Below are positions 1 through 64,000 of a DNA stretch of 64,000 nucleotides, in pieces (within the stretch, counting starts at the first letter, position 1; the number at the start of each line of letters is the position of its first letter). The notes beneath the pieces were generated by a model, which had not been told where the DNA came from, searched no databases, and saw only the letters and a program-made list of their open reading frames with translations. The stretch comes from Pararhizobium sp. A13 (GTDB taxonomy: Bacteria > Pseudomonadota > Alphaproteobacteria > Rhizobiales > Rhizobiaceae). The stretch is taken from the NCBI RefSeq assembly GCF_040126305.1, contig NZ_CP149510.1, forward strand, positions 3,793,001 through 3,857,000, read 5' to 3'. The translations under genes were made by a program, and so were the position numbers.

Positions 1-517
1 CCGTGTCATGCAGAATACCGACTTCAACGTCGCGCTGCCTGCCGTGATAAACGGGCGTGAAACTGTGCATCGTCACAAGCACCGGCGGCCGACCCTCGGT
101 CTTTCGCGTCGAAATGAAACCCGACAGTGCATCACGAAACGGCACGTAAAGCGCCTCGGTCCTCGCCCGGCGCTCCGCTGCTGAGATCGCAGCATTGCCG
201 GGTATCTCGAAGACTTCGCTGACGGGCGGCATGGCGGCTTCCGCTTCCGGCGGGCGATTGCAATCATACACCAGGCGAGAAAACCGCTGGTAGATCAGCG
301 CAGCATCAAGGCTTTTCACCAGGAGTTGAGATACCGCAAGGGCGCCCGGGTCCCAGGCGATGTGGCTGGAAAGGGCCTCGGGCGACATTCCGAGCGTTCC
401 CATTTTCTCTGGAAGACGGCGCGACGCATGCTCGCAGATCAAGAGAACCGAGCTCAATGCCTCCGGATTTTCCACTGCGACCGGCGCACCATCCGCCTCT
501 GTCAAAAGCCCCGTCAA
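1..517 (-). CDS. N-formylglutamate amidohydrolase family protein (3' end cut by window edge)
   Basis: Family enzymes hydrolyse N-formyl-L-glutamate (last step of one histidine route) or related N-acyl acidic amino acids. I translated the reverse strand by hand. The protein shows the family landmarks in order: ICEHAS near the N terminus, H-I-A-W-D-P-G-A, YDCNRP, and HSFTPVYHG followed by GILHD at the window edge. About 172 residues are visible and the C terminus is missing. I chose the TTG at 517 because AAGGAA lies 7 bases upstream of it. An in-frame ATG at 559 would add 14 residues but has no clear ribosome site. The gene is divergent from the RpiR regulator. A histidine-pathway role is possible, but it is not in an operon with other hut genes, so substrate is uncertain. 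Confidence 0.85.
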   Translation of the reverse strand, partial: MTGLLTEADGAPVAVENPEALSSVLLICEHASRRLPEKMGTLGMSPEALSSHIAWDPGALAVSQLLVKSLDAALIYQRFSRLVYDCNRPPEAEAAMPPVSEVFEIPGNAAISAAERRARTEALYVPFRDALSGFISTRKTEGRPPVLVTMHSFTPVYHGRQRDVEVGILHDT

Positions 518-669
518 ATGCGATTTCCTTTTCAGTTGCCTGCCAGAACTGAAAGCCATACCCCGGAAAAAGGGCCCGCAAGCATTCGTTAATGAAAAGA
601 ATTCTTCACGATTTTACCCATGTCAATCGAAAACTGAAACGATCTCTTCAAAAAGGCCATTGACTCGAA

Positions 670-698
670 TTGTGACAGCGATGTTTACTCTGTCACAA
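670..698. promoter_or_regulatory. Perfect inverted repeat, candidate RpiR operator
   Basis: TTGTGACAG and CTGTCACAA are exact reverse complements separated by 11 bases. The pair sits just upstream of the RpiR start and between two divergent genes. A single CTGTCACA half-site recurs at about 1770-1777 before the ABC operon, which fits one regulator acting at both promoters. Operator function is inferred. Confidence 0.5.
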
Positions 699-728
699 AG
701 CTGGCAAAGACCAGCCAGGGGATCGATT

Positions 729-1607
729 TTGACAAGCTCTGAAGGCACTGTGACGGTGTCGGATGTGATCAACGCCCATTTCTCTGTGCTGACGCGCGCG
801 GAGAAGCAGTTGGCGGCGACGCTTCTCGACAATTACCCGGTTTCCGGACTCGGCAGCATCACGACTGTTGCCGAGAATGCAGGCGTGTCGACGCCGACCG
901 TTGCCCGCATGGTCCAGAAGATCGGCTTCCGTGGTTTTCCGGATTTCCAGCAACGGCTCCACCAGGAACTCGAAGCGACGATCTCCAATCCGATCAGCAA
1001 ACACGACCGCTGGGCGGCGAATGCGCCGGGCACGCATATCCTCAATCGTTTCGCCGACGCAACGATGAACAACATGCGCGCCACCCTCGCCCAGCTTGAA
1101 ACGGCTGAGTTCGATGGCGCCGCGAGCCTGATCGCCGACCGCAAGCGCAATATCTATCTGGTTGGCGGCCGCATCACCCGGGCGCTTGCCGATTATTTCT
1201 TTACCCATTTGCAAGTCATTCGGTCCGGCGTCACCCAGATCGCGGCCAATTCCAGCTCCTGGCCGCATTACGTGCTCGACATGAAAAAGGGCGACGTCCT
1301 GATCATGTTCGATATCCGCCGTTACGAGCAGGAGATGGAAACACTGGCGCGCATCGCCCGCGAGCGCGGCGTCGAAATCATTCTCTTCACCGATCAGTGG
1401 AGCTCTCCGATTGCCAAGTCGGCTCGGCGTGTTTTCCGCATCCAGATCGAAGCACCGTCTGCCTGGGACAGTTCGGTCGTCATTCTTTTTGCCGTCGAGG
1501 CGCTGATCGAGGCCGTGCAGAGTTCCATCTGGGACGAGACGCGCGACCGGATGAAAACACTCGAGGGCCTGTTCGATTCAACACGGCTTTTTCGCAAGCC
1601 GCTTTAA
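729..1607 (+). CDS. MurR/RpiR family transcriptional regulator
   Basis: Likely a repressor or sensor of a phosphorylated sugar or similar ligand, controlling the ABC operon that follows. Residues about 10-85 form the RpiR helix-turn-helix (LTRAEKQLAATLL, then ITTVAENAGVSTPTVARMVQKIGF). A SIS sugar-isomerase-like ligand domain covers about 125-260 (IYLVGGRITRALADYF, later GDVLIMFDIRRYEQE). The 292-residue length from the TTG at 729 is normal for the family, and that TTG has AGGGG 7 bases upstream. An ATG at 681 is an alternative. A longer open frame from 360 would run into the divergent gene and lacks family similarity. Ligand unknown. Confidence 0.85.
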   Translation: MTSSEGTVTVSDVINAHFSVLTRAEKQLAATLLDNYPVSGLGSITTVAENAGVSTPTVARMVQKIGFRGFPDFQQRLHQELEATISNPISKHDRWAANAPGTHILNRFADATMNNMRATLAQLETAEFDGAASLIADRKRNIYLVGGRITRALADYFFTHLQVIRSGVTQIAANSSSWPHYVLDMKKGDVLIMFDIRRYEQEMETLARIARERGVEIILFTDQWSSPIAKSARRVFRIQIEAPSAWDSSVVILFAVEALIEAVQSSIWDETRDRMKTLEGLFDSTRLFRKPL

Positions 1608-1702
1608 AAGGAGCACCAAACAGCGAGGCGACGCCGGACCTAGAGAAGGATGTCGCGAACCGCAATTCAACAGTGGTATAATTGCCGCCTGCATCCAGGC
1701 GG

Positions 1703-1717
1703 TTTCAAATTTTGAAA
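1703..1717. promoter_or_regulatory. Palindrome before the ABC operon, candidate operator
   Basis: TTTCAAA-T-TTTGAAA is a perfect 7-base-arm inverted repeat about 130 bases before the binding-protein start. It lies in the only non-coding gap between the RpiR gene and the transporter. Function inferred from position and symmetry. Confidence 0.4.
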
Positions 1718-1847
1718 ATAAAATGAAGGTGTTCTGGCTGCGAATGTCTTGTCGCAAAGGAGACACCACCTGTCACATAAGCTTCATCGGACCCCAGTAT
1801 CAGCTTCCATCGAAGCTGACTGATATAACCACAAGAGGAGAAGACCA

Positions 1848-2951
1848 GTGATTTCACATATGCGCCGCCTGCTTTCGCTTTCGACCGCCATGGTCGTGGC
1901 ATCGACCGCCATCGCGGCTGCCGAGCCGAGCGCCGAACTGATTGCCGCTGCCAAGGCAGAAGGCACGCTGACCACGATCGCCCTGCCCCACGACTGGTGC
2001 GGCTACGGCGGCGTCATCGAAGGCTTCAAGGCCAAGTACGGCCTGACCGTCAACGAACTCAACCCGGATGCCGGTTCGGGCGATGAAATCGAAGCTATCA
2101 AGGCCAACAAGGACAACAAGGGCGACCAGGCTCCGGACGTGATCGACGTCGGCCTCTCCTTCGGCCCGTCCGCCAAGGCCGACAAGCTGATCCAGCCTTA
2201 CAAGGTCGAGACTTGGGACACGATCCCGGACACCGCCAAGGACGCTGAAGGCTACTGGTACGGCGACTATTACGGCGTCATGGCCTTCGAAGTGAACAAG
2301 GACCTCGTCAAGGAAAGCCCGAAGGATTGGGCCGACCTGCAGAAGCCGGAATTCGCCAACATGGTAGCCCTTGCCGGTGACCCGCGCACGGCAAACCAGG
2401 CCATCTCCGGCGTTTTCGCAGCCGGCCTTTCGGGCGCTGCTGGTGACGTTGCAAAGTCCGGCGAAGCTGGCCTTGCCTTCTTCAAGGAACTGAACGCCAA
2501 GGGCAACTTCGTCCCGGTCATCGGCAAGTCCGCTCCGCTCGCTCAGGGCACGACCCCGATCATCCTGCGCTGGGACTACAACGCCCTTGCCGACCGCGAC
2601 ACGCTTGCCGGCAACCCGCCGGTCGACGTCATCATCCCGGCTTCCGGCGTCGTTGCCGGTGTCTACGTTCAGGCGATCTCGGCCTACGCCCCGCACCCGA
2701 ACGCTGCCAAACTCTGGATGGAATACCTCTATTCCGACGAGGGTCAGCTCGGCTGGCTGAAGGGCTATTGCCACCCGATCCGCTTCAACGATCTCGCCAA
2801 GAACGGCAAGATCCCGCAGGACCTGCTCGACAAGCTGCCGCCGGCCGCTGCCTATGAAAAGGCCGTGTTCCCGACGCTCGCCGAACAGGAAGCCTACAAG
2901 GAAACGATCACCAAGGGCTGGGATACAGTCGTTGGCGCCAACGTCCAATAA
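1848..2951 (+). CDS. ABC transporter periplasmic substrate-binding protein
   Basis: Captures a small solute in the periplasm for the permease pair and ATPase encoded next. A signal peptide is visible (basic MISHMRRLLS, hydrophobic core, cut near AIAAAEPSAE). The rest resembles the iron/polyamine/2-aminoethylphosphonate binding fold, with an APDVIDVGLSFG hinge segment around residue 95 and GDYYGVMAFEVNKDL near 140. GTG at 1848 is chosen because GAGGAG precedes it at suitable distance; ATG at 1860 is the alternative. The 367-residue length fits the family. The substrate cannot be read from the sequence. The RpiR neighbour hints at a phosphorylated or sugar-like compound. Confidence 0.85.
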   Translation: MISHMRRLLSLSTAMVVASTAIAAAEPSAELIAAAKAEGTLTTIALPHDWCGYGGVIEGFKAKYGLTVNELNPDAGSGDEIEAIKANKDNKGDQAPDVIDVGLSFGPSAKADKLIQPYKVETWDTIPDTAKDAEGYWYGDYYGVMAFEVNKDLVKESPKDWADLQKPEFANMVALAGDPRTANQAISGVFAAGLSGAAGDVAKSGEAGLAFFKELNAKGNFVPVIGKSAPLAQGTTPIILRWDYNALADRDTLAGNPPVDVIIPASGVVAGVYVQAISAYAPHPNAAKLWMEYLYSDEGQLGWLKGYCHPIRFNDLAKNGKIPQDLLDKLPPAAAYEKAVFPTLAEQEAYKETITKGWDTVVGANVQ

Positions 2952-3022
2952 GACTGCCGCATTTCGGTCTTCCCGCGATTGCGCGGGAAGACCATTCTCC
3001 CTTTTCAAGAAACGGTTGCCGG

Positions 3023-3895
3023 ATGAGCTCAAAACAGGCCATTGATTTGAAGAAGACGGCTATCGACTGGCTCGGCATCACGCCGTTCCTGCTTTTCGCA
3101 GTCATGTTCCTCATCGCTCCGACGCTTTATCTCGTGACCGGGGCGTTCGTTAATCCGGCGGGCGAATTCACCTTCGAGAACATTGGCGGACTGTTCACCG
3201 ACAAGATTCTCGCCTCCTACTGGATTTCCATCAAGGTCAGCCTGGCCTCGTCCATCGGCGGCGCACTGATCGGCTTCTGCTTGGCCTGGGCCGTCGTACT
3301 CGGCGGTCTGCCCCCCTGGATCCGCTCCTCGCTCCTGACCTTTTCCGGCGTTGCTTCCAATTTCGCCGGCGTGCCGCTGGCCTTCGCCTTTCTTGCCACG
3401 CTCGGCCGCACCGGTCTGGTCACCATGATCCTGAACAACTGGTTCGGTATCAATCTTTATGCCACGGGGTTCAATCTGCTCAGCTTCGTCGGCCTGACAC
3501 TGACCTACATGTATTTCCAGATCCCGTTGATGGTGCTGATCATTACGCCGGCGCTCGACGGTTTGAAGAAGGAATGGCGCGAAGCCGCTGAAATCCTTGG
3601 CGCGACCAACACGCAATACTGGACCAAGGTAGCGCTGCCGATCCTGTTTCCCAGCATCCTTGGCACGACGCTGCTTCTGTTTGCAAACGCCTTCGGCGCG
3701 ATCGCCACCGCCTATTCGCTGACAGGTTCGACCTTCAACATCGTGCCGATCCAGCTCTACGCCCAGATCCGCGGTGACGTTCTGCACAATCCGAACCTCG
3801 GCTACGCCCTGGCCCTCGGCATGATCGTCATTACCGGCATTTCCAACCTCATCTACATCTGGCTCCGCATGCGCGCCGAACGGTGGCAGAAATGA
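3023..3895 (+). CDS. ABC transporter permease, subunit 1
   Basis: Inner-membrane channel subunit of the importer. The 290-residue protein has about six hydrophobic segments, the first at residues 16-40 (ITPFLLFAVMFLIAP). The EAA loop that contacts the ATPase is visible as EWREAAEILGAT near residue 187. It belongs to the PotB/CysT-like permease type. It starts 71 bases after the binding protein, and its stop overlaps the start of the second permease, indicating translational coupling. Confidence 0.88.
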   Translation: MSSKQAIDLKKTAIDWLGITPFLLFAVMFLIAPTLYLVTGAFVNPAGEFTFENIGGLFTDKILASYWISIKVSLASSIGGALIGFCLAWAVVLGGLPPWIRSSLLTFSGVASNFAGVPLAFAFLATLGRTGLVTMILNNWFGINLYATGFNLLSFVGLTLTYMYFQIPLMVLIITPALDGLKKEWREAAEILGATNTQYWTKVALPILFPSILGTTLLLFANAFGAIATAYSLTGSTFNIVPIQLYAQIRGDVLHNPNLGYALALGMIVITGISNLIYIWLRMRAERWQK

Positions 3896-4680
3896 AGACA
3901 CAAAAAATCGGCGCCTGGATCGCGGTCCTGTTCGGCGCCTCCTACTTCATCGTGCCGCTGATCGCGACATTCGAATTTTCCCTGCGCATGCGCCGCGGCG
4001 AATATTCCTTCGATGCCTATCGCTCTGTCTTCTCGGACATCCAGTTCCGCGAATCCTTCAGCTACTCCATCGTGATGGCGATCCTCACCATCATCTTCGG
4101 CGTCCTCCTGGTTGTGCCGACGGCCTATTGGGTCCGCCTGCGCCTGCCGTCGATGCGGCCGGTGGTCGAGTTCATCACGCTGATGCCGCTGGTCATTCCA
4201 GCCATCGTCATCGTCTTCGGCTACCTCAGACTGTACAACTCGTCGTCGTTCATTCCCTTCACGGGCTCGGCGCGCGGCACTGACCTGCTCTTGATGTTCT
4301 CGTTCATGACGCTGTCGCTGCCCTATATGTATCGTTCGGTGGATACCGCCATGCGCACCATCGATGTCGGCACATTGACGGAGGCCGCTCAAAGCCTCGG
4401 CGCTTCTTGGCCGACCATCATGTTCAAATGCATTTTTCCCAATGTCATGAGCGGCGTTCTGTCCGGCGCCTTCATCACCTTTGCCATCGTCATCGGCGAA
4501 TTCACCATGCCGTCGCTGCTCAATCGCCCTGCCTTCGGTCCCTACCTGCAGCTGATCGGCGCCAACCGTGCCTACGAGCCGCCAGCGCTCGCGGTCATCG
4601 CGTTTGCCATCACCTGGGGATGCATGGCGCTTCTGCAGCTCGTCTCCCGTTTCAGCAAATCGGCTCCTTCCAAGCCCTGA
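3892..4680 (+). CDS. ABC transporter permease, subunit 2
   Basis: Second inner-membrane subunit of the same importer, 262 residues, PotC-like. Hydrophobic segments begin at about residue 8 (IAVLFGASYFIVPLI), and an EAA loop appears as LTEAAQSLGASWP near residue 165. The ATG at 3892 overlaps the upstream stop as ATGA; a GTG at 3883 in the same frame would add three residues. The ATPase gene follows after 14 bases, so all four genes form one operon. Confidence 0.88.
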   Translation: MKTQKIGAWIAVLFGASYFIVPLIATFEFSLRMRRGEYSFDAYRSVFSDIQFRESFSYSIVMAILTIIFGVLLVVPTAYWVRLRLPSMRPVVEFITLMPLVIPAIVIVFGYLRLYNSSSFIPFTGSARGTDLLLMFSFMTLSLPYMYRSVDTAMRTIDVGTLTEAAQSLGASWPTIMFKCIFPNVMSGVLSGAFITFAIVIGEFTMPSLLNRPAFGPYLQLIGANRAYEPPALAVIAFAITWGCMALLQLVSRFSKSAPSKP

Positions 4681-4694
4681 GGTATTGATCGTCC

Positions 4695-5756
4695 ATGTCC
4701 TTTCTCGAACTCACCGGCATTCAGAAGAGCTTTGGCCCCGTCCAGGTCGTCAAGGATTTCGACATGGCTATCGAAAAGGGAGAGTTCGTCTCCTTTCTCG
4801 GGCCGTCCGGCTGCGGCAAGACGACAATCCTGCGCATGGTGGCAGGCTTCGAAACGCCGTCGGCGGGAACAGTCGTCATCAACGGGCGCAACCAGAACGA
4901 GCTGAAGCCGAACCAGCGCAATATCGGCATGGTCTTCCAGGCCTATGCGCTGTTCCCGAACATGACCGTGCACGACAACGTTGCCTTCGGCCTGAAGATC
5001 GCCGGCATGGACAAGGCCGCCGTCGACGCGCGCGTCAAGGAGATGCTCGGCCTCATCCATCTCGGCCACCTCGCCGACCGCTTTCCCTACCAGATGTCCG
5101 GCGGTCAGCAGCAGCGCGTGGCCCTTGCCCGGGCGCTGGCACCGAAACCGCAGGTGCTCCTGCTCGACGAACCTCTGTCGGCGCTTGACGCCAAGATCCG
5201 CGTCTCCCTGCGCGAAGAAATCCGGATGATCCAGCAGCAGCTCGGCATCACCACCGTCTTCGTCACCCACGACCAGGAAGAGGCCCTGTCGATCTCCGAC
5301 CGCATCGTCGTCATGAACGCCGGCCGCGCCGACCAGATCGGCACGCCGTTCGACATTTACAACAAGCCAGCCACCCGCTTCGTCGCCTCCTTCGTCGGCA
5401 CCTTGAACCTGATCGAAGGCACGGTCGTCGATCCCGCCGCAAACCGCATCTCGATCGGCGACCAGGGTATCACGCTGCGGGAGCCGCTCGGGCCGGTCAA
5501 GGCCGGCGACAAGGTCTCGCTGGCGCTGCGTCCCGAAGCGGGCTCGATCGCCGAAGGCGCCAAGGGCGATACGGCGCTGACCGGCCAGGTCGTTTCCAGC
5601 AACTTCCTCGGCTCGGTCATCCGCACGCGCATGAAGGTCGGCGATCCGGTGATCTCCTTCGACATGTTCAACGCGCCGGGCCTCAGCCCGCCCGCCGTCG
5701 GCGACGTCGTCACGCTGCGCTTCACGGCGAGCGATCTCCTGATCATTCGCGAATAA
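4695..5756 (+). CDS. ABC transporter ATP-binding protein
   Basis: Energises the importer on the cytoplasmic face. Walker A is GPSGCGKTT near residue 36, the signature is MSGGQQQRVAL near 135, and Walker B is LLLDEPLSALD near 157, followed by the switch histidine in VTHDQEEAL. The last ~110 residues form the C-terminal OB-like (TOBE) domain seen in PotA/FbpC-type ATPases. At 353 residues the length is typical. It is the last gene of the operon, followed by a terminator. Confidence 0.92.
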   Translation: MSFLELTGIQKSFGPVQVVKDFDMAIEKGEFVSFLGPSGCGKTTILRMVAGFETPSAGTVVINGRNQNELKPNQRNIGMVFQAYALFPNMTVHDNVAFGLKIAGMDKAAVDARVKEMLGLIHLGHLADRFPYQMSGGQQQRVALARALAPKPQVLLLDEPLSALDAKIRVSLREEIRMIQQQLGITTVFVTHDQEEALSISDRIVVMNAGRADQIGTPFDIYNKPATRFVASFVGTLNLIEGTVVDPAANRISIGDQGITLREPLGPVKAGDKVSLALRPEAGSIAEGAKGDTALTGQVVSSNFLGSVIRTRMKVGDPVISFDMFNAPGLSPPAVGDVVTLRFTASDLLIIRE

Positions 5757-5785
5757 CAACCGGCGATCCCGCAAAAATATGTTTC

Positions 5786-5824
5786 AGGCGACAGGTTGAT
5801 TGGAAAAATCTGTCGCCTTTTTCG
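5786..5824 (+). terminator. Rho-independent terminator of the ABC operon
   Basis: AGGCGACAG pairs with CTGTCGCCT across a 15-base A-rich loop, and the 3' arm runs into a T tract. It lies 30 bases after the ATPase stop and before the FMN riboswitch. Confidence 0.75.
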
Positions 5825-5883
5825 CTGCGCGCGTCGCACCGCGCATTTGACGCCCGCCGGCCGATCTTTATAGTCAGCCTCGC

Positions 5884-6046
5884 ACGTTCTCAGGGCGGGG
5901 TGAAACTCCCCACCGGCGGTAACGGGAAGAAATTCCCGGAGCCCGCGAGCGCTTCATACACACGTATGCCCGCATACGCGCATGAAGGTCAGCAGATCCG
6001 GTTGAATTCCGGAGCCGACGGTTAAAGTCCGGATGAAAGAGAGCAA
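5884..6046 (+). ncRNA. FMN riboswitch (RFN element)
   Basis: The conserved RFN blocks are present in order: TTCTCAGGGCGGGGTGAAA and CCACCGGCGGTAA, GCCCGCGAGCGC, then a variable stem, GTCAGCAGATCCGG, GGAGCCGACGGTTAAAGTCC and GGATGAAAGAGAG. The element binds flavin mononucleotide and normally lowers expression of the gene downstream, here the lumazine synthase. The boundaries are accurate to a few bases. The 68 bases between element and gene would hold the expression platform; I could not assign a single clear hairpin there. Confidence 0.95.
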
Positions 6047-6111
6047 GCAGATCAGGAGGCACCTTTGCAAGGGGTCACCGCGCCTGCGTGTTCGCCCAAG
6101 GGGATCATTGA

Positions 6112-6618
<507 letters not shown>

Positions 6619-6703
6619 TTGAGGGCGGCGCGGCGTCCGCAACGGATGCCGCGCCGTACCACGCGAGGATCCGCGATGCAGTGGCCGTGCCGAAAGCCGG
6701 CCA

Positions 6704-7510
6704 TCAGGCGAAGGGAACGACGCCCCGACATGCCCAGGCCACCGCTGCAAATGACCTTGGCCCGTCGGGCTGGCCCGCCTCATAAGAAGCCCTAACGGCG
6801 GCGTCAATTTCTGCACGCTGCGCCGAGGCCAGGGCAGCCACATACTTGCCCAAAGGCCCCTCGCCCGCCGCAATGGGCGCCCAGTAATCGTCGAACGACT
6901 GGTACTCCATGCGGATCAGAAGTGAGGTCTGCTCCACGCCCAGCAACCCATGCCCCGCGAAGCTCTGCTTCATTTCATCCGGCCGCATCATCGGCTGGAA
7001 GCAATATCGGCTTCGCAATTGACGTCCATTTTCGTCCAGCATAGCGACGGTATCCACCATCATTCGCATGCCCGGCATGCCGCCGAGGTGGTCCCAGACC
7101 GCTGCTGCGACCACACCGCCCGGACGCACGACTCGACGCATTTCGGCGACCGCCTTGTCCGCTTCGGGCACGAAGTGGAGAACCAGAAGCGACAGCGCTC
7201 GGTCGAAGTAACCGTCCGGAAACGGAAGGGCGCACGCATCTGCTTCCTGGATGGTGATCCGCGGATCGGCGTTGCGCCGTGTCGCCTCCTCGACAAAGAC
7301 AGGCGAATAGTCGATCGCGGCAATCTCGCTGACATTCGCCGCTTGCGGCAACGCAAAGGTCAGGCTTCCAGTCCCGCACCCGACGTCAATTATCCGTTCG
7401 CCATCTGCCAGACCGGCGAAGTCAATCAGAAGAGGCGCGAGCTTCTGGCTCCAACGCCCCATGAGTTGCTCATAGCCAGACGCGCTGCGGACATTGAAGC
7501 TTGAGTTCAT
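6704..7510 (-). CDS. Class I SAM-dependent methyltransferase
   Basis: Methyltransferase of unknown acceptor. The SAM-binding motif VGCGTGSLT is near residue 42, acidic loop AAIDYSP near 65, EADACALPFPDGYFD near 88, and post-motif VRPGGVVAAAVWD near 125. It belongs to the UbiE/Methyltransf_11 group. The ATG at 7510 begins MNSSFNVRSA; five upstream codons to 7525 are possible but less likely. It lies 104 bases downstream of the urocanate-hydratase-like gene on the same strand. I see no motif connecting it with that operon. Confidence 0.8.
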   Translation of the reverse strand: MNSSFNVRSASGYEQLMGRWSQKLAPLLIDFAGLADGERIIDVGCGTGSLTFALPQAANVSEIAAIDYSPVFVEEATRRNADPRITIQEADACALPFPDGYFDRALSLLVLHFVPEADKAVAEMRRVVRPGGVVAAAVWDHLGGMPGMRMMVDTVAMLDENGRQLRSRYCFQPMMRPDEMKQSFAGHGLLGVEQTSLLIRMEYQSFDDYWAPIAAGEGPLGKYVAALASAQRAEIDAAVRASYEAGQPDGPRSFAAVAWACRGVVPFA

Positions 7511-7614
7511 CGAAGCCTCCTCCAAACCGATATGCTACCGCGCGCCATGATCATTGCCAAGGCGTCCGCTATCGGCCTGCCGAAGGCGGCGTTAGCGAGA
7601 CACAGGTCCTCGCG

Positions 7615-9276
7615 TCAACTCAAGCCGATATACCCAATACCCTTCTTCTCAATCTCATCCATCGACTCCTGGTACCCCGCATCCGCATAGCGAATAACGC
7701 CCAGCGACGTGTCGTTGGTCAGCGCGCGGCTCAGCCGCTCCGCTCCGCTCTCGGTGCCATCGGCCACCACCGTCACGCCGCAGCTCGTCATGTAGCCGGC
7801 ATAACCGCCACCGCCGGAATGGACGACGACGAGGTCGGCCATGGAGGAGCAGAGCAGCATCGCGTCGAGCAGCGGCCAGTCGGCGATGGCGTCGGAGCCG
7901 TCCTTCATCCGCTCGGTCATGATGTTGGGGTGCGCCATGGCGCCGGCATCGAGATGGTCGCGGGAAAAGGCGATCGGGCCTTTGAGTTCGCCGGATGCGA
8001 CCAGCGCGTTGACGGCGAGTGCCAGTTCGGTGCGTTCGCCATGGCCGAGCCACGCGATGCGGGCGGGCAGCCCCTCGAAGGGCACGTTTTCCCGCGCCAG
8101 CCTGATCCAGTTGGTGACAATCTTGTTGTCGGGGAACATTTCCAGCAGCAGGTCATCGATGCGGGCGATGTCGCTTTCTTCGCCCGACAGCGCCATCCAG
8201 CGGAAGGGGCCGATGGCGCGGGCAAACAGCGGCCGCAGATAGGCCTCGGTGAAGATGCGGATATCGAAGGCATTGGCAACACCCCCTTCTCGCGCCTGGG
8301 TACGGATCAGGTTGCCGTTGTCGAAGACTTCCGCGCCCTTCGCCTGAAACTCCAGCATCGCTTCGACATGCTCGACGATCGAGGCGCGGCTGGCAGCCAT
8401 CAGTTGCCCCTGCCCCTCGACCCGCAGCCGTTTCACCTCGTCGATGCTCATGCCCTTTGGTACATAGCCATAGACCAGGTCATGGGCAGAGGTCTGGTCG
8501 GTGACGATATCGGGCACGATGCCGCGCTTGGCGATTTCAGGATAGAGCGCCGCTGCATTGCCGACGAGGCCGATGGAGGTGGCGCGCTTTGCCCTGACCG
8601 CCTGATCGATCATCGCGAGCGCCGTATCGAGGTCTGGCGCCACGTGTTCGAGATAGCCGATCGCCTTACGCTTTTCGGCGCGCACGGGATCGACGTCGAT
8701 GCAGAGGATCGCAGCCCCCGCCATGCGGCCGGCGAGCGGCTGAGCGCCGCCCATGCCGCCCAGACCGGCAGTCAAGATGAAGCGGCCGGCGAGATCGCCG
8801 CCAAAACGGTTTTCGGCGATGCGCATGAAGATTTCATAGGTGCCCTGGATGACGCCCTGGCTGCCGATATATTGCCAGGCACCCGCCGTCAGCCCGCCCC
8901 AGCAGATCAGCCCCTGCCTTTCCAGCTCATAGAACACCTCGGCCTTCGCCCACTGGCCGACGATGTTGCAATTGGCCATGATCACCAGTGGCGCCTTTGC
9001 ATGCGTCTTCAAGAGCCCCACCGGCTTGCCGGATTGGATCACCAGCGTCTGGTCTTCATCCATCTCGATCAAGGTCTTGACGATCGCCTTGTGCGACGCC
9101 CAGTTGCGCGCTGCCTTGCCGAGGGCGGCATAGACAATCAGATTGTCCGGATCCTCGCCGACCGAAAGCACGTTTTCCAGAAGCCGCAGCAAAGCCTCCT
9201 GCCGCCAGCCCTTGGCGCGCAGCTCTGGGCCGCCGGGAATGGGGAAGTTCGGGTGACGAGAATTGGCCTTCGGCAT
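7615..9276 (-). CDS. Urocanate hydratase homologue, probable thiourocanate hydratase
   Basis: NAD-dependent hydratase of the HutU fold, 553 residues. The dinucleotide motif GLGGMGGAQP is at about 171-180, with QTSAHD near 261 and RDHLDAG near 436. Several HutU active-site features differ from the classical enzyme: the PARICW segment carrying the reactive cysteine (about Cys410 in Pseudomonas HutU) reads PARIAW here (Ala408), and the glycine-rich HHGGGVGMG segment reads HSGGGGYAG. These changes, and its place in an operon with a MIO-less lyase, a DUF917 protein, an amidohydrolase and a carbamoylase, point to hydration of thiourocanate and not urocanate. Ordinary HutU remains the fallback reading. 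It is the last gene of the operon. Confidence 0.8.
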   Translation of the reverse strand: MPKANSRHPNFPIPGGPELRAKGWRQEALLRLLENVLSVGEDPDNLIVYAALGKAARNWASHKAIVKTLIEMDEDQTLVIQSGKPVGLLKTHAKAPLVIMANCNIVGQWAKAEVFYELERQGLICWGGLTAGAWQYIGSQGVIQGTYEIFMRIAENRFGGDLAGRFILTAGLGGMGGAQPLAGRMAGAAILCIDVDPVRAEKRKAIGYLEHVAPDLDTALAMIDQAVRAKRATSIGLVGNAAALYPEIAKRGIVPDIVTDQTSAHDLVYGYVPKGMSIDEVKRLRVEGQGQLMAASRASIVEHVEAMLEFQAKGAEVFDNGNLIRTQAREGGVANAFDIRIFTEAYLRPLFARAIGPFRWMALSGEESDIARIDDLLLEMFPDNKIVTNWIRLARENVPFEGLPARIAWLGHGERTELALAVNALVASGELKGPIAFSRDHLDAGAMAHPNIMTERMKDGSDAIADWPLLDAMLLCSSMADLVVVHSGGGGYAGYMTSCGVTVVADGTESGAERLSRALTNDTSLGVIRYADAGYQESMDEIEKKGIGYIGLS

Positions 9277-9376
9277 CGTGGTTTTTCCTTCTTCTTGTCT
9301 GCGATCGTATCCCTGTCCCCTCGCACCGCCCCGTCGAGAGAGTTAGCGCAAGGAGGAAGACCGCACCGTTTGTCGT

Positions 9377-9706
9377 TCACTTCGACGGCAGCGAGAGAAC
9401 ATAGGCGAGTGCCGCATCGAGCAGGCGCTTGCGCAGGGCATCGTCGCCATAGGCCTTCACACCCGCGCGCACCCAACCATTCATCTGACGGTCCCCCATC
9501 ACCATGAGCTCGATGCCGGCAAGCGCCAGCGCCCAGCCATCATTGCCCTTGCCGAGGCGCACCAGCATGCCGTCGTTGCGCGCGCCGCAAAGAAGATTGC
9601 CGTCAAGGAGAAAGGCAAGACCACCGAACATCGGCTTCTCGGAGAGCCCCGATCTTTCGCCGAGCTCCTGTCTGATCAGTTCCTCGAGACCGGCGTCGCG
9701 CGCCAT
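9377..9706 (-). CDS. TfoX/Sxy N-terminal domain protein
   Basis: Small 109-residue protein made of the TfoX N-terminal domain only (SEKPMFGGLAFLLDGNLLCGA, then LVRLG, and a C-terminal RMNGWVRAG-type segment). Members are not enzymes as far as known; TfoX/Sxy is a competence activator in gammaproteobacteria, but rhizobial versions have no assigned role. It sits inside the presumed ergothioneine operon, 12 bases after the DUF917 gene and 100 bases before the hydratase. Its role there is unknown. Confidence 0.8.
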   Translation of the reverse strand: MARDAGLEELIRQELGERSGLSEKPMFGGLAFLLDGNLLCGARNDGMLVRLGKGNDGWALALAGIELMVMGDRQMNGWVRAGVKAYGDDALRKRLLDAALAYVLSLPSK

Positions 9707-9718
9707 GACACATTCTCC

Positions 9719-10816
9719 TTATATCCGCCCGGACAAAGCGTAGCTCGCGATGTCAATGCCCATCGCCTTCTCGACCGGCGGATAGACCGAAGGATCAAGC
9801 ACGCTTGAGGCAAGCGGGATCACCGTCTTCGGCACATGCAGCACGAAGATCGTCATGCCGACCTGCAACTGTCCGACGCTTAAGGGTTCGCCATCCGGCG
9901 ACAGCGTCGTGATCACGTCCGGAAAGGTCGCAAGCCGCTTGCCGCCGGCATTCTCCACCGCCATGTATTCGTTCATGATGTGGAGTACCGTAGAGTCATC
10001 GCCCTTCCCGAGCGTCACCGTGCCGATGTCGAAGGCCTCCTTGGTGTAGACGACCGATTTGTCGGTGATGACGCCTTCCGCAAGGATCGTGCCGTTGGTG
10101 GTTTTCGCGATCGTATCGATGATGGCGGTGCCGCCCTTGCCTTCCACAGCGACGATCGCTTCACCGAGAGTCAGGGCCAGCGAGATGCCGCCGAGCGCCG
10201 CATTGGCCTTGACGTAGGAGGCGCGCACCGGATTTCGAGCCGACGCGATGAAGCCGCCGGACATGTCGGAGGCGGTGCGCAGGATCGGCGAAACCTTGGC
10301 GGTCGCGCCGCGCACGACAAGTTCGATATACCGGTTTTCCTCGCGATTGCCGCCGACCGCCGTCTGGATCATCGGCTCGGGCGAACCGGCAAGGCCGATC
10401 GATCCCATGTCGCCGGTCGGATGCGCGCGGATATCACCGACGGCATCGACCACCTTTGTGCCGAGAATGGCCGACGGCAGCCAGCCGTTCAGCGTCGACG
10501 ACTTGCCGTTCTGGCCGACGATCAGCCCTGCGATCTTTTCGCCCAGCGCTTCCTGCAGCAGCTGCACCGCCTTGACGTAGTCGACACCGCGCATTTCCCA
10601 GGGTGTGGTCGAGGCCGGCGCACCGATCGCAGCGGCTGTCGCCACCCAGTCATTCGCATCGAGTTCATCGACCGAAACCAGCTCCGGCTTGCCGATCGAC
10701 ACCGCCGCATAGCCGAGCATCCGCCCATGATGCGCCCATCCGCCACCGCCGGCGGCATAGACCGAGCCGCCCTTGACCGCCGCCTCGACGTCTTTCTCTG
10801 TGAGTATCCGGCCCAT
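9719..10816 (-). CDS. DUF917 (S-methyl-thiohydantoin desulfurase family) protein
   Basis: A 365-residue DUF917 protein: glycine-rich YAAGGGGWAHHG at residues 20-31, VSVDEL near 44, GAPASTTPWEMRG near 65, and GDIRAHPTGDMGS near 127. The family is now linked to desulfuration of (S-methyl-)thiohydantoins and is often encoded beside hydantoinases. Here its start overlaps the stop of the carbamoylase by one base, so it is co-translated. In the proposed pathway it would remove sulfur from the 2-thiohydantoin of propionate, giving hydantoin-5-propionate. The family call is firm. The reaction is inferred from family and context. Confidence 0.8.
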   Translation of the reverse strand: MGRILTEKDVEAAVKGGSVYAAGGGGWAHHGRMLGYAAVSIGKPELVSVDELDANDWVATAAAIGAPASTTPWEMRGVDYVKAVQLLQEALGEKIAGLIVGQNGKSSTLNGWLPSAILGTKVVDAVGDIRAHPTGDMGSIGLAGSPEPMIQTAVGGNREENRYIELVVRGATAKVSPILRTASDMSGGFIASARNPVRASYVKANAALGGISLALTLGEAIVAVEGKGGTAIIDTIAKTTNGTILAEGVITDKSVVYTKEAFDIGTVTLGKGDDSTVLHIMNEYMAVENAGGKRLATFPDVITTLSPDGEPLSVGQLQVGMTIFVLHVPKTVIPLASSVLDPSVYPPVEKAMGIDIASYALSGRI

Positions 10817-12087
10817 CAGCGCTCTCCCTGTAAATTCGCATCGAGTTTCCTCACGGCCTCGAACAAGGTTGCCGCACCGAGCGCGATGTCGTCATTGTCG
10901 GCCCATTCGTCCGGCGTGTGCGACCGACCCTCGCGGCAGGCTATGAAGATCATCGCCGCTTTCGAAATCCGCGCCATCCAGGCGGTGTCATGCCCGGCAC
11001 CGGAGGCCATGCGGCGATGTTTTGCTCCGACACGATCGCAGGCCGCTTCCAGATTGCGCAGCACCAGCGGGTCGGCGGGCGTCGGAAAATTGTCGGAGAT
11101 CAGCTTCGGCGAGGTGATGGACACGCCGGTATCGCGCTGGATATCGACGGAAAGCTGGTCAATCTCAGCGATGAAGCGCTCCATGTCGGGCCGCAGTTCC
11201 GCTCGCGCATCGATCAGCAGCCGGGCTCGGGAGGGCACGACATTGGCCGCGTTCGGTTCGATCGAAAATTCGCCAACCGTCGCGGTGAAATGCCCCTCGC
11301 CCTTGGAAAATTCAGTCCCGAGGCGCTCGATGTCGCCGACCATTCTGGCCGCCGCCGTCAGCGCGTCGCGCCTGCGGCTCATCGGCGTCGTGCCGGCATG
11401 ATCGGCCTGGCCTTCGAACAGGATTTCGATCCGGGTAATCCCGGCGATGGCCGTGACGATGCCCACATCGCAGCGCTCAGTTTCGAGCACCGGCCCCTGC
11501 TCGATATGCAGTTCCAGAAATGCCTTGATGTCCGATCGTTTCTGCAGGGCCAACCGCGACGGGTCGCCGCCGGCATCGATCATGCCCTGGCGCAATGTCA
11601 GATCGCCCTGCGTGCGGCTTAGCCATCCGTCAGGAATCAGCCCTGCCATACCGCGACTGCCGATGCAGGAGACGCCGAAGATCGACACCTCCTCGGCTAA
11701 GAAATCGACAACCTCAAGATCGTGGTCGAGCCGGATGCCCGCATCGTGCAATGCCTGCGCCACCTCCAGCGCCGCCGCCACGCCGGCAATGCCATCGAAC
11801 CGTCCACCCTCCGGCACCGTATCAGAATGCGAGCCGAGCATGATCGTGCCGAGGCCGGATTTCCGACCCTTGCGACGGCCGATCAGGTTTCCCGAAGCAT
11901 CGATCCGGGTTTCGAGGCCGGCGGCCTTGAAGCGTTGCTCCAGAAAGGCGCGCCCCTCCAGAAAGAGCGGCGTGAAGGCGCGCCGCGTATAGGGTCGGTC
12001 CGGTTCGGTGATCCGCGCCAGCCCCTTGATAATGTCGGCGATGCGGCGGGCATCGATTGGCAGATTGGTTTCGACAGCGGCCATCAC
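10816..12087 (-). CDS. M20-family L-carbamoylase (N-carbamoyl-L-amino-acid hydrolase)
   Basis: Metal-dependent amidohydrolase that cleaves N-carbamoyl-L-amino acids to amino acid, CO2 and ammonia; allantoate amidohydrolase is the close relative. Motifs are GSHSDTVPEGGRFDG (metal ligands His, Asp) near residue 86, AEEVSIFG near 132, HIEQGPVLE near 194, and the dimerisation segment GQADHAGTTPM near 227. At 423 residues the length is normal. The ATG overlaps the stop of the upstream amidohydrolase by four bases. In the proposed pathway the substrate is N-carbamoyl-L-glutamate. No allantoin genes are nearby, which argues against an allantoate role. Confidence 0.87.
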   Translation of the reverse strand: MMAAVETNLPIDARRIADIIKGLARITEPDRPYTRRAFTPLFLEGRAFLEQRFKAAGLETRIDASGNLIGRRKGRKSGLGTIMLGSHSDTVPEGGRFDGIAGVAAALEVAQALHDAGIRLDHDLEVVDFLAEEVSIFGVSCIGSRGMAGLIPDGWLSRTQGDLTLRQGMIDAGGDPSRLALQKRSDIKAFLELHIEQGPVLETERCDVGIVTAIAGITRIEILFEGQADHAGTTPMSRRRDALTAAARMVGDIERLGTEFSKGEGHFTATVGEFSIEPNAANVVPSRARLLIDARAELRPDMERFIAEIDQLSVDIQRDTGVSITSPKLISDNFPTPADPLVLRNLEAACDRVGAKHRRMASGAGHDTAWMARISKAAMIFIACREGRSHTPDEWADNDDIALGAATLFEAVRKLDANLQGER

Positions 12088-13463
12088 ATGGCCTCGCGCA
12101 GCGGCAGGCTCGCCAGCGGCCGGATGAATTCGCCGGCGCCCGGCGCGGCCAGCACGGATTTGCCGTCGAAGACAAGCTTACCGCGATTGTAGGTGGCAGC
12201 CACGCGCCACGGTAGCCGGATGCCGTTATACGGCGACCAGCCGACGACGTTGTTGCCGCTTGTCGCCGCGTCGTAGGTGTAAGGCTCCGGCGTCAGAACG
12301 GCGATATCCGCATCCTTGCCAAGTTCGAGTGCGCCCTTGCGGTGATCGAGACGGAAATGCCGGGCCGGATTGAGCGACATCAGATCGGCAGCGCGGGTCA
12401 GCGGAATGCCTCGCTCCAGCGCGCCCTTGACGAACAGCGGGATCATCACCTCGAGCCCTGGCACGCCGGAGGCATTGGCCAGCATGTCCGGATTGGTCTT
12501 GCGGTTTTCCGACCAGCTGACGTGATCGGTCGAGACCAGCGTCACATGACCGTCAGCCACATGCCGCCAAAGCTTTTCCACCTCGGCGCGCGGCCGGATC
12601 GGCGGATTGATCTTCGCCTTGCCGCCAAGCCGCTTCACATCATTCTCCTCGTCGAGAACGAGATAGTGAATGCAGCATTCGATGGTGGCGCGGTACCCTT
12701 GCGCCCGGTAGGCAGCGGCGATCTCGTAGCCGCGGCCGACAGAACAATGCACCACATGCGCCGGACAGCCGGTCGCGGCCCCTGTCTCGTAGATCTGGTT
12801 GGTGGCGAGCAGTTCCGTCAGCGCCGGCCGCGACAGGCCGTGCGCCCGATAGTCGGTGATCCCTGCCGCCTTGACCCTGTCGATCGCCGCCCGCACCGCC
12901 TCGTCGTCTTCATTGTGGACGCCCGCCGTCAGCCCCGTCGGCGCTATTGCGCGAAAACAGTCTTCGAGAAGGCCAGCCGGGATGCGCGGGAAGCGTTTCG
13001 GATCGGTGCCGAAAGTCGAGAACTTGAAGGCGGCGACACCGGCCTCGACCATTTCGCCAATCCTCGCCGGGCCTTCCTCGGGATCGATGGTGCCATAGAG
13101 CGCGAAATCGACGCGGGCCTGCGCGCCGGCATGAACGATCTTGCGCTTCACCGCCTCCGCCGAGCAGACGAGGTTGCCCTCGTCATAGGGCATGTCGACG
13201 ATCGTCGTAACGCCACCGGCGGCGGCAGAGCGTGTCGACCAGATGAAATCCTCCTGATCCTTCTGGCTCAGCGAATGCACCTGCGCATCGATGGCGCCGG
13301 GCAGGATAAGCGCTTGCCCGAGATCATGACGTTCGCGCGCGGCAGGCATCGCGCCTTGCCCGACAAAGGCGATCTTGCCATCGCGCACTGCCACATGCCC
13401 GCCCTCGACGATGCGATCAGGGAGAACCAGTGTGCCCTTCAGAACCAGATCAAAATCAGACAT
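12084..13463 (-). CDS. Cyclic amidohydrolase (hydantoinase/allantoinase superfamily) with altered HxH motif
   Basis: Ring-opening hydrolase of the dihydroorotase/hydantoinase superfamily, 459 residues. The bridging lysine (K147 in AFKFST), later histidines (H183, H236/H239) and catalytic aspartate (D313 in STDHVSW) are all present. The first metal motif, normally HxH after GxID, reads A-Q61-V-H63 here, so one histidine ligand is replaced by glutamine. The likely reaction is opening of hydantoin-5-propionate to N-carbamoylglutamate, because a carbamoylase follows with overlap and a DUF917 gene comes after that. It starts 15 bases after the lyase stop. An allantoinase or generic hydantoinase role cannot be excluded. 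Confidence 0.83.
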   Translation of the reverse strand: MSDFDLVLKGTLVLPDRIVEGGHVAVRDGKIAFVGQGAMPAARERHDLGQALILPGAIDAQVHSLSQKDQEDFIWSTRSAAAGGVTTIVDMPYDEGNLVCSAEAVKRKIVHAGAQARVDFALYGTIDPEEGPARIGEMVEAGVAAFKFSTFGTDPKRFPRIPAGLLEDCFRAIAPTGLTAGVHNEDDEAVRAAIDRVKAAGITDYRAHGLSRPALTELLATNQIYETGAATGCPAHVVHCSVGRGYEIAAAYRAQGYRATIECCIHYLVLDEENDVKRLGGKAKINPPIRPRAEVEKLWRHVADGHVTLVSTDHVSWSENRKTNPDMLANASGVPGLEVMIPLFVKGALERGIPLTRAADLMSLNPARHFRLDHRKGALELGKDADIAVLTPEPYTYDAATSGNNVVGWSPYNGIRLPWRVAATYNRGKLVFDGKSVLAAPGAGEFIRPLASLPLREAM

Positions 13464-13478
13464 GTGCGCCTCCCTTCG

Positions 13479-15017
13479 TCATTGGCCGAGCGCGAAGAAA
13501 TCGTCGAATTCAGGCATCGGAGCCGCAGCCACCAGGGCGAGCAGCAAATCTTCGGATGCAAATACCGCGTGAAGAGCCTCGATCTCCTTTGAGAGCGGCC
13601 GGTCCTTCAGGTAGATTGGGCTCAGCGCGCGGACGCAATCATAGGCGATCTGCGTCACGCCTTGCGGCTTGTCACCGAGCAGATCGATTGCCTGTGCCGA
13701 CAGCAGCGCCTCGATCGCCGCCATCTGGCGCAGATCGCGCACCTGCGTCTCCATGCGCTCGACGATGAGCGGCAGGAACGTTGCTTCCTCTTCGAGACCG
13801 CCGGCAACGACGATCGACTGTGCCGACAGCGGCACTGCCATCGACTGGACGCGCATGTAGAGTTCGACCACGAGCTTCATCAGCGGGCCGAGACCGCTCG
13901 CCACCTCACCGGGAGCGACCAGATTGATCGGCAGGTTTCGCCGCACTCCGTTCGAGAGCAGGATGCAGCGGTTCAGCATATTGCGCGCCACATGGGAAAA
14001 GGCGATCTGCGCCGTCTCGATATAGAGCGTGGTCGTCAGCGGCAGCGAAGCACCCGACGCGTGGACCTGGCCGCCGAGCACCACCGGATTGTCGTCGGAC
14101 AGATAGGTCGCATCGACCAGCCGTTCGGCCGCGACAAGAAGCGTATCCACCGCAGCACCAAACACCTGTGCGGTCATGCGCAAGCTCAAAGGATCATGGA
14201 TCGCCGTCGGCAGCGGCCAATCGACGACATTGGACTGGCCGTAAAGCCAGGACCCGACCAGCGCTTCGCCGCGCGTCGCAAGCGCCGCCGCGACCCGCCA
14301 TGGGTCGGCGGAAGCCCCCAAGGACAGGGACGACATCAGGCCGGTCGCCATCGACACACGGACGGCGGAGGCTGCCTGACGCAGGACATCGGCTGCAGCG
14401 GCAAAGGCCGTCGCGTTAACGCTCAGCGAAGCCAGTGCGTCACGCGGCTGCATGACGAAGGGCTCGAGCCGGGCACGAAGCAGGGCTTCGGCGGCGGGCA
14501 GCAACTCGCCACGGAAAAATGCCTCGCCGGTCCCCGTCAGAACGGAAGCCACCTGCCCCATCAGGCCGATATCGGCGCAACCGATCGAACCATGGCGATG
14601 GACGGCGGGCACGACGCCACACTCCAAAAGACCGAGAAACGCCTTGACGAGATCGACGCTGCAGCCGGTGTGGCCGCCAAGCGCGGTATTGATGCGAATG
14701 GCGATGGCCTTGCGGACAATGACCGGAGAAAACAGCTCGCCGGTGCCGAAATGGTGTGCCTTGACGAGCGCGGCGTTGAATTCCGTGAGATCATCGACCG
14801 TCCACAGACGGTCCTTCATCGAACCGACGCCGGTGTTTGCGCCATAGACCGGCAAGCCCATGGCGAGGCGGTCGGCGATGACCTTATGTGCGGATTGGAC
14901 CCGCGCGAAAGACTGCTCGGCCACCGTCGGCACATAGAGGCCCGAACCGATCTTCTCCAGTGCGGAGAAGTCGAGCGGATTGCCAGTCAGGGCAATGGTT
15001 TTCACCGATGCGTGCAT
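13479..15017 (-). CDS. HAL/PAL-fold lyase lacking the MIO triad, probable ergothionase
   Basis: The 512-residue protein has the histidine/phenylalanine ammonia-lyase fold: PVYGANTGVGS near residues 56-66, RINTALGGHTG near 108, NATAF, and DNPVV near 333. The Ala-Ser-Gly triad that cyclises into the MIO electrophile in true ammonia-lyases reads Cys147-Ala148-Asp149 here (context GSIG before it), so MIO cannot form in the normal way. As I recall, ergothionase is a MIO-independent member of this fold that eliminates trimethylamine, a good leaving group, from ergothioneine to give thiourocanate. The four enzymes downstream fit the later steps. ATG at 15017 is chosen because the sequence upstream (to 15143) lacks family similarity. 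First gene of the operon. Confidence 0.8.
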   Translation of the reverse strand: MHASVKTIALTGNPLDFSALEKIGSGLYVPTVAEQSFARVQSAHKVIADRLAMGLPVYGANTGVGSMKDRLWTVDDLTEFNAALVKAHHFGTGELFSPVIVRKAIAIRINTALGGHTGCSVDLVKAFLGLLECGVVPAVHRHGSIGCADIGLMGQVASVLTGTGEAFFRGELLPAAEALLRARLEPFVMQPRDALASLSVNATAFAAAADVLRQAASAVRVSMATGLMSSLSLGASADPWRVAAALATRGEALVGSWLYGQSNVVDWPLPTAIHDPLSLRMTAQVFGAAVDTLLVAAERLVDATYLSDDNPVVLGGQVHASGASLPLTTTLYIETAQIAFSHVARNMLNRCILLSNGVRRNLPINLVAPGEVASGLGPLMKLVVELYMRVQSMAVPLSAQSIVVAGGLEEEATFLPLIVERMETQVRDLRQMAAIEALLSAQAIDLLGDKPQGVTQIAYDCVRALSPIYLKDRPLSKEIEALHAVFASEDLLLALVAAAPMPEFDDFFALGQ

Positions 15018-15157
15018 GCTTTGACCCACGTTTGATGCCGCACATGCTATGCCCAATCTCCCCGATTGTGATATATCCCAAAAATGGAACAGGCGATGTG
15101 CATTTCGGATCATCCCGTCTTTGTCCCACCTCTGCCGTCGCAAGGATGAAACAGATC
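15018..15157. promoter_or_regulatory. Divergent promoter region, lyase operon / LysR
   Basis: The 140-base gap separates the operon on the minus strand from the LysR gene on the plus strand, the classic arrangement for autoregulated LysR control. I found no convincing T-N11-A palindrome by eye, so no specific operator is claimed. Confidence 0.5.
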
Positions 15158-16336
15158 ATGGATACCGCCACGCTTGCCCTTGTTCATGCGATCCTTGAAG
15201 AGCGAGGAATTCGCCGGGCCGCGAAGGCCGGAGGCCGGCCGGTGGCAAGCGTCAGCGCCGCGCTCAAGCGTTTCGAAGCCGCCATCGCAGTACCGCTCGT
15301 CAGGCGCGAAGGCGGCAATCTCGTGCCGACGCTGGAGGCACAAAGCCGGCAGGCCGATCTGGCGACGGCGAACCGCGCCGTGCAATTGCTTCTATCGCCC
15401 GGCACCGTCGCACCATCGATCGTCGTGCCCTCGATCAGCCTGGCCGCGCTCGATCGCTTCGTCACCGTCGCGCGCAGCGGCAGCATTCGTGGCGCCGCGA
15501 AGATAGCGGGCACCGGCCAGCCGCAATTGACCCGGCAGATGACCGATCTCGAGCGTGACCTCGGCTATGATCTGTTGATCCGCTCCCCGTCCGGTATCGC
15601 CTGCACGCCAGAAGGCTTGGCGGCGATTCCGATCGCCGAAAGCCTGCTCGATATCTGGCGGCGACTTTCGCGCGCGTCCGGCGACCGGTTCCGCCGGACG
15701 GCCGCGACATGGCGTTTCGGCTCCGTCATGCCGCTCGGCCCGGAAAGCGAGATCGCCCGCATGCTGGCGGCCCTGACCGCCGAATGGCACCGCGCCCGCC
15801 CGCGCCAGCCGCTCTTCATCTCCAGCACCACCGCAGACGAGTTGATCGCCGGTTTGAAAAGTCGCCGGTTCGACGTGGTGCTGCTCGATCTCGAAACCTT
15901 CCCGGCAGAGTTTGAGGGCCGGCTCATTTCCCGCACGCCATTGGCGTTGGCCGGTCACCCTTCGCTGTTCGCCAAACACGGCGAGGATATCCGTAAGCTG
16001 CTTCAAGCCAACCCGATCGCGGTTCCCAGCCTGAAGAGCGGCCTTCGCCAACAGGCGGAGCATTTCATCGGCGAAGCTTTGGGCGAGCAGGAACGAAACC
16101 GGCTGACGGTGACCGAGGTTGATTCCATTCCCGTCATCCTCAACCTGGTGATGAACCACGGATATCTTTCGGTGCTTCCCGAAAGCTCTGCTGCGCGCGT
16201 CAGAAACGCCCCGGCGATGCGCAGGCTGGGGCCGGGCTATCTGCAAAACCTCTCGCTCGCCTGGCAGAAAAATGCCCTGTCGCGCCAGGCCGGCGAGGCC
16301 ATGCTGACGATGATGTCGGCGCCTCCCCTTGATTGA
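15158..16336 (+). CDS. LysR-family regulator with two tandem helix-turn-helix segments
   Basis: Likely activator of the divergent lyase operon. The second LysR DNA-binding domain is clear at about residues 95-153 (LAALDRFVTVARSGSIRGAA, then QPQLTRQMTDLERDLG). An additional, more diverged copy precedes it at about 5-62 (VHAILEERGIRRAAK, then SVSAALKRFEAAI). A LysR substrate-binding domain fills the remainder. The 392 residues exceed the usual ~300 by about the extra domain. ATG at 15158 has AAGGA about 11 bases upstream; ATG at 15146 is possible. The ligand may be an intermediate of the operon pathway (inferred). Confidence 0.85.
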   Translation: MDTATLALVHAILEERGIRRAAKAGGRPVASVSAALKRFEAAIAVPLVRREGGNLVPTLEAQSRQADLATANRAVQLLLSPGTVAPSIVVPSISLAALDRFVTVARSGSIRGAAKIAGTGQPQLTRQMTDLERDLGYDLLIRSPSGIACTPEGLAAIPIAESLLDIWRRLSRASGDRFRRTAATWRFGSVMPLGPESEIARMLAALTAEWHRARPRQPLFISSTTADELIAGLKSRRFDVVLLDLETFPAEFEGRLISRTPLALAGHPSLFAKHGEDIRKLLQANPIAVPSLKSGLRQQAEHFIGEALGEQERNRLTVTEVDSIPVILNLVMNHGYLSVLPESSAARVRNAPAMRRLGPGYLQNLSLAWQKNALSRQAGEAMLTMMSAPPLD

Positions 16337-16416
16337 GAACCTTCAAGCCACTCACCAAAGCTCTGATTCGACTCGCAAATCCACCGCAGCTTGAATCGGT
16401 ACGTGAACAGGTTGAA

Positions 16417-17388
16417 TCAGTTCTTGAGCTTGAGACGCCTGCGCGTCTCGCTCGGGCTTTCGCGATAATGGGCGCGGTAACTGCGCGAAAAGGCCGAGGA
16501 CGAATTGAAGCCGGTGGCGGCGGCGATATCGGCGAAATCGGCCCGTGTCTCGATGACCTTGCGCCGCGCCGCATTCAGCCGCAGCGCCAGATAATGTGCA
16601 TGCGGCGCGACGCCCATAGTCTCCTGGAAGAGGTCCTGCAGATGACGCGCGCTGACCCCGGCCCGCTTGGCGAGACGGGTGAGCGTCAGCGGCGCATCGA
16701 CCGTCTCCTCCATCAGCTTGACGGCCGCGCCTACGCGCGCGTCCAGGATGCGCATATTGCCGATCGCCGGCACCTGCAGGAGGTCGCCGCGCGTGCGCTC
16801 CTGCTCGTAGATGAACAGCCGCGACACCTCCAGCGCCAGCGAATAGCTGTGCTGGCGGCGGATCAGTTCCAGCATCAGGTCGAGCGTCGGCAGCGACCCG
16901 CCCGTGGTGATGCGCTTGCCATCGATGACGAAGCGCTCGTGCACCATGGTGATCTGCGGATAGGCGGCAGTGAAATCCTCGAAATCCTCCCAGTGGGTCG
17001 TGGCCGAATAATTGTCGAGCAGGCTGGTTTCGGCCAGCATCCAGGACCCCGATTCAATGCCGGCCATCACCTCGCGATAACGTGCCGTCTGGGAAAGATG
17101 CATGCGCAGATGCGAGGTCGTATAAGCCTGCCAGTTGTAGCTCGACAGGACAAAAAGCGGTGCTGTTTCCTTCTGTGGCCGGAAAGGCCCTGCGACCGGG
17201 ATGGGAATGCCGCTCTTGGTCTCGATCGCCTTGCCGTCCGGACTGAAGATGTCCCAGTCGTAAAGCGCTTTTCCGGCAATGCGGTTTGCGGCGCGCAAGG
17301 GTTCGATCACCGATGCGACGAGGATCAGATTGGTCTCCGGCAGCACGAGCAGGTCGATGTGCTGGGTCTCGTCCTTCGGCACAAGCAT
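16417..17388 (-). CDS. GlxA-family AraC-type regulator (CdhR-like)
   Basis: Transcription factor of 323 residues: an N-terminal class-I glutamine amidotransferase/DJ-1-like sensing domain (about 8-180, FVLSSYNWQAY, MLAETSLLDNYSATTHW) and a C-terminal AraC double helix-turn-helix (about 220-315, LTRLAKRAGVSARHLQDLF and FADIAAATGFNSSSAFSRSYRAHY). GlxA-type regulators called CdhR and GbdR control carnitine and glycine betaine catabolism in Pseudomonas. This gene is divergent from the CdhC gene, so a CdhR-like role is likely. The start at 17388 has GGGG 9 bases upstream; in-frame ATGs at 17397 and 17427 are alternatives. Confidence 0.85.
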   Translation of the reverse strand: MLVPKDETQHIDLLVLPETNLILVASVIEPLRAANRIAGKALYDWDIFSPDGKAIETKSGIPIPVAGPFRPQKETAPLFVLSSYNWQAYTTSHLRMHLSQTARYREVMAGIESGSWMLAETSLLDNYSATTHWEDFEDFTAAYPQITMVHERFVIDGKRITTGGSLPTLDLMLELIRRQHSYSLALEVSRLFIYEQERTRGDLLQVPAIGNMRILDARVGAAVKLMEETVDAPLTLTRLAKRAGVSARHLQDLFQETMGVAPHAHYLALRLNAARRKVIETRADFADIAAATGFNSSSAFSRSYRAHYRESPSETRRRLKLKN

Positions 17389-17498
17389 TCGTCTCATCCC
17401 CGCTCTAATTCTGGAAATGTATAACATGCATCTGAAAAGGGAAAGCAGAACGCTCGTTCTTGGCTCGTAATGAGCAACAAGAACAAGGGGAGGCTTTT

Positions 17499-18401
17499 AT
17501 GCCACTGAGCATGAACCGCGACGTTTTCATCACCTGTGCCGTGACCGGGTCCGGCGACACCGTTTCCAAATCATCGCATGTGCCGATCACGCCGAAGCAG
17601 ATCGCCGATGCAGCGATCGAGGCCGCCAAGGCGGGTGCGGCCGTTGCGCACTGCCATGTGCGCGACCCGGAAACAGGGGCAGCCGCACGCCGCCTCGATC
17701 TCTACAAGGAAGTGACCGACCGCATCCGTTCCGCCGATGTCGATGTCGTGCTCAACCTCACCGCCGGCATGGGCGGCGACCTGATTTTCGGCAATGTCGA
17801 AAGCCCGCTGCCGCTCAATCCGCAGGGCACCGACATGGCCGGCGCCACCGAGCGCGTCGCCCACATCGCCGAATGCCGGCCGGAAATCTGCACGCTCGAC
17901 TGCGGCACGATGAACTTCTCGCTCGGCGATTACGTCATGACCAACACGCCGTCGATGCTGCGCGAAATGGCCCGCCAGATGACGGCACTCGGCGTCCGCC
18001 CTGAAATCGAAGCCTTCGACACCGGCCACCTCTGGTTCGCCAAGCAGCTCGTCGAGGAAGGCCTGATCGAGGATCCGGTCCTCATCCAGCTCTGCATGGG
18101 CATCCCGTGGGGCGCACCCGACGATCTCAACACCTTCATGGCGATGGTCAACAACGTGCCGAAGAACTGGACTTTCTCCGCCTTCTCGATCGGCCGCAAT
18201 GCGCTCGCCTATCCGGCGGCAGCGGTGCTTGCCGGCGGCAATGTCCGCGTCGGCCTCGAAGACAATCTCTATATCGGCAAGGGCCAGCTCGCGACCAACG
18301 GCCAGCTCGTCGAAAAGGCCGTGACCGTCATCGAGGGTATGGGCGCGCGGGTGATCGGACCGGCGGAAGTGCGTGAAAAGCTGAAGCTGACGAAGCGTTG
18401 A
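17499..18401 (+). CDS. cdhC: Beta-keto acid cleavage enzyme, 3-dehydrocarnitine type (CdhC-like)
   Basis: BKACE enzymes (formerly DUF849) condense a beta-keto acid with acetyl-CoA and split it. CdhC converts 3-dehydrocarnitine plus acetyl-CoA into acetoacetate and betainyl-CoA. The 300-residue TIM-barrel protein shows the zinc-site motif AHCHVRDPETG near residue 49, LNLTAGMGG near 84, and GIPWGAP near 204. The next gene is a carnitine dehydrogenase fused to a thioesterase, which fixes the substrate class. ATG at 17499 has AGGGGAGG upstream; an in-frame ATG at 17460 would add 13 unrelated residues. Confidence 0.85.
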   Translation: MPLSMNRDVFITCAVTGSGDTVSKSSHVPITPKQIADAAIEAAKAGAAVAHCHVRDPETGAAARRLDLYKEVTDRIRSADVDVVLNLTAGMGGDLIFGNVESPLPLNPQGTDMAGATERVAHIAECRPEICTLDCGTMNFSLGDYVMTNTPSMLREMARQMTALGVRPEIEAFDTGHLWFAKQLVEEGLIEDPVLIQLCMGIPWGAPDDLNTFMAMVNNVPKNWTFSAFSIGRNALAYPAAAVLAGGNVRVGLEDNLYIGKGQLATNGQLVEKAVTVIEGMGARVIGPAEVREKLKLTKR

Positions 18402-18420
18402 CTGCGCGTATGAGGCGAAG

Positions 18421-18596
18421 GCCCCCTCATCCGGCCTGTTGGGCCACCGTCTCCCCGTTGGGGAGAAGAGGGTGAGCGGAACAACCGCTTCACAAACAAA
18501 CTCGCAGCACGCAAGCGGTTTTGAAGACAAGGGCGGCAATTTTCCCTCTTCTCCCCAGTGGGGAGAAGGTGGCCCGAAGGGCCGGATGAGGGGGGA
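18421..18596. repeat. Intergenic palindromic repeat A (RIME-like)
   Basis: The left part (ccctcatccggcc..., tctccccgttggggaga) and right part (tctccccagtggggaga..., ggccggatgaggg) are inverted copies flanking about 60 bases, and each contains its own short hairpin. This resembles Rhizobium intergenic mosaic elements. It separates cdhC and cdhA. Confidence 0.7.
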
Positions 18597-18633
18597 ACCG
18601 CGAATGCAGAATTCACGAGGGAACGCAGAACTC

Positions 18634-20127
18634 ATGACCAAAATCACCAAGGCGGCCTGCATCGGCGGCGGCGTTATCGGCGGGGCCTGGGCGGCGCGCT
18701 TCATCCTGGCCGGCGTCGACGTCAACATGTTCGATCCGCATCCGGAGGCCAAACGCATCATCGGCGAAGTCATGGCCAATGCCGAAAAGGCCTATGCCAT
18801 GCTCACCATGGCGCCGCTGCCGAAGAAGGGCACGCTCACCTTTTGCGAGAGCGTTGAAAAGGCCGTTCAAGGCGCTGAATGGATTCAGGAAAGCGTGCCC
18901 GAACGGTTGGAGTTGAAGCGTGGCGTCCTCACCCAGATCGACGCGGCAGCCTCCCCCGATGCGCTGATCGGCTCCTCCACCTCCGGCCTGATGCCGTCCG
19001 ACCTGCAGGCCGAGATGAAGAACCCTGAGCGCATGTTCGTGGCGCACCCCTACAACCCCGTCTACCTCTTGCCGTTGGTCGAGCTCGTCGGTGGCAAGAA
19101 GACCACGAAGGAAACGATCGCCCGCGCCGGCGCCGCTGTCGAACAGATCGGCATGAAGGGCGTCGTCATCGCCAAGGAGATTGAGGCCTTCGTCGGCGAC
19201 CGCCTGCTCGAAGCCCTCTGGCGCGAAGCCCTCTGGCTGATCCAGGACGATATTTGCGATACCGAAACGCTCGACAACGTCATGCGCTATTCCTTCGGCA
19301 TGCGCTGGGCCCAGATGGGCCTGTTCGAGACCTACCGCATCGCCGGCGGCGAAGCCGGCATGCGCCACTTCCTCGCCCAGTTCGGCCCCTGCCTGAAATG
19401 GCCGTGGACGAAATTCACGGACGTCGTCGATCTCACCGACGAATTGGTCGAAAAGATCGGCCAGCAGTCCGACGATCAGGCCGCAGGTCGCTCAATCCGC
19501 GAACTGGAGCGCATCCGCGACGAAAACCTCGTCGGAATCATGCATGCGCTGAAAAACAGCGACGGCGGCAAGGGCTGGGGTGCCGGCAAGCTGCTTGCCG
19601 AGTTCGAACAGCGCCTCTGGGCCGACGCCGAAAAGCCGCAGGCCGATCTGGGTCAAGCCGAACCTATCCGCATCCTCGACACCAAGGTCAATGCCGCCTG
19701 GGTCGACTACAACGGCCACATGACCGAACACCGCTACTTGCAGGTCTTCGGCGACACATCCGACGGCCTGCTCCGTCTGATCGGCGTCGATCTGGAATAT
19801 GTAAAGGATGGCCATAGCTACTACACGGTCGAGACCCACATCCGGAACCTCGGCGAAGCCAAGCTCGGCGACGCGCTGTATTCAACCTGCCAGATCCTGT
19901 CGCACGACGAAAAGCGCCTGCACATCTTCTCGGCAATCTACAATGCCGCATCCAACGAGCTTGTCGCGACGGCCGAGCAGATGCTGCTGCATGTGGACAG
20001 CAAGGCAGGCAAGGCAGTGCCGGCGCTCCCGGCAGTCATCGCCAAGGTGAAGGCGATTGCAGAAGCGCATGCCGGCTTGCCGAAGCCGGAGGGTGTTGGA
20101 CGCGCGGTCGGCCAGAAGCGCTCGTGA
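18634..20127 (+). CDS. L-carnitine dehydrogenase fused to thioesterase domain (CdhA-CdhB)
   Basis: The N-terminal ~320 residues are a 3-hydroxyacyl-CoA dehydrogenase-type NAD enzyme (GGGVIGGAWAA at about 11-21, catalytic HPYNPV near 142) of the L-carnitine 3-dehydrogenase family. It oxidises carnitine to 3-dehydrocarnitine. Residues about 345-470 form a hot-dog thioesterase (AWVDYNGHMTEHRYL), matching betainyl-CoA thioesterase CdhB, a separate protein in Pseudomonas. The fusion joins the first and last steps flanking CdhC, giving glycine betaine. ATG at 18634 fits the family N terminus (MTKITKAACIGGG); ATG at 18604 is a possible earlier start. Confidence 0.88.
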   Translation: MTKITKAACIGGGVIGGAWAARFILAGVDVNMFDPHPEAKRIIGEVMANAEKAYAMLTMAPLPKKGTLTFCESVEKAVQGAEWIQESVPERLELKRGVLTQIDAAASPDALIGSSTSGLMPSDLQAEMKNPERMFVAHPYNPVYLLPLVELVGGKKTTKETIARAGAAVEQIGMKGVVIAKEIEAFVGDRLLEALWREALWLIQDDICDTETLDNVMRYSFGMRWAQMGLFETYRIAGGEAGMRHFLAQFGPCLKWPWTKFTDVVDLTDELVEKIGQQSDDQAAGRSIRELERIRDENLVGIMHALKNSDGGKGWGAGKLLAEFEQRLWADAEKPQADLGQAEPIRILDTKVNAAWVDYNGHMTEHRYLQVFGDTSDGLLRLIGVDLEYVKDGHSYYTVETHIRNLGEAKLGDALYSTCQILSHDEKRLHIFSAIYNAASNELVATAEQMLLHVDSKAGKAVPALPAVIAKVKAIAEAHAGLPKPEGVGRAVGQKRS

Positions 20128-20130
20128 CTT

Positions 20131-20225
20131 TCCCTCCCCCTTGTGGGGAGGGTGGCCCGAAGGGCCGGGAGGGGTTCTTTTTGGAGCGTTCCCCTCCCCA
20201 ACCCTCCCCACAAGGGGGGGGGAGA
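20131..20225. repeat. Intergenic palindromic repeat B (RIME-like)
   Basis: cctcccccttgtggggagggt and its inverted partner (accctccccacaagggg) flank a GGGCCGGGAGGGG core. It occupies most of the gap between the carnitine dehydrogenase and acyl-CoA dehydrogenase genes. Confidence 0.7.
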
Positions 20226-20278
20226 GCCTCGAAGCGAGCGGTGCGTTAGAGGCAGACAAGAACAGGAGGGAACATACG

Positions 20279-21439
20279 ATGGATTTCGCACTGACCGAAG
20301 AACAGCAGATGATCGTCGATACCGTGCGCGGCTTCGTCGAAACCGAAATCTATCCGCACGAGAACGAGGTGGAGCGCACCGGTTTCGTGCCGCGTGAACT
20401 CGGTCAGGAGATCGCAGCCAAGTGCAAGGCGCTCGGCTTTTTCGCCTGCAACATGCCCGAGGAGGTCGGCGGCGCCGGTCTCGATCACCAGACGTTCACG
20501 CTGGTCGAGCGCGAACTCGGCCGCGGCTCGATGGCGCTCACCGTTTTCTTCGGCCGCCCCTCCGGCATCCTGATGGCTTGCAACCAAGAACAGCGGCAGA
20601 AATACCTGATCCCCGCCGTCACCGGTGAAAAGTTCGATGCACTCGCCATGACTGAACCGGATGCCGGCTCCGACGTCCGCGGCATGAAATGTTTCGCGCG
20701 GCAGGACGGCGACGACTGGATCGTCAACGGCACCAAGCACTTCATCAGCCATGCCGACATCGCCGATTTCGTCATCGTCTTCATCGCCACGGGCGAAGAA
20801 GACACGCCGCGCGGGCCGAAGAAGAAGATCACCTGCTTCCTCGTCGATCGCGGCACACCGGGCTTCGACATTCGCGACGGCTACAATTCCGTGTCACATC
20901 GTGGCTACAAGAATTGCATCTTGACCTTCGACGATTGTCGCCTGCCCTCGTCGCAGATTCTCGGCGAGGTCCACAAGGGCTTCGACATCGCCAATGACTG
21001 GCTCTACGCCACGCGTCTGACGGTGGCTGCGACCTCGGTCGGCCGCGCCCGGCGGGCCTTCGACTATGCGCTGTCCTACGCGGCCGAACGCAAGCAGTTC
21101 GGCAAGCCGATCGGCGCCAACCAGGGCGTCTCCTTCAAGCTTGCCGACATGATCACCGATATCGATGCCGCCGATCTGCTGACGCTGTCAGCCGCCTGGC
21201 GGCTCGATCAGGGCCTGCCGTCGAACCGTGAGATTGCTTCCGCGAAAGTCTTCGCAACGGAAATGCTCGCCCGCGTCACCGATGAGGCGATCCAGATCTA
21301 TGGCGGCATGGGGCTGATGGACGACCTTCCGCTTGCCCGCTTCTGGCGCGACGCCCGCGTCGAACGCATCTGGGACGGCACGTCTGAAATCCAGCGGCAC
21401 ATCATCAGCCGCGACCTGCTGCGGCCGCTGGGAGCGTGA
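20279..21439 (+). CDS. Acyl-CoA dehydrogenase (crotonobetainyl-CoA reductase / gamma-butyrobetainyl-CoA dehydrogenase type)
   Basis: FAD enzyme of 386 residues that introduces or reduces the alpha-beta double bond of an acyl-CoA. Motifs: AMTEPDAGSDV near residue 121, FISHADIADF near 155, YAAERKQFGKPIG near 272, QIYGGMGLMDDLP near 338, and WDGTSEIQ near 365. The start MDFALTEEQQ and the operon partners (CaiD-like hydratase, CoA ligase, carnitine dehydrogenase) suggest gamma-butyrobetainyl-CoA as substrate. AGGAGGGA precedes the ATG. A more general fatty or branched-chain role cannot be excluded from sequence alone. Confidence 0.8.
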   Translation: MDFALTEEQQMIVDTVRGFVETEIYPHENEVERTGFVPRELGQEIAAKCKALGFFACNMPEEVGGAGLDHQTFTLVERELGRGSMALTVFFGRPSGILMACNQEQRQKYLIPAVTGEKFDALAMTEPDAGSDVRGMKCFARQDGDDWIVNGTKHFISHADIADFVIVFIATGEEDTPRGPKKKITCFLVDRGTPGFDIRDGYNSVSHRGYKNCILTFDDCRLPSSQILGEVHKGFDIANDWLYATRLTVAATSVGRARRAFDYALSYAAERKQFGKPIGANQGVSFKLADMITDIDAADLLTLSAAWRLDQGLPSNREIASAKVFATEMLARVTDEAIQIYGGMGLMDDLPLARFWRDARVERIWDGTSEIQRHIISRDLLRPLGA

Positions 21440-21463
21440 CGATGATTTTGATCTGGCAAGACA

Positions 21464-21645
21464 CCCCTCCCCAACCCCTCCCCACAAGGAGGAGGGACTT
21501 AATTCACCGCGCCCTTGTGCGACCTCCCCGATTGCCATGTGCGGGAGTTCCCTCCTTCGTTGGGCGGGTGATTGACGCAATGCCGTTGCCGCAGGTTAAG
21601 CCCCTCCCTCTTGCGGGGAGGGGTTGGGGCGGGGCATTCGCGTCA
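21464..21645. repeat. Intergenic palindromic repeat C (RIME-like)
   Basis: The left arm (cccctccccaacccctccccac) and the right arm (gcggggaggggttggggcgggg, about 21615-21637) are inverted copies with about 100 bases between. It lies between the dehydrogenase and the CoA ligase genes; the ligase ribosome site AAGGAG follows it directly. Confidence 0.65.
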
Positions 21646-21662
21646 AACGAAGGAGCCACCGA

Positions 21663-23717
21663 ATGACGCGTTCCCTCACCCGCCTGATCCGGCCCAGATC
21701 CATCGCAGTCTTCGGTGGAAAGGAGGCGCGCCGGGTCATCGAGCAATGCGACAAGATGGGGTTCACCGGCGATATCTGGCCTGTCCACCCCAGAGAGGAC
21801 GAGATCTTCGGCCGCCGGTGCTACCGCTCCGTGGCAGAACTTCCATCCGCGCCGGATGCCTCCTTCGTCGGCGTCAACCGCCAGCTCACCATCGAGATCG
21901 TCCGCGACCTTTCCGCCCGCGGCGCCGGCGGCGCCATCTGCTACGCTTCGGGCTTCCGCGAAGCGGTCAGCGAGCTTGCCGACGGCAATGACCTGCAGGA
22001 CGCGCTGGTGGCAGCCGCCGGCGAAATGCCGATCGTCGGGCCGAACTGCTACGGCTTCATCAATGCACTCGTCGGCGCCCTGCTCTGGCCGGATCAACAC
22101 GGCATGCAGCGTATCTCAAAGGGTGTCGCCGTCCTCACCCAGTCCTCGAACATCGCCTGCAACATCTCGATGCAGACGCGCGGCCTGCCGCTCGCCTATA
22201 TCATGACGGCCGGAAATCAGGCGCAGACTGGCCTTTCGGAACTCGCCATCGCGGCGTTGGAAGACCCTCGCGTCACCGCCGTCGGCCTCCACATCGAAGG
22301 CTTCGACAGCATTGAAGCCCTGCAGCGGCTGGCCGCGCGGGCGCGGGAACTGAAGAAGCCGGTCGTCACGCTGAAGGTCGGAAAATCGGAACAGGCGCGG
22401 CTCGCGACCGTCTCGCACACCGCCTCCCTCGCCGGCAACGACGCCGTTTCCGGCGCGCTGCTCAAGCGCCTCGGCATAGGCCGCGTCGACACTCTGCCGG
22501 AGCTGCTGGAAACGCTGAAGCTTCTCCATCTCCACCCGCCGCTCAAAAACCTCGACATTTCCTCGATGAGCTGTTCGGGCGGCGAAGCATCGCTGATGGC
22601 CGATGCCGGCGTGAGGCGCAAGACCGTGTTTCGCGCCCTGAAGGACGAACAGCGCCAGCCGCTGCGCGAAAGCCTCGGCGACATGGTCACTATCGCCAAC
22701 CCGCTCGACTATCACACGTTCGTCTGGGGCAATCTGGAGAAGCAGACGACGGCCTTAATCGCGATGATGAAAGGCGACTATGCGCTGAACCTCATTGTTC
22801 TAGACTTTCCGCGACAGGATCGCTGCGACGCCACCGACTGGAACACGACTTGCCAAGCCGTCATCGCCTCGGCCAGGGCGACCGGCGCCGTCGCCGGCAT
22901 CGTCGCCAGCCTTGGCGAGAACATGCCGGAAGACACGGCGCTGTCGCTGATGGCAGCAGGCGTCGTCCCCTTCTCGGGCATCGACGAAGCGCTGGCGGCC
23001 GCCGAAATCTCGGCCGGCATCGGCACGGCTTGGGCGAAGGCGGCTCCGGCACCGCTCCTGTCGGCGACGCCGTCCGATGGGGAGATCGTCACGATCAGCG
23101 AAAGTGACGCAAAGGCCGAACTGGCAAAGTTCGGCCTCGTCGTGCCCATGGGCAAGGTTGCGATCACCGCAGCCGAGGCCGCCGATGCGGCCGAAACGCT
23201 CGGCTTTCCGGTTGTTCTCAAGGGCCTCGGCGTCGCTCACAAGACCGAGGCCGGTGCAGTCAAGCTCAATCTGCCTGATCGCCAATCCGTCCTTGAAGCG
23301 GCGGACGCCATGAAGAACCTCGCATCCGGCTATCTCGTCGAAAAAATGATCGCAAAACCCGTCGCGGAAATCATCGTCGGAGCGTTGCGTGATCCCGTTG
23401 CCGGCCTGGTGCTCACCATCGGCGCGGGCGGGATTCTGGTGGAATTGCTCGAAGATTCCGCGATTTTGACCTTGCCGACGACGCCGGAAGCCATCGCTGA
23501 GGCAATTTCCGGCCTGAAAATCAGAAAGCTGCTCGATGGCTATCGCGGCGGCCCGAAAGGCGACGTCGAGGCGCTGGCGGCGGCTGTCGCTGCCGTGGCA
23601 TCCTATGTCGTTTCAAACGCCGCAAAGCTCGAAGAACTGGATATCAATCCTATCATGGTGCTGCCGCAAGGGTCTGGAACCGTTGCCGCCGACGCCTTGA
23701 TCCGTCGAAGGAAATGA
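21663..23717 (+). CDS. ADP-forming acyl-CoA synthetase (acetate-CoA ligase family)
   Basis: A 684-residue fused NDP-forming acyl-CoA synthetase: CoA-binding domain (about 6-130), succinyl-CoA-ligase-like domain with the phosphohistidine motif SHTASLAGND near residue 258, and C-terminal ATP-grasp domain (from about 470, GFPVVLKGLGVAHKTEAGAV, ending LDINPIMVLP). It would activate gamma-butyrobetaine, crotonobetaine or carnitine with CoA for the neighbouring dehydrogenase and hydratase. Enteric bacteria use an AMP-forming CaiC instead. AAGGAG lies 8 bases before the ATG. It ends 4 bases before the hydratase gene, so they are coupled. Confidence 0.85.
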   Translation: MTRSLTRLIRPRSIAVFGGKEARRVIEQCDKMGFTGDIWPVHPREDEIFGRRCYRSVAELPSAPDASFVGVNRQLTIEIVRDLSARGAGGAICYASGFREAVSELADGNDLQDALVAAAGEMPIVGPNCYGFINALVGALLWPDQHGMQRISKGVAVLTQSSNIACNISMQTRGLPLAYIMTAGNQAQTGLSELAIAALEDPRVTAVGLHIEGFDSIEALQRLAARARELKKPVVTLKVGKSEQARLATVSHTASLAGNDAVSGALLKRLGIGRVDTLPELLETLKLLHLHPPLKNLDISSMSCSGGEASLMADAGVRRKTVFRALKDEQRQPLRESLGDMVTIANPLDYHTFVWGNLEKQTTALIAMMKGDYALNLIVLDFPRQDRCDATDWNTTCQAVIASARATGAVAGIVASLGENMPEDTALSLMAAGVVPFSGIDEALAAAEISAGIGTAWAKAAPAPLLSATPSDGEIVTISESDAKAELAKFGLVVPMGKVAITAAEAADAAETLGFPVVLKGLGVAHKTEAGAVKLNLPDRQSVLEAADAMKNLASGYLVEKMIAKPVAEIIVGALRDPVAGLVLTIGAGGILVELLEDSAILTLPTTPEAIAEAISGLKIRKLLDGYRGGPKGDVEALAAAVAAVASYVVSNAAKLEELDINPIMVLPQGSGTVAADALIRRRK

Positions 23718-23721
23718 CCCT

Positions 23722-24504
23722 ATGACCGGACCAATCAGAACCCGCCGCGAAGGCGGTATTCTCGAAGTCACCATCGACCGGCCGAAGGCCAATGCGATCG
23801 ATCTGGTGACCAGCCGGATCATGGGCGAAATTTTTCGCGATTTTCGCGACGACCCGGAATTGCGCGTGGCGATCATCACCGGTGAGGGGGAAAAATTCTT
23901 CTGTCCGGGGTGGGACCTGAAGGCCGCTGCCGCCGGTGACGCGGTCGATGGCGACTATGGGATCGGCGGCTTCGGCGGCATGCAGGAACTGCGCGACCTC
24001 AACAAACCGATCATCGGCGCGATCAATGGTATCTGCTGCGGCGGCGGGCTGGAGATCGCGCTCTCGACCGACATGATCCTTGCCGCCGAACACGCGACCT
24101 TTGCGCTGCCGGAAATCCGTTCGGGCACCGTGGCCGATGCCGCCTCGATCAAGCTGCCGAAGCGCATCCCCTACCATATCGCCATGGATATGCTTTTGAC
24201 CGGCCGCTGGCTGGATGCCGCCGAGGCGCATCGCTGGGGCTTCGTCAACGAAATCCTGCCCGCCGGCAAGCTGATGGACCGAGCCTGGGAACTCGCCCGC
24301 CTGCTCGAGAGCGGCCCGCCGCTGGTCTACGCCGCGATCAAGGAAGTGGTCCGCGCCGCCGAAGGCGAAGGCTTCCAGACGACGATGAACAGGATCACCA
24401 AGCGCCAGTTCAAGACGGTCGATATTCTCTATTCGAGCGAGGACCAGCTGGAAGGCGCGCGGGCATTTTCGGAGAAACGCGATCCGGTGTGGAAAGGAAA
24501 ATAG
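23722..24504 (+). CDS. Enoyl-CoA hydratase, carnitinyl-CoA dehydratase-like (CaiD-like)
   Basis: Crotonase-fold protein of 260 residues. Oxyanion-hole segments are GWDLKAAAAGD near residue 63 and NGICCGGGLEIAL near 102. It aligns with E. coli CaiD over most of its length as I recall that sequence, including ILE(V/I)T(I/L)DRPKANAID, RVAIITG-GEKFF and the identical C-terminal EKRDPVWKG. CaiD interconverts crotonobetainyl-CoA and L-carnitinyl-CoA. It would link gamma-butyrobetaine oxidation to carnitine, which the upstream dehydrogenase then consumes. Confidence 0.87.
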   Translation: MTGPIRTRREGGILEVTIDRPKANAIDLVTSRIMGEIFRDFRDDPELRVAIITGEGEKFFCPGWDLKAAAAGDAVDGDYGIGGFGGMQELRDLNKPIIGAINGICCGGGLEIALSTDMILAAEHATFALPEIRSGTVADAASIKLPKRIPYHIAMDMLLTGRWLDAAEAHRWGFVNEILPAGKLMDRAWELARLLESGPPLVYAAIKEVVRAAEGEGFQTTMNRITKRQFKTVDILYSSEDQLEGARAFSEKRDPVWKGK

Positions 24505-24815
24505 CGGACCGCGAGATCACGACCGCAGACTAGCCGAGCAGTGCATCTCTCAATGGCTCAATGCCATAAGCCATGTTTATGAACACTGCAGAATTTTTAT
24601 GTGAATACAGATCAACCTTTGAACGATACCATCAATTTTAACAGGGCTTTCCGGCATCGGCAGGCCAACTTCGGGAAAGGTGCGAAGGCGGCAGATAAAT
24701 CCGCAAAAATGACTGGCCTCCCTGCCTTCCGGCAGGCATTCTAGCAGCAACCCGATCAACCATGATCGAACAATAATCAGAACGGCAAAAGCCATCAAAC
24801 AAAGGGAACAGGGGA
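24505..24815. other. Non-coding gap before the peptide-type ABC operon
   Basis: No coding frame with family similarity was found in these 311 bases. A short hairpin (CCTGCC/GGCAGG, about 24720-24737) and a GATCAACCATGATC near-palindrome (about 24757-24770) are visible, followed by the ribosome site of the binding protein (AGGGAACAGGGG). The lower GC in the middle suggests a promoter for the transporter operon. Confidence 0.4.
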
Positions 24816-26405
24816 ATGAGCGAATACAAGAATTACCTCGCCAATCAGGTCAAGATGGGCAAGATGAACCGGCGCGAATTCATGGGTCGGGCAATGGCAG
24901 CCGGCATCGCCCTGTCGAGCGCAAGCGCATTGTTTGCGACAAGTGCTGCCGCGCAGGAACCGAAACGCGGCGGCCACCTGAAGCTCGGTCTCGAGGGCGG
25001 CTCGGCCACCGACGCACTCGATCCGGCCAAGGCATTGTCGCAGGTGCTCTTCGTCGTCGGCCGCAACTGGGGCGACCTGCTGGTCGAATCCGATCCGCTG
25101 ACGGGCGCTGCCGTTCCGGCCCTTGCCGAATCCTGGCAGCCATCGCCGGATGCAGCCGTCTGGACCTTCAAGATCCGCAAGGGCGTGCAGTTCCACGATG
25201 GCAAGGAACTGACGATCGACGACGTCGTGAAGACGCTGCAGCGCCATACCGACGAGAAGTCGGAATCGGGCGCGCTTGGCGTGATGAAGTCGATCAAGAC
25301 GATCGAGAACAAGGGCGGTGATCTCGTCCTGACGCTGACGGAAGGCAATGCAGACCTGCCGCTGCTCCTGTCCGACTATCACCTGATCATCCAGCCGGGC
25401 GGCGGCTATGACAATCCCAACGCCGCCATCGGCACAGGCCCCTACAAGCTAACCAGCTTCGAAGCGGGCGTACGAGCCACCTTCGAAAAGAATCCGAACG
25501 ACTGGAACCCGAACCGCGGCTATGTCGACAGCGTTGAAATCATCAACATGAACGACGCCACGGCCCGTATCGCCGCCCTCTCCTCCGGCCAGGTCCACTA
25601 CATCAACCGCATCGACCCAAAGACCGTAGCCCTTTTGAAGCGTGCGCCGACCGTCGATATCCTCTCGACCTCCGGCCGCGGCCACTACGTCTTCATCATG
25701 CATTGCAACACAGCACCCTTCGACAACAACGACCTGCGCATGGCGTTGAAATACTCGATGGACCGCGAGAACATGGTGCAGACCATCCTCGGCGGCTACG
25801 GCAAGGTCGGCAACGACTTCCCAATCAACTCGACCTATGCCCTCTTCCCGGAAGGGATCGAGCAGCGCGCCTACGATCCGGACAAGGCGGCCTTCCACTA
25901 CAAGAAGTCCGGCCATAGCGGCCCGGTGCTCCTGCGCACCTCGGACGTTGCCTTCCCGGGCGCCGTCGACGCGGCGGTGCTCTACCAGGAAAGCGCCAAG
26001 AAGGCCGGCATCGAGATCGAAGTGAAGCGCGAGCCCGGTGACGGCTACTGGTCGAACGTCTGGAACGTGCAGCCCTTCTCGACCTCCTACTGGGGCGGCC
26101 GCCCGACGCAGGACCAGATGTATTCGACGGCCTATCTGTCGACCGCCGACTGGAACGACACCAAGTTCCTGCGTCCTGATTTCGACAAGATCCTGCTCGA
26201 AGCCCGCTCCGAACTGGACGAAGCCAAGCGCAAGGAAATGTACCGCACCATGGCGATGATGGTGCGCGATGAAGGCGGCCTGATCCTGCCGATGTTCAAC
26301 GATTTCGTGAACGCCTCGACCAAGCAGGTGAAGGGCTATGTCCACGATATCGGCAACGACATGTCGAACGGCTACGTCGCAACCCGCGTCTGGCTCGACG
26401 TCTGA
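24816..26405 (+). CDS. ABC transporter substrate-binding protein, family 5 (peptide/opine type)
   Basis: A 529-residue periplasmic binding protein of the DppA/OppA family. The N terminus carries a Tat-like signal (MNRREFMGRAMAAG then a hydrophobic stretch ending SAAAQE, residues about 18-48). Family landmarks are LAESWQPSPDAAVWTFKIRKGVQFHDG near residue 105 and GTGPYKL near 210. It starts 311 bases after the carnitine operon on the same strand. Family 5 proteins can bind peptides, opines or small metabolites. A quaternary amine ligand is plausible only from context. Confidence 0.88.
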   Translation: MSEYKNYLANQVKMGKMNRREFMGRAMAAGIALSSASALFATSAAAQEPKRGGHLKLGLEGGSATDALDPAKALSQVLFVVGRNWGDLLVESDPLTGAAVPALAESWQPSPDAAVWTFKIRKGVQFHDGKELTIDDVVKTLQRHTDEKSESGALGVMKSIKTIENKGGDLVLTLTEGNADLPLLLSDYHLIIQPGGGYDNPNAAIGTGPYKLTSFEAGVRATFEKNPNDWNPNRGYVDSVEIINMNDATARIAALSSGQVHYINRIDPKTVALLKRAPTVDILSTSGRGHYVFIMHCNTAPFDNNDLRMALKYSMDRENMVQTILGGYGKVGNDFPINSTYALFPEGIEQRAYDPDKAAFHYKKSGHSGPVLLRTSDVAFPGAVDAAVLYQESAKKAGIEIEVKREPGDGYWSNVWNVQPFSTSYWGGRPTQDQMYSTAYLSTADWNDTKFLRPDFDKILLEARSELDEAKRKEMYRTMAMMVRDEGGLILPMFNDFVNASTKQVKGYVHDIGNDMSNGYVATRVWLDV

Positions 26406-27514
26406 TGACGGGCGGCGGACCACTCACGGGTCCGGCGCTAACGACGGGTCCGGCTGCGGGGGGCGAAGGTCTCTCGCAGTCAGCACTCGTCTCCGGAACG
26501 CCGGTCACGCCCCCGACGGGTGTCGTGACCGGCACGTTCTGGCGCCGTTTCACCCTGCGCCGCCCCTTGGCGGCCCTCATCATCCAGCGCCTGGGATTAA
26601 GCGTTGGTCTCCTCTTTGCCGTGTCGCTGATGATCTTCGGCGGCGTGGAAGCCCTGCCCGGCGATTTCGCCACCACCTATCTCGGCCAGTCCGCGACACC
26701 GCAGGCGGTTGAAAACATCCGCAAGGATCTTGGCCTCGACAAGCCGCTCAGCGAACGCTACCTCAACTGGCTCGGCGGCGCCGTCAAGGGGGATTTCGGC
26801 ACCTCCTGGGCCAGCAAGAACTCCGTCAGCGAACAGATCGGTAAGCGGCTTGGAAACTCGCTGTTCCTCGCTTTCTTCGCCGCACTGGTATCCGTGCCGC
26901 TCGCCGTCGCGCTCGGCATGCTCGCGGTGCAATATCGAAACCGGCTGCCGGACAAGATCATCAACGTCATATCGCTCGCGGCGATCTCGCTCCCCGAGTT
27001 CTTCGTCGGCTACCTGCTGATCCTGTTCTTCGCGGTTCAGCTGGGCGTCGCGACCTTCCCGGCCACTGTCTATGACAGCATGGGCTTCGGTGAACGGCTT
27101 TCGGCCATCGCCCTGCCGGTTGCAACCCTCGTGCTCGTCGTTCTCGCCCATATGATGCGCATGACCCGGGCGGCGATCCTCAACGTCATGTCGTCGGCTT
27201 ATGTCGAGACAGCGGAACTGAAGGGCCTCAGCGCCTTTCGGATCATTGCCCGGCACGCAGCACCCAATGCCGTTGCGCCTGTCATCAACGTCATCGCGCT
27301 CAACCTCGCCTATCTCGTCGTCGGCGTCGTCGTCGTGGAAGTGGTGTTCGTCTATCCGGGTATGGGCCAGTACATGGTCGATGCCGTCACGGTGCGCGAC
27401 ATGCCAGTGGTGCAGGCCTGCGGCCTGATCTTCGCCGCCTTCTACATTTTCCTCAACATGGCCGCGGATATTCTTGCCATCCTCGCCAATCCAAGATTGA
27501 GGCACCCACGATGA
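26405..27514 (+). CDS. ABC transporter permease, DppB type, with Gly/Thr/Pro-rich N-terminal extension
   Basis: Inner-membrane subunit of the importer, 369 residues, with the DppB/OppB pattern (LRRPLAALIIQRLG, GDFGTSWASK, EAA-like ETAELKGLSAFRIIARH near residue 275). The ATG shares one base with the upstream stop (TGATG). The first ~42 residues are a low-complexity Gly/Thr/Pro/Ser-rich tail not usual in DppB, which normally begins at the first membrane helix. A later start is hard to support because no in-frame ATG precedes FWRRFTLRR. Confidence 0.85.
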   Translation: MTGGGPLTGPALTTGPAAGGEGLSQSALVSGTPVTPPTGVVTGTFWRRFTLRRPLAALIIQRLGLSVGLLFAVSLMIFGGVEALPGDFATTYLGQSATPQAVENIRKDLGLDKPLSERYLNWLGGAVKGDFGTSWASKNSVSEQIGKRLGNSLFLAFFAALVSVPLAVALGMLAVQYRNRLPDKIINVISLAAISLPEFFVGYLLILFFAVQLGVATFPATVYDSMGFGERLSAIALPVATLVLVVLAHMMRMTRAAILNVMSSAYVETAELKGLSAFRIIARHAAPNAVAPVINVIALNLAYLVVGVVVVEVVFVYPGMGQYMVDAVTVRDMPVVQACGLIFAAFYIFLNMAADILAILANPRLRHPR

Positions 27515-28338
27515 GATTGAGCTCCATTCCCTTAAGTGCCTGGGTCGGTATCGCCGGTATCACGCTTGCCCTGATCTGCGCCATCTTCGCCCCCTGGATC
27601 GCTCCCTATGGCGAGCGCGACGTGGTCGGCGACATCTGGCTGCCGATGGGCGGCGACTTTCTGCTCGGCACTGACAATCTCGGCCGCGACCTGTTTTCGC
27701 GTCTGGTCTACGGGGCGCGGACGACGATCTTCGTCGCCCTTGCGGCAACCGCCATTTCGTTTTCGCTGGGCATGCTGCTTTCCTTCACGGCGGCTGTCAC
27801 CGGCGGCTTCATCGACCAGTTGTTCTCGCGTTTCAACGACCTGATGATGGCGATCCCGACCTTGATCTTCGCCCTCGTCGTGCTTGCCGTCTTGCCGCAG
27901 CAGCTCTGGATTCTGATCCTGGTCATGGCGGTGCTCGACAGTACCCGCGTCTTCCGCATCGGCCGCGCCGTGGCACTCGATGTCGCGGTGATGGAGTTCG
28001 TCGAGGCCGCGCGCCTTCGCGGCGAGGGCACAAGCTGGATCATCTTCCGGGAAATCCTGCCCAACACACTGTCGCCGCTTCTCGCCGAATTCGGCCTGCG
28101 TTTTGCCTTCTCGATCCTGTTCCTGTCCACCCTCTCCTTCCTCGGTCTCGGCATCCAGCCGCCGGCCGCAGACTGGGGCGGCATGGTCAAGGACAACAAG
28201 GACGGTATCATCTTCGGCATCTCGGCAGCCCTGATACCGGGCGGGGCGATTGCCGGCCTTGCGATCTGCGTCAACCTCGTCGTCGACTGGCTGATGAAGC
28301 GAACCTCGAGCCTCAAGGGAGGGCGCGGCGATGCCTGA
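27511..28338 (+). CDS. ABC transporter permease, DppC type
   Basis: Second permease, 275 residues. DppC landmarks: first helix at about 8-30, FLLGTDNLGRDLFSRLVYGARTT near residue 50, EAA loop EFVEAARLRGEGTSWIIFREILPN near 163, and LSFLGLGIQPPAADWGGMV near 208. It overlaps the upstream gene by four bases (ATGA) and the ATPase gene by eight, showing tight coupling. Confidence 0.9.
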   Translation: MRLSSIPLSAWVGIAGITLALICAIFAPWIAPYGERDVVGDIWLPMGGDFLLGTDNLGRDLFSRLVYGARTTIFVALAATAISFSLGMLLSFTAAVTGGFIDQLFSRFNDLMMAIPTLIFALVVLAVLPQQLWILILVMAVLDSTRVFRIGRAVALDVAVMEFVEAARLRGEGTSWIIFREILPNTLSPLLAEFGLRFAFSILFLSTLSFLGLGIQPPAADWGGMVKDNKDGIIFGISAALIPGGAIAGLAICVNLVVDWLMKRTSSLKGGRGDA

Positions 28339-29983
28339 ATCTCTATCTGTTAAGAATGGGCTTCTTTCCGTCAGGAACCTGAAAATCGAGGCCACCAGCT
28401 ACCCGCCGGGCGAGCCACCGAAGACCGTAACCCTGGTCGAAAACGTGTCGTTCGACCTGCAGAAGGGCAAAGTGCTCGGCCTGATCGGCGAAAGCGGCGC
28501 CGGCAAGTCGACGATCGGCCTCTCCGCCCTCGCCTATGGCCGTGGCGGCGCATCCATCACCGGCGGTCAGGTGCTGCTCAACGGCAAGGATATCCTGACC
28601 CTTGGCCGCGACGGCGTCCGCACCATCCGTGGCTGCAAGGTCTGCTACGTCGCCCAGTCTGCCGCCGCAGCCTTCAACCCGGCCCACAAGCTCGGCGAAC
28701 AGGTGATCGAGGCGTCGCTGCGCCACAAGATCATGAGCCGGACGGAGGCGGAAAAACGGGCGCTCTACCTCTTCAAGGTGCTCGGCCTCCCGAACCCTGA
28801 AACTTTCGGCGACCGCTATCCGCATCAGGTCTCCGGCGGCCAGCTGCAGCGTGCGATGACCGCCATGGCGCTCTGCCCCAATCCGGAGTTGATCGTCTTC
28901 GACGAACCGACCACGGCGCTCGACGTTACCACCCAGATCGACGTTCTGGCGGCGATCAAGCATGCAATCGAGGAAACGCACACCGCAGCCCTCTACATCA
29001 CCCACGATCTCGCCGTCGTCGCCCAGATCTCCGACGACATCATGGTGCTGCGCCATGGCAAGACCGTCGAATACGGAACGACCAAGCAGATCATCGAAGC
29101 GCCGAACGAAGACTATACGCGCGCCCTCGTCAGCGTCCGCCAGACCAAGCGCGAGGAAGCCAGGGATCAGAGCAATACGCTGCTCAAGATCGAGCATGTC
29201 AGCGCCGGTTATGCCAACGGTTTCAAGGTGCTGCATGACGTTTCCATGCATCTGCCCAAGGGCCAGACGCTGGCGATCGTCGGCGAAAGTGGCTCAGGGA
29301 AATCGACGCTCGCGCGCGTCATCACAGGGCTGCTGCCACCCTCGGAAGGCAAGATCACCTTCGATGGAAAGGAGCTACCAAAAGCGCTGAGTGCACGCAC
29401 CAAGGACGAGCTTCGCCGCGTGCAGATGATCTACCAGATGGCCGACACGGCGATGAACCCGCGCCAGACGGTGCGCAACATCATCGGCCGGCCGATCTCC
29501 TTCTACTATGGCCTGCACGGCGCCAAGAAGACGGAGCGCGTCAAGCAACTGCTCGACCAGATCGAGATGGGCGACCGGTTCCTCGACCGCTATCCGGCCG
29601 AACTGTCCGGCGGCCAGAAGCAGCGCGTCGCGATCGCCCGGGCACTGGCGGCAAAACCAGAACTGATCCTCTGCGACGAACCGACCTCGGCGCTCGATCC
29701 GCTGGTGGCTGAAGGCATCCTGAATCTGCTTCTGAAGCTTCAGGAGGAAACCGCTGTTTCCTATGTCTTTATCACCCACGACATCGCCATCGTCCGCGCC
29801 ATCGCCGACAGCGTCGCCGTCATGCACAGGGGCAAGCTCGTGCGCTTCGGCCCGAAGTCCAAGGTACTCTCGCCGCCCTTCGACGACTACACCGATCTAC
29901 TCCTGAAGTCGGTGCCGGAAATGGAAATCGGCTGGCTGGAGAAGGTGCTGACGACGCGGCGCATGGAGAGTGCGGGGAATTGA
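28331..29983 (+). CDS. ABC transporter ATP-binding protein, fused DppD-DppF type
   Basis: A 550-residue protein with two complete nucleotide-binding domains. First half: Walker A GESGAGKST near residue 55, signature VSGGQLQRAM near 165, Walker B LIVFDEPTTALD near 187. Second half: GESGSGKST near 316, LSGGQKQRVA near 424, Walker B LILCDEPTSALD near 446. Both halves look catalytically competent. Such fusions serve peptide/nickel/opine importers in many rhizobia. Last gene of the operon. Confidence 0.92.
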   Translation: MPESLSVKNGLLSVRNLKIEATSYPPGEPPKTVTLVENVSFDLQKGKVLGLIGESGAGKSTIGLSALAYGRGGASITGGQVLLNGKDILTLGRDGVRTIRGCKVCYVAQSAAAAFNPAHKLGEQVIEASLRHKIMSRTEAEKRALYLFKVLGLPNPETFGDRYPHQVSGGQLQRAMTAMALCPNPELIVFDEPTTALDVTTQIDVLAAIKHAIEETHTAALYITHDLAVVAQISDDIMVLRHGKTVEYGTTKQIIEAPNEDYTRALVSVRQTKREEARDQSNTLLKIEHVSAGYANGFKVLHDVSMHLPKGQTLAIVGESGSGKSTLARVITGLLPPSEGKITFDGKELPKALSARTKDELRRVQMIYQMADTAMNPRQTVRNIIGRPISFYYGLHGAKKTERVKQLLDQIEMGDRFLDRYPAELSGGQKQRVAIARALAAKPELILCDEPTSALDPLVAEGILNLLLKLQEETAVSYVFITHDIAIVRAIADSVAVMHRGKLVRFGPKSKVLSPPFDDYTDLLLKSVPEMEIGWLEKVLTTRRMESAGN

Positions 29984-30024
29984 TCATGCCGCGGCGGTTT
30001 GACCATGACGTGGAAAACTTCTAA

Positions 30025-30043
30025 AATGACCACAGTAGTCATT
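30025..30043. promoter_or_regulatory. Palindromic operator before the toxin-antitoxin pair
   Basis: AATGAC and GTCATT are exact inverted repeats around a 7-base spacer, ending 11 bases before the antitoxin ATG. Phd/YefM antitoxins autoregulate by binding such palindromes, so this is a likely operator. Confidence 0.65.
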
Positions 30044-30054
30044 AAAGGTGCTCC

Positions 30055-30300
30055 ATGAAGGAAATTCAGCTGCGCGACGCCAAGGCAACGCTATCGTCCG
30101 TCGTGGACGAAGCGTTGCATGGCAAGGCGTCGATCATCACGAGACATGGTCGCAAGGAGGCCGTCATCATGTCCTATGAGGAATATCGCCGGCTTTCCGA
30201 CGTTCCGAGTTTCGGCTGGCTGCTCACCCATTCTCCTCTGGAGGACGACGACATCCCGGACCGCAAGCCCGCGCGTGCGCTGAGCGATCAGTCGTTTTGA
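30055..30300 (+). CDS. Type II antitoxin, Phd/YefM family
   Basis: An 81-residue antitoxin with the Phd/YefM N-terminal DNA-binding fold (IQLRDAKATLSSVVDEALHGK, ITRHGRKEAVIMSYEEYRRL). Its C-terminal tail (GWLLTHSPLEDDDIPDRKPAR) would wrap the toxin. The stop shares a base with the toxin start, and the operator palindrome lies just upstream. Function: neutralises the PIN toxin and represses its own promoter. Confidence 0.88.
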   Translation: MKEIQLRDAKATLSSVVDEALHGKASIITRHGRKEAVIMSYEEYRRLSDVPSFGWLLTHSPLEDDDIPDRKPARALSDQSF

Positions 30301-30746
30301 TGTACCTGCTCGACACGAACTTCCTGTCGGTGATCGGCCCAAGACGTCTCCACGCGCCGGAAGAAGCGGCGGTGCGCAAATGGATCGAAGACAGCTCCAA
30401 CAGGCTGTTCCTGTCGGTCATATCCATCTCGGAAGTCGAACTGGGGATTGCGAAGGCCGCGCGACTGGGTGCGTCGAAAAAGGCCGGCGATCTGGCCAAC
30501 TGGCTGAACAGCATCGTCCATCTCTATGCAAGCCGTATCCTGACGCTCGATCTCCACACGGCTCGGCTTACCGGACGATTGCTCGACAAGGCCCATGGAA
30601 CTGGCGGTGACCCCGGCTATGAGGATGCGGCGATTGCGGCGACCGCGATGACGCAGGACTTGACCGTGCTGACGCGCAACACCCGCCACTTCAAAACGAT
30701 GGAGGTTCCCTGCCTCAATCCCTACGAAGGTTTGCCAACGACATGA
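30300..30746 (+). CDS. Type II toxin, PIN-domain ribonuclease (VapC-like)
   Basis: A 148-residue PIN-domain protein. The acidic residues expected for the metal site are visible: LLDTN near residue 5, SEVELGIAKA near 45, and DAAIAATA near 108. VapC-type toxins cut initiator tRNA or other structured RNA. Pairing a PIN toxin with a Phd/YefM antitoxin is a common hybrid arrangement. The pair sits between a transporter operon and the PAAR-like gene, a typical accessory insertion site. Confidence 0.87.
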   Translation: MYLLDTNFLSVIGPRRLHAPEEAAVRKWIEDSSNRLFLSVISISEVELGIAKAARLGASKKAGDLANWLNSIVHLYASRILTLDLHTARLTGRLLDKAHGTGGDPGYEDAAIAATAMTQDLTVLTRNTRHFKTMEVPCLNPYEGLPTT

Positions 30747-30793
30747 ACGCCGTCTCCAGGGCAACCGTGCTTTTTGCGTGGCAAAGAACGCCG

Positions 30794-31129
30794 TCATTTC
30801 GGTGTGCAGGCGACGTCGCCCGTGCGCTGTGCGGCCTCGCCTTCCAACATGACCGAAGGATCGCCCTTCGCCGAGCAATCTCCCTTCACGCCGGCGCCCG
30901 AGCGAAAATGCACGACGGGCTGGCCTTCGATAAAAATGCTCGGCACGATCTCGTAGAGCTCGGGCGGGCAGTTAGCGACATCGGACATGCGCAACGCCGG
31001 CTGACCGCCGATCATGACGCTGGTGGCGCCCGACAGCGCGCAGGCCGGCAGCGGCGGGGCGTCGTCAGCAACGGCGGGAACTGCGAAGGCAAGGATCAAA
31101 ATGCCTGCCAAAACATTTCTCTTCAACAT
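30794..31129 (-). CDS. Small exported protein with PAAR-like repeats
   Basis: A 111-residue protein with a clear signal peptide (MLKRNVLAGILILAF, cut after AVADD). The mature part holds three similar segments, each with S-V/I-x-I/L-x-G near the start (SVMIGGQPALR, SIFIEGQPVVH, SVMLEGEAAQR), and four cysteines. Such three-fold repeats resemble the PAAR cone that caps type VI secretion spikes, but PAAR proteins normally lack Sec signals, and no T6SS genes are present here. Start at 31129; ORF extension to 31174 is unlikely. Function unknown. Confidence 0.7.
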   Translation of the reverse strand: MLKRNVLAGILILAFAVPAVADDAPPLPACALSGATSVMIGGQPALRMSDVANCPPELYEIVPSIFIEGQPVVHFRSGAGVKGDCSAKGDPSVMLEGEAAQRTGDVACTPK

Positions 31130-31191
31130 TCTCGTCCTCCCGCGACGCCGCCAACAATGCGGCCGCGACAGCATGCAGAAAAGACCAGGAC

Positions 31192-33192
31192 ATGACCACA
31201 GGCAATTTCACCGTCATCGAAAACCAATGGATCGTCCTCAAGGACGGCACGCGGATGGCCGCGCGCATCTGGTTGCCGGAAGGCACGGATCAGCACCCCG
31301 TTCCGGCGGTGTTCGAATACCTGCCCTATCGCAAGCGTGACGGCACCAGCCCGCGTGACGAATCCACCTATCCGGTCTTTGCGGCCGCAGGCATTGCCGG
31401 CGTTCGCGTCGATATCCGCGGTTCTGGTGAATCCGACGGCGTCATCGACGGCGAGTACACACCGCGCGAACTGGCCGACGGTTGCGAACTGATCGCCTGG
31501 ATCGCCGCACAGCCCTGGTCGAACGGCAAGGTCGGCATGATGGGCATTTCCTGGGGCGGCTTCAACTGCCTGCAGGTGGCGGCGCTGAAGCCGCCTGCTC
31601 TGAAGGCGGTGATCTCGATCGCCTCGACCGTCGACCGCTACAACGACGACATCCACTACAAGAATGGCACGCATCTCTCCGCCCAGCTTTCCTGGGCGGC
31701 GACCATGCTGGCCTACCAATCCCGTTCGCCCGACCCGGCGCTGGTCGGCGACATGTGGAGGCAGATGTGGCTGGAGCGCCTGGCGCTGGAGCCCTTCTTC
31801 ATCGAAGAGTGGCTGGAGCACCAGCGCCGCGACGGTTTCTGGAAACACGGCTCGATCTGCGAGGATTTCGATGGCTTCCCGATACCGGCCATGGTTATCG
31901 CCGGCTGGGCCGACGGTTACCGCAACACGCCGATGAAAGCCGCTGAAGGTCTTGGCGACCGGGTGAAGGCCCTGATCGGCCCCTGGGTGCACAAATATCC
32001 ACATTTCGCATGGCCGAAACCGCGCGCCGATTTCCACGGCGAAGCAATCGCCTGGTGGAATCGCTGGCTGCGCGACGAAGACACCGGCGTCGAGGCTTTG
32101 CCGCAGATGCGCGCCTTCATTCTTGACGGCCCGAAGCCGGCGCTCCGCCGCAATGTGGAGCCAGGTTTCTGGATTGCCAAGGATCAGTGGCGACTGCCGG
32201 AAATGCAGTGCTTCTATGTCGACCAGTTCGGAAGCCTGCAGGACGGCATGCCGATCGCCGGTGCCCACGACCACAACGCATATCTGAGATCGCCGCTCGA
32301 TACCGGGACAGCGGCGGGTGAATGGTTCACGCTGAAGCCGGACGCCGAAATGGCGGGCGACCAGCGCATCGACGATGCCGGCTCGCTCACCTTCGAAACC
32401 GCGCCGCTGACGCATGCGGTCGACTATCTCGGCCAGCCGGTGCTCACCGTCGAACTCGCCTGCGACGGCAATTGGGCAAACCTCATCGCTCGCCTCGTCG
32501 ATATCCATCCGGATGGTACGGCGACCCGCGTCACCTTCGGCGTCCTCAATCTCGCCCACCGCGACGGTTACGCCGAACCGAAGCCGATGGAGAAGGGCAA
32601 GAAGACGCAAATCCGGCTGGTGCTTGATGCCTGCGGCTACCGCTTCGGCGCCGGCCACCGCATCCGCCTGTCGCTCTCGACATCCTACTGGCCGATGGTC
32701 CTGCCGGCCCCGTCCGATCCGGGCCTGACGCTCGACCTCGCCTCCCTCGGCCTTGCCCTACCGAAACTCGGCGACCATCAGGTCATCACCATGCCGGAAC
32801 CGGCAAATCCCGATCCGCTGCCGAAATATATCGAGCACGCGGCGGGAAAGACCAGCCGCCGTGTCGAGCGTGATATGACGACCGGCAAGACGCATTATTA
32901 TATTTTCGAGGACACCGGTCTTTTCGAACACCCGGATACCGGCTTTGCCACTCAGGATATCCGCAACGAGATGTGGACCATCGCTGCGGACGATCCCCTG
33001 TCGATGACCGGCGTCTCGACCTGGACCTGCATTGCCAAACGCGAAAACTGGTCGGTCAAGACCGTTTCGGTCTCGCGGATCGGCTGCACAGCAACGGAAT
33101 GGCTGACGTCGGCTTCGGTAACGGCCTTTGAAGGCGCCACGCAGATTTTTGAAAAGACCTTCGAGAAGCGCATCCCCCGCGACTTCATGTAA
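31192..33192 (+). CDS. CocE/NonD-family alpha/beta hydrolase (X-Pro dipeptidyl-peptidase S15 type)
   Basis: A 666-residue serine hydrolase. The nucleophile elbow is GISWGG near residue 122, preceded by VRVDIRGSGESDG near 70, a family hallmark. The catalytic Asp/His lie near AGWADG and KYPHFAWP (about 240-280). The C-terminal jelly-roll domain starts around 400. Relatives cleave ester or amide substrates such as cocaine, glutaryl-7-ACA or X-Pro peptides. No signal peptide, so cytoplasmic. Substrate unknown. Confidence 0.85.
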   Translation: MTTGNFTVIENQWIVLKDGTRMAARIWLPEGTDQHPVPAVFEYLPYRKRDGTSPRDESTYPVFAAAGIAGVRVDIRGSGESDGVIDGEYTPRELADGCELIAWIAAQPWSNGKVGMMGISWGGFNCLQVAALKPPALKAVISIASTVDRYNDDIHYKNGTHLSAQLSWAATMLAYQSRSPDPALVGDMWRQMWLERLALEPFFIEEWLEHQRRDGFWKHGSICEDFDGFPIPAMVIAGWADGYRNTPMKAAEGLGDRVKALIGPWVHKYPHFAWPKPRADFHGEAIAWWNRWLRDEDTGVEALPQMRAFILDGPKPALRRNVEPGFWIAKDQWRLPEMQCFYVDQFGSLQDGMPIAGAHDHNAYLRSPLDTGTAAGEWFTLKPDAEMAGDQRIDDAGSLTFETAPLTHAVDYLGQPVLTVELACDGNWANLIARLVDIHPDGTATRVTFGVLNLAHRDGYAEPKPMEKGKKTQIRLVLDACGYRFGAGHRIRLSLSTSYWPMVLPAPSDPGLTLDLASLGLALPKLGDHQVITMPEPANPDPLPKYIEHAAGKTSRRVERDMTTGKTHYYIFEDTGLFEHPDTGFATQDIRNEMWTIAADDPLSMTGVSTWTCIAKRENWSVKTVSVSRIGCTATEWLTSASVTAFEGATQIFEKTFEKRIPRDFM

Positions 33193-33598
33193 AGGATCGG
33201 ACGGGCGTCGCCTCAGCCAAGGCGTCAAGCGCCCGCTCCGCGTCCTGCACCGGCACGAAAATGTGGTCGTGGTGATAGGCCGCGACCACATTGGCGCTGA
33301 TGCCATGCCGCGTCAGCGCCGCCGCGACCGCCGCCGTCAATCCGACAGCCTCAAGCGCGGAATGCACTGTCAGCGTGATGCAGCGCATCACCGGCCCATA
33401 AGCCAGTCTGGCCTTGTCTGCCGCTGTGCGCTCGAGGATCAGCGTCAGGCCTTCGTCCTCGCGGAAGAAGCCGAGCGGCGACAGCGAAAGCCAGTCGCCC
33501 GCCTCCGCGTCCGGCACCGTGCAATAGACATATTCTGCGGGACGCAAGTCCGGGCGCATGTCGCGCAAGAGCACTTCGAGATCGGTAATAGCCGTCAT
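33185..33598 (-). CDS. ACT-domain protein (DUF2241 type)
   Basis: A 137-residue protein with a DUF2241-like N-terminal segment (DLEVLLRDMRPDLRPAEYVYCTV) and an ACT-like C-terminal fold (HSALEAVGLTAAVAAALTRHGISANVVAAYHHDHIFVPV). ACT domains commonly bind amino acids, but this family's role is undefined. Start MTAITDLE at 33598 is preferred over the 33625 extension. The 3' end overlaps the hydrolase stop by eight bases, convergent. Confidence 0.8.
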   Translation of the reverse strand: MTAITDLEVLLRDMRPDLRPAEYVYCTVPDAEAGDWLSLSPLGFFREDEGLTLILERTAADKARLAYGPVMRCITLTVHSALEAVGLTAAVAAALTRHGISANVVAAYHHDHIFVPVQDAERALDALAEATPVRSFT

Positions 33599-33783
33599 AT
33601 CCTGCATCCATTCCTTCTGCATCACACAAGCGTGTAGCGTTGCGGCCGACCTCTCACATTGGCGTTACGCACGCATTTGCGATTTGACCCGTGAAGGAGC
33701 GTCAGGCCACAGTTTACTCACAACGCAAAGGCGCGTTGGATTCAAGCCGTGAGCCTATGTCCGCGACAGACAGGAGGAATGCC

Positions 33784-34524
33784 ATGCCGTCCATCAAAAC
33801 ACAAACAGCCTTGCGAACGACCGGACGCTCCCTCGCCCTCCGCCTTGGCGCAACCGCGATCGCTGCCGCGCTCTTCGCGATGTCCTCAACTTTCAGCAAC
33901 GCCGCCGAGGAAGCCGTCGTCATTCCTCCTCCGGCGATCGACGAAACGGCCAGCGCGACGACCGAGAAGGCCGTCTTCGCCGGCGGCTGCTTCTGGGGCG
34001 TGCAGGGTGTCTTCCAGCATGTGAAGGGCGTGAAGAACGCGGTCTCCGGCTATTCCGGCGGGACGAAAGACACAGCCGTCTACGAAACCGTCAGCAGCGG
34101 TGATACGGGTCACGCAGAGTCAGTCGAGATCACTTACAATCCGAAAGAGGTCACCTACGGTCAGCTGCTGCAGATCTTCTTCTCGGTGGCGCATAATCCA
34201 ACGCAGTTGAACTATCAGGGCCCAGACCACGGCACGCAATACCGCTCGGAAATCTTCACCACCACTGGTGAGCAGAAGAAGATCGCGCAAAGCTATATCG
34301 CCCAGCTCGACAAGGCTAAGGTATTCGGCGAACCGGTCGTCACCAAGGTCTCGGATATGGCCGCCTTCTATCCGGCCGAGGAATATCACCAGGATTTCCT
34401 GACGCTCAATCCGACCTACCCCTACATCGTCTACAACGACATGCCGAAGATCGAAAACCTGAAAGCACTGTTCCCGGCGAAATTCAGCCCAAAGCCGGTT
34501 CTGGTCCTGAAAGCCAAGGGTTAG
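33784..34524 (+). CDS. msrA: Peptide-methionine (S)-S-oxide reductase, exported form
   Basis: Reduces methionine-S-sulfoxide in oxidised proteins or free methionine. The catalytic GCFWG motif is at about residue 64, followed by GYSGGT and GHAESVEITYNP. The protein is 246 residues; the first ~45 are a signal peptide or membrane anchor (ALRLGATAIAAALFAMSST ... NAAEE), so it probably acts in the periplasm. ATG at 33784 has AGGAGG upstream. It lies convergent with an alpha/beta hydrolase gene with no space between stops. Confidence 0.92.
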   Translation: MPSIKTQTALRTTGRSLALRLGATAIAAALFAMSSTFSNAAEEAVVIPPPAIDETASATTEKAVFAGGCFWGVQGVFQHVKGVKNAVSGYSGGTKDTAVYETVSSGDTGHAESVEITYNPKEVTYGQLLQIFFSVAHNPTQLNYQGPDHGTQYRSEIFTTTGEQKKIAQSYIAQLDKAKVFGEPVVTKVSDMAAFYPAEEYHQDFLTLNPTYPYIVYNDMPKIENLKALFPAKFSPKPVLVLKAKG

Positions 34525-35442
34525 CTAAAGCGTTCCAACGAGACCGCTGACCCCGAGGCAAATCTGACGGAAACCTTCCTGCGCGCCCGCGCTCATATGA
34601 CGGGCGCGCATCCAGGCATGGATCATCTGCGGCTCATCGCGGTAGGTCACATTCACGCCGGCAGCGATCAGCCGCTCGGCATAAAGAGCTGCGTCATCGC
34701 GCAACGGATCGAAATGCGCTGATGTGATATAGGCTGGAGGCAGGCCGGAGAAATCCTCTGCCTTCAGCGGGTGTGCAAAGGCGCTGTCAGCCGGTGCCTG
34801 CAAGACGTCCCGATAATAGGCTACGTCCGCCGCCGACAGGCCCGGCGCCTCGGCCATTTCGGCATAGGAGCCCGACGTCAGGTCGCCACCGAGCCCCGGA
34901 TAGATCAGCACCTGCCCGACGATACCGCCAACGACCTCCGCCTTGGCTTTCAGCGCAATCCCCGCCGCCAGATTGCCACCGGCGCTGTCGCCCGCAACAA
35001 CCAGCGGATGGCCATCGGCAAGCAGTGAGATCAGCACTTCAAAACAATCGTCGAACGCCGCCGGCCAGACATGCTCCGGCGCCAGCCGGTAATCGACTGA
35101 CACCAGCTCGGCCCGCGCCGCATGAGCGATCTCCGCGCAGATGGCATCATGGCTTTCGAGCGACCCGACCACGAAGCCGCCGCCATGGATGTAGAAAATC
35201 CGCGTTTGTGTCGCGATATCCGCCGGTCGATAGCGCCGCACGGGAATACGGCCGCTGACCTTCTCATCCTGCCGCGCCAGTCCTTGCGGCGATGGCGCAT
35301 CGAACTCGGCGCAAAGCGCGTCGTACCATCTGCGCTGTTGCTTGATCGGCGCGTCGACGGCATCGACGGGATAAAATTCTTCGCAGCGCTTGTGGAAACT
35401 GAGGATACCGGGTTCGGTGGGGAAAAGGCGGTGTGTTGTCAT
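34525..35442 (-). CDS. Alpha/beta hydrolase, hormone-sensitive-lipase type esterase
   Basis: A 305-residue esterase with the HSL oxyanion motif HGGGFVVGS near residue 85, nucleophile GDSAGGNLAAG near 150, catalytic Asp in SAHFDPLRDD near 248 and His in MIHAWMRA near 278. Acts on short acyl esters or amides in this family; no signal peptide. Divergent from parDE. Physiological substrate not evident. Confidence 0.88.
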   Translation of the reverse strand: MTTHRLFPTEPGILSFHKRCEEFYPVDAVDAPIKQQRRWYDALCAEFDAPSPQGLARQDEKVSGRIPVRRYRPADIATQTRIFYIHGGGFVVGSLESHDAICAEIAHAARAELVSVDYRLAPEHVWPAAFDDCFEVLISLLADGHPLVVAGDSAGGNLAAGIALKAKAEVVGGIVGQVLIYPGLGGDLTSGSYAEMAEAPGLSAADVAYYRDVLQAPADSAFAHPLKAEDFSGLPPAYITSAHFDPLRDDAALYAERLIAAGVNVTYRDEPQMIHAWMRARHMSAGAQEGFRQICLGVSGLVGTL

Positions 35443-35536
35443 GCGCGATCCATCCTGAGCAATGACCCACCATAGCTGGAATTCTGGTGGGTTCTGTCCT
35501 CAATCCGACATTCTGGAACTTCCGACACTTTCGAGT

Positions 35537-35549
35537 ATGACAATGTCAT
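35537..35549. promoter_or_regulatory. Palindrome before parDE, candidate ParD operator
   Basis: ATGACA-A-TGTCAT is a perfect palindrome 23 bases before the antitoxin start codon. Autoregulation by ParD at such a site is typical; function inferred. Confidence 0.55.
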
Positions 35550-35572
35550 GCTGTCGTTCTAATTTCAGCGCT

Positions 35573-35827
35573 ATGCGAACAAGCAAACCCATCACCGTAA
35601 CTCTCGGCAAGCAGCAAGCCTCTCTGGATGCGCGCCTACAGTCAGGCGCGTATGAATCGGCAAGCGAAGTCGTGCGCGCAGGTTTGCGCGCCCTTGATCG
35701 CGAAGAGGCAGCTTTGGACGAAATCATGCGCGCCAAAATTCTAGAAGCGATAAACGATCCTCGGCCCGATGTTCCGGCGGCAGACGTTTTCGCGCGCCTT
35801 CGCTCTCGCCATGCTGAGGGAAGGTAA
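35573..35827 (+). CDS. parD: Type II antitoxin, ParD family
   Basis: An 84-residue ribbon-helix-helix antitoxin: PITVTLGKQQASLDARLQSGAYESASEVVRAGLRALDREE, the CopG/ParD DNA-binding core, then a toxin-binding tail. It represses its own operon with ParE and neutralises ParE. ATG at 35573 is chosen; a longer frame from 35462 crosses the promoter palindrome. The toxin gene starts 3 bases after the stop. Confidence 0.85.
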   Translation: MRTSKPITVTLGKQQASLDARLQSGAYESASEVVRAGLRALDREEAALDEIMRAKILEAINDPRPDVPAADVFARLRSRHAEGR

Positions 35828-35830
35828 GCT

Positions 35831-36115
35831 GTGACGTATAAAGTCGTCTTTCGTCCCGCAGCGGAAAACGATCTTATCGCACTCTATCGCTACATCGCGA
35901 CAAACAGCGGCCTCCAACCAGCGGACGCATATATCGATCGTATCGAACAGGCATGCATGGCCCTTGCGGATTTTCCCCTTCGCGGTACGCTGCGCGACGA
36001 TCTTCATCCAGACCTGCGCATCACTGGCTTTGAACGTCGCGCGTCGGTTGCGTTCCTTGTCGAGAACGATACAGTCCGCATTCTTGCCACTCCCCCCTCT
36101 GCCCGTGTTAGCTAG
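35831..36115 (+). CDS. parE: Type II toxin, ParE/RelE superfamily, atypical C terminus
   Basis: A 94-residue ParE-like toxin (YKVVFRPAAENDLIALYRYIATNSG, GLRITGFERRASVAFLVENDTVRIL), the family that poisons DNA gyrase. GTG start at 35831. The usual ending after RIL (a basic segment such as HRGRD) is replaced by ATPPSARVS, so the C-terminal end may be worn or frameshifted, and activity is uncertain. The stop lies 3 bases before the next LysR gene. Confidence 0.78.
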   Translation: MTYKVVFRPAAENDLIALYRYIATNSGLQPADAYIDRIEQACMALADFPLRGTLRDDLHPDLRITGFERRASVAFLVENDTVRILATPPSARVS

Positions 36116-36118
36116 GCC

Positions 36119-37030
36119 ATGGCCTTCACCCTCCGTCAGCTCCAATATTTCGTCGCCGTCGCCGAACAGGGCTCCATTACCCGGGCGGCGCAGAACCTGT
36201 CGATCTCGCAATCGTCGATAACCGAAGCAGTCAAGGAATTGGAGACGGACTTGGGCGTCGAGTTGTTCGAACGGCATCCGCGCGGGTTGCACATCACCCA
36301 TAACGGCCACCAGTTCCTGCGCCATGCGACCAAGATCCTTGCAGGCGTATCGGATGCGCGACGGTCGTTTTCACAGGAACGAGAATCGCGCACCGGCGGC
36401 AAGCTCAATCTTGGCGTGACCTCGCTCGTTGCCGGCTACGTCCTCTCCGATCTCCTTGCCCGCTATCGCCGCGCTTGCCCGGAAGTCGAGGTCAGTGCCA
36501 TCGAAGACAATGGCTCCTATCTCGAACATCTGCTGGTCGGCGGCGAGCTCGATGTTGCCGTCATGGTCATTTCCAACCTGCGCGACCGCATGGCGCTGCA
36601 AGCAGAAATCATCGAGACTTCGCCCTATCGCCTCTGGCTGCCGCTCGGACATCCGCTGGTTTCCGCTGATATCATCTCCGTTGCCGATATCGCCAAAGAG
36701 CCGTTGATCATGCTGACGGTCGATGAAATCGAAGAGAATACCGGCAAGCTTTTGACCGCGCTCGGCGCCCGCCCGCATGTCGCCTTCCGCACCCGCTCGG
36801 TCGAGGCGGTGCGCAGCCTGGTCGCCACCGGCGCCGGCATCGCCCTTTTGCCCGATCTCGTCTACCGGCCGTGGTCGCTGGAAGGCGACCGGATCGAAAG
36901 CCGGGACGTCTCCGGCGCTCTCCCCGTGGTCCAGGTCGGCATGGTCTGGCGCAAGGGATCCGGGTTGCCGCAATCGGCAAAAGACTTCATCGGGATTGCA
37001 GAGGCCCTGCGCAGTGGCAGGTCCCGGTAA
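36119..37030 (+). CDS. LysR-family transcriptional regulator
   Basis: A 303-residue LysR regulator: helix-turn-helix at about 1-60 (LRQLQYFVAVAEQGSITRAA, SITEAVKELETDLG), effector domain from about 95 to the end. It stands 127 bases before the ydcSTUV-patD operon on the same strand, so control of polyamine/gamma-aminobutyraldehyde genes is plausible. It begins 3 bases after parE, which suggests the toxin-antitoxin pair inserted next to it. Confidence 0.87.
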   Translation: MAFTLRQLQYFVAVAEQGSITRAAQNLSISQSSITEAVKELETDLGVELFERHPRGLHITHNGHQFLRHATKILAGVSDARRSFSQERESRTGGKLNLGVTSLVAGYVLSDLLARYRRACPEVEVSAIEDNGSYLEHLLVGGELDVAVMVISNLRDRMALQAEIIETSPYRLWLPLGHPLVSADIISVADIAKEPLIMLTVDEIEENTGKLLTALGARPHVAFRTRSVEAVRSLVATGAGIALLPDLVYRPWSLEGDRIESRDVSGALPVVQVGMVWRKGSGLPQSAKDFIGIAEALRSGRSR

Positions 37031-37157
37031 ATTCGATCGATATCGGTAAAACCGATAGCAACATTCTGATTAATGAATTTGCGAAAGTGGCAAAATAGAG
37101 GCACCTTTTCTTCTGGGAACAGAACCGTGAAATACGGACCAAACCGGGAGACTGAAG

Positions 37158-38318
37158 ATGAAGCAGATTCTGAAATCCTGCACCGCGCTCACCCTTTCGC
37201 TCGCTTTCGCCACCCACGCTTTTGCTCAGGAGCCGCTGAAGGAACTCGGCAAGGGCGAAGGCGAACTGTCGATCGTCGCCTGGGCCGGCTATATCGAGCG
37301 CGGCGAGACCGACAAGGCCTATGACTGGGTCACCGGCTTCGAAAAGGACACCGGCTGCAAGGTCAGCGTCAAGACCGCGGCAACCTCGGATGAAATGGTC
37401 GCGCTGATGAACGAAGGCGGCTTCGACCTCGTCACCGCCTCGGGCGACGCGTCGCTGCGGCTGGTTGCTGGCAAGCGCGTCCAGCCGATCAACACCGCCC
37501 TCATCCCAAGCTGGTCGACCATCGACGAGCGTCTTCAGAACGCGCCCTGGCATACGGTGAACGGCACGCACTACGGCACGCCCTATGTCTGGGGCCCGAA
37601 CGTCTTGATGTACAACACCGAAGCTTTCAAGGGCGAAGCGCCGAAGAGCTGGAACGTCGTGTTCGAAGAGATGGCATTGCCGGACGGCAAGTCCAACAAG
37701 GGCCGCGTCCAGGCCTATGACGGCCCGATCCATGTGGCCGACGCCGCCAACTACCTGATGTTCCATAAGCCGGAACTCGGCATCAAGAACCCTTACGAAC
37801 TCAACGAGGACCAGTACAAAGCAGCCCTCGACTTGCTTCGCGTCCAGCGCACGCTGGCGAACCGCTACTGGCATGACGCGATGATCCAGATCGACGACTT
37901 CAAGAACGAAGGTGTCGTCGCCTCCGGCTCCTGGCCCTTCCAGGTCAACCTCCTGAAGGCCGAAAAGCAGCCGATCGCCTCCGTCTTCCCGGAAGAGGGT
38001 GCTACCGGCTGGGCTGACACGACCATGCTGCATGCCGAAAGCGCCCACCCCAACTGCGCCTATATGTGGATGGAACACTCGCTGTCACCCAAGGTTCAGG
38101 GCGACGTCTCGGCCTGGTTCGGCACCGTTCCTTCGGTACCGGCCGCCTGCAAGGGCAATGAACTCCTGACCGACGAAGGTTGCGCTGCCAACGGCTACAA
38201 CGACTTCGAGAAGGTCAAGTTCTGGAAGACGCCGGTTTCAAAATGCGAGAGCCAGGGCGAATGCGTGCCTTATCACCGCTGGGTGTCGGACTATATCGGC
38301 GTCATTGGCGGCCGGTAA
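37158..38318 (+). CDS. ydcS: ABC transporter periplasmic polyamine-type binding protein YdcS
   Basis: A 386-residue binding protein with a signal peptide (MKQILKSCTALTLSLAFATHAFAQ). It is very similar to E. coli YdcS as I recall it: YIERGETDK, DWVTGFEKDTGC, ATSDEM, DLVTASGDASLRL, GKRVQPINTALIP, and KGRVQAYDGPI. YdcS belongs to the YdcSTUV putrescine-type importer and has also been reported as a PHB synthase. Gene order with ATPase, two permeases and an aldehyde dehydrogenase is the same as in E. coli. Confidence 0.9.
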   Translation: MKQILKSCTALTLSLAFATHAFAQEPLKELGKGEGELSIVAWAGYIERGETDKAYDWVTGFEKDTGCKVSVKTAATSDEMVALMNEGGFDLVTASGDASLRLVAGKRVQPINTALIPSWSTIDERLQNAPWHTVNGTHYGTPYVWGPNVLMYNTEAFKGEAPKSWNVVFEEMALPDGKSNKGRVQAYDGPIHVADAANYLMFHKPELGIKNPYELNEDQYKAALDLLRVQRTLANRYWHDAMIQIDDFKNEGVVASGSWPFQVNLLKAEKQPIASVFPEEGATGWADTTMLHAESAHPNCAYMWMEHSLSPKVQGDVSAWFGTVPSVPAACKGNELLTDEGCAANGYNDFEKVKFWKTPVSKCESQGECVPYHRWVSDYIGVIGGR

Positions 38319-38337
38319 ACGGCAAACTCGGATCTGA

Positions 38338-38461
38338 TCTCCCCCCTGGAGGGGGAGATGTCACGAAGTGACAGAGGGGGGTAAACTCTCCTCACATGCG
38401 GAGCGGGCTTACCCCCTCTGTCGGCGATGCCGACATCTCCCCCTCAAAGGGGGGAGATCAC
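38338..38461. repeat. Intergenic palindromic repeat D (RIME-like) between ydcS and ydcT
   Basis: ctcccccctggagggggagat and a second copy (atctccccctcaaaggggggagat) face each other, each with a short internal hairpin; tgtcacgaagtgacag lies in the left half. The same words occur in repeat E at 50.7-50.9 kb, so these are copies of one family. Confidence 0.75.
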
Positions 38462-38511
38462 CGCGACCTGTGTGATAACCCAATCAATAGCTTGCGGAGC
38501 AAGGAAGACCC

Positions 38512-39510
38512 ATGACCGCCGCCGTCCTGTTCGAAAACGTCTCCCGCCACTTCGGCACTGTCAAGGCCGTCGATGCGGTCGACCTTGAAGTCGCAGCCGG
38601 CGAATTCTTCGCCATGCTCGGCCCTTCCGGTTCCGGCAAAACCACTTGCCTGCGGCTGATGGCCGGCTTCGAGCAACCCACCGACGGCCATATCGAGATT
38701 TTCGGCGAAACCGCCGAGGGCGTGCCGCCCTATCGCCGCAGCGTCAATACGGTGTTCCAGGACTATGCCCTCTTCCCGCACCTCTCCATTCTCGACAACG
38801 TCGCCTACGGCCTGATGGTCAAGGGCGTCGGGAGGCAAGAACGCCGCAGGGCGGCCGAGGATGCGCTCGCGATGGTCAAGCTGCCGGGCTACGGCCAGCG
38901 CCGTCCGGGCCAGCTCTCCGGCGGCCAGCGCCAGCGCGTGGCACTTGCCCGAGCCCTCGTCAACAAGCCGAAGGTGCTGCTGCTCGACGAGCCGCTCGGT
39001 GCGCTCGACCTCAAGCTGCGCGAGCAGATGCAGGAAGAGCTGAAGAGCCTGCAGAAATCGCTCGGTATCACCTTCGTCTTCGTCACCCACGACCAGGGCG
39101 AGGCCCTGTCGATGGCAGACCGCATCGCCGTGTTCAACGACGGCAAGATCCAGCAACTCGGCACGCCGGAAGATATCTACCAGCGGCCGCAGACCCGCTT
39201 CGTCGCCGATTTCGTCGGTTCGTCCAACATCCTGTCCAGCGCCATCTGCGCCAAGCTCGGGGTACCCGCCGCCGCCGCAAGCCTGCGCCCGGAAGCGATT
39301 GCCATCGGCATCTCCTGGGCAGAGCAACTCACCCTGCCCGGCACTGTCACCGCCCACAGCTTCCTCGGCGCGGTCAACCGCGTCAGCGTCGACTGCGCCG
39401 GAGAAAGGATCATCGTCGCCAGCCCCGCCGCCATGCCCGTACCCGATATCGGCGCGCACGTGCAGCTCGCCTTCTCGCGCAACGACCTTCACTTGATGGA
39501 GGTTGCATGA
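38512..39510 (+). CDS. ydcT: ABC transporter ATP-binding protein YdcT
   Basis: PotA-type ATPase, 332 residues. Walker A GPSGSGKTT near residue 39, signature LSGGQRQRVAL near 138, Walker B LLLDEPLGALD near 161, switch histidine in VTHDQGEAL, and a C-terminal TOBE domain. AAGGA precedes the ATG. Its stop overlaps the start of the first permease (ATGA). Confidence 0.9.
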   Translation: MTAAVLFENVSRHFGTVKAVDAVDLEVAAGEFFAMLGPSGSGKTTCLRLMAGFEQPTDGHIEIFGETAEGVPPYRRSVNTVFQDYALFPHLSILDNVAYGLMVKGVGRQERRRAAEDALAMVKLPGYGQRRPGQLSGGQRQRVALARALVNKPKVLLLDEPLGALDLKLREQMQEELKSLQKSLGITFVFVTHDQGEALSMADRIAVFNDGKIQQLGTPEDIYQRPQTRFVADFVGSSNILSSAICAKLGVPAAAASLRPEAIAIGISWAEQLTLPGTVTAHSFLGAVNRVSVDCAGERIIVASPAAMPVPDIGAHVQLAFSRNDLHLMEVA

Positions 39511-40457
39511 CCTTCGCCTCCACGCAGACCATCCTGCCGAACAGGCCCCGCCTGACCGGACGAATTTCAGACTTCCTCTGGAAGCACCCGCACGTCTTGC
39601 TCGCCGTGCTGCTCGGACCGCCCGTCCTCTGGCTCGGCATCATCTATCTCGGCTCGCTGTTTGCGCTTCTGCTGCAGAGCTTCTTCTCGATCGACGATTT
39701 CTCCGGGCTGATCAATTACGAGTTCACGCTTGCGACCTACAAGCAGCTGCTGTCGAATGCCAATTTCGACATCATCGTCCGCACGGTCACGATGGCCTCC
39801 GCGGTCACGCTGTTTTCGGCGCTGATCGCCTTCCCGATCGCCTATTACGCGGCGCGTTATGCCAAGGGGAAATGGAAGGCCGTCTTCTATCTCGGCGTGA
39901 TGCTGCCGCTCTGGTCGAGCTACCTCGTCAAGATCTATGCCTGGAAGCTGATCCTCGCCAAGGAAGGCATCCTCACCTGGGCCTTCACCAAACTCAACCT
40001 GCTCTGGCTGCTCGACGGCTGGCTCTCGCTTCCCATCATCGGCGGCAATTCGCTCTCGGTCAGCTATACCGGCACCTTCCTCGTCTTCGTCTATGTCTGG
40101 ATGCCTTTCATGATCCTGCCGATCCAGGCAGCGCTTGAGCGCGTGCCCGCCAATCTGATCGAGGCCTCGTCCGATCTCGGCGGCACGCCGCAGCAGACAT
40201 TCCGGCATGTGCTCTTTCCGCTGGCGCTACCCGGCATCGTCGCCGGCTCGATCTTCACCTTCTCGCTGACGCTCGGCGACTACATCATCCCTCAGATCGT
40301 CGGCTCGTCGCGCCTGTTCATCGGCCAGGCCGTCTATGCGCAGCAGGGCACGGCCGGCAACATCCCGCTCGCCGCCGCCTTCACCGTCGTGCCGATCGTC
40401 ATCATGGGCCTCTATCTGTGGATGGCCAAACGCATGGGGGCCTTCGATGCGCTCTGA
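39507..40457 (+). CDS. ydcU: ABC transporter permease YdcU
   Basis: Inner-membrane subunit, 316 residues, PotB-like. Membrane helices start near residue 30 ([19 protein letters not shown]), and the EAA loop is [23 protein letters not shown] near 215. The ATG at 39507 overlaps the ATPase stop. A much longer frame back to 38646 only shadows the ATPase gene and is rejected. Confidence 0.88.
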
Positions 40458-41259
40458 CCGCTCATCTGCACCGCTCGGCCTGAAGATCGCCGCCATCGGC
40501 GGGCTCGCCTTCCTGCATATTCCGATCCTCTTGATCTTCCTCTATGCCTTCACGACGGAGGAAAAGAGCTATCAGTTCCCGCCACCGGGGCTGACGCTGC
40601 AATGGTTTGCCGTCACCTGGAACCGGCCGGATGTCTGGGCAGCACTCACTTTGTCGGTCAAGGTCGCGACGATCGCCACAGCGATTGCCCTCGTGCTTGG
40701 CACGCTCTGCGCGGCCGCCGTCAGCCAGACGCGCTTCTTCGGCCGCGAAACCATCTCGCTGCTCGTCATCCTGCCGATCGCGCTTCCCGGCATCATCACC
40801 GGCATTGCGCTCCGCTCGGCCTTCTCGATGGCCGATATCCCCTTCTCCTTCTGGACCATCGTTCTCGGCCACGCGACCTTCTGCATCGTCGTCGTCTACA
40901 ACAATGCCGTCGCCCGCTTCCGCCGCGTCTCCGGTTCGCTGATCGAGGCCTCGATGGATCTCGGCGCCGACGGTTTCCAGACGTTCCGCCATGTCATCCT
41001 GCCGAATATCGGCACGGCGCTTCTGGCCGGCGGCATGCTCGCCTTCGCACTGTCCTTCGACGAGGTCATCGTCACCACCTTCACCGGCGGCCAGCAGTCG
41101 ACGCTGCCGATCTGGATGCTCGAAGAACTCATTCGCCCGCGCCAGAGGCCGGTCACCAATGTCGTCGCCATGGTGGTGATGCTGGTGACGTTCCTGCCGA
41201 TCCTGGCGGCCTATTACCTCACGCGCGACGGCGACCAGATCGCCGGTGCCGGCAAATAG
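40447..41259 (+). CDS. ydcV: ABC transporter permease YdcV
   Basis: Second inner-membrane subunit, 270 residues, PotC-like ([27 protein letters not shown] loop [23 protein letters not shown] near residue 165). ATG at 40447 overlaps the ydcU stop by 11 bases. In E. coli, YdcV has also been tied to natural DNA uptake. Aldehyde dehydrogenase gene follows after 72 bases. Confidence 0.88.
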
Positions 41260-41331
41260 TCACGCGCCTGTTTCGGAAAATTGGACACGGTTTTCCGACT
41301 AAAACAGACGCCAGAAAAAGGGAGAACGGAC

Positions 41332-42759
41332 ATGGATACACAATTGCTGATCGGATCGACATTCGAAGCCGGAACCGAAGCAGAGGAACTGATCCTCAAT
41401 CCGCGGACCGGTGCCAAAATCATCGACCTGCCGGAAGCCTCGCAATCGCAAATCGAGCGCGCCGTCGATGCGGCCGAGAAGGCCTTTGTCACGTGGTCGA
41501 TGACGACACCCAGCGAGCGATCCGGCTATCTGCTGAAGATCGCCGATGCGATTGAAAAGGACGCCGATAACTTCGCCGCCCTCGAAGCCCTGAACTGTGG
41601 CAAGCCGATCAATGCCGTGCGCAATGACGAGCTGCCGGCGATCATCGACTGCTGGCGCTTCTTCGCCGGCGCGGTGCGTTCGATGCACGCGCCTGTTGCG
41701 GGCGAATACCTGCCAGGCTTCACCTCGATGATCCGCCGCGATCCCATAGGCGTCGTCGGCTCGATCGCGCCCTGGAACTATCCGCTGATGATGATGGCCT
41801 GGAAACTGGCGCCGGCGATTGCAGGCGGCAACACCGTCGTCTTCAAGCCGTCGGAACAGACACCGCTGACGGCACTGAAGATGGCGCGGCTGCTCGCCGA
41901 TATTCTGCCGGAAGGCGTCGTCAACGTCATTCTCGGGCGCGGCGAAACGGTCGGCAATACCCTGATCAACCATCCGAAGATCGGCATGGTCTCAATCACC
42001 GGCGATATCGCCACGGGCAAGAAGGTGCTGCAGGCGGCCGCGAAGACGGTCAAGCGCACCCATCTCGAACTCGGTGGCAAGGCCCCGGTGATCGTCTATG
42101 ACGACGCCGACCTCGAAGCTGTCGTGAGTGGCATCCGGACCTTCGGCTATTACAATGCCGGCCAGGACTGCACCGCCGCCTGCCGCATCTATGCGCAGGA
42201 CGGCATCTACGAGAAGCTGGTCGCCGACCTCACCGCCGCCGTCTCGACGATCAAATACAATCTCGCCGACGACACCGAAAACGAGATCGGCCCGCTCATT
42301 TCCAAACGCCAGCGCGACCGGGTGGCGAGCTTCGTCGAGCGCGCGAGCGAACAGAAGCATATCCAGATCACCACCGGTGGTGACCTCGGCAGCAAGGACG
42401 GCTTCTTCTTCCAGCCGACCGTCGTCGCGGGCGCCACCCAGGAAGACGAGATCGTCCGCCGCGAAGTCTTTGGCCCCGTCGTCTCGGTCACCCGCTTCAC
42501 CGACAATGACCAGGCCGTCACCTGGGCGAACGACAGCGACTACGGCCTTGCCTCCTCGGTCTGGACCAAGGATATCACCAAGGCGATGAAGGCCGCATCC
42601 CGCCTGCAATATGGCTGCACCTGGATCAACACCCACTTCATGCTGACCAATGAAATGCCGCATGGTGGCGTCAAGCAGTCCGGCTACGGCAAGGACATGT
42701 CGATCTATGCGCTGGAAGACTACACAGCCGTGCGCCACGTCATGATCAATCACGGCTAG
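41332..42759 (+). CDS. patD: Gamma-aminobutyraldehyde dehydrogenase
   Basis: NAD-dependent oxidation of 4-aminobutanal to GABA, a step of putrescine catabolism. The 475-residue protein resembles E. coli PatD/YdcW closely ([37 protein letters not shown], catalytic Cys in [13 protein letters not shown] near residue 280, [24 protein letters not shown]). GGGAGAACGG precedes the ATG. The position after ydcSTUV repeats the E. coli operon. Betaine-aldehyde activity is possible, as in related enzymes. Confidence 0.9.
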
Positions 42760-42812
42760 CCACGGCCAGCGGCGACTGACAGTTCACCTCACGCTCAGTT
42801 GGTTATCCATAT

Positions 42813-42850
42813 GAAAAGGCCACGGTTTTCGCACCGTGGCCTTTTCGGTT
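42813..42850 (+). terminator. Rho-independent terminator of the ydc-pat operon
   Basis: GAAAAGGCCACGG pairs perfectly with CCGTGGCCTTTTC around an 8-base loop, with T-rich sequence after it. It lies 53 bases beyond the patD stop. Confidence 0.85.
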
Positions 42851-42921
42851 TTCGCGTTCTTCTTCGAAATTTTATAAAGCGCCCGCTCAAATGTTGCGCA
42901 AATCCCACAAACGACAAAACA

Positions 42922-42936
42922 TGACTATAATAATCA
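42922..42936. promoter_or_regulatory. Iron-responsive operator (RirA-type, TGA-N9-TCA)
   Basis: TGACTATAATAATCA fits the rhizobial iron-responsive operator pattern TGA-N9-TCA bound by RirA. It lies 75-90 bases upstream of the siderophore receptor gene, in an AT-rich promoter stretch. Repression in iron-replete cells is therefore likely for the receptor-FhuF-binding protein operon. Confidence 0.65.
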
Positions 42937-43011
42937 TAAAATTCACTTTTCCGCGAAAGGAATCTTGATAAAGAAACTCATCTTATCTCGCCTGTCCAGA
43001 AAGTGCATGAC

Positions 43012-45201
43012 ATGCCCCATCTTCGTTACCCCATTCGGTCCACCGTCCGTTTCGCCCTCGCCGGCACCTCGCTGCTCGCCTTGTCGCTGGTGGCATTCGC
43101 GCAGGATGCAGAGCAAGCCGCAACGACGAGTGACGGGGCGACGACGCTCGAAGCCTTGACCGTCACCGGCGGCAGCGGCGGCGTCATCACCGCCGATGGC
43201 TATGTCGGCACGAGCAGTGCCACCGGCGCCAAGGTCGACACGCCCTTCCTGCAGACGCCGCAATCGATCTCGTCGGTAACGGAACAGCAGTTGAAGGACC
43301 GCAACCCGCAGACCCTTCTCGACACGCTCGCCTATACGCCGGGTTCTCGTGTCGGCGCCTATGGTTTCGATCCGCGCTTCGATTCGTTCACGGTGCGTGG
43401 CTTCGACGTCACCTATACTGGCGTGTTTCGCGACAACCTGCGCCAACCGGGCGCCAGTTCTTCGCTGTTCAAGACCGAGCCCTATGGTCTCGAAGGTGTC
43501 TCCATCCTGCGCGGCCCCTCGTCGGCGCTCTACGGCGCATCCGGCGCCGGTGGTCTCTTCAACCTGATCACCAAGCGGCCGACCGAAGTGCCGCTGCATG
43601 AACTGCAGCTACAATACGGCACCGATAACCGTTACCAGGGGCAGTTCGATTTCTCGGGCCCGGTCAACGAAACCGACCCGGTCTACTACCGCATGACCGG
43701 CCTGCTGCGTGACGCCGACACCGAGCAAGTGAGCGTTCCCGATGACCGCGTCTATATTGCCCCGGCCTTCACCTGGAAGCCGGACGAAGACACAAAGCTG
43801 ACGATCCTGGGTGAATATTCACGCACCAAGACCGGCGGTTCTGCCGCGTACTACAACGATCCGTTGACTGGCGAAGTGACGGATATTTTCGCCGGCAATC
43901 CGGATTTCAACGATTCGGTACAGAAGCAGGCCCGTATCGGCTACGAATTCGAGCACCGTCTCAACGAGACATTCACGTTCCGCCAGAACATGCGTGTCTC
44001 CACGCTGAATATCGACACGGACTGGGCCTTCGCCTATGCGCCGAACGCCGTCGATCCGACGCTGCTCGACAGCAGCGCCGGCACGTTCGATGAGCGCCTG
44101 ACGGCTTTCGTGATCGACAACCAGCTGGAAGCGCAGTTCGATACCGGCGCGCTGGACCACACATTGCTTGCAGGCATCGACTACACCAAGCTGCGCTTCC
44201 GTTCGCTTTCCGGCACCGGCTTCACGCCGCCGCTCGATACAAACAATCCGACGGTAGGCCGCCCGACCGATCCGATCGACTTCACCAGCCGCGTCGTGCA
44301 GGACCAGTGGCAGCTCGGCACCTATGTGCAGGACCAGATCCGCTACGACGCCTGGGCGCTGACGGCCGGCGCACGCTACGACTGGGTCTCGACCGACACG
44401 GACACGACCGACCTGACCACGGACACCCTGAGCACGGTGTCCCAGAAGGACAAGGAATTTTCCGGCCGCATCGGCCTGACCTATGAGACCGACTTCGGTC
44501 TGGCGCCCTATATCAGCTATTCTACCGCCTTCGCGCCCAATGCCGGAATCAACAGGGAAACGAACCAGCCATTCAAGCCGACAGAGAGCGAACAGGAAGA
44601 AATTGGCGTCAAGTATCTGCTACCCAGCAGCAATACGATGATCACCGCCGCCCTGTTCAATATCGACCAGAAGAACAGCCTCTACTACGAGGTTCTGGAC
44701 CTGGGGAGCGGACCCGAGAACGTTCAGGTGCAGCGCGGCAAAGTGCGGTCCCGCGGCTTCGAGATCGAGGCGAATACCAGCCTCGACAACGGTTTGTCGC
44801 TGGTCGCCTCCTACACCTATACCGACGCCAAGATCACCGAAGGCCCGGCGGATACGGTCGGCAACTACGTCTCCTCCGTGCCGCGCCACATGGCTTCGAT
44901 CTGGGCGGACTACACCTTGCCTGCGGATGGCGTGGGCGCCGGCCTTGGCTTTGGCGCCGGCGCGCGCTTCCTCGGATCCAGCTACGGCAACGACCAGAAC
45001 ACGACGCGCAACTCCTCCCGCGTCCTGTTCGATGCCGCCGCCCACTATGACTTCGCAGCTCTCGACAAGAAGTATGAAGGCCTGCGTCTGCAGGTGAACG
45101 CCACGAATGTCTTCGATCGGCGCGAAGCGGTTTGCTCGGCAGGTTTCTGCTACCGCGACCAGGGCCGCGCCGTGATCGGCTCGTTGAAATACAGCTGGTG
45201 A
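43012..45201 (+). CDS. TonB-dependent siderophore receptor (FhuA/FoxA type)
   Basis: A 729-residue outer-membrane receptor. Signal peptide at residues 1-32 (FALAGTSLLALSLVAFAQDA), TonB box-like LEALTVTGG near 47, plug domain (PQSISSVTEQQLKDRNPQT, LRGPSSALYGASGAGGLFN), and 22-strand barrel ending in the aromatic residue of LKYSW. The type is that of hydroxamate or ferrichrome receptors. FhuF-like reductase and a periplasmic binding protein follow directly, and an iron box precedes. GTG at 43003 is an alternative start. Confidence 0.9.
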   Translation: MPHLRYPIRSTVRFALAGTSLLALSLVAFAQDAEQAATTSDGATTLEALTVTGGSGGVITADGYVGTSSATGAKVDTPFLQTPQSISSVTEQQLKDRNPQTLLDTLAYTPGSRVGAYGFDPRFDSFTVRGFDVTYTGVFRDNLRQPGASSSLFKTEPYGLEGVSILRGPSSALYGASGAGGLFNLITKRPTEVPLHELQLQYGTDNRYQGQFDFSGPVNETDPVYYRMTGLLRDADTEQVSVPDDRVYIAPAFTWKPDEDTKLTILGEYSRTKTGGSAAYYNDPLTGEVTDIFAGNPDFNDSVQKQARIGYEFEHRLNETFTFRQNMRVSTLNIDTDWAFAYAPNAVDPTLLDSSAGTFDERLTAFVIDNQLEAQFDTGALDHTLLAGIDYTKLRFRSLSGTGFTPPLDTNNPTVGRPTDPIDFTSRVVQDQWQLGTYVQDQIRYDAWALTAGARYDWVSTDTDTTDLTTDTLSTVSQKDKEFSGRIGLTYETDFGLAPYISYSTAFAPNAGINRETNQPFKPTESEQEEIGVKYLLPSSNTMITAALFNIDQKNSLYYEVLDLGSGPENVQVQRGKVRSRGFEIEANTSLDNGLSLVASYTYTDAKITEGPADTVGNYVSSVPRHMASIWADYTLPADGVGAGLGFGAGARFLGSSYGNDQNTTRNSSRVLFDAAAHYDFAALDKKYEGLRLQVNATNVFDRREAVCSAGFCYRDQGRAVIGSLKYSW

Positions 45202-45205
45202 GATT

Positions 45206-45970
45206 TTGACAGCGACCGCCAACCATGAGGACAAGACCGCATTCGGGCCATCGAGCCTGAAGGCGGTCTTTGCCGGCGAACATGCCTGGTGCGGCGAGAA
45301 GTTGATGCTGTCCTCGGAACTGGAAGACGCCGTTCCATTGGATGAATTCTTCCGCTCCGGCGGCTTTTCAGCGGCGCTTAACACTTATGCCGCCACGCAT
45401 GGCGGCACCGATCGGCGCGCGGTCGCCTCCATGTGGTCGCTCTACTATTTTTCGACCCTGACAATCCCCTACATCGTCGCGCGCCGGGCCGATCGTGCAT
45501 TGCCGGTCGCCGCGCAAAACATGACGATCGCTCTTGCCGAGGACGGGCTGCCCCGCGCCTTGGGGCTCGCCGGTGTGGGAGATTGGAGCGAAGGCGAAGA
45601 CGGCGATCTCCTGTCCTTCGTGATGCCTCTGGTCAGCCAGCATCTCGCCGAAGTCGTCGCGCAACTGAAGGCGCATGGTGGCATTGCGCCGAAACTTGCC
45701 TGGAACAACGCGGCGGTCTACATCGACTACGCCTTCAACGCGACCGAGCGAGAACGCGCGGGCGACGGCGATGCCTGGGCCTCACGGCCACTCTTTTCCG
45801 AGCCGCATTTGCCCGATGGATCGGCCAACCCCTTCCTCGGCTGCCTGCGCCACGAGGCCGAAGGCAGAGAGACCGTGTGCCGCCGCAAAGTCTGCTGCCT
45901 GCGCTACCTGCTGCCCGGTATTCCGAGCTGCGGCGACCTCTGCGCATTGCCGGCCCAAAGAAAGCAATGA
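45206..45970 (+). CDS. FhuF-like ferric siderophore reductase
   Basis: Cytoplasmic reductase that releases iron from hydroxamate siderophores. The 254-residue protein ends with the FhuF 2Fe-2S motif, CC-x10-C-x2-C (KVCCLRYLLPGIPSCGDLC). The only supportable start is TTG at 45206, five bases after the receptor stop. Its stop overlaps the next gene's ATG (ATGA). Translation is probably coupled on both sides. Confidence 0.85.
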   Translation: MTATANHEDKTAFGPSSLKAVFAGEHAWCGEKLMLSSELEDAVPLDEFFRSGGFSAALNTYAATHGGTDRRAVASMWSLYYFSTLTIPYIVARRADRALPVAAQNMTIALAEDGLPRALGLAGVGDWSEGEDGDLLSFVMPLVSQHLAEVVAQLKAHGGIAPKLAWNNAAVYIDYAFNATERERAGDGDAWASRPLFSEPHLPDGSANPFLGCLRHEAEGRETVCRRKVCCLRYLLPGIPSCGDLCALPAQRKQ

Positions 45971-47079
45971 TTGTGAAGCGCCTTTTTCTCCTGACCCTCG
46001 GCCTGTTTATGGCCTTTGCCACCTTGGTGACTGCACAGGAGCGTTGGCCAATGAGGCTCACCGACGGGATCGGCCGGCAGGTGACGATCAAGGCAAAGCC
46101 GAAAGCGATCCTGCTCGGCAGCGGCTTTAATCTCGTGGCGCTGTCGCTGATCCACCCGGATCCGGTCAGCCTGCTCGCCGGCTGGTCTGGCGACATGAAG
46201 GGCGACAACCCGGAGATTTACAACGACTTCGTCGCGAAATTTCCGGCCCTTGCCAACGTACCGATCATCGGCGACGGCACCGGTGACGGCATGTCCTTCG
46301 AGACCATCCTGTCGCTGAAGGCAGACCTTGCCATCATGGCGAACTGGCAGGCCGATACCGAACTCGGCAAGCGGGCGATCGACTATCTGGAAACAACCGG
46401 TGTTCCGGTGTTCGTGGTCGACTTCAACAGCGACCCCTTAAAGAACACGCCCGGCAACATGCGCCTGCTTGGCAAGATCCTCGAGCGCGAGGAACAGGCA
46501 AACGCCTTCGCCGATTTCTACGAGGAACACCTGAAGCGCATCACCGATCGCGTCGCGGCCGATCCCAATCCCGGCCCAACCGTGCTGATGGACGCCTTCC
46601 CCAACCCCGATCGCTGCTGCTATGCCTATGGCACCAGCGGCCTTGGCGAATTCATCGGCATCACCGGCAGCCGCAATATCGCGAACAAGAACCTGCCGCG
46701 CCAGGGTGGCATCGTCAGCAGTGAATATCTGATTGCTGCGGACCCGGAAGTCTATATCGCCACCGCATCACCTGGTGGCACCTATAGCGTCTTTTCCGTC
46801 GGCCCGGGCGTAACGGCAGAAGAGGCGCGCAAGACGCTCGGCGAAGCGGTAAAGAGTCCGGTGCTCGCCAATCTCTCCGGCGTACAGACGGGCCGTGTGC
46901 ATGGATTGTGGAATTTTTTCAACGCCGTGCCGCTCAACATTCTGGCTGCCGAGGCCTTTGCCCGTTGGCTGCGGCCGGGCCTGTTTGCGGATGTCGATCC
47001 GGACAAGAGCATGAAGGAAATCAATGAGCGCTTCGCCGCCGTTCCCTTCAACGGCTCCTACTGGGTCAGCCTGAAATGA
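45967..47079 (+). CDS. Iron-siderophore ABC transporter binding protein
   Basis: A 370-residue periplasmic binding protein of the FhuD/BtuF class (signal peptide MIVKRLFLLTLGLFMAFATLVTAQ, then RLTDGIGRQVTI, LSLKADLAIM). It carries ferri-siderophore from the receptor to an inner-membrane importer; no permease or ATPase genes are in this cluster. The ATG at 45967 is used; a frame back to 45433 shadows FhuF. A terminator follows. Confidence 0.85.
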   Translation: MIVKRLFLLTLGLFMAFATLVTAQERWPMRLTDGIGRQVTIKAKPKAILLGSGFNLVALSLIHPDPVSLLAGWSGDMKGDNPEIYNDFVAKFPALANVPIIGDGTGDGMSFETILSLKADLAIMANWQADTELGKRAIDYLETTGVPVFVVDFNSDPLKNTPGNMRLLGKILEREEQANAFADFYEEHLKRITDRVAADPNPGPTVLMDAFPNPDRCCYAYGTSGLGEFIGITGSRNIANKNLPRQGGIVSSEYLIAADPEVYIATASPGGTYSVFSVGPGVTAEEARKTLGEAVKSPVLANLSGVQTGRVHGLWNFFNAVPLNILAAEAFARWLRPGLFADVDPDKSMKEINERFAAVPFNGSYWVSLK

Positions 47080-47080
47080 G

Positions 47081-47110
47081 AAAATGGCCGGATCCAAATC
47101 CGGCCATTTT
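47081..47110. terminator. Bidirectional terminator
   Basis: AAAATGGCCGGAT pairs perfectly with ATCCGGCCATTTT around CCAA, with T tracts on both strands. It lies 2 bases after the binding-protein stop and 12 bases before the stop of the convergent ferritin-like gene, so it can end transcripts from both sides. Confidence 0.9.
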
Positions 47111-47121
47111 GACGAGGTCTG

Positions 47122-47622
47122 TTACGCGGCCTTCTTGAGAGCCGTCGCATTGACCGAGGCTTCGGCCAATGCCGTCAGGTCGTGATCGGTCTTGCCTTCC
47201 TGCTGCAGCGTTTCATCGAGTAGCTTGACCGCATCCTTGAGACCGAGCATTGCCGCCCAGGTCTTCAACGCGCCGTAGCGGGCCATTTCATAATGCTCGA
47301 CCGCCTGCGCCGCAGCCAAGAGACCGGCATCGAGAGCCGGTGAGTTCTTGAAGTCATCGAGAATTTCCTCGCCTTCCTCGATGAGCCCGTCTATAGCCGG
47401 GCAGGTCTTGCCGACGGCACGCTTGCCGAAGATTTCGAACACCTGCTGCAGACGTTCGATCTGGCCTTCGGTTTCGTCGCGATGCTTTTCGAATGCCGCT
47501 TTCAGTTTCGGGCTCTGGGCGCCCTTGGCCATTTTCGGCAGGGCCTTCAGAATCTTGCGTTCGGCGTAGTAGACATCCTTCAACAGATCATGAAACAGGT
47601 CTTCCAGGGCTTTTTCTGCCAT
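47122..47622 (-). CDS. Ferritin-like DUF892 protein (YciE/YciF family)
   Basis: A 166-residue four-helix ferritin-like protein (LFHDLLKDVYYAERKILKALPKMAKGA, EHYEMARYGALKTWAAML). YciF-type proteins bind iron and are induced by general or osmotic stress in other bacteria. Conserved acidic/histidine residues for a diiron site are visible (E in YYAERKI, EHYE). The gene is convergent with the siderophore operon. The exact role is unknown. Confidence 0.88.
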   Translation of the reverse strand: MAEKALEDLFHDLLKDVYYAERKILKALPKMAKGAQSPKLKAAFEKHRDETEGQIERLQQVFEIFGKRAVGKTCPAIDGLIEEGEEILDDFKNSPALDAGLLAAAQAVEHYEMARYGALKTWAAMLGLKDAVKLLDETLQQEGKTDHDLTALAEASVNATALKKAA

Positions 47623-47783
47623 TGGTATCTTCCTTTTTGCGTGATTGTCCCGTGTCGGGGGCGACCTGCGGGAAACGGGTTACCCCGCCCTTTGTTCCGC
47701 CTTGCATGACAATCATCGCCCTGCCCCGCACCCCGCTTCCCTCGCGCCGATGCCCCGCCTATATAAAGAGGGGGAGGACCGTG

Positions 47784-48308
47784 ATGATTTGGATATTTCC
47801 TGCGCTTGCAGGCCTGTTGATTGTCTATTTCGCCATGCGTTCATCGCGCTTCCAGCGTTTTGCCGAACCAGCACTCAGTCTGATAGTCGCAGTCGGGCTG
47901 ATCATTGCCTTCATCGTCTGGATCAGTGAAGGCAACAATGCTCCCAACGCGGAGACCGATCAGAGCAGACAGCAGATCCAACCGGCACTGACGCCGGAGG
48001 ACATCTCCGTTGAAGGACTGGCGTTCGCGCGCAACCGGCCGGACACGAGCTATCGTGCGACCGGCACGATCGTCAATAAAAGCGGCTTCAATCTCGACTA
48101 TTTCAGGCTGTCGGTAACGCTGGAGGATTGCCCGCAAAACCAGTGCAAGACGCTCGGCGAGGACGCGGCCCTCATTCTGGCGCGCATTCCTGCGGGCCAG
48201 AGTCAGAACTTCGAGACTTTCTTCACCTTCCCCAACCGCTACGGTGTAGAGCCGACGGCGCCCAAATGGTCGTATCGGGTGACCGAAGTCCGCGGGCGCT
48301 TGCCCTAG
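47784..48308 (+). CDS. Membrane-anchored hypothetical protein
   Basis: A 174-residue protein with two N-terminal membrane helices (MIWIFPALAGLLIVYFA, ALSLIVAVGLIIAFIVWI) and an outer soluble domain (RATGTIVNKSGFNLDYFRLSVTLEDCPQNQC) reminiscent of FxLYD/DUF3426-type beta domains. Two close cysteines (C-PQNQ-C) are present. GGGGAGG precedes the start (GTG at 47781 is possible). The 3' end overlaps the cysteine hydrolase by four bases. I do not recognise the family. Confidence 0.75.
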   Translation: MIWIFPALAGLLIVYFAMRSSRFQRFAEPALSLIVAVGLIIAFIVWISEGNNAPNAETDQSRQQIQPALTPEDISVEGLAFARNRPDTSYRATGTIVNKSGFNLDYFRLSVTLEDCPQNQCKTLGEDAALILARIPAGQSQNFETFFTFPNRYGVEPTAPKWSYRVTEVRGRLP

Positions 48309-48874
48309 GCAACGCTTTCGAGCCCTCCCAGTATCTCAGCGGTCGTGACGACCGTCGCGAATTCCGCGCGAAGCGTCGCCACATGCGCTTGATGAATATC
48401 GGCGGCGGCGATCCTGGCGCCACGGCTATCGGCGAGATCGAAACAGTCGCAGGAGTCTTCCACAAGGATGACCTTGTAACCCATATTGGAGCCGACCCGC
48501 ACCGTCGTCGAAACGCACATGTCCGTCGAGATGCCAAACACGACGATGGTGTCGATCCCCACGCGCCGCAGGCGCAGATCGAGGTCAGTCCCGATGAAGG
48601 CAGCGTTGACGCTCTTGGTCACCAATGGCTCACCGAATTGCGGCTCGAAACCGGGCCGGAAAGCGTTGCCCGGGCTTTCCGGCCAAAGCGACGAACCCTC
48701 CTGGATGCTGTCGTGCCGCACATGGATGATCGGGCGCCCCGTTGCACGCCATGCCGACAGAAGGGCCAGCCCATTGGCATCGACCTTGTCGTTCCACCGC
48801 GCCGGCCATAGTGCGCGGTCGAAGGCCTGCTGCATGTCCACCGGTATCAACGCCGTCTTGTCAGAAAGTTTCAT
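48305..48874 (-). CDS. Isochorismatase-family cysteine hydrolase
   Basis: A 189-residue cysteine hydrolase: Asp in LIPVDMQQAF near residue 13, catalytic Cys in FGISTDMCVSTT near 117, and Lys in VTKSVNAAF near 85. Substrates in this superfamily include nicotinamide, N-carbamoylsarcosine and related amides. Start MKLSDKTAL at 48874 has AAGGAG upstream. It is divergent from an Lrp-type regulator (119 bases between), which may control it. Specific substrate unknown. Confidence 0.82.
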   Translation of the reverse strand: MKLSDKTALIPVDMQQAFDRALWPARWNDKVDANGLALLSAWRATGRPIIHVRHDSIQEGSSLWPESPGNAFRPGFEPQFGEPLVTKSVNAAFIGTDLDLRLRRVGIDTIVVFGISTDMCVSTTVRVGSNMGYKVILVEDSCDCFDLADSRGARIAAADIHQAHVATLRAEFATVVTTAEILGGLESVA

Positions 48875-48993
48875 GGGGCAATCTCTCCTTCGCCTGTTGC
48901 AAGCAAAGTCTAGTTGCCATTTCATCCGGTTTCACCGAGCACGACGGTGGAGAACCGGTCGTTTGTCCGGCAGAATGCATGAAGGGCGACGAA

Positions 48994-49440
48994 ATGATCG
49001 AACTGGATGAAAAGGACCGCCTGCTTGTCGCCGCCCTGCGCAGTGATTCCCGCCAGAGCCTCGTCGCGCTCGCCAAACGCAGCGGCCTGTCGCGCAGCGC
49101 GGTCCACGAGCGGTTGCGCCGGCTAGAAAGCAAGAATGTGATTGCCGGTTATACGGTCCGTCTTGGGACCGAGGCACTCGATCCGGGAGTGCGGGCGCTG
49201 GTTGCCGTCAGTTTCCAGCAGGGCAAGAATTGCGACCATATCGTGCCGCATATTTCCGGCATCCCGCAGGTGGTCAGTTGCTGGTCGCTGGCGGGCGCCA
49301 CCGATCTGATGCTGCTGGTCGAATGCGGATCAAATGGCGATCTCGACGTCATCCGGCGGCAGATCGTCACCATTCCGGGCGTTGCAACGGCCCAGACCCA
49401 TGTGGCACTCCGCACGCATTTTGACCGGCGCGGCGGCTAA
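48994..49440 (+). CDS. Lrp/AsnC-family transcriptional regulator
   Basis: A 148-residue Lrp-type regulator: helix-turn-helix at about 5-55 (LRSDSRQSLVALAKRSGLSRSAVHERLRRLE) and the RAM ligand domain (VRALVAVSF, GATDLMLLVECG). Likely senses an amino acid and may control the divergent cysteine hydrolase. ATG at 48994 is preferred; ATG at 48979 is possible. The stop overlaps the convergent Rieske gene by four bases. Confidence 0.85.
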   Translation: MIELDEKDRLLVAALRSDSRQSLVALAKRSGLSRSAVHERLRRLESKNVIAGYTVRLGTEALDPGVRALVAVSFQQGKNCDHIVPHISGIPQVVSCWSLAGATDLMLLVECGSNGDLDVIRRQIVTIPGVATAQTHVALRTHFDRRGG

Positions 49441-50669
49441 GCCCGGTTGATCTCATCCAGATACCAGTTGATGTAGCGCAGCTCGTTCTGCTCCATCGGC
49501 GCGATGGGGCCGGGCACGAAATAGTGCGAGCGGACGCCGCGCGACGTGTGTTCGATGATCGCCTTGTCCTCGTCGGTGGTCACCGTCCAGAGCCAGGTGA
49601 GCTTGGCAAGATCATAATCCCTGCCCTCCTCGGCCTCGCCATTGACGAGCCAGATCAGCTCCATCTCGCAGGCTTCCGGCCCCTTCGGAATGAAGCGGTA
49701 GATCATGCCATGGTCGGGGTAGCAGACGAGGAACGAGGTGCCACCGAGATGGACGGAGGTGACACCGCCATCGAATTCCGTAAAACGGCCCATCAGCGTG
49801 CTGAGCGGCGATCCGTCCTGGCTGCCGGTCTTGACGCCGTCATAAAGTGCATAGCGGAAGGCGTGAATGGTTTCCTTGCCGTTTTCAGACGTCTGCCAGT
49901 GATCGCCGGAGCCAACCTGGATGCCGAGCGCGCAGGTGCGTTCCTCCATCGCCGCGTTCAGCGCCTCGATCATGTGCAGCGGTTGTTCGAGCGCATGGGT
50001 TTGCGAATATTCCGGATGTGCCGGGCCGCAATGGTAGCACTCGACATAGTTTTCCACCGCCAGCTTCCAGTTGGCGTCGACCGGATAGCTTTGCCGATGC
50101 GCCACCTTTGCCTGTCCCCAGCCATATTGGCCGCAGGTGGCATGCAGGAGATTTTCGACGTCGGCGAAGTCGAGCGGGTTCTCGGCAAAGGAAATGAAGA
50201 TCAGCCCCTCAACGACGCGGACGTGCAGCGTCTTCAGCCCATGATCCTCCCGCTTGAAATCCTTCGGCATCAGCCGGGCGGCCTTCAAGCTCCCGTCATT
50301 GCCATAGGTCCAGGCATGGTAGGGACAGACGAAGACGCGGGCATTGCCCTTGTCTTTGGTACAGACCTCGGCGCCGCGATGGCGGCAGACGTTGAGCAGC
50401 GCATGCACCGTGCCGTCTGCATGGCGCGTGACGATCACCTGCTCGGAGGCCATCCGGAAGACTTCGAAATCGTTCGGCTTCGGGATGACGCTCTCATGCG
50501 CGACGCAATGCCAGTGGCGGCGGAACACGCGCTCCAGATCGCACTCATAAATTTCCGGGTCCATGTAGAAAGGACGCGCAAGGCCGTGGCCCGGCTTGTG
50601 GGCTGCGACGAGCTGGTTGATGCGGTCGGCGGACGGTACGGCGGTGTTTTTGGTGTCAGGTGCGAGCAT
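49437..50669 (-). CDS. Rieske non-heme iron oxygenase, glycine-betaine demethylase type (GbcA-like)
   Basis: Oxygenase alpha subunit of 410 residues. Rieske ligands are C95-x-H97 and C115-x2-H118. The mononuclear iron site lies in ENYVECYHCGPAH with H213 and H218. The residue linking both centres is Glu210 and not the usual Asp, a trait shared with quaternary-amine oxygenases such as carnitine oxygenase CntA. Its neighbours are two FAD/GcvT dehydrogenases of the dimethylglycine/sarcosine type, so glycine betaine to dimethylglycine is the likely reaction; stachydrine or carnitine are alternatives. No reductase gene is adjacent. GGAGG precedes the ATG. Confidence 0.87.
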   Translation of the reverse strand: MLAPDTKNTAVPSADRINQLVAAHKPGHGLARPFYMDPEIYECDLERVFRRHWHCVAHESVIPKPNDFEVFRMASEQVIVTRHADGTVHALLNVCRHRGAEVCTKDKGNARVFVCPYHAWTYGNDGSLKAARLMPKDFKREDHGLKTLHVRVVEGLIFISFAENPLDFADVENLLHATCGQYGWGQAKVAHRQSYPVDANWKLAVENYVECYHCGPAHPEYSQTHALEQPLHMIEALNAAMEERTCALGIQVGSGDHWQTSENGKETIHAFRYALYDGVKTGSQDGSPLSTLMGRFTEFDGGVTSVHLGGTSFLVCYPDHGMIYRFIPKGPEACEMELIWLVNGEAEEGRDYDLAKLTWLWTVTTDEDKAIIEHTSRGVRSHYFVPGPIAPMEQNELRYINWYLDEINRA

Positions 50670-50745
50670 GGTGATGCCTCCGGAAAGACTGCCCGGAAAA
50701 CCCGCGTTCCGGCGCGCGCATGCCATGGGGTGAAGAGCGCTTGGC

Positions 50746-50938
50746 GGACCCCCCTCTGTCACTTCGTGACATCTCCCCCTCACGGGGGGAGATCGGCAAC
50801 AAGCAGATTGCCCCTTCTAAAACAGCAAGCAACGGGACTTGCAGATACTTTGCGGAGTTGGTGCGCAGCGCAGCCGGAACAGCCGCCAATCTCCTCTCTT
50901 GAGAGGGAGATGTCACGCAGTGACAGAGGGGGGTACTG
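50746..50938. repeat. Intergenic palindromic repeat E (RIME-like)
   Basis: Left: cccccctctgtcacttcgtgac and tctccccctcacggggggaga; right: inverted copy with gggagatgtcacgcagtgacagaggggggt. It shares words with repeat D. It lies between the sarcosine-DH-like and Rieske genes, so it separates an otherwise same-strand gene set. Confidence 0.75.
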
Positions 50939-50969
50939 GCGGCAAATGCCGATCTGTCCATCGTCATCA

Positions 50970-53417
50970 TCACATCCTCACCCGCTCCGCCTTCGGGTCG
51001 TACATCGGCGCAAGCGACGCCTCTGCCCTCACCCGCGTTCCGGCGATCTCGATCTCGTAGGATGAACCAAGCATATCCACCTCGCTCTCGCCCTCGCAAG
51101 GGACATAGCCGAGGCCGATGGCGCCGCCGAGGTGGTGGCCGTAGTTGCCCGAGGTCACCGTGCCGACGATCCTCCCGTCGCGCACCACCGCCTCGTTGTG
51201 GAACAGAAGCGGCTCCGGATCGGTCAGCTTGAACTGCACCAGCCGGCGAGACAAACCCGCTTCCTGTTTCCTCAACACCGCGTCACGGCCGATGAAATCG
51301 CCCTTCTGCGGGCGGACGGCAAAACCGAGCCCGGCCTCCAGCACATGGTCCTCGTCGGTGATGTCATGACCGAAATGGCGGAAGGCTTTTTCGATGCGGC
51401 AGCTGTCGAGTGTATGGATGCCGCAGAGCTTCAGCCCGACATCCCTGCCCGCTTCCTCCAGTGTCTCGAACACATGCGCCGTCTGGTCGGTGGAGACGTA
51501 GAGTTCCCAGCCAAGTTCGCCGACATAGGTGACGCGGTGGGCGCGGCCGAGGCCCATGCCGACTTCGATTTCCCGCGCCGTGCCGAAAGGGTGCGCCGCA
51601 TTCGAAAAGTCGTTCGGGCTCACCTTCTGCATCAGGTGACGCGCCTTCGGCCCCATGACGCAGAGCACGGATTCCGAGGCTGTGACGTCGGTGACGACGA
51701 CGAATTCGTCGGCAATGTGCCTGCGCAACCAGGCAAGATCACGCTGCAGCGTGGCGCCGGGAACGACCAGCAGGAACGCCGTTTCGGAGAGCCTGGTAAC
51801 CGTCAGATCACTCTCGATGCCGCCGCGGGCGTTCAGCATCTGCGTGTAGACGATGCGGCCCTGAGCCACATCCATCTGGTTGGCGCAGAGTCGCTGCAGG
51901 AAGGCAAGCGCATCGCGGCCCTCGACGCGGATCTTGCCGAAGGAGGTCATGTCGATCAGGCCGACGCCATTGCGGATCGACAGATGCTCTTCCCTCTGGT
52001 TTTCGAACCAGTTCTGTCGCTTCCAGCTGTATGTGTATTCCCGCTCCTGGCCAGGCCTGGCAAACCAGTTGGCTCGTTCCCAGCCCGCCACTTCACCGAA
52101 CACGGCGCCGCGTGCCTTCAGGTGCTCGTGCAAAGGCGTGCGGCGAACCCCGCGCGCAGTCGCCATCTGGCGATAGGGGAAGTGGTCGGCATAGAGCAGT
52201 CCAAGCGTCTCGGTCACGCGCTCCTTGAGGTAGGTGCGGTTCTTCTGGAACGGCTGCGCCCGGCGGATATCGACTTCCCAGAGATCAAACGGCGGCTCGC
52301 CATCGTTCATCCATTGCGCCAGCGCCATGCCGGCGCCGCCGGAGGAGACGATGCCGATCGAATTGTAGCCGGCCGCGACCCAATAGCCCTTCAGCTCCGG
52401 TGCCTCGCCGAGATAGTAGCGGTCATCCGGCGTAAAGCTTTCGGGGCCGTTGAAGAAGGTATGGATGCCAGCTGTTTCCAGCATTGGCATGCGGTTGACC
52501 GCCTTTTCGAGGATCGGTGCGAAGTGGTCGAAATCCTCAGGCAGCTGGTCGAAACAGAAATCCTCACGGATGCCGTCCATGCCCCAGGGCTTGGCCACCG
52601 GTTCGAAGGCCCCGAGCAGCATTTTGCCGGCATCTTCCTTGTAATAGGCGCACTCATCCGGCACGCGCAGCACCGGTAGCGACTTCAGCCCCGCGACAGG
52701 CTCGGTGACGATATAGAAATGCTCGCAGGCATGCAGCGGCACGGTGACGCCGGACATATTGGCAAGCTCGCGCCCCCACATTCCGGCAGCGTTGACGACG
52801 TTCTCGGTCTCGATGGTGAACGTCTCGCCGTTCTGCACGCAGGTGACGCCGGACACCCGGCCATCCTTCTTGTGAACGGCCGTCACCTTGACGCCTTCGA
52901 GAACCGTCGCTCCGTTCTGCCGCGCGCCCTTGGCGAGCGCCATGGCGATATTGGCCGGATCGCACTGCCCGTCGAGCGGCAGATGCACGGCGGCCACCAC
53001 GTCCGAGACGTTGAGATGCGGATACATCTCCTTGACTTCGCGGGGCGTGATCTCGCGCACATCGACATTGAAGGCGCGGGCGAGCGAGGCCTGGCGGTAG
53101 ATTTCCTGCTTGCGCTCCTCGGTCAGCGCAACCGTGATCGAACCGCATTGGCGCATGCCCGTGCCAATACCGGTCTCGGCCTCCAGCTTGGTGTAGAGAT
53201 CGGCCGAATATTTGGCGAGCCGCGTCATGTTCTGCGAGGCGCGCAGCTGGCCGATCAGGCCGGCCGCATGCCAGGTCGTGCCGGATGTCAACTGCTTGCG
53301 TTCGAGCAGAACAACATCGGTCCAGCCGAGTTTGGCCAGATGATAGGCGATGGAACAGCCGGACACGCCACCGCCGATGATGACGGCTCTCGCCTTTTTG
53401 GGGATCGCCTTGCTCAT
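50970..53417 (-). CDS. FAD-dependent dehydrogenase with GcvT domain, sarcosine dehydrogenase-like
   Basis: An 815-residue DMGDH/SARDH-family enzyme. The N-terminal FAD site GGGVSGCSIAYHLA is at about 15-28, and the covalent-FAD histidine lies in TSGTTWHAAGLIGQLR near 52, a pattern closest to sarcosine dehydrogenase. The C-terminal half is a GcvT/aminomethyltransferase domain (YVGELGWELYV, DSCRIEKAFRHFG) that passes formaldehyde to tetrahydrofolate. It would convert sarcosine to glycine. The ATG overlaps the upstream stop (ATGA). Confidence 0.85.
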   Translation of the reverse strand: MSKAIPKKARAVIIGGGVSGCSIAYHLAKLGWTDVVLLERKQLTSGTTWHAAGLIGQLRASQNMTRLAKYSADLYTKLEAETGIGTGMRQCGSITVALTEERKQEIYRQASLARAFNVDVREITPREVKEMYPHLNVSDVVAAVHLPLDGQCDPANIAMALAKGARQNGATVLEGVKVTAVHKKDGRVSGVTCVQNGETFTIETENVVNAAGMWGRELANMSGVTVPLHACEHFYIVTEPVAGLKSLPVLRVPDECAYYKEDAGKMLLGAFEPVAKPWGMDGIREDFCFDQLPEDFDHFAPILEKAVNRMPMLETAGIHTFFNGPESFTPDDRYYLGEAPELKGYWVAAGYNSIGIVSSGGAGMALAQWMNDGEPPFDLWEVDIRRAQPFQKNRTYLKERVTETLGLLYADHFPYRQMATARGVRRTPLHEHLKARGAVFGEVAGWERANWFARPGQEREYTYSWKRQNWFENQREEHLSIRNGVGLIDMTSFGKIRVEGRDALAFLQRLCANQMDVAQGRIVYTQMLNARGGIESDLTVTRLSETAFLLVVPGATLQRDLAWLRRHIADEFVVVTDVTASESVLCVMGPKARHLMQKVSPNDFSNAAHPFGTAREIEVGMGLGRAHRVTYVGELGWELYVSTDQTAHVFETLEEAGRDVGLKLCGIHTLDSCRIEKAFRHFGHDITDEDHVLEAGLGFAVRPQKGDFIGRDAVLRKQEAGLSRRLVQFKLTDPEPLLFHNEAVVRDGRIVGTVTSGNYGHHLGGAIGLGYVPCEGESEVDMLGSSYEIEIAGTRVRAEASLAPMYDPKAERVRM

Positions 53418-55861
53418 CCGCGCAGTCTTTCATTCTTGGGATCAAACAACGGCTCATCGGCCTGCACGATTGCCTTGAAACGATCGCCGTAGATTTCGAC
53501 TTCGACCTCGGTTCCGGGCTCCGTCAAATCGGCACGCAGCATGCCGAGCGCCACGGATTTGCCGATACGGTAACCCCAGTTGCCCGAGGTTGTTTCACCG
53601 ACCACCTTGCCGTCATGCCAGAGCGTCGACATGTAGGGTGCATCGCATTCTCCGGCATGCACCACCAGCGTGACGAAGCGCTTGGTCACGCCCTGTTGCT
53701 TCTCGCGCTCAAGCGCCGCCTTGCCCTTGAAGTCCGGCTTTGCCCAATCGACGAAACGCTCCAGACCGCCCTGCAGGATGGTGTAGTCAGTCGAAAGATC
53801 GCCCTTCCAGGCCCGATACCCCTTCTCGATGCGCAAGCTGTCGAGCGCCTCCATGCCGAAGGGTTTCAGCCCATATTTCTGTCCGGCCGCCCAGACCGCA
53901 TCGAAGATCGCGGCCGTATCGTCGATCTTTGTGTGAATCTCCCAGCCGAGTTCACCGGCAAAGGACACCCGCACCAGCTGGCACCAGCGGCCGGCGATCT
54001 GCACCGACTGATGCGTTAGCCAGCCCTTGAAAAGATCGGCGTCCGAGACTTCCGCGAGTAACTCGCGTGACTTCGGCCCTGAAAGAATCTGGCAGGTGAA
54101 ATTGTCGGTCACATCGTCGAGCGTAAACGCCGCATCCTTCGGTAGATGCTTTTTCAGCCACTCGAAATCATGCCACTGCGCGGTCGCCGCGGTGATCAGG
54201 AAAAAGAAATCCTCCTCCAGCGCCATGACTGACATCTCCGTCACGATGCGTCCCTTGTCATCGGAGAAATAAGCAAGGCCGATGCGGCCGGGCTTCGGCA
54301 CCTTGCCGGTGATAAGACCCAGCAGCCAGTCGCGGGCGCCCTCGCCCTTCAGCCGGTAACGCGAGAAACCAGGAAGATCGAGAATGGCGGCCGCATGCGT
54401 GACCGCAAGACATTCCTCCTCGATCCGCTTCGCCCACGGACCAGCACGGTTCCAGGTCTGCGTTGATTCCTCGGACGTGTCGTCCTCTGGCTGGGCGTAC
54501 CAATTGGCGCGCTCCCAGCCGTTGTAGGGCTTGAACTGCGCGCCGAGTGCCGCCATCCGGTCGTGGATCGGCGACAACTTCCTGTTGCGGCCGGCCGGCC
54601 AGGCATGCTTCGGAAAATGCATCGCATACTCGTGGCCATAGACTTCCATGCCCTTGGCGATGCAATAGTCTTGGGCCGCAAAACTGGTGAAGCGGCGCGG
54701 ATCGCAGGACCACATGTCCCACTCCGTCTGGCCCTCCGTCACCCATTCGGCCAGCACCTTGCCGGCCCCGCCCGCCTGGCAGATGCCGAAGGTGAAGACG
54801 CAGGCCTCGAAGGCATTCGGCACGCCCGGCATCGGCCCGATCAGCGGGTTACCATCCGGTGCATAGGGGATCGGCCCGTTGATCATCCGCGACAGGCCCG
54901 CCGTGCCGAGAATCGGCACACGCTCGACGGCATCGTTCAGATACCATTCCAGCCGCTCCAGATCGTCCGGGAAGAGTTGGAAGGAGAAATCCTCCGGCAT
55001 CGGGTCGTCCGGCGTCGCCCAATGCGCCTTGCAATTGCGCTCATAGGGACCGAGGTTCATCCCGGTCTTTTCCTGCCGCAGGTAATAGGAACTGTCCACG
55101 TCACGTAGCAGCGGCAACTTGTGACCGACCTCCTTCGACCAGGCAGCGAGCTCCGGAATTTCCTCGAACAGCATATATTGATGGCTCATCACCATCATCG
55201 GCACGTCGCGGCCGAACCACTTGCCGACTTCGCGGGCATAGTAGCCGGCGGCGTTGACGACATATTCGCAGCGGATATCGCCCTGCGGCGTCGAAAGAAT
55301 CCACTCATCGTTTTCCCGGCGGGCGCCGGTGGCGGGACAGAACCGAAAAATCTTCGCGCCCATGTCGCGCGCGCCTTTCGCCAGCGCCTGCGTCAACTGC
55401 GCCGGATCGATATCGCCGTCATAGGGATCGTAGAGCGCGCCAGTGAGGTCATGCGTCTCGATGAAGGGATAGCGCGTCTTGATCTGGTCGGGCGTGAGGA
55501 TATCGAGATCCATGCCCTGATACCGGCCCATGCCGACGACGCGCTTGAACTCCTGCAGCCGCTCCTTCGAATGGCCAAGCCGGACCGAGCCGGTGACGTG
55601 GTAATTCATCGGATAGTCGACGAGATCGCCAAGCTCGCGATAGAGCGATGCCGAATAGCGCTGCATGTTCATGATCGACCAGGAGGACGAAAAGGTCGGC
55701 ACGTTGCCCGCCGCATGCCACGTCGATCCGGCCGTCAGCTCGTTCTTCTCCAAAAGCACGCAATCGCTCCATCCGGCCTTGGCCAGATGGTAGAGCGCAG
55801 AGGCCCCGACCGCACCTCCCCCGATGATCACGACGCGCGCATGAGACGGCAAATTCGACAT
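53414..55861 (-). CDS. FAD-dependent dehydrogenase with GcvT domain, dimethylglycine dehydrogenase-like
   Basis: Also 815 residues and the same two-part design: FAD site GGGAVGASALYHLA near 14, covalent-FAD histidine in TAGSTWHAAGNVPTF near 49 (closest to dimethylglycine dehydrogenase), GcvT-type C terminus (FAGELGWEIHTK, DSLRIEKGYRAW). It would oxidise dimethylglycine to sarcosine, feeding the next gene, with which it overlaps. First gene of the minus-strand set, divergent from a LysR gene, which probably controls it. Confidence 0.85.
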   Translation of the reverse strand: MSNLPSHARVVIIGGGAVGASALYHLAKAGWSDCVLLEKNELTAGSTWHAAGNVPTFSSSWSIMNMQRYSASLYRELGDLVDYPMNYHVTGSVRLGHSKERLQEFKRVVGMGRYQGMDLDILTPDQIKTRYPFIETHDLTGALYDPYDGDIDPAQLTQALAKGARDMGAKIFRFCPATGARRENDEWILSTPQGDIRCEYVVNAAGYYAREVGKWFGRDVPMMVMSHQYMLFEEIPELAAWSKEVGHKLPLLRDVDSSYYLRQEKTGMNLGPYERNCKAHWATPDDPMPEDFSFQLFPDDLERLEWYLNDAVERVPILGTAGLSRMINGPIPYAPDGNPLIGPMPGVPNAFEACVFTFGICQAGGAGKVLAEWVTEGQTEWDMWSCDPRRFTSFAAQDYCIAKGMEVYGHEYAMHFPKHAWPAGRNRKLSPIHDRMAALGAQFKPYNGWERANWYAQPEDDTSEESTQTWNRAGPWAKRIEEECLAVTHAAAILDLPGFSRYRLKGEGARDWLLGLITGKVPKPGRIGLAYFSDDKGRIVTEMSVMALEEDFFFLITAATAQWHDFEWLKKHLPKDAAFTLDDVTDNFTCQILSGPKSRELLAEVSDADLFKGWLTHQSVQIAGRWCQLVRVSFAGELGWEIHTKIDDTAAIFDAVWAAGQKYGLKPFGMEALDSLRIEKGYRAWKGDLSTDYTILQGGLERFVDWAKPDFKGKAALEREKQQGVTKRFVTLVVHAGECDAPYMSTLWHDGKVVGETTSGNWGYRIGKSVALGMLRADLTEPGTEVEVEIYGDRFKAIVQADEPLFDPKNERLRG

Positions 55862-55967
55862 GTCTGTTCCCTTGTTTGGAGGGAAGTTTTGGCAACGAAG
55901 CGCACCAGTATCAAGCGGTCAGAATTCGCTTTATTGATCGAAGAGTTCGATTAGATTGGGTCAAGAT

Positions 55968-56086
55968 AGCCCCCTCACCCTGACCCTCTCGCCGCCAGCG
56001 GGGAGAGGGGACGACAGAGTTTGCCGCTCGGTCCTTCTCCCGGTCAGAAAGGGGAGAAGGTTGCCGACAGGCCGGATGGGGCAGAG
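55968..56086. repeat. Intergenic palindromic repeat F (RIME-like)
   Basis: cccctcaccctgaccctctc...agcggggagaggg and ccttctcccggtcagaaaggggagaagg...ggccggatgggg are short hairpins of the repeat family, in the divergent region between dimethylglycine-DH-like and LysR genes. Confidence 0.6.
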
Positions 56087-56098
56087 CCAGGAACGAAC

Positions 56099-56947
56099 AT
56101 GCAGATCGACCTCATCGAAACCTTCCTCGACCTGATGGAAACCCGCAGCTTCAACCGGACGGCGGAGCGGCTGAACATCACGCAATCCACCGTCTCCCAC
56201 CGCGTCAAGGCGCTGGAGGCGCAGTTCAACCGCAAGCTCTTCACCCGCAACAAGGGCGGCACCGCGCCGACGGCATCCGGCCTGCGCTTCCTCGATCATG
56301 CCAAGGCGCTGCAGCACCAATGGCACGAGGCGACGCGGGCAGTGGAGAGTGCCGGCGCCTACGAGCGCTCGATGCGCCTCGGTATCCAGCATGACCTGGC
56401 CGAAGCCTTTGCCGGCCGCTGGCTGTCCGCCATCCGCGCCGACCTGCCGGCTACCTCGATCTACATGGAAGCCGATTATTCCAATCAGATGAACCGCGAT
56501 CTGGCGGCCGGCGATCTCGATCTCGCCATCCTCTACACCCCGCATTACCTGCCCGACCTGCATTACGAGCGGATCGGAGAAATGACCTACATACTGGTCA
56601 GCACCATTGCGCGAACAGTCCGCGACCTGCGGCCGGAAACCTATATCCAAGCCGTCTACTCCCCCGCCTTCGACAGGGCGCACAGGCTGGCGCTGCCGCA
56701 TCTGTCGGCCGCACCGCTGGCGTCGGGGCAGAACATCGCCATCATGGATTTGCTGAAGACGCTGGGTGGCGCCGCCTACGTGATGAGCGGCACCGCTACG
56801 CGGCTTGCCAAAGAGGGTGCTGCCTTCCCTGTGGACGATGCTCCCACCATTCCGCAGGCGGTCTATGCCGCGACCAGCATCCGCACGCGTCACGCGCACC
56901 AGCACCGCCGCATTATCGGCGTGATGCAGGATCTGCTGGCTTCGTAG
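56099..56947 (+). CDS. LysR-family regulator, probable controller of the betaine demethylation genes
   Basis: A 282-residue LysR protein: helix-turn-helix at 1-60 (LIETFLDLMETRSFNRTAERLNITQSTVSHRVKALE) and effector domain after ~90. It is divergent from the dimethylglycine-DH-like gene with repeat F between them. Slightly shorter than typical (~300). ATG at 56099 is the natural family start; a longer frame from 56021 is repeat sequence. Confidence 0.87.
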   Translation: MQIDLIETFLDLMETRSFNRTAERLNITQSTVSHRVKALEAQFNRKLFTRNKGGTAPTASGLRFLDHAKALQHQWHEATRAVESAGAYERSMRLGIQHDLAEAFAGRWLSAIRADLPATSIYMEADYSNQMNRDLAAGDLDLAILYTPHYLPDLHYERIGEMTYILVSTIARTVRDLRPETYIQAVYSPAFDRAHRLALPHLSAAPLASGQNIAIMDLLKTLGGAAYVMSGTATRLAKEGAAFPVDDAPTIPQAVYAATSIRTRHAHQHRRIIGVMQDLLAS

Positions 56948-56968
56948 ACGCCTTCTGCGGAAATGCCA

Positions 56969-58735
56969 TCATAGCTGAACGGCAAGTTCCTTGTTTTGCG
57001 TTTCCATCAACCTGGCCAGCATCTCGGCCCCCGAGACCGGATAGGCGATCGCGTAACCCTGCAGAACATCGCAGCCGAGGCGCGTCAGAAGCTTGGCATG
57101 CTCCAGCGTCTCGACCCCTTCGGCCACAACTTCGATGTCGAGCGCCTTGGCGATGTCGACGATCGACCGCAACAGTCGCTTCTGTTCGCGCGACGTAGTG
57201 ATCGGAAATACCAGGCGCCGGTCGATCTTCAGCCGCCGCGGTTTCACCTTCGTCAGCCCGATGATCGAGGCGTGCCCGGAACCGAAGTCGTCGATCTCGA
57301 TGTCGATGCCCATACCCTTCAGCGCGGCAACATTGGAAAGCACGCCTTCCTCGCTGTCGTCGAGAAAGATCGTCTCCAGCAACTCGAATGACAGCGTATC
57401 CGCCTCGACATCCAGTTGCTGCAAGTCGTCGATCAGAAGCGGATCGGACAGCCGCGCCGCCGAGACATTCACCGCGATCCGTGGAACGCGTACGCCCTGC
57501 CGCGCCCAGGCTCGCCGGTCTTTCAACGCCGCTTTCAGAATTGCAGCGTCCAGGTCGTCCAGCACGCCAAGATTTCCCGCGACGGTGAGGAATTCGCCCG
57601 GCAACAGCAATCCGCGTTTCGGATGGCGCCACCGCGCCAAAGCCTCCAGGCCGACGATACGGCGTGTCCTGGCATCGACCTGCGCCTGGTAAAAGGGAAC
57701 AAACTCTCCCTTCTCCAGCCCGCGCGCAAATTGCTTGGCAACGCGGCGCTCGTTGTTGAGCTGCGCCTTGAGTTGCGCCGAGAAGACCTCCACCCTGCCC
57801 CGGCCAAGTTTCTTGGCGCGATGAAGGGCGATATCGGCTTCGGCGAGCAGATTGGCGATATTTCTACCGCTGGCGGACGCCAGGCCGATCGACGCGCCGG
57901 TGCGCAACACTTCGTCATTGTGCCATATCGATTGCTTCAGCTGTTGTGCCAGCCGCTCGGCAACCGTCTTCAAATCTTCGATGGAGTCGAAATTGGCGAT
58001 CAGAACCGCAAATTCGTCGCCGCCTATGCGGGTGACGAAGGCGCTATTCGGCAATGCGGCGACAATCCGGCTGGCCGCGGATTTCAGCACATTGTCACCC
58101 ACCGAATGACCGGCGGTGTCGTTGATCTGCTTGAACCGGTCGAGACCGATATGGAGGATCGCCAGCTTTTCCAGCCCGGCATCCTCTGAAAGCTCCGCCA
58201 ATCGGCGATCGAAGAAGCTGCGGTTCGGCAGCCCGGTCAGGTAGTCATGTTCGGCCGCATATTCGATCCGCCGGGCGCTCGCCTCGAGAGCAACTGCGCG
58301 TTTTTCGGCAATGGCCTTCTGCCGCTGCAGTTCCCGATTGAGAAGCACATCCGCCGTCACGTCCCACTCGACGCCGATGAAAGTGATGTTTCCGTCTTCT
58401 TCGAAGCAATGCGCCCTGGAGCGGAGATAACGAAGTTTGCCGTCCGGCAGAACAATGCGGTACTCAGACGAATAGGTGCCCTTGCCCTTGATGGCGTCGT
58501 TGAAATCCGACTCTGCCTGCTCCCGGTCATCAGGATGGATCGCCTTGGCCCACAACGCCGCCTTGACGCGCTTGTTTGTCCGGCCGGTTCCATAGAGCCG
58601 GTGCATCTGCTTATCCCAGACGACTTCATCCTTCTGCGTGTCGTGTTCCCATACGCCGATCCGCGAGGCGTCGAGCGCGAGCTCCAGCCTGCGAAGAATA
58701 TTCTGAAATTCCTGTTCGGACCGCGCCGCTTTCAT
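56969..58735 (-). CDS. PAS-GGDEF-EAL cyclic-di-GMP protein, probable phosphodiesterase
   Basis: A 588-residue cytoplasmic signalling protein: PAS/PAC sensor (about 15-130, YRIVLPDGKLRYLRSRAH), GGDEF domain (about 160-315) and EAL domain (about 330-580). The EAL catalytic set is complete (GLEALARW, FELLET, DDFG, LKIDRR, AEGVET). The GGDEF signature itself (238-242) is intact, but the first metal-binding Asp of the usual D-x-D-R-F-K motif is Gly197, and the inhibitory RxxD site is absent. So synthesis of c-di-GMP is doubtful and breakdown likely. No membrane segment seen. Confidence 0.88.
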   Translation of the reverse strand: MKAARSEQEFQNILRRLELALDASRIGVWEHDTQKDEVVWDKQMHRLYGTGRTNKRVKAALWAKAIHPDDREQAESDFNDAIKGKGTYSSEYRIVLPDGKLRYLRSRAHCFEEDGNITFIGVEWDVTADVLLNRELQRQKAIAEKRAVALEASARRIEYAAEHDYLTGLPNRSFFDRRLAELSEDAGLEKLAILHIGLDRFKQINDTAGHSVGDNVLKSAASRIVAALPNSAFVTRIGGDEFAVLIANFDSIEDLKTVAERLAQQLKQSIWHNDEVLRTGASIGLASASGRNIANLLAEADIALHRAKKLGRGRVEVFSAQLKAQLNNERRVAKQFARGLEKGEFVPFYQAQVDARTRRIVGLEALARWRHPKRGLLLPGEFLTVAGNLGVLDDLDAAILKAALKDRRAWARQGVRVPRIAVNVSAARLSDPLLIDDLQQLDVEADTLSFELLETIFLDDSEEGVLSNVAALKGMGIDIEIDDFGSGHASIIGLTKVKPRRLKIDRRLVFPITTSREQKRLLRSIVDIAKALDIEVVAEGVETLEHAKLLTRLGCDVLQGYAIAYPVSGAEMLARLMETQNKELAVQL

Positions 58736-59029
58736 TGTTTTCTCTATGAATGTTTCTTCACATACAAACGTGCGCGGTATTCTGCCGCAAGGTTCCTAAA
58801 GAACTATTGCCCTCGCAAAACGCGAAATGTAACCAGAAATACAAGCAACCATTCGGTGTTATTTAAAGTAGGCGGCATCGACCAACGCACTTGCTCCCTA
58901 GTTCAGAAGGATAGACCTGCGAGCGAACTTCGGCAATCGCGACGGCAAAGCGGCATCGCAGGTCGCATCATCGAATTGACACGAGCCGGAGGACATCATA
59001 ATCATCGTCGGATCAATTGGTTCCTTGGA

Positions 59030-59252
59030 AGCGAACGCTTCCGGGGAGTAAATGGGAACGTGACGGATGGACCCACACTGGGCATCTCAATCACGGCCGA
59101 CCCCGCGACTGTAGAGCGGTCAGAGTTTGTCATGCCGGTCAACCGGCAAAAGCCACTGCGGCGGCGGGCCTTGTCCCGCACCTTGGGAAGGCGAGACAGG
59201 TTCACTGGTGCCAAGCACCTGACGCCGCGAGCCAGGAAACCTGCCGGTTGAT
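59030..59252 (+). ncRNA. Cobalamin riboswitch
   Basis: The conserved 3' blocks are clear: CCCCGCGACTGTAGAGCGG near 59102, GCCACTG near 59150, GGGAAGGCGAGACAGG near 59186 and CGCGAGCCAGGAAACCTGCC near 59225. The 5' boundary is approximate. It precedes the cobalt transporter genes cbtB and cbtA and should reduce their expression when B12 is plentiful. The ~290 bases before it, after the GGDEF/EAL gene start, hold no other feature that I can identify. Confidence 0.9.
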
Positions 59253-59309
59253 AAAGGGCATGGTGCCCATTTGGTGGGAAATTTCCCACGCGCCATCACG
59301 GAGGTTGTC

Positions 59310-59486
59310 ATGGCTACGTCTACAGTTTCGAGCGTTCCGCTCTCCCTCAACGACCGCATCACCGCCGGTATCCTCGCCCTTCTGATCGGCGGATTCCTGG
59401 TTTTCGGCGCCGGTCTCGCGAATTCCGCCGTGCTGCACGATACCGCGCACGACGTTCGCCACTCCTACGGTTTTCCCTGCCATTGA
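59310..59486 (+). CDS. cbtB: Cobalt transporter subunit CbtB
   Basis: A 58-residue membrane protein with one helix (AGILALLIGGFLVFGAGLAN) and a histidine-rich C-terminal end (LHDTAHDVRHSYGFPCH), the CbtB hallmark. It works with CbtA in cobalt uptake for B12 synthesis. GGAGG precedes the ATG at 59310. It follows the cobalamin riboswitch by about 60 bases. Confidence 0.92.
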   Translation: MATSTVSSVPLSLNDRITAGILALLIGGFLVFGAGLANSAVLHDTAHDVRHSYGFPCH

Positions 59487-59680
59487 TCGACTGATGTGGG
59501 AAGCCACGCGCTTTTCGCATTCAATCTGACGGCGGATCGCGGGTTTCCATCGAAACCACGCATCGACAGAGCATGCGCCCGTGCTGCGGCACCGGGCGGC
59601 ATTTGCCATGGGGATTTCAAACATAGCAAGCCAGAGAGCGTTGACGTGCATCCGCTCGGCTTGAACCCGGGGGTATCGAA

Positions 59681-60451
59681 ATGATTGTCAAAACGCTTCT
59701 GGCCGCGTTGGTGGCTGGACTGATCGCGGGTGTCTTCACGACCGTAGCGCAGACTGCGCGGGTCGTTCCCATCATCCTTCATGCTGAAGAATATGAAGGC
59801 AAGGAGCCTGCCGCGGAACAGCCCGCCACCACCGAGGGTCAACAGCATTCATCACTTGGGTCGACATCAGCGATCGGCGAAATACTTGCCGCATTCTCGC
59901 CGATCACACCGGCATACGCCCATGAGGGCGAGCATGAAGACGAAGGCGGCATCATGTTTGGCATGAGCCGGTTTTCAGGAACCTTGCTCGCCAATCTCGT
60001 AACCGGCACAGGTTTCAGCCTGTTGCTGACCGGCATCAGCTTGCTGATCGGCTATCCCATCACGCTTCGCAACGGTGTCCTCTGGGGCGCTTGCGGTTGG
60101 CTGGCGGTCCACATGCTGCCCGCAATCGGCCTCCCGCCAGAATTGCCTGGCTTTCCGGCGGCCGACCTGCACGACCGGCAGATATGGTGGATAGCGACAG
60201 TCCTACTCTCCGGAGCTGGCCTGTATATGCTTGCACTGCGCCCCGAAATCATTGCGAAAATCGTTGGCCTGGCAGTGCTCGCCGTGCCGCATATCTACGG
60301 CGCGCCGCAGCCTGCGGATATTTCGAGCCCGGTTCCGGCCGTTCTCGGCGCCGAATTCGCGGTCGCCGCGCTGGCAACCGCCCTCGCCTCGTGGATCGTG
60401 CTCGGGCTGGTCTCGGGTTATATCAACGACCGCTTCCTGAAATCGGCATAG
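59681..60451 (+). CDS. cbtA: Cobalt transporter subunit CbtA
   Basis: A 256-residue membrane protein with about five to six helices (LLAALVAGLIAGVFTTVAQ first) and a His/Glu-rich loop (YAHEGEHEDEGG near residue 85) that may bind metal. Family landmarks are GCWLAVHMLPAIGLPPELPG-like segment near 145 and PHIYGAPQP near 206. Second gene after the riboswitch. The 194-base gap after cbtB has no coding frame I would support. Confidence 0.92.
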   Translation: MIVKTLLAALVAGLIAGVFTTVAQTARVVPIILHAEEYEGKEPAAEQPATTEGQQHSSLGSTSAIGEILAAFSPITPAYAHEGEHEDEGGIMFGMSRFSGTLLANLVTGTGFSLLLTGISLLIGYPITLRNGVLWGACGWLAVHMLPAIGLPPELPGFPAADLHDRQIWWIATVLLSGAGLYMLALRPEIIAKIVGLAVLAVPHIYGAPQPADISSPVPAVLGAEFAVAALATALASWIVLGLVSGYINDRFLKSA

Positions 60452-60461
60452 GCTTGCAACA

Positions 60462-61319
60462 TTAACCGCCTGCGCGTTCGAGATGAGCGCGCAGGCGGCT
60501 TTTTTGCGTCTCCTCGTCGAGAAGTACGCAGACATCGCAAAAGGTCCCGCCATCCGTTCGGTAATACAGGCAGCAGCCGCTTCGCAGGCGAAATACGCGC
60601 TCGACCGGCACACCATCCACGTTCGCGGCGATCGTTTGATACCGCAATGCGCTTGACGACAGCGGCGAGCCTTCCGTGTTGACGATAGCGAGCGCCGAAG
60701 CCATCGCTTGCTCCTCTTGCGCCGATGCCGCGCCCATTTCGAGAAACGCACCGGCAATGCCGTCGGCCGCCAGCCGCCATTGCGCAACCGATGACAAACC
60801 GGTGCGGGCCTTCACCGTTTCGACAACCGGCGCAAGGCTGGCAACGAAGCTGTCGTGAAACAAGGATGCCCCGTCAGGGCCTTGGCGAAAATGACGAAAG
60901 CGAAAATGAAAGCGACGGGCATCGGATGGGTAAACTTGCACAATCTCGTCTGCTTTTTTCGGGGCATACGGTTCAAAACGGATTGCAAGGCTTCCCGGAT
61001 CGAGATCCGGCACCAGCCCGGTCCTCAGATAGATGGTACCGGCAGCGATGCTGAGTTGGTGGCTGTAGAAGGCGACCAGATGAGCACCCTTCGTGCGATC
61101 ATCCATTCCTGCGGCAAACCGGCCTTGATAGTCCAAGAGATCGGCGATCTCGGCACTGTCTTTGCGCCATATGTCGGTCACCAAGGAAAAATCCGCGCTG
61201 TCGCCGGCAAGTGAGGCCACGACCTGCGGAAATCGCTGCGTCTGCCAGGCCATCGCCGCTTGCGCATCCTCTTTCCAAGGAGTAGCCGGCCAACCGCCGG
61301 TATCTGGGTTCTCGTCCAA
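60462..61319 (-). CDS. FhuF-like siderophore-iron reductase (second copy)
   Basis: A 285-residue protein ending with the FhuF 2Fe-2S motif CC-x10-C-x2-C (GCCLYYRTDGGTFCDVC near residue 254), so probably a ferric siderophore reductase. It differs from the copy at 45.2 kb in sequence and length. Start: TTG at 61319 or ATG at 61250. It is 38 bases after the glycoamylase-like gene on the same strand. Substrate siderophore unknown. Confidence 0.78.
   Translation of the reverse strand: MDENPDTGGWPATPWKEDAQAAMAWQTQRFPQVVASLAGDSADFSLVTDIWRKDSAEIADLLDYQGRFAAGMDDRTKGAHLVAFYSHQLSIAAGTIYLRTGLVPDLDPGSLAIRFEPYAPKKADEIVQVYPSDARRFHFRFRHFRQGPDGASLFHDSFVASLAPVVETVKARTGLSSVAQWRLAADGIAGAFLEMGAASAQEEQAMASALAIVNTEGSPLSSSALRYQTIAANVDGVPVERVFRLRSGCCLYYRTDGGTFCDVCVLLDEETQKSRLRAHLERAGG
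60466..60506 (+). terminator. Terminator after cbtA, inside the convergent FhuF-like gene
   Basis: CCGCCTGCGCG pairs perfectly with CGCGCAGGCGG around an 11-base loop and is followed by a run of six T. It lies 14 bases after the cbtA stop and covers the last codons of the opposite-strand gene. Confidence 0.8.
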
Positions 61320-61357
61320 AGGGCGCCGCCTTTTTCTATGCCGGCGGCCCGTTTATC

Positions 61358-62674
61358 TCAAAGCCAACCGCCGGAGAAGCCCGCTCTTTTCAAGCCGCGC
61401 CGGACGGCTGGCGATTCTCGCATCAGGTTCCAGATGAGGCCGGTGCGATGATTTTCAATCATCATCAACAGGATGCCCTGGTCAAGACCGACGCTGCGAT
61501 TGTTGAGCCATCCTTCGGCCGTCTTTCCGGGAACGCTCGGATTGAAGCTGCCGAGAAACCGCCCCTCCTCGATGACCCCGGGATAGGTCGAGACGATATG
61601 GCCTGTTGCCGAGATCGCTGCCTCCGACTCGAATGGCAAGCAGGCGAGCGGCGCCCAGGGCGCGATCGTGCCGTCATCCGGTCCGAACGGCGCACCGCGG
61701 GCCGTATAGCCGGAAAAATCCTGGTGGCGGCCATCCTGCAGACGGCGTGGCCGCAAAGGCCCGTCGCAGGATGTCAGCCCCCACATATCGGCACCATAAC
61801 CGGCAAAACCGCCGGGATTGCTGATCGCATAGTCGCGCTGCACGGTAATCGCCAGGCAGGTGTTTTCGAAATAGTCTGTATCCTTCGCCGCGACGGCCGC
61901 GTCGCGAATGCCGCGGAAATCGATCCAGGCATGCGAAAAAAGATGGATGAACAGCGGTCCGGCATAGAGGAACGGCTTTCCCTCCACCGTCATCCAGTCG
62001 AATTTCCCGGCAAAGGCATCGTAGCTCTCCCTGCCGATCGGGTAGGAGGGAGAGGCAAGCGCCAGCACGTAGAGGATGATCGCTTCGCTGTAGGATTCCC
62101 ACCGATAAGGCAGAAAACCGCTCCGTGGTTTCCAGCCGAGCCAAAATGCCCCTTTGCCATCGAGCGCCCAGGCCCAGTTGGCGCGGGCGTAAAGCATGGC
62201 CGCGCAGGATCGTATCTCGGCCTCGACCTCGTTTTCCTGGTTGAAATAGGCGGCGGCCGTCAACACGCCGGCGAGAAAAAGCGCGCTGTCGATCAGCGAT
62301 ATCTCGCTGCGCCATGTCCGCTGTCCGGTCCTCATGTCAAGAAAGTGGTAATAGAGCCCCTTGTACCCCGTCGCATTCTTGTCGCGCCCCTGCGGGCTTT
62401 CGGCAAAGAAACGCAGCGTAACCAGCGTCCTAGCCGCTGCATCCTGCCGGCTCATCCAGCCTCTCTCCACGCCGACCGGATAGGCGGAAAGGCCGAAACC
62501 TGTCGCCGCAATGCTGGACGGGGCGCCGGGAAGAGACGTATCGGCGATGAGCCCGTTGTCCGGATTGACATATTCGAGGAAGTAACCGAACGCCGCTTGC
62601 TGGAACCGGTCGAGAAGGACCGCGTCGGTGTCGTTTTTCAAAAGCATTTCGTCAAGCACTCCCATCAACCGCAA
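61358..62674 (-). CDS. Glycoamylase-like domain protein (PF10091 type)
   Basis: A 438-residue (alpha/alpha)-barrel-like protein with family landmarks SGFLPYRWESYSEAIILY near residue 183, GPLFIHLFSHAWIDFRG near 240, and an acidic GYGADMWGLTSCDGP segment near 293. No signal peptide, so cytoplasmic. Related domains occur in beta-1,2-glucan-processing enzymes, a polymer typical of rhizobia, so a role in such glucan turnover is possible but inferred. ATG at 62674 or 62665. Confidence 0.8.
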   Translation of the reverse strand: MRLMGVLDEMLLKNDTDAVLLDRFQQAAFGYFLEYVNPDNGLIADTSLPGAPSSIAATGFGLSAYPVGVERGWMSRQDAAARTLVTLRFFAESPQGRDKNATGYKGLYYHFLDMRTGQRTWRSEISLIDSALFLAGVLTAAAYFNQENEVEAEIRSCAAMLYARANWAWALDGKGAFWLGWKPRSGFLPYRWESYSEAIILYVLALASPSYPIGRESYDAFAGKFDWMTVEGKPFLYAGPLFIHLFSHAWIDFRGIRDAAVAAKDTDYFENTCLAITVQRDYAISNPGGFAGYGADMWGLTSCDGPLRPRRLQDGRHQDFSGYTARGAPFGPDDGTIAPWAPLACLPFESEAAISATGHIVSTYPGVIEEGRFLGSFNPSVPGKTAEGWLNNRSVGLDQGILLMMIENHRTGLIWNLMRESPAVRRGLKRAGFSGGWL

Positions 62675-62804
62675 GTTTCACCACAAGGCATCTGCTTCGG
62701 CAAATCACCGATTGTTGAACTCGCCACTATGCGAAAGGATCGCCTGACGGATGACCTGTGCTACACTTTTTGCTTCTTAAGACCGGCAGCAGTGATTGGA
62801 TGAC

Positions 62805-63605
62805 ATGATGTTCACGACACTCGCGATGCTTTTAAGTCTTTCGGGCGCAGCCGCCATCACCCCGGCCGCCAGCAGCCCACAGGTTGATGTCGCGCTCGTG
62901 CTCGCCGTCGATATGTCCGGCTCCATGGATGTCGAGGAAGCGCGCGTACAGCGGATGGGATATGTGGAAGCCCTGCGCCATGCGGAATTCATCAATGCGG
63001 TAAGCGCCGGCCTCAATGGCCGCATCGTCATGAGCTATTTCGAGTGGGCCGGCAACGTCAACGAAACGTCGCTGGTCGAATGGCAGCTGATCGATGACGC
63101 CGAGGATGCCGCAGCTTTCGCCGAACGTATCGCCGCCCGGCCGGTTTACACGCGACGGGGCACGTCGATTTCCAACGCCATCGCCTTTGCCTCGAAACTC
63201 ATCGCCGCCAACCCCTATGATGCGATGCGCCGGGTGATCGATGTGTCCGGCGACGGCCCGAACAATCTCGGCCCGCCGGTCGACCCGGCCCGCGACGCCG
63301 CGGTCGCGAGCGGCACCGTCATCAATGGCCTCGCCATCATCATCCGCCCGTCCGGCAGCGCTGGCTCGCTGGACCGGTATTACGCGGACTGCGTCATCGG
63401 CGGACCCGGTTCCTTTGTGCTGCCCGTTCGCCGATCGGAGGATTTCGCCGTGGCGATCCGACAAAAACTGGTCATGGAGGTGAGCCGCCAGCAACCAGCG
63501 GAACAGGTCGTTCCAGTCCAGGCCCCTCCCTCCACCGACTGCCTGATCGGCGAGAAACTGCGCCCCAGCATCCTCGATCGGGTCTATCCCGAACTGGACC
63601 GGTAG
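62805..63605 (+). CDS. DUF1194 protein (von Willebrand A-like), exported
   Basis: A 266-residue protein with a signal peptide (MMFTTLAMLLSLSGAAAITPA) and a VWA-type fold. The MIDAS motif D-x-S-x-S reads DMSGSM near residue 37; YFEWAGNV near 83 and DVSGDGPNN near 147 are DUF1194 landmarks. Probably a periplasmic metal-dependent binding protein of unknown role. Start at ATG 62805 or 62808. Confidence 0.85.
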   Translation: MMFTTLAMLLSLSGAAAITPAASSPQVDVALVLAVDMSGSMDVEEARVQRMGYVEALRHAEFINAVSAGLNGRIVMSYFEWAGNVNETSLVEWQLIDDAEDAAAFAERIAARPVYTRRGTSISNAIAFASKLIAANPYDAMRRVIDVSGDGPNNLGPPVDPARDAAVASGTVINGLAIIIRPSGSAGSLDRYYADCVIGGPGSFVLPVRRSEDFAVAIRQKLVMEVSRQQPAEQVVPVQAPPSTDCLIGEKLRPSILDRVYPELDR

Positions 63606-63641
63606 AGAGTTCCAAGTCCGACGACATTTCCTTAAGGGCGC

Positions 63642-64000
63642 CTACGACCCCGATGCGTTGGTGGCGCCTGCCGGTTGGCCTTCTGATTGCAATACCGCCA
63701 GCACGCGCTCGGCAGCCTCGCGGCCAGCGACGATCGCACCTTCGATGTAGGCCGGAAAGGACGGGGCCAGTTCCGAGGCGGCAAAATGGACGGGCGGTGC
63801 ACCGGCCCGGATCATCGCTTCCGCGGCGTAGGCTGAAAGGTCGGTGATGACGTCGCTGTAGCCTCCGCCGCTCCAACGATCGTCGACCCAGTCGCGCATC
63901 CGCAAATCCGTATAGTCTCCAGCCTCGCTGCCCAGCGCCGCGACGAGCCGGCGGATGATTTCGGACTGGATGAACTCAGCCCCCTTCCCGCTCCATTCGG
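63642..64000 (-). CDS. Flavin monoamine oxidase family protein, C-terminal part (cut by window edge)
   Basis: About 119 residues are visible. The C-terminal flavin amine oxidase segment is recognisable: RMRDWVDDRWSGGGYSD, then PPVHFAASELAPSFPAYIEGAIVAGREAAERVL. The frame stays open to the edge of the window. The N-terminal FAD domain lies outside. Convergent with the DUF1194 gene. Confidence 0.82.
   Translation of the reverse strand, partial: EWSGKGAEFIQSEIIRRLVAALGSEAGDYTDLRMRDWVDDRWSGGGYSDVITDLSAYAAEAMIRAGAPPVHFAASELAPSFPAYIEGAIVAGREAAERVLAVLQSEGQPAGATNASGS

Follow-up and report, generated by a model that had tools for sequence, protein, structure and literature searches.

We found that a six-gene operon in a 64,000-nucleotide stretch (the window) of the genome of Pararhizobium sp. 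A13, a soil-dwelling relative of Rhizobium, very probably degrades ergothioneine completely via the known five-step pathway, a reading that includes a LysR-type switch and a follow-on through Tmm and Tdm, and to which we give a probability of about 0.93. Ergothioneine is a mushroom antioxidant made by fungi and actinobacteria; its five-step catabolism in bacteria was reportedly described by Beliaeva, Leisinger and Seebeck in 2021. As judged from sequence, the operon is a complete ergothioneine catabolic set of this already known type, because four of its enzymes pass curated cut-offs and the lyase goes with ergothionase.

Results

The six genes run on the minus strand from about 15029 down to 7615, with a LysR gene divergent on the plus strand, as seen in an ORF check. 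The features and their predicted identities are:

13479..~15029, minus strand: ertA, HAL-fold lyase without MIO, predicted ergothionase (PF00221, PDB match, residues, tree, fold)
12084..13463, minus strand: ertD, hydantoin-5-propionate amidohydrolase, a cyclic amidohydrolase (NF058538)
10816..12087, minus strand: ertE, N-carbamyl-L-glutamate amidohydrolase, an M20 carbamoylase (NF058540, M20 metal-site motifs)
9719..10816, minus strand: ertC, thiohydantoin desulfurase, S-Me-THD/DUF917 (NF058529)
9377..9706, minus strand: TfoX_N-domain protein, accessory or passenger (PF04993, 35.2 bits)
7615..9276, minus strand: ertB, thiourocanate hydratase, a HutU homologue (NF058530, PDB 7ned)
15030..15157, no strand: divergent intergenic region of 128 bases with a conserved element (TTGGGATAT core)
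15158..16336, plus strand: LysR-type regulator with two winged-HTH modules, real start about 15158 (HTH_1 twice, AlphaFold model, conservation)
16417..20127, both strands: carnitine genes, namely a GbdR/CdhR-like regulator (minus), BKACE (plus) and carnitine 3-dehydrogenase/thioesterase (plus) (NF005716)

From ertA through ertD, ertE, ertC and the TfoX-like gene to ertB, the successive spacings are a gap of 15 bases, overlaps of 4 and 1, and gaps of 12 and 100, in keeping with the nearly gapless run of same-strand genes described in the earlier note. The families named there (lyase, amidohydrolase, carbamoylase, DUF917, TfoX-like and HutU, beside a divergent LysR gene) agree with the ORFs and with the Pfam domain calls for the six genes. 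The start of ertA is uncertain, as an ATG four codons past the GTG may be the true one.

For steps 2–5 of the pathway we used the NCBIfam curated equivalog cut-offs. ErtB passes the thiourocanate hydratase model NF058530 (1045.4 bits, cut-off 930) and fails its S-methyl version, NF058531 (746.5 bits, cut-off 880). Among 398 Pseudomonadota genomes the NF058530 cut-off is passed in 6, at 1028.6 bits at least, while the next match scores 720.3 and the ordinary HutU of this genome 688. The best PDB match of ErtB is 7ned (816.8 bits; the next, 616.2), an entry deposited as urocanate hydratase that we take to be thiourocanate hydratase. The HutU homologue had been said to lack the key cysteine region; the region is in fact present, with Ala where P. 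putida urocanase has its catalytic Cys. Loss of this Cys was rejected as a diagnostic feature because Ala also stands there in the PDB urocanases 1x87 and 7jfz, as well as in the ordinary HutU of this genome. ErtC passes the thiohydantoin desulfurase model NF058529 (594.4 bits, cut-off 440) and fails the S-methyl version NF058532 (276.6, cut-off 450), ErtD passes NF058538 (799.3, cut-off 600), and ErtE, in which the M20 metal-site motifs are kept, passes NF058540 (608.6, cut-off 520). ErtE passes the general models NF009531 (687.6, cut-off 486) and TIGR01879 (331.3, cut-off 204) as well; on this protein the general Zn-hydrolase model outscores NF058540.

There is no curated model for the lyase; ErtA is predicted to be an ergothionase from its sequence, the residues at key positions, its place in the tree and its modelled fold. 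It has the HAL/PAL fold (PF00221, 252.8 bits), and its score with the hutH model, 197.9, is below the cut-off of 539.15. Its best PDB match is the ergothionase 6s7j (186.6 bits), followed by an MIO-containing HAL (129.3 bits). The MIO tripeptide is absent: ErtA has GSIG-CADIG at the site of GSVGASGDL in HAL, and GS(I/M)G(C/T)AD was present in all 120 relatives among the matches listed (548 found). In its motifs HDPLSLR, GPLMK and GGLEE, Leu takes the place of the catalytic Tyr of HAL, and the Lys and Glu are present. MIO loss, Leu for the HAL Tyr and the GPxxK Lys occur together in 13 of 13 operon sequences and 12 of 13 sequences of the T. denticola type, and the Lys is missing from four MIO-less sequences placed between these two groups.

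In the tree, MIO-less sequences and 16 sequences with the MIO site were split at 100/99, so that the lyase lies outside the MIO clade; a place inside it is what the earlier note had named as refuting its reading. The branch uniting the operon lyases with the T. denticola-type group has weak support, 86/67, in a tree where the T. denticola enzyme represents the characterised ergothionases. The AlphaFold model of ErtA has 6s7j as its best structural match (TM 0.89, rmsd 2.2) and fits an MIO HAL nearly as well (TM 0.87). The description of ErtA as a HAL-fold lyase without MIO is thus borne out by GSIG-CADIG, PF00221 and the model. All five ergothioneine-pathway families that had been proposed are accounted for, four by NCBIfam equivalogs and the lyase by its nearness to the solved ergothionase. 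The expectation that automated annotation would say histidine degradation holds for the lyase, whose relatives are named histidine ammonia-lyase or aromatic amino acid lyase in public sources, but not for the rest, which current NCBIfam models name.

The LysR protein (392 aa) contains two HTH_1 stretches, and its AlphaFold model shows two wHTH modules, at residues ~3–82 and ~95–179. Such a two-module LysR is present in 19 of 20 lyase-bearing genomes of the family versus 1 of 179 others. The TTGGGATAT core lies at 15073–15081, read on the minus strand; of 57 intergenic regions compared, 53 contain it, as do 36 of the 38 that remain once redundant ones are removed (shuffle mean 0.05). The pattern GTTCN(3-5)TTTGGGATAT has a single occurrence in the genome. 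Against the background of the known pathway, the two-headed regulator and its conserved control element seem out of the ordinary; a search of the open-licence literature for a two-headed LysR, PMC5882156 included, showed no paper on it.

Among the neighbouring carnitine genes, the dehydrogenase passes NF005716 (905.7 bits, cut-off 592) and the regulator scores below the cut-off of the GbdR model (213.9 versus 480). In all 47 loci retrieved with the lyase (see below) the regulator and BKACE lie near the operon, as they do in 8 of 20 from a wider set; the carnitine genes are linked to the operon within this lyase clade and are not a pathway step. Genes for trimethylamine demethylation lie ~60 kb from the operon: Tmm (855.3 bits, cut-off 675), a DmmA-family protein (120.6, cut-off 60), Tdm (1260, cut-off 1100) and a TMAO permease (839.2, cut-off 690). 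Tmm is found in 9 of 20 lyase-bearing genomes, being absent from the other 11, versus 24 of 179 other genomes (p=0.0015); counted by genus the figures are 4 of 11 versus 15 of 98 (p=0.098). Counted by genome, these figures hint that ert and Tmm are functionally tied; counted by genus, they do not. A search of the open-licence literature for trimethylamine monooxygenase, rhizobia and ergothioneine together returned no paper.

The conservation of the gene set was observed directly and exceeds what chance would give. The lyase query alone retrieved 47 loci of Rhizobiaceae-type genomes, with lyases 68–96% identical; homologues of ErtC, ErtD, ErtE and LysR are present in all 47 and of ErtB in 46, the contig of the remaining locus ending before reaching it. 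Of 67 ert loci, 6 of them duplicate records, 40 contain the TfoX-like gene. Within the family, 20 of 199 sampled genomes carry the lyase (Rhizobium, Pararhizobium, Ensifer/Sinorhizobium and Shinella). The set recurs across clades: of 12 loci fetched with remoter lyases, all have ErtB and ErtC homologues, and in 10 the fetched sequence also contains ErtD and ErtE (not L093 and L103). The RTGS lyase subfamily (52–57% identical; R. leguminosarum, Devosia, Martelella) was considered as a different pathway and rejected, as the same ert genes lie alongside. In a class-wide sample the lyase had a match at E ≤1e-40 in 15 of 289 genomes, 11 of the 15 being just 27–35% identical, and some of these matches carry the MIO site. 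Searched against plasmids, the lyase matched 645 records, of which 644 are less than 60% identical and a single one, from Shinella, falls between 60 and 80% (69.7%). Among the other 59 listed, 36 bear the name hutH or histidine ammonia-lyase, and the best identities are in the 20s–30s, so that this search contributed nothing further.

An EgtD-family gene (PF10017) had no match in the genome; therefore, ergothioneine is probably imported. The operon itself contains no importer gene, and four distant ert clusters have a betaine-type importer inside the operon. The binding protein of these four importers matches the EgtUC chains of EgtU (PDB 9egi; PMC9732360) at ~99–103 bits, but is far closer to the OsmF/glycine-betaine type (361–494 bits). 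A gene for such an OsmF-type binding protein is not in the window, and a close homologue of the importer is present elsewhere in this genome. Nothing relevant linking OsmF/YehZ with ergothioneine was found in the open-licence literature. The ABC transporter of the window (1848–5756) is not supported as the importer: its PotA/PhnT2-like ATPase is below the cut-offs of those models, it turned up in 14 of the 47 loci, a few of which are short stretches, and the importers embedded in other ert clusters are of a different, OsmF type.

Discussion

Carrying the chemistry over from the characterised families, ErtA would eliminate trimethylamine from ergothioneine to give thiourocanate, with the Lys of GPLMK and the retained Glu as acid/base residues standing in for MIO. 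ErtB, with NAD+, would hydrate thiourocanate to thiohydantoin propionate, from which ErtC would take the sulfur off as H2S, leaving hydantoin-5-propionate. Ring opening by ErtD would yield N-carbamoyl-L-glutamate, which ErtE would convert to glutamate, CO2 and NH3. We infer that the divergent LysR most likely switches the operon via the conserved element of the intergenic region, and that the trimethylamine could next be oxidised and demethylated by Tmm and Tdm.

The substrate might instead be an oxidised or modified form, ergothioneine sulfonate or S-methyl-ergothioneine. A bacterial pathway for the sulfonate was reportedly published by Yan in 2022, from Agrobacterium radiobacter, with enzymes that we take to be of the same family as those here, and the S-methyl models do match, though below cut-off. 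Both of these models fail, however, where the ergothioneine models pass, and a dedicated thiohydantoin desulfurase suits a thione sulfur, whereas the sulfur of a sulfonate would rather be expected to come off as sulfite; we regard such a substrate as improbable. A variant hut cluster, or one for hercynine or N-methylhistidine, would fit the Pfam domains of the outermost genes (urocanase at one end, aromatic amino acid lyase at the other) and the naming of lyase relatives as histidine ammonia-lyase, but ErtA has neither MIO nor the HAL Tyr and falls well short of the hutH model, the true hut locus is elsewhere in the genome (HutH 735 bits, HutU as given above), and the desulfurase would be purposeless, making this very improbable. 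Hardly credible at all is a hydantoin or pyrimidine salvage operon with captured hut-like genes. Models for allantoinase and dihydropyrimidinase do match ErtD, and ErtE scores above the cut-off of TIGR01879, which covers hydantoinases and carbamoylases in general; yet each of the two proteins passes its own specific model, the scores for AllB (277 against a cut-off of 358) and dihydropyrimidinase (207 against 393) are too low, and the gene set recurs across clades. Complete degradation of ergothioneine thus remains our preferred reading.

We hold a further proposal tentatively, its two parts together having slightly less than an even chance: that a distinct two-headed LysR subfamily is an ergothioneine-specific sensor, reading a composite element of ~45 bases (TGTTC, GCATC, GTTC, then TTTGGGATAT) and not an ordinary LysR box, and that the OsmF-type betaine importers of related ert clusters, with their close homologue in this genome, are ergothioneine importers. 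The regulator and its once-in-genome element might serve as an ergothioneine sensor.

A paper of 2026 (PMC13405746) infers by BLAST that ergothionase is confined to a few genera, with the caveat that poorly annotated or divergent homologues fall outside its coverage; the operon here appears to be an instance of the divergent, misnamed ergothionase of which that paper warns. Several Rhizobiaceae are suggested to consume ergothioneine, and the residue signature together with the gene neighbourhood offers a simple route to finding more such operons.

Compared with CbnR, BenM and OxyR, the regulator shares the LysR_substrate domain and the wHTH with linker helix, but has two such wHTH-linker modules in tandem, in 392 aa versus ~300. 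ErtB scores with 7ned far over other urocanases and has HSGGGGYAGYMTS in common with it, the two differing by sequence divergence only. ErtA and the Treponema denticola ergothionase 6s7j are both HAL-fold proteins that lack MIO, have Leu at the position of the HAL Tyr and keep the Glu, and both carry the Lys of the GTIQK/GPLMK motif; ErtA differs in being ~27–28% identical to this one solved ergothionase and in having CAD at the MIO site in place of EGD or EAD. An ergothionase of Burkholderia sp. HME13 was reportedly described by Muramatsu in 2013. With the five-step system of Beliaeva, Leisinger and Seebeck, the operon shares all five enzyme families, four of five passing NCBIfam models named for the steps, whereas the host lineage, the TfoX-like gene inside, the adjoining two-headed LysR and the carnitine neighbours are different here.

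Results

The earlier note had described six same-strand genes divergent from a LysR gene, and open reading frames were found at those positions.

Features of the ert operon and its flank (window coordinates, strand, description, Pfam match)
13479..15029, minus, ertA, lyase, step 1; Lyase_aromatic
12084..13463, minus, ertD, step 4; Amidohydro_1
10816..12087, minus, ertE, step 5; Peptidase_M20
9719..10816, minus, ertC, step 3; S-Me-THD
9377..9706, minus, TfoX-like protein, ~109 aa; TfoX_N
7615..9276, minus, ertB, step 2; Urocanase
15158..16336, plus, LysR regulator
16417..24504, carnitine catabolic genes: CdhR/GbdR-like regulator, BKACE, carnitine dehydrogenase-thioesterase fusion, then acyl-CoA dehydrogenase-like, CoA-ligase-like and CaiD-like

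From ertA to ertB, the first junction is a 15-base gap, the next two are overlaps of 4 bases and 1 base, and the last two are gaps of 12 and 100 bases. The genome comprises 6.36 Mb in three contigs (the window is C1:3793001-3857000); among the matches listed for the lyase, the closest species-named relatives were Rhizobium giardinii (94%) and R. herbae (93%).

Curated NCBIfam models bore out the enzymes proposed for steps 2 to 5. Cut-offs were passed for thiourocanate hydratase (1045 versus 930), thiohydantoin desulfurase (594 versus 440), hydantoin-5-propionate amidohydrolase ErtD, the proposed hydantoinase step (799 versus 600), and N-carbamyl-L-glutamate amidohydrolase ErtE, the proposed N-carbamoylglutamate hydrolase (609 versus 520); the operon proteins did not reach those of the S-methyl-thiourocanate hydratase and S-methyl-thiohydantoin desulfurase models. 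The ErtE assignment leans partly on context, because a general NCBIfam Zn-hydrolase model outscores the specific one. Thiourocanate hydratase is sharply separated from urocanase by model score: 155 of 398 Pseudomonadota genomes gave some match, six passed the cut-off, with at least 1028.6 bits, and the best match below it scored 720.3 bits (HutU of the window's own genome, 688). ErtD carries DAQVH instead of the usual amidohydrolase DxHxH; all 66 aligned rows have Gln in place of the first His.

For the lyase, no ergothionase model was among the NCBIfam matches, hutH scored 198 against a cut-off of 539, and public sources name its relatives histidine ammonia-lyase or aromatic amino acid lyase. 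The closest solved chain was Treponema denticola ergothionase (6s7j, 186.6 bits), followed by an MIO-containing HAL (129.3). As had been claimed for this HAL-fold lyase, alignment showed loss of the MIO site; the HAL Tyr is replaced by Leu, and Lys is present in GPLMK. We take these three positions to be functional. The combination of MIO loss, Leu and Lys is common to 13/13 operon rows and 12/13 T. denticola-type rows, the exception (P0263) having Asn in place of Lys. Four other MIO-less rows also lack the Lys (P0134, P0135, P0136 and P0140), the last retaining the Tyr. The AlphaFold model (mean pLDDT 89) matched 6s7j best (TM 0.89, rmsd 2.2), with Pseudomonas putida HAL nearly as good (TM 0.87, rmsd 3.1).

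A maximum-likelihood tree built from 60 rows separated 16 MIO-site rows from 43 MIO-less ones at 100/99, and the lyase thus lies outside the MIO clade. The 60th row, an odd HutH-like protein of the same genome (L002), groups through a long branch with the MIO-site rows although it has no MIO. Support for joining the operon lyases to the T. denticola type is only 86/67 in this tree, where uneven amino-acid make-up was flagged in 19 rows, and hence the two may be ancient sister groups or distinct branches within a single MIO-less group.

Besides HutH itself, a second HutH-like gene lies near the true hut locus of this genome (L139:13460-14956, minus strand; C1 about 479.5-481.0 kb). It has neither the MIO site (the sequence there is GSAGYLSHNAH) nor the HAL Tyr, scores 465 bits with hutH (cut-off 539), and lies beside a gene resembling N-methyl-L-tryptophan oxidase (423, cut-off 257) and one for a HisP-like ABC ATPase; the group may encode a pathway for some N-methylated amino acid.

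Homologues of ErtD, ErtE, ErtC and LysR were present in all 47 genome loci collected by the lyase alone, all close kin, and ErtB in 46, the remaining contig stopping before it. Within the family, the lyase was present (E no worse than 1e-60) in 20 of 199 genomes. Twenty further stretches, at least six of which duplicate records of the first set, brought the ert loci to 67; eight belonged to the same lyase clade as the window, and 12 had remoter lyases (31-54% identical). These 12 all held ErtB and ErtC, and ten held ErtD and ErtE. Since their ErtB, ErtC and ErtD are 72-86% identical while the lyases are 31-54%, the lyase is the fastest-evolving component. The TfoX-like gene, whose role is unassigned, is an optional operon member (40/67 loci). 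Within the window's lyase clade, 47/47 loci had CdhR-like and BKACE genes near the operon; in the wider set 8/20 did, and these eight belong to the same clade.

The LysR protein contains two HTH_1 stretches, and its AlphaFold model has two wHTH and linker-helix modules (residues 3-82 and 95-179); with a mean pLDDT of 85.7 and a pTM of 0.51, the domains look sound and their relative arrangement uncertain. The best 50 Foldseek matches listed were LysR-family structures, aligned over ~300-325 columns. Both modules were found in 62/67 loci (the others being L086, L087, L088, L094 and L103); because the modules resemble each other, a locus was counted when two matches stood in the expected order at the expected spacing. 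With at most nine candidates scored per genome, a two-module homologue was found in 19/20 lyase genomes, adjoining the lyase in 16 and lying elsewhere in three (32-33% identity), and in 1/179 family genomes without the lyase (G067). In some relatives, the LysR genes (L009, L013 and L049) carry an in-frame insert of ~55 codons in the linker between the HTH modules; its first 48-65 bases match, at 86-96%, the arms of an inverted repeat at window 18422-18472 and 18544-18594. This repeat also occurs in 29-39 of the searched loci.

The region between ertA and the LysR gene (15030..15157) contains TTGGGATAT in 53/57 loci (36/38 non-redundant; shuffle mean 0.05, largest 1). Upstream of it, TGTTC, GCATC and GTTC often stand at similar spacing, as judged by eye, and GCATAGCAT follows in 23/38 non-redundant regions. 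GTTC-N(3-5)-TTTGGGATAT occurs once genome-wide, in this region. We infer that the conserved element would be the operator of the two-module LysR regulator; part of it could be promoter.

Four clusters have a four-gene ABC importer within the ert operon.

OsmF-type importers inside ert operons from other lineages (locus coordinates)
L093, 5201-9172
L094, 10870-14751
L104, 5308-9202
L105, about 5380-9150

Their binding protein is of the OsmF/glycine-betaine type (361-494 bits) and more distant from the ergothioneine binding protein EgtUC (99-103 bits). A 74% identical binding protein is encoded outside the window, at C1:891916-892800, where a genome-wide pattern search placed no composite control element.

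The ergothioneine-biosynthesis search, which was confined to the EgtD family (PF10017), gave no match anywhere in the genome; ergothioneine is therefore probably not made by this bacterium. At about C1:3865-3876 kb, roughly 57-68 kb away from the operon, the genome has genes for trimethylamine monooxygenase (Tmm), TMAO demethylase, a TMAO permease and a protein of the DmmA family. Tmm occurred in 9/20 lyase genomes versus 24/179 others (p=0.0015), an association that fades by genus (4/11 versus 15/98, p=0.098), so a functional tie to ert is not established.

Discussion

The earlier note's claim of a complete ergothioneine catabolic operon was right and is well supported, by curated models for steps 2 to 5 and by the residues, tree position and predicted fold of the lyase. 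The open-licence literature searched yielded no report of a two-headed LysR with a composite site, or of an OsmF-type importer as an ergothioneine importer. The five-step pathway was reportedly reconstituted in a 2021 study. In the review PMC7653990, ergothionase and the route to glutamate trace to work of 1957-1963, and Agrobacterium radiobacter is among the bacteria named as bearing ergothionase. PMC13405746 lists as definitively identified Burkholderia, two Cupriavidus species, A. radiobacter and T. denticola, and describes a BLAST search that returned only proteins named HAL, PAL or TAL. The ert operon of Pararhizobium sp. A13 is a further instance of this already known pathway.
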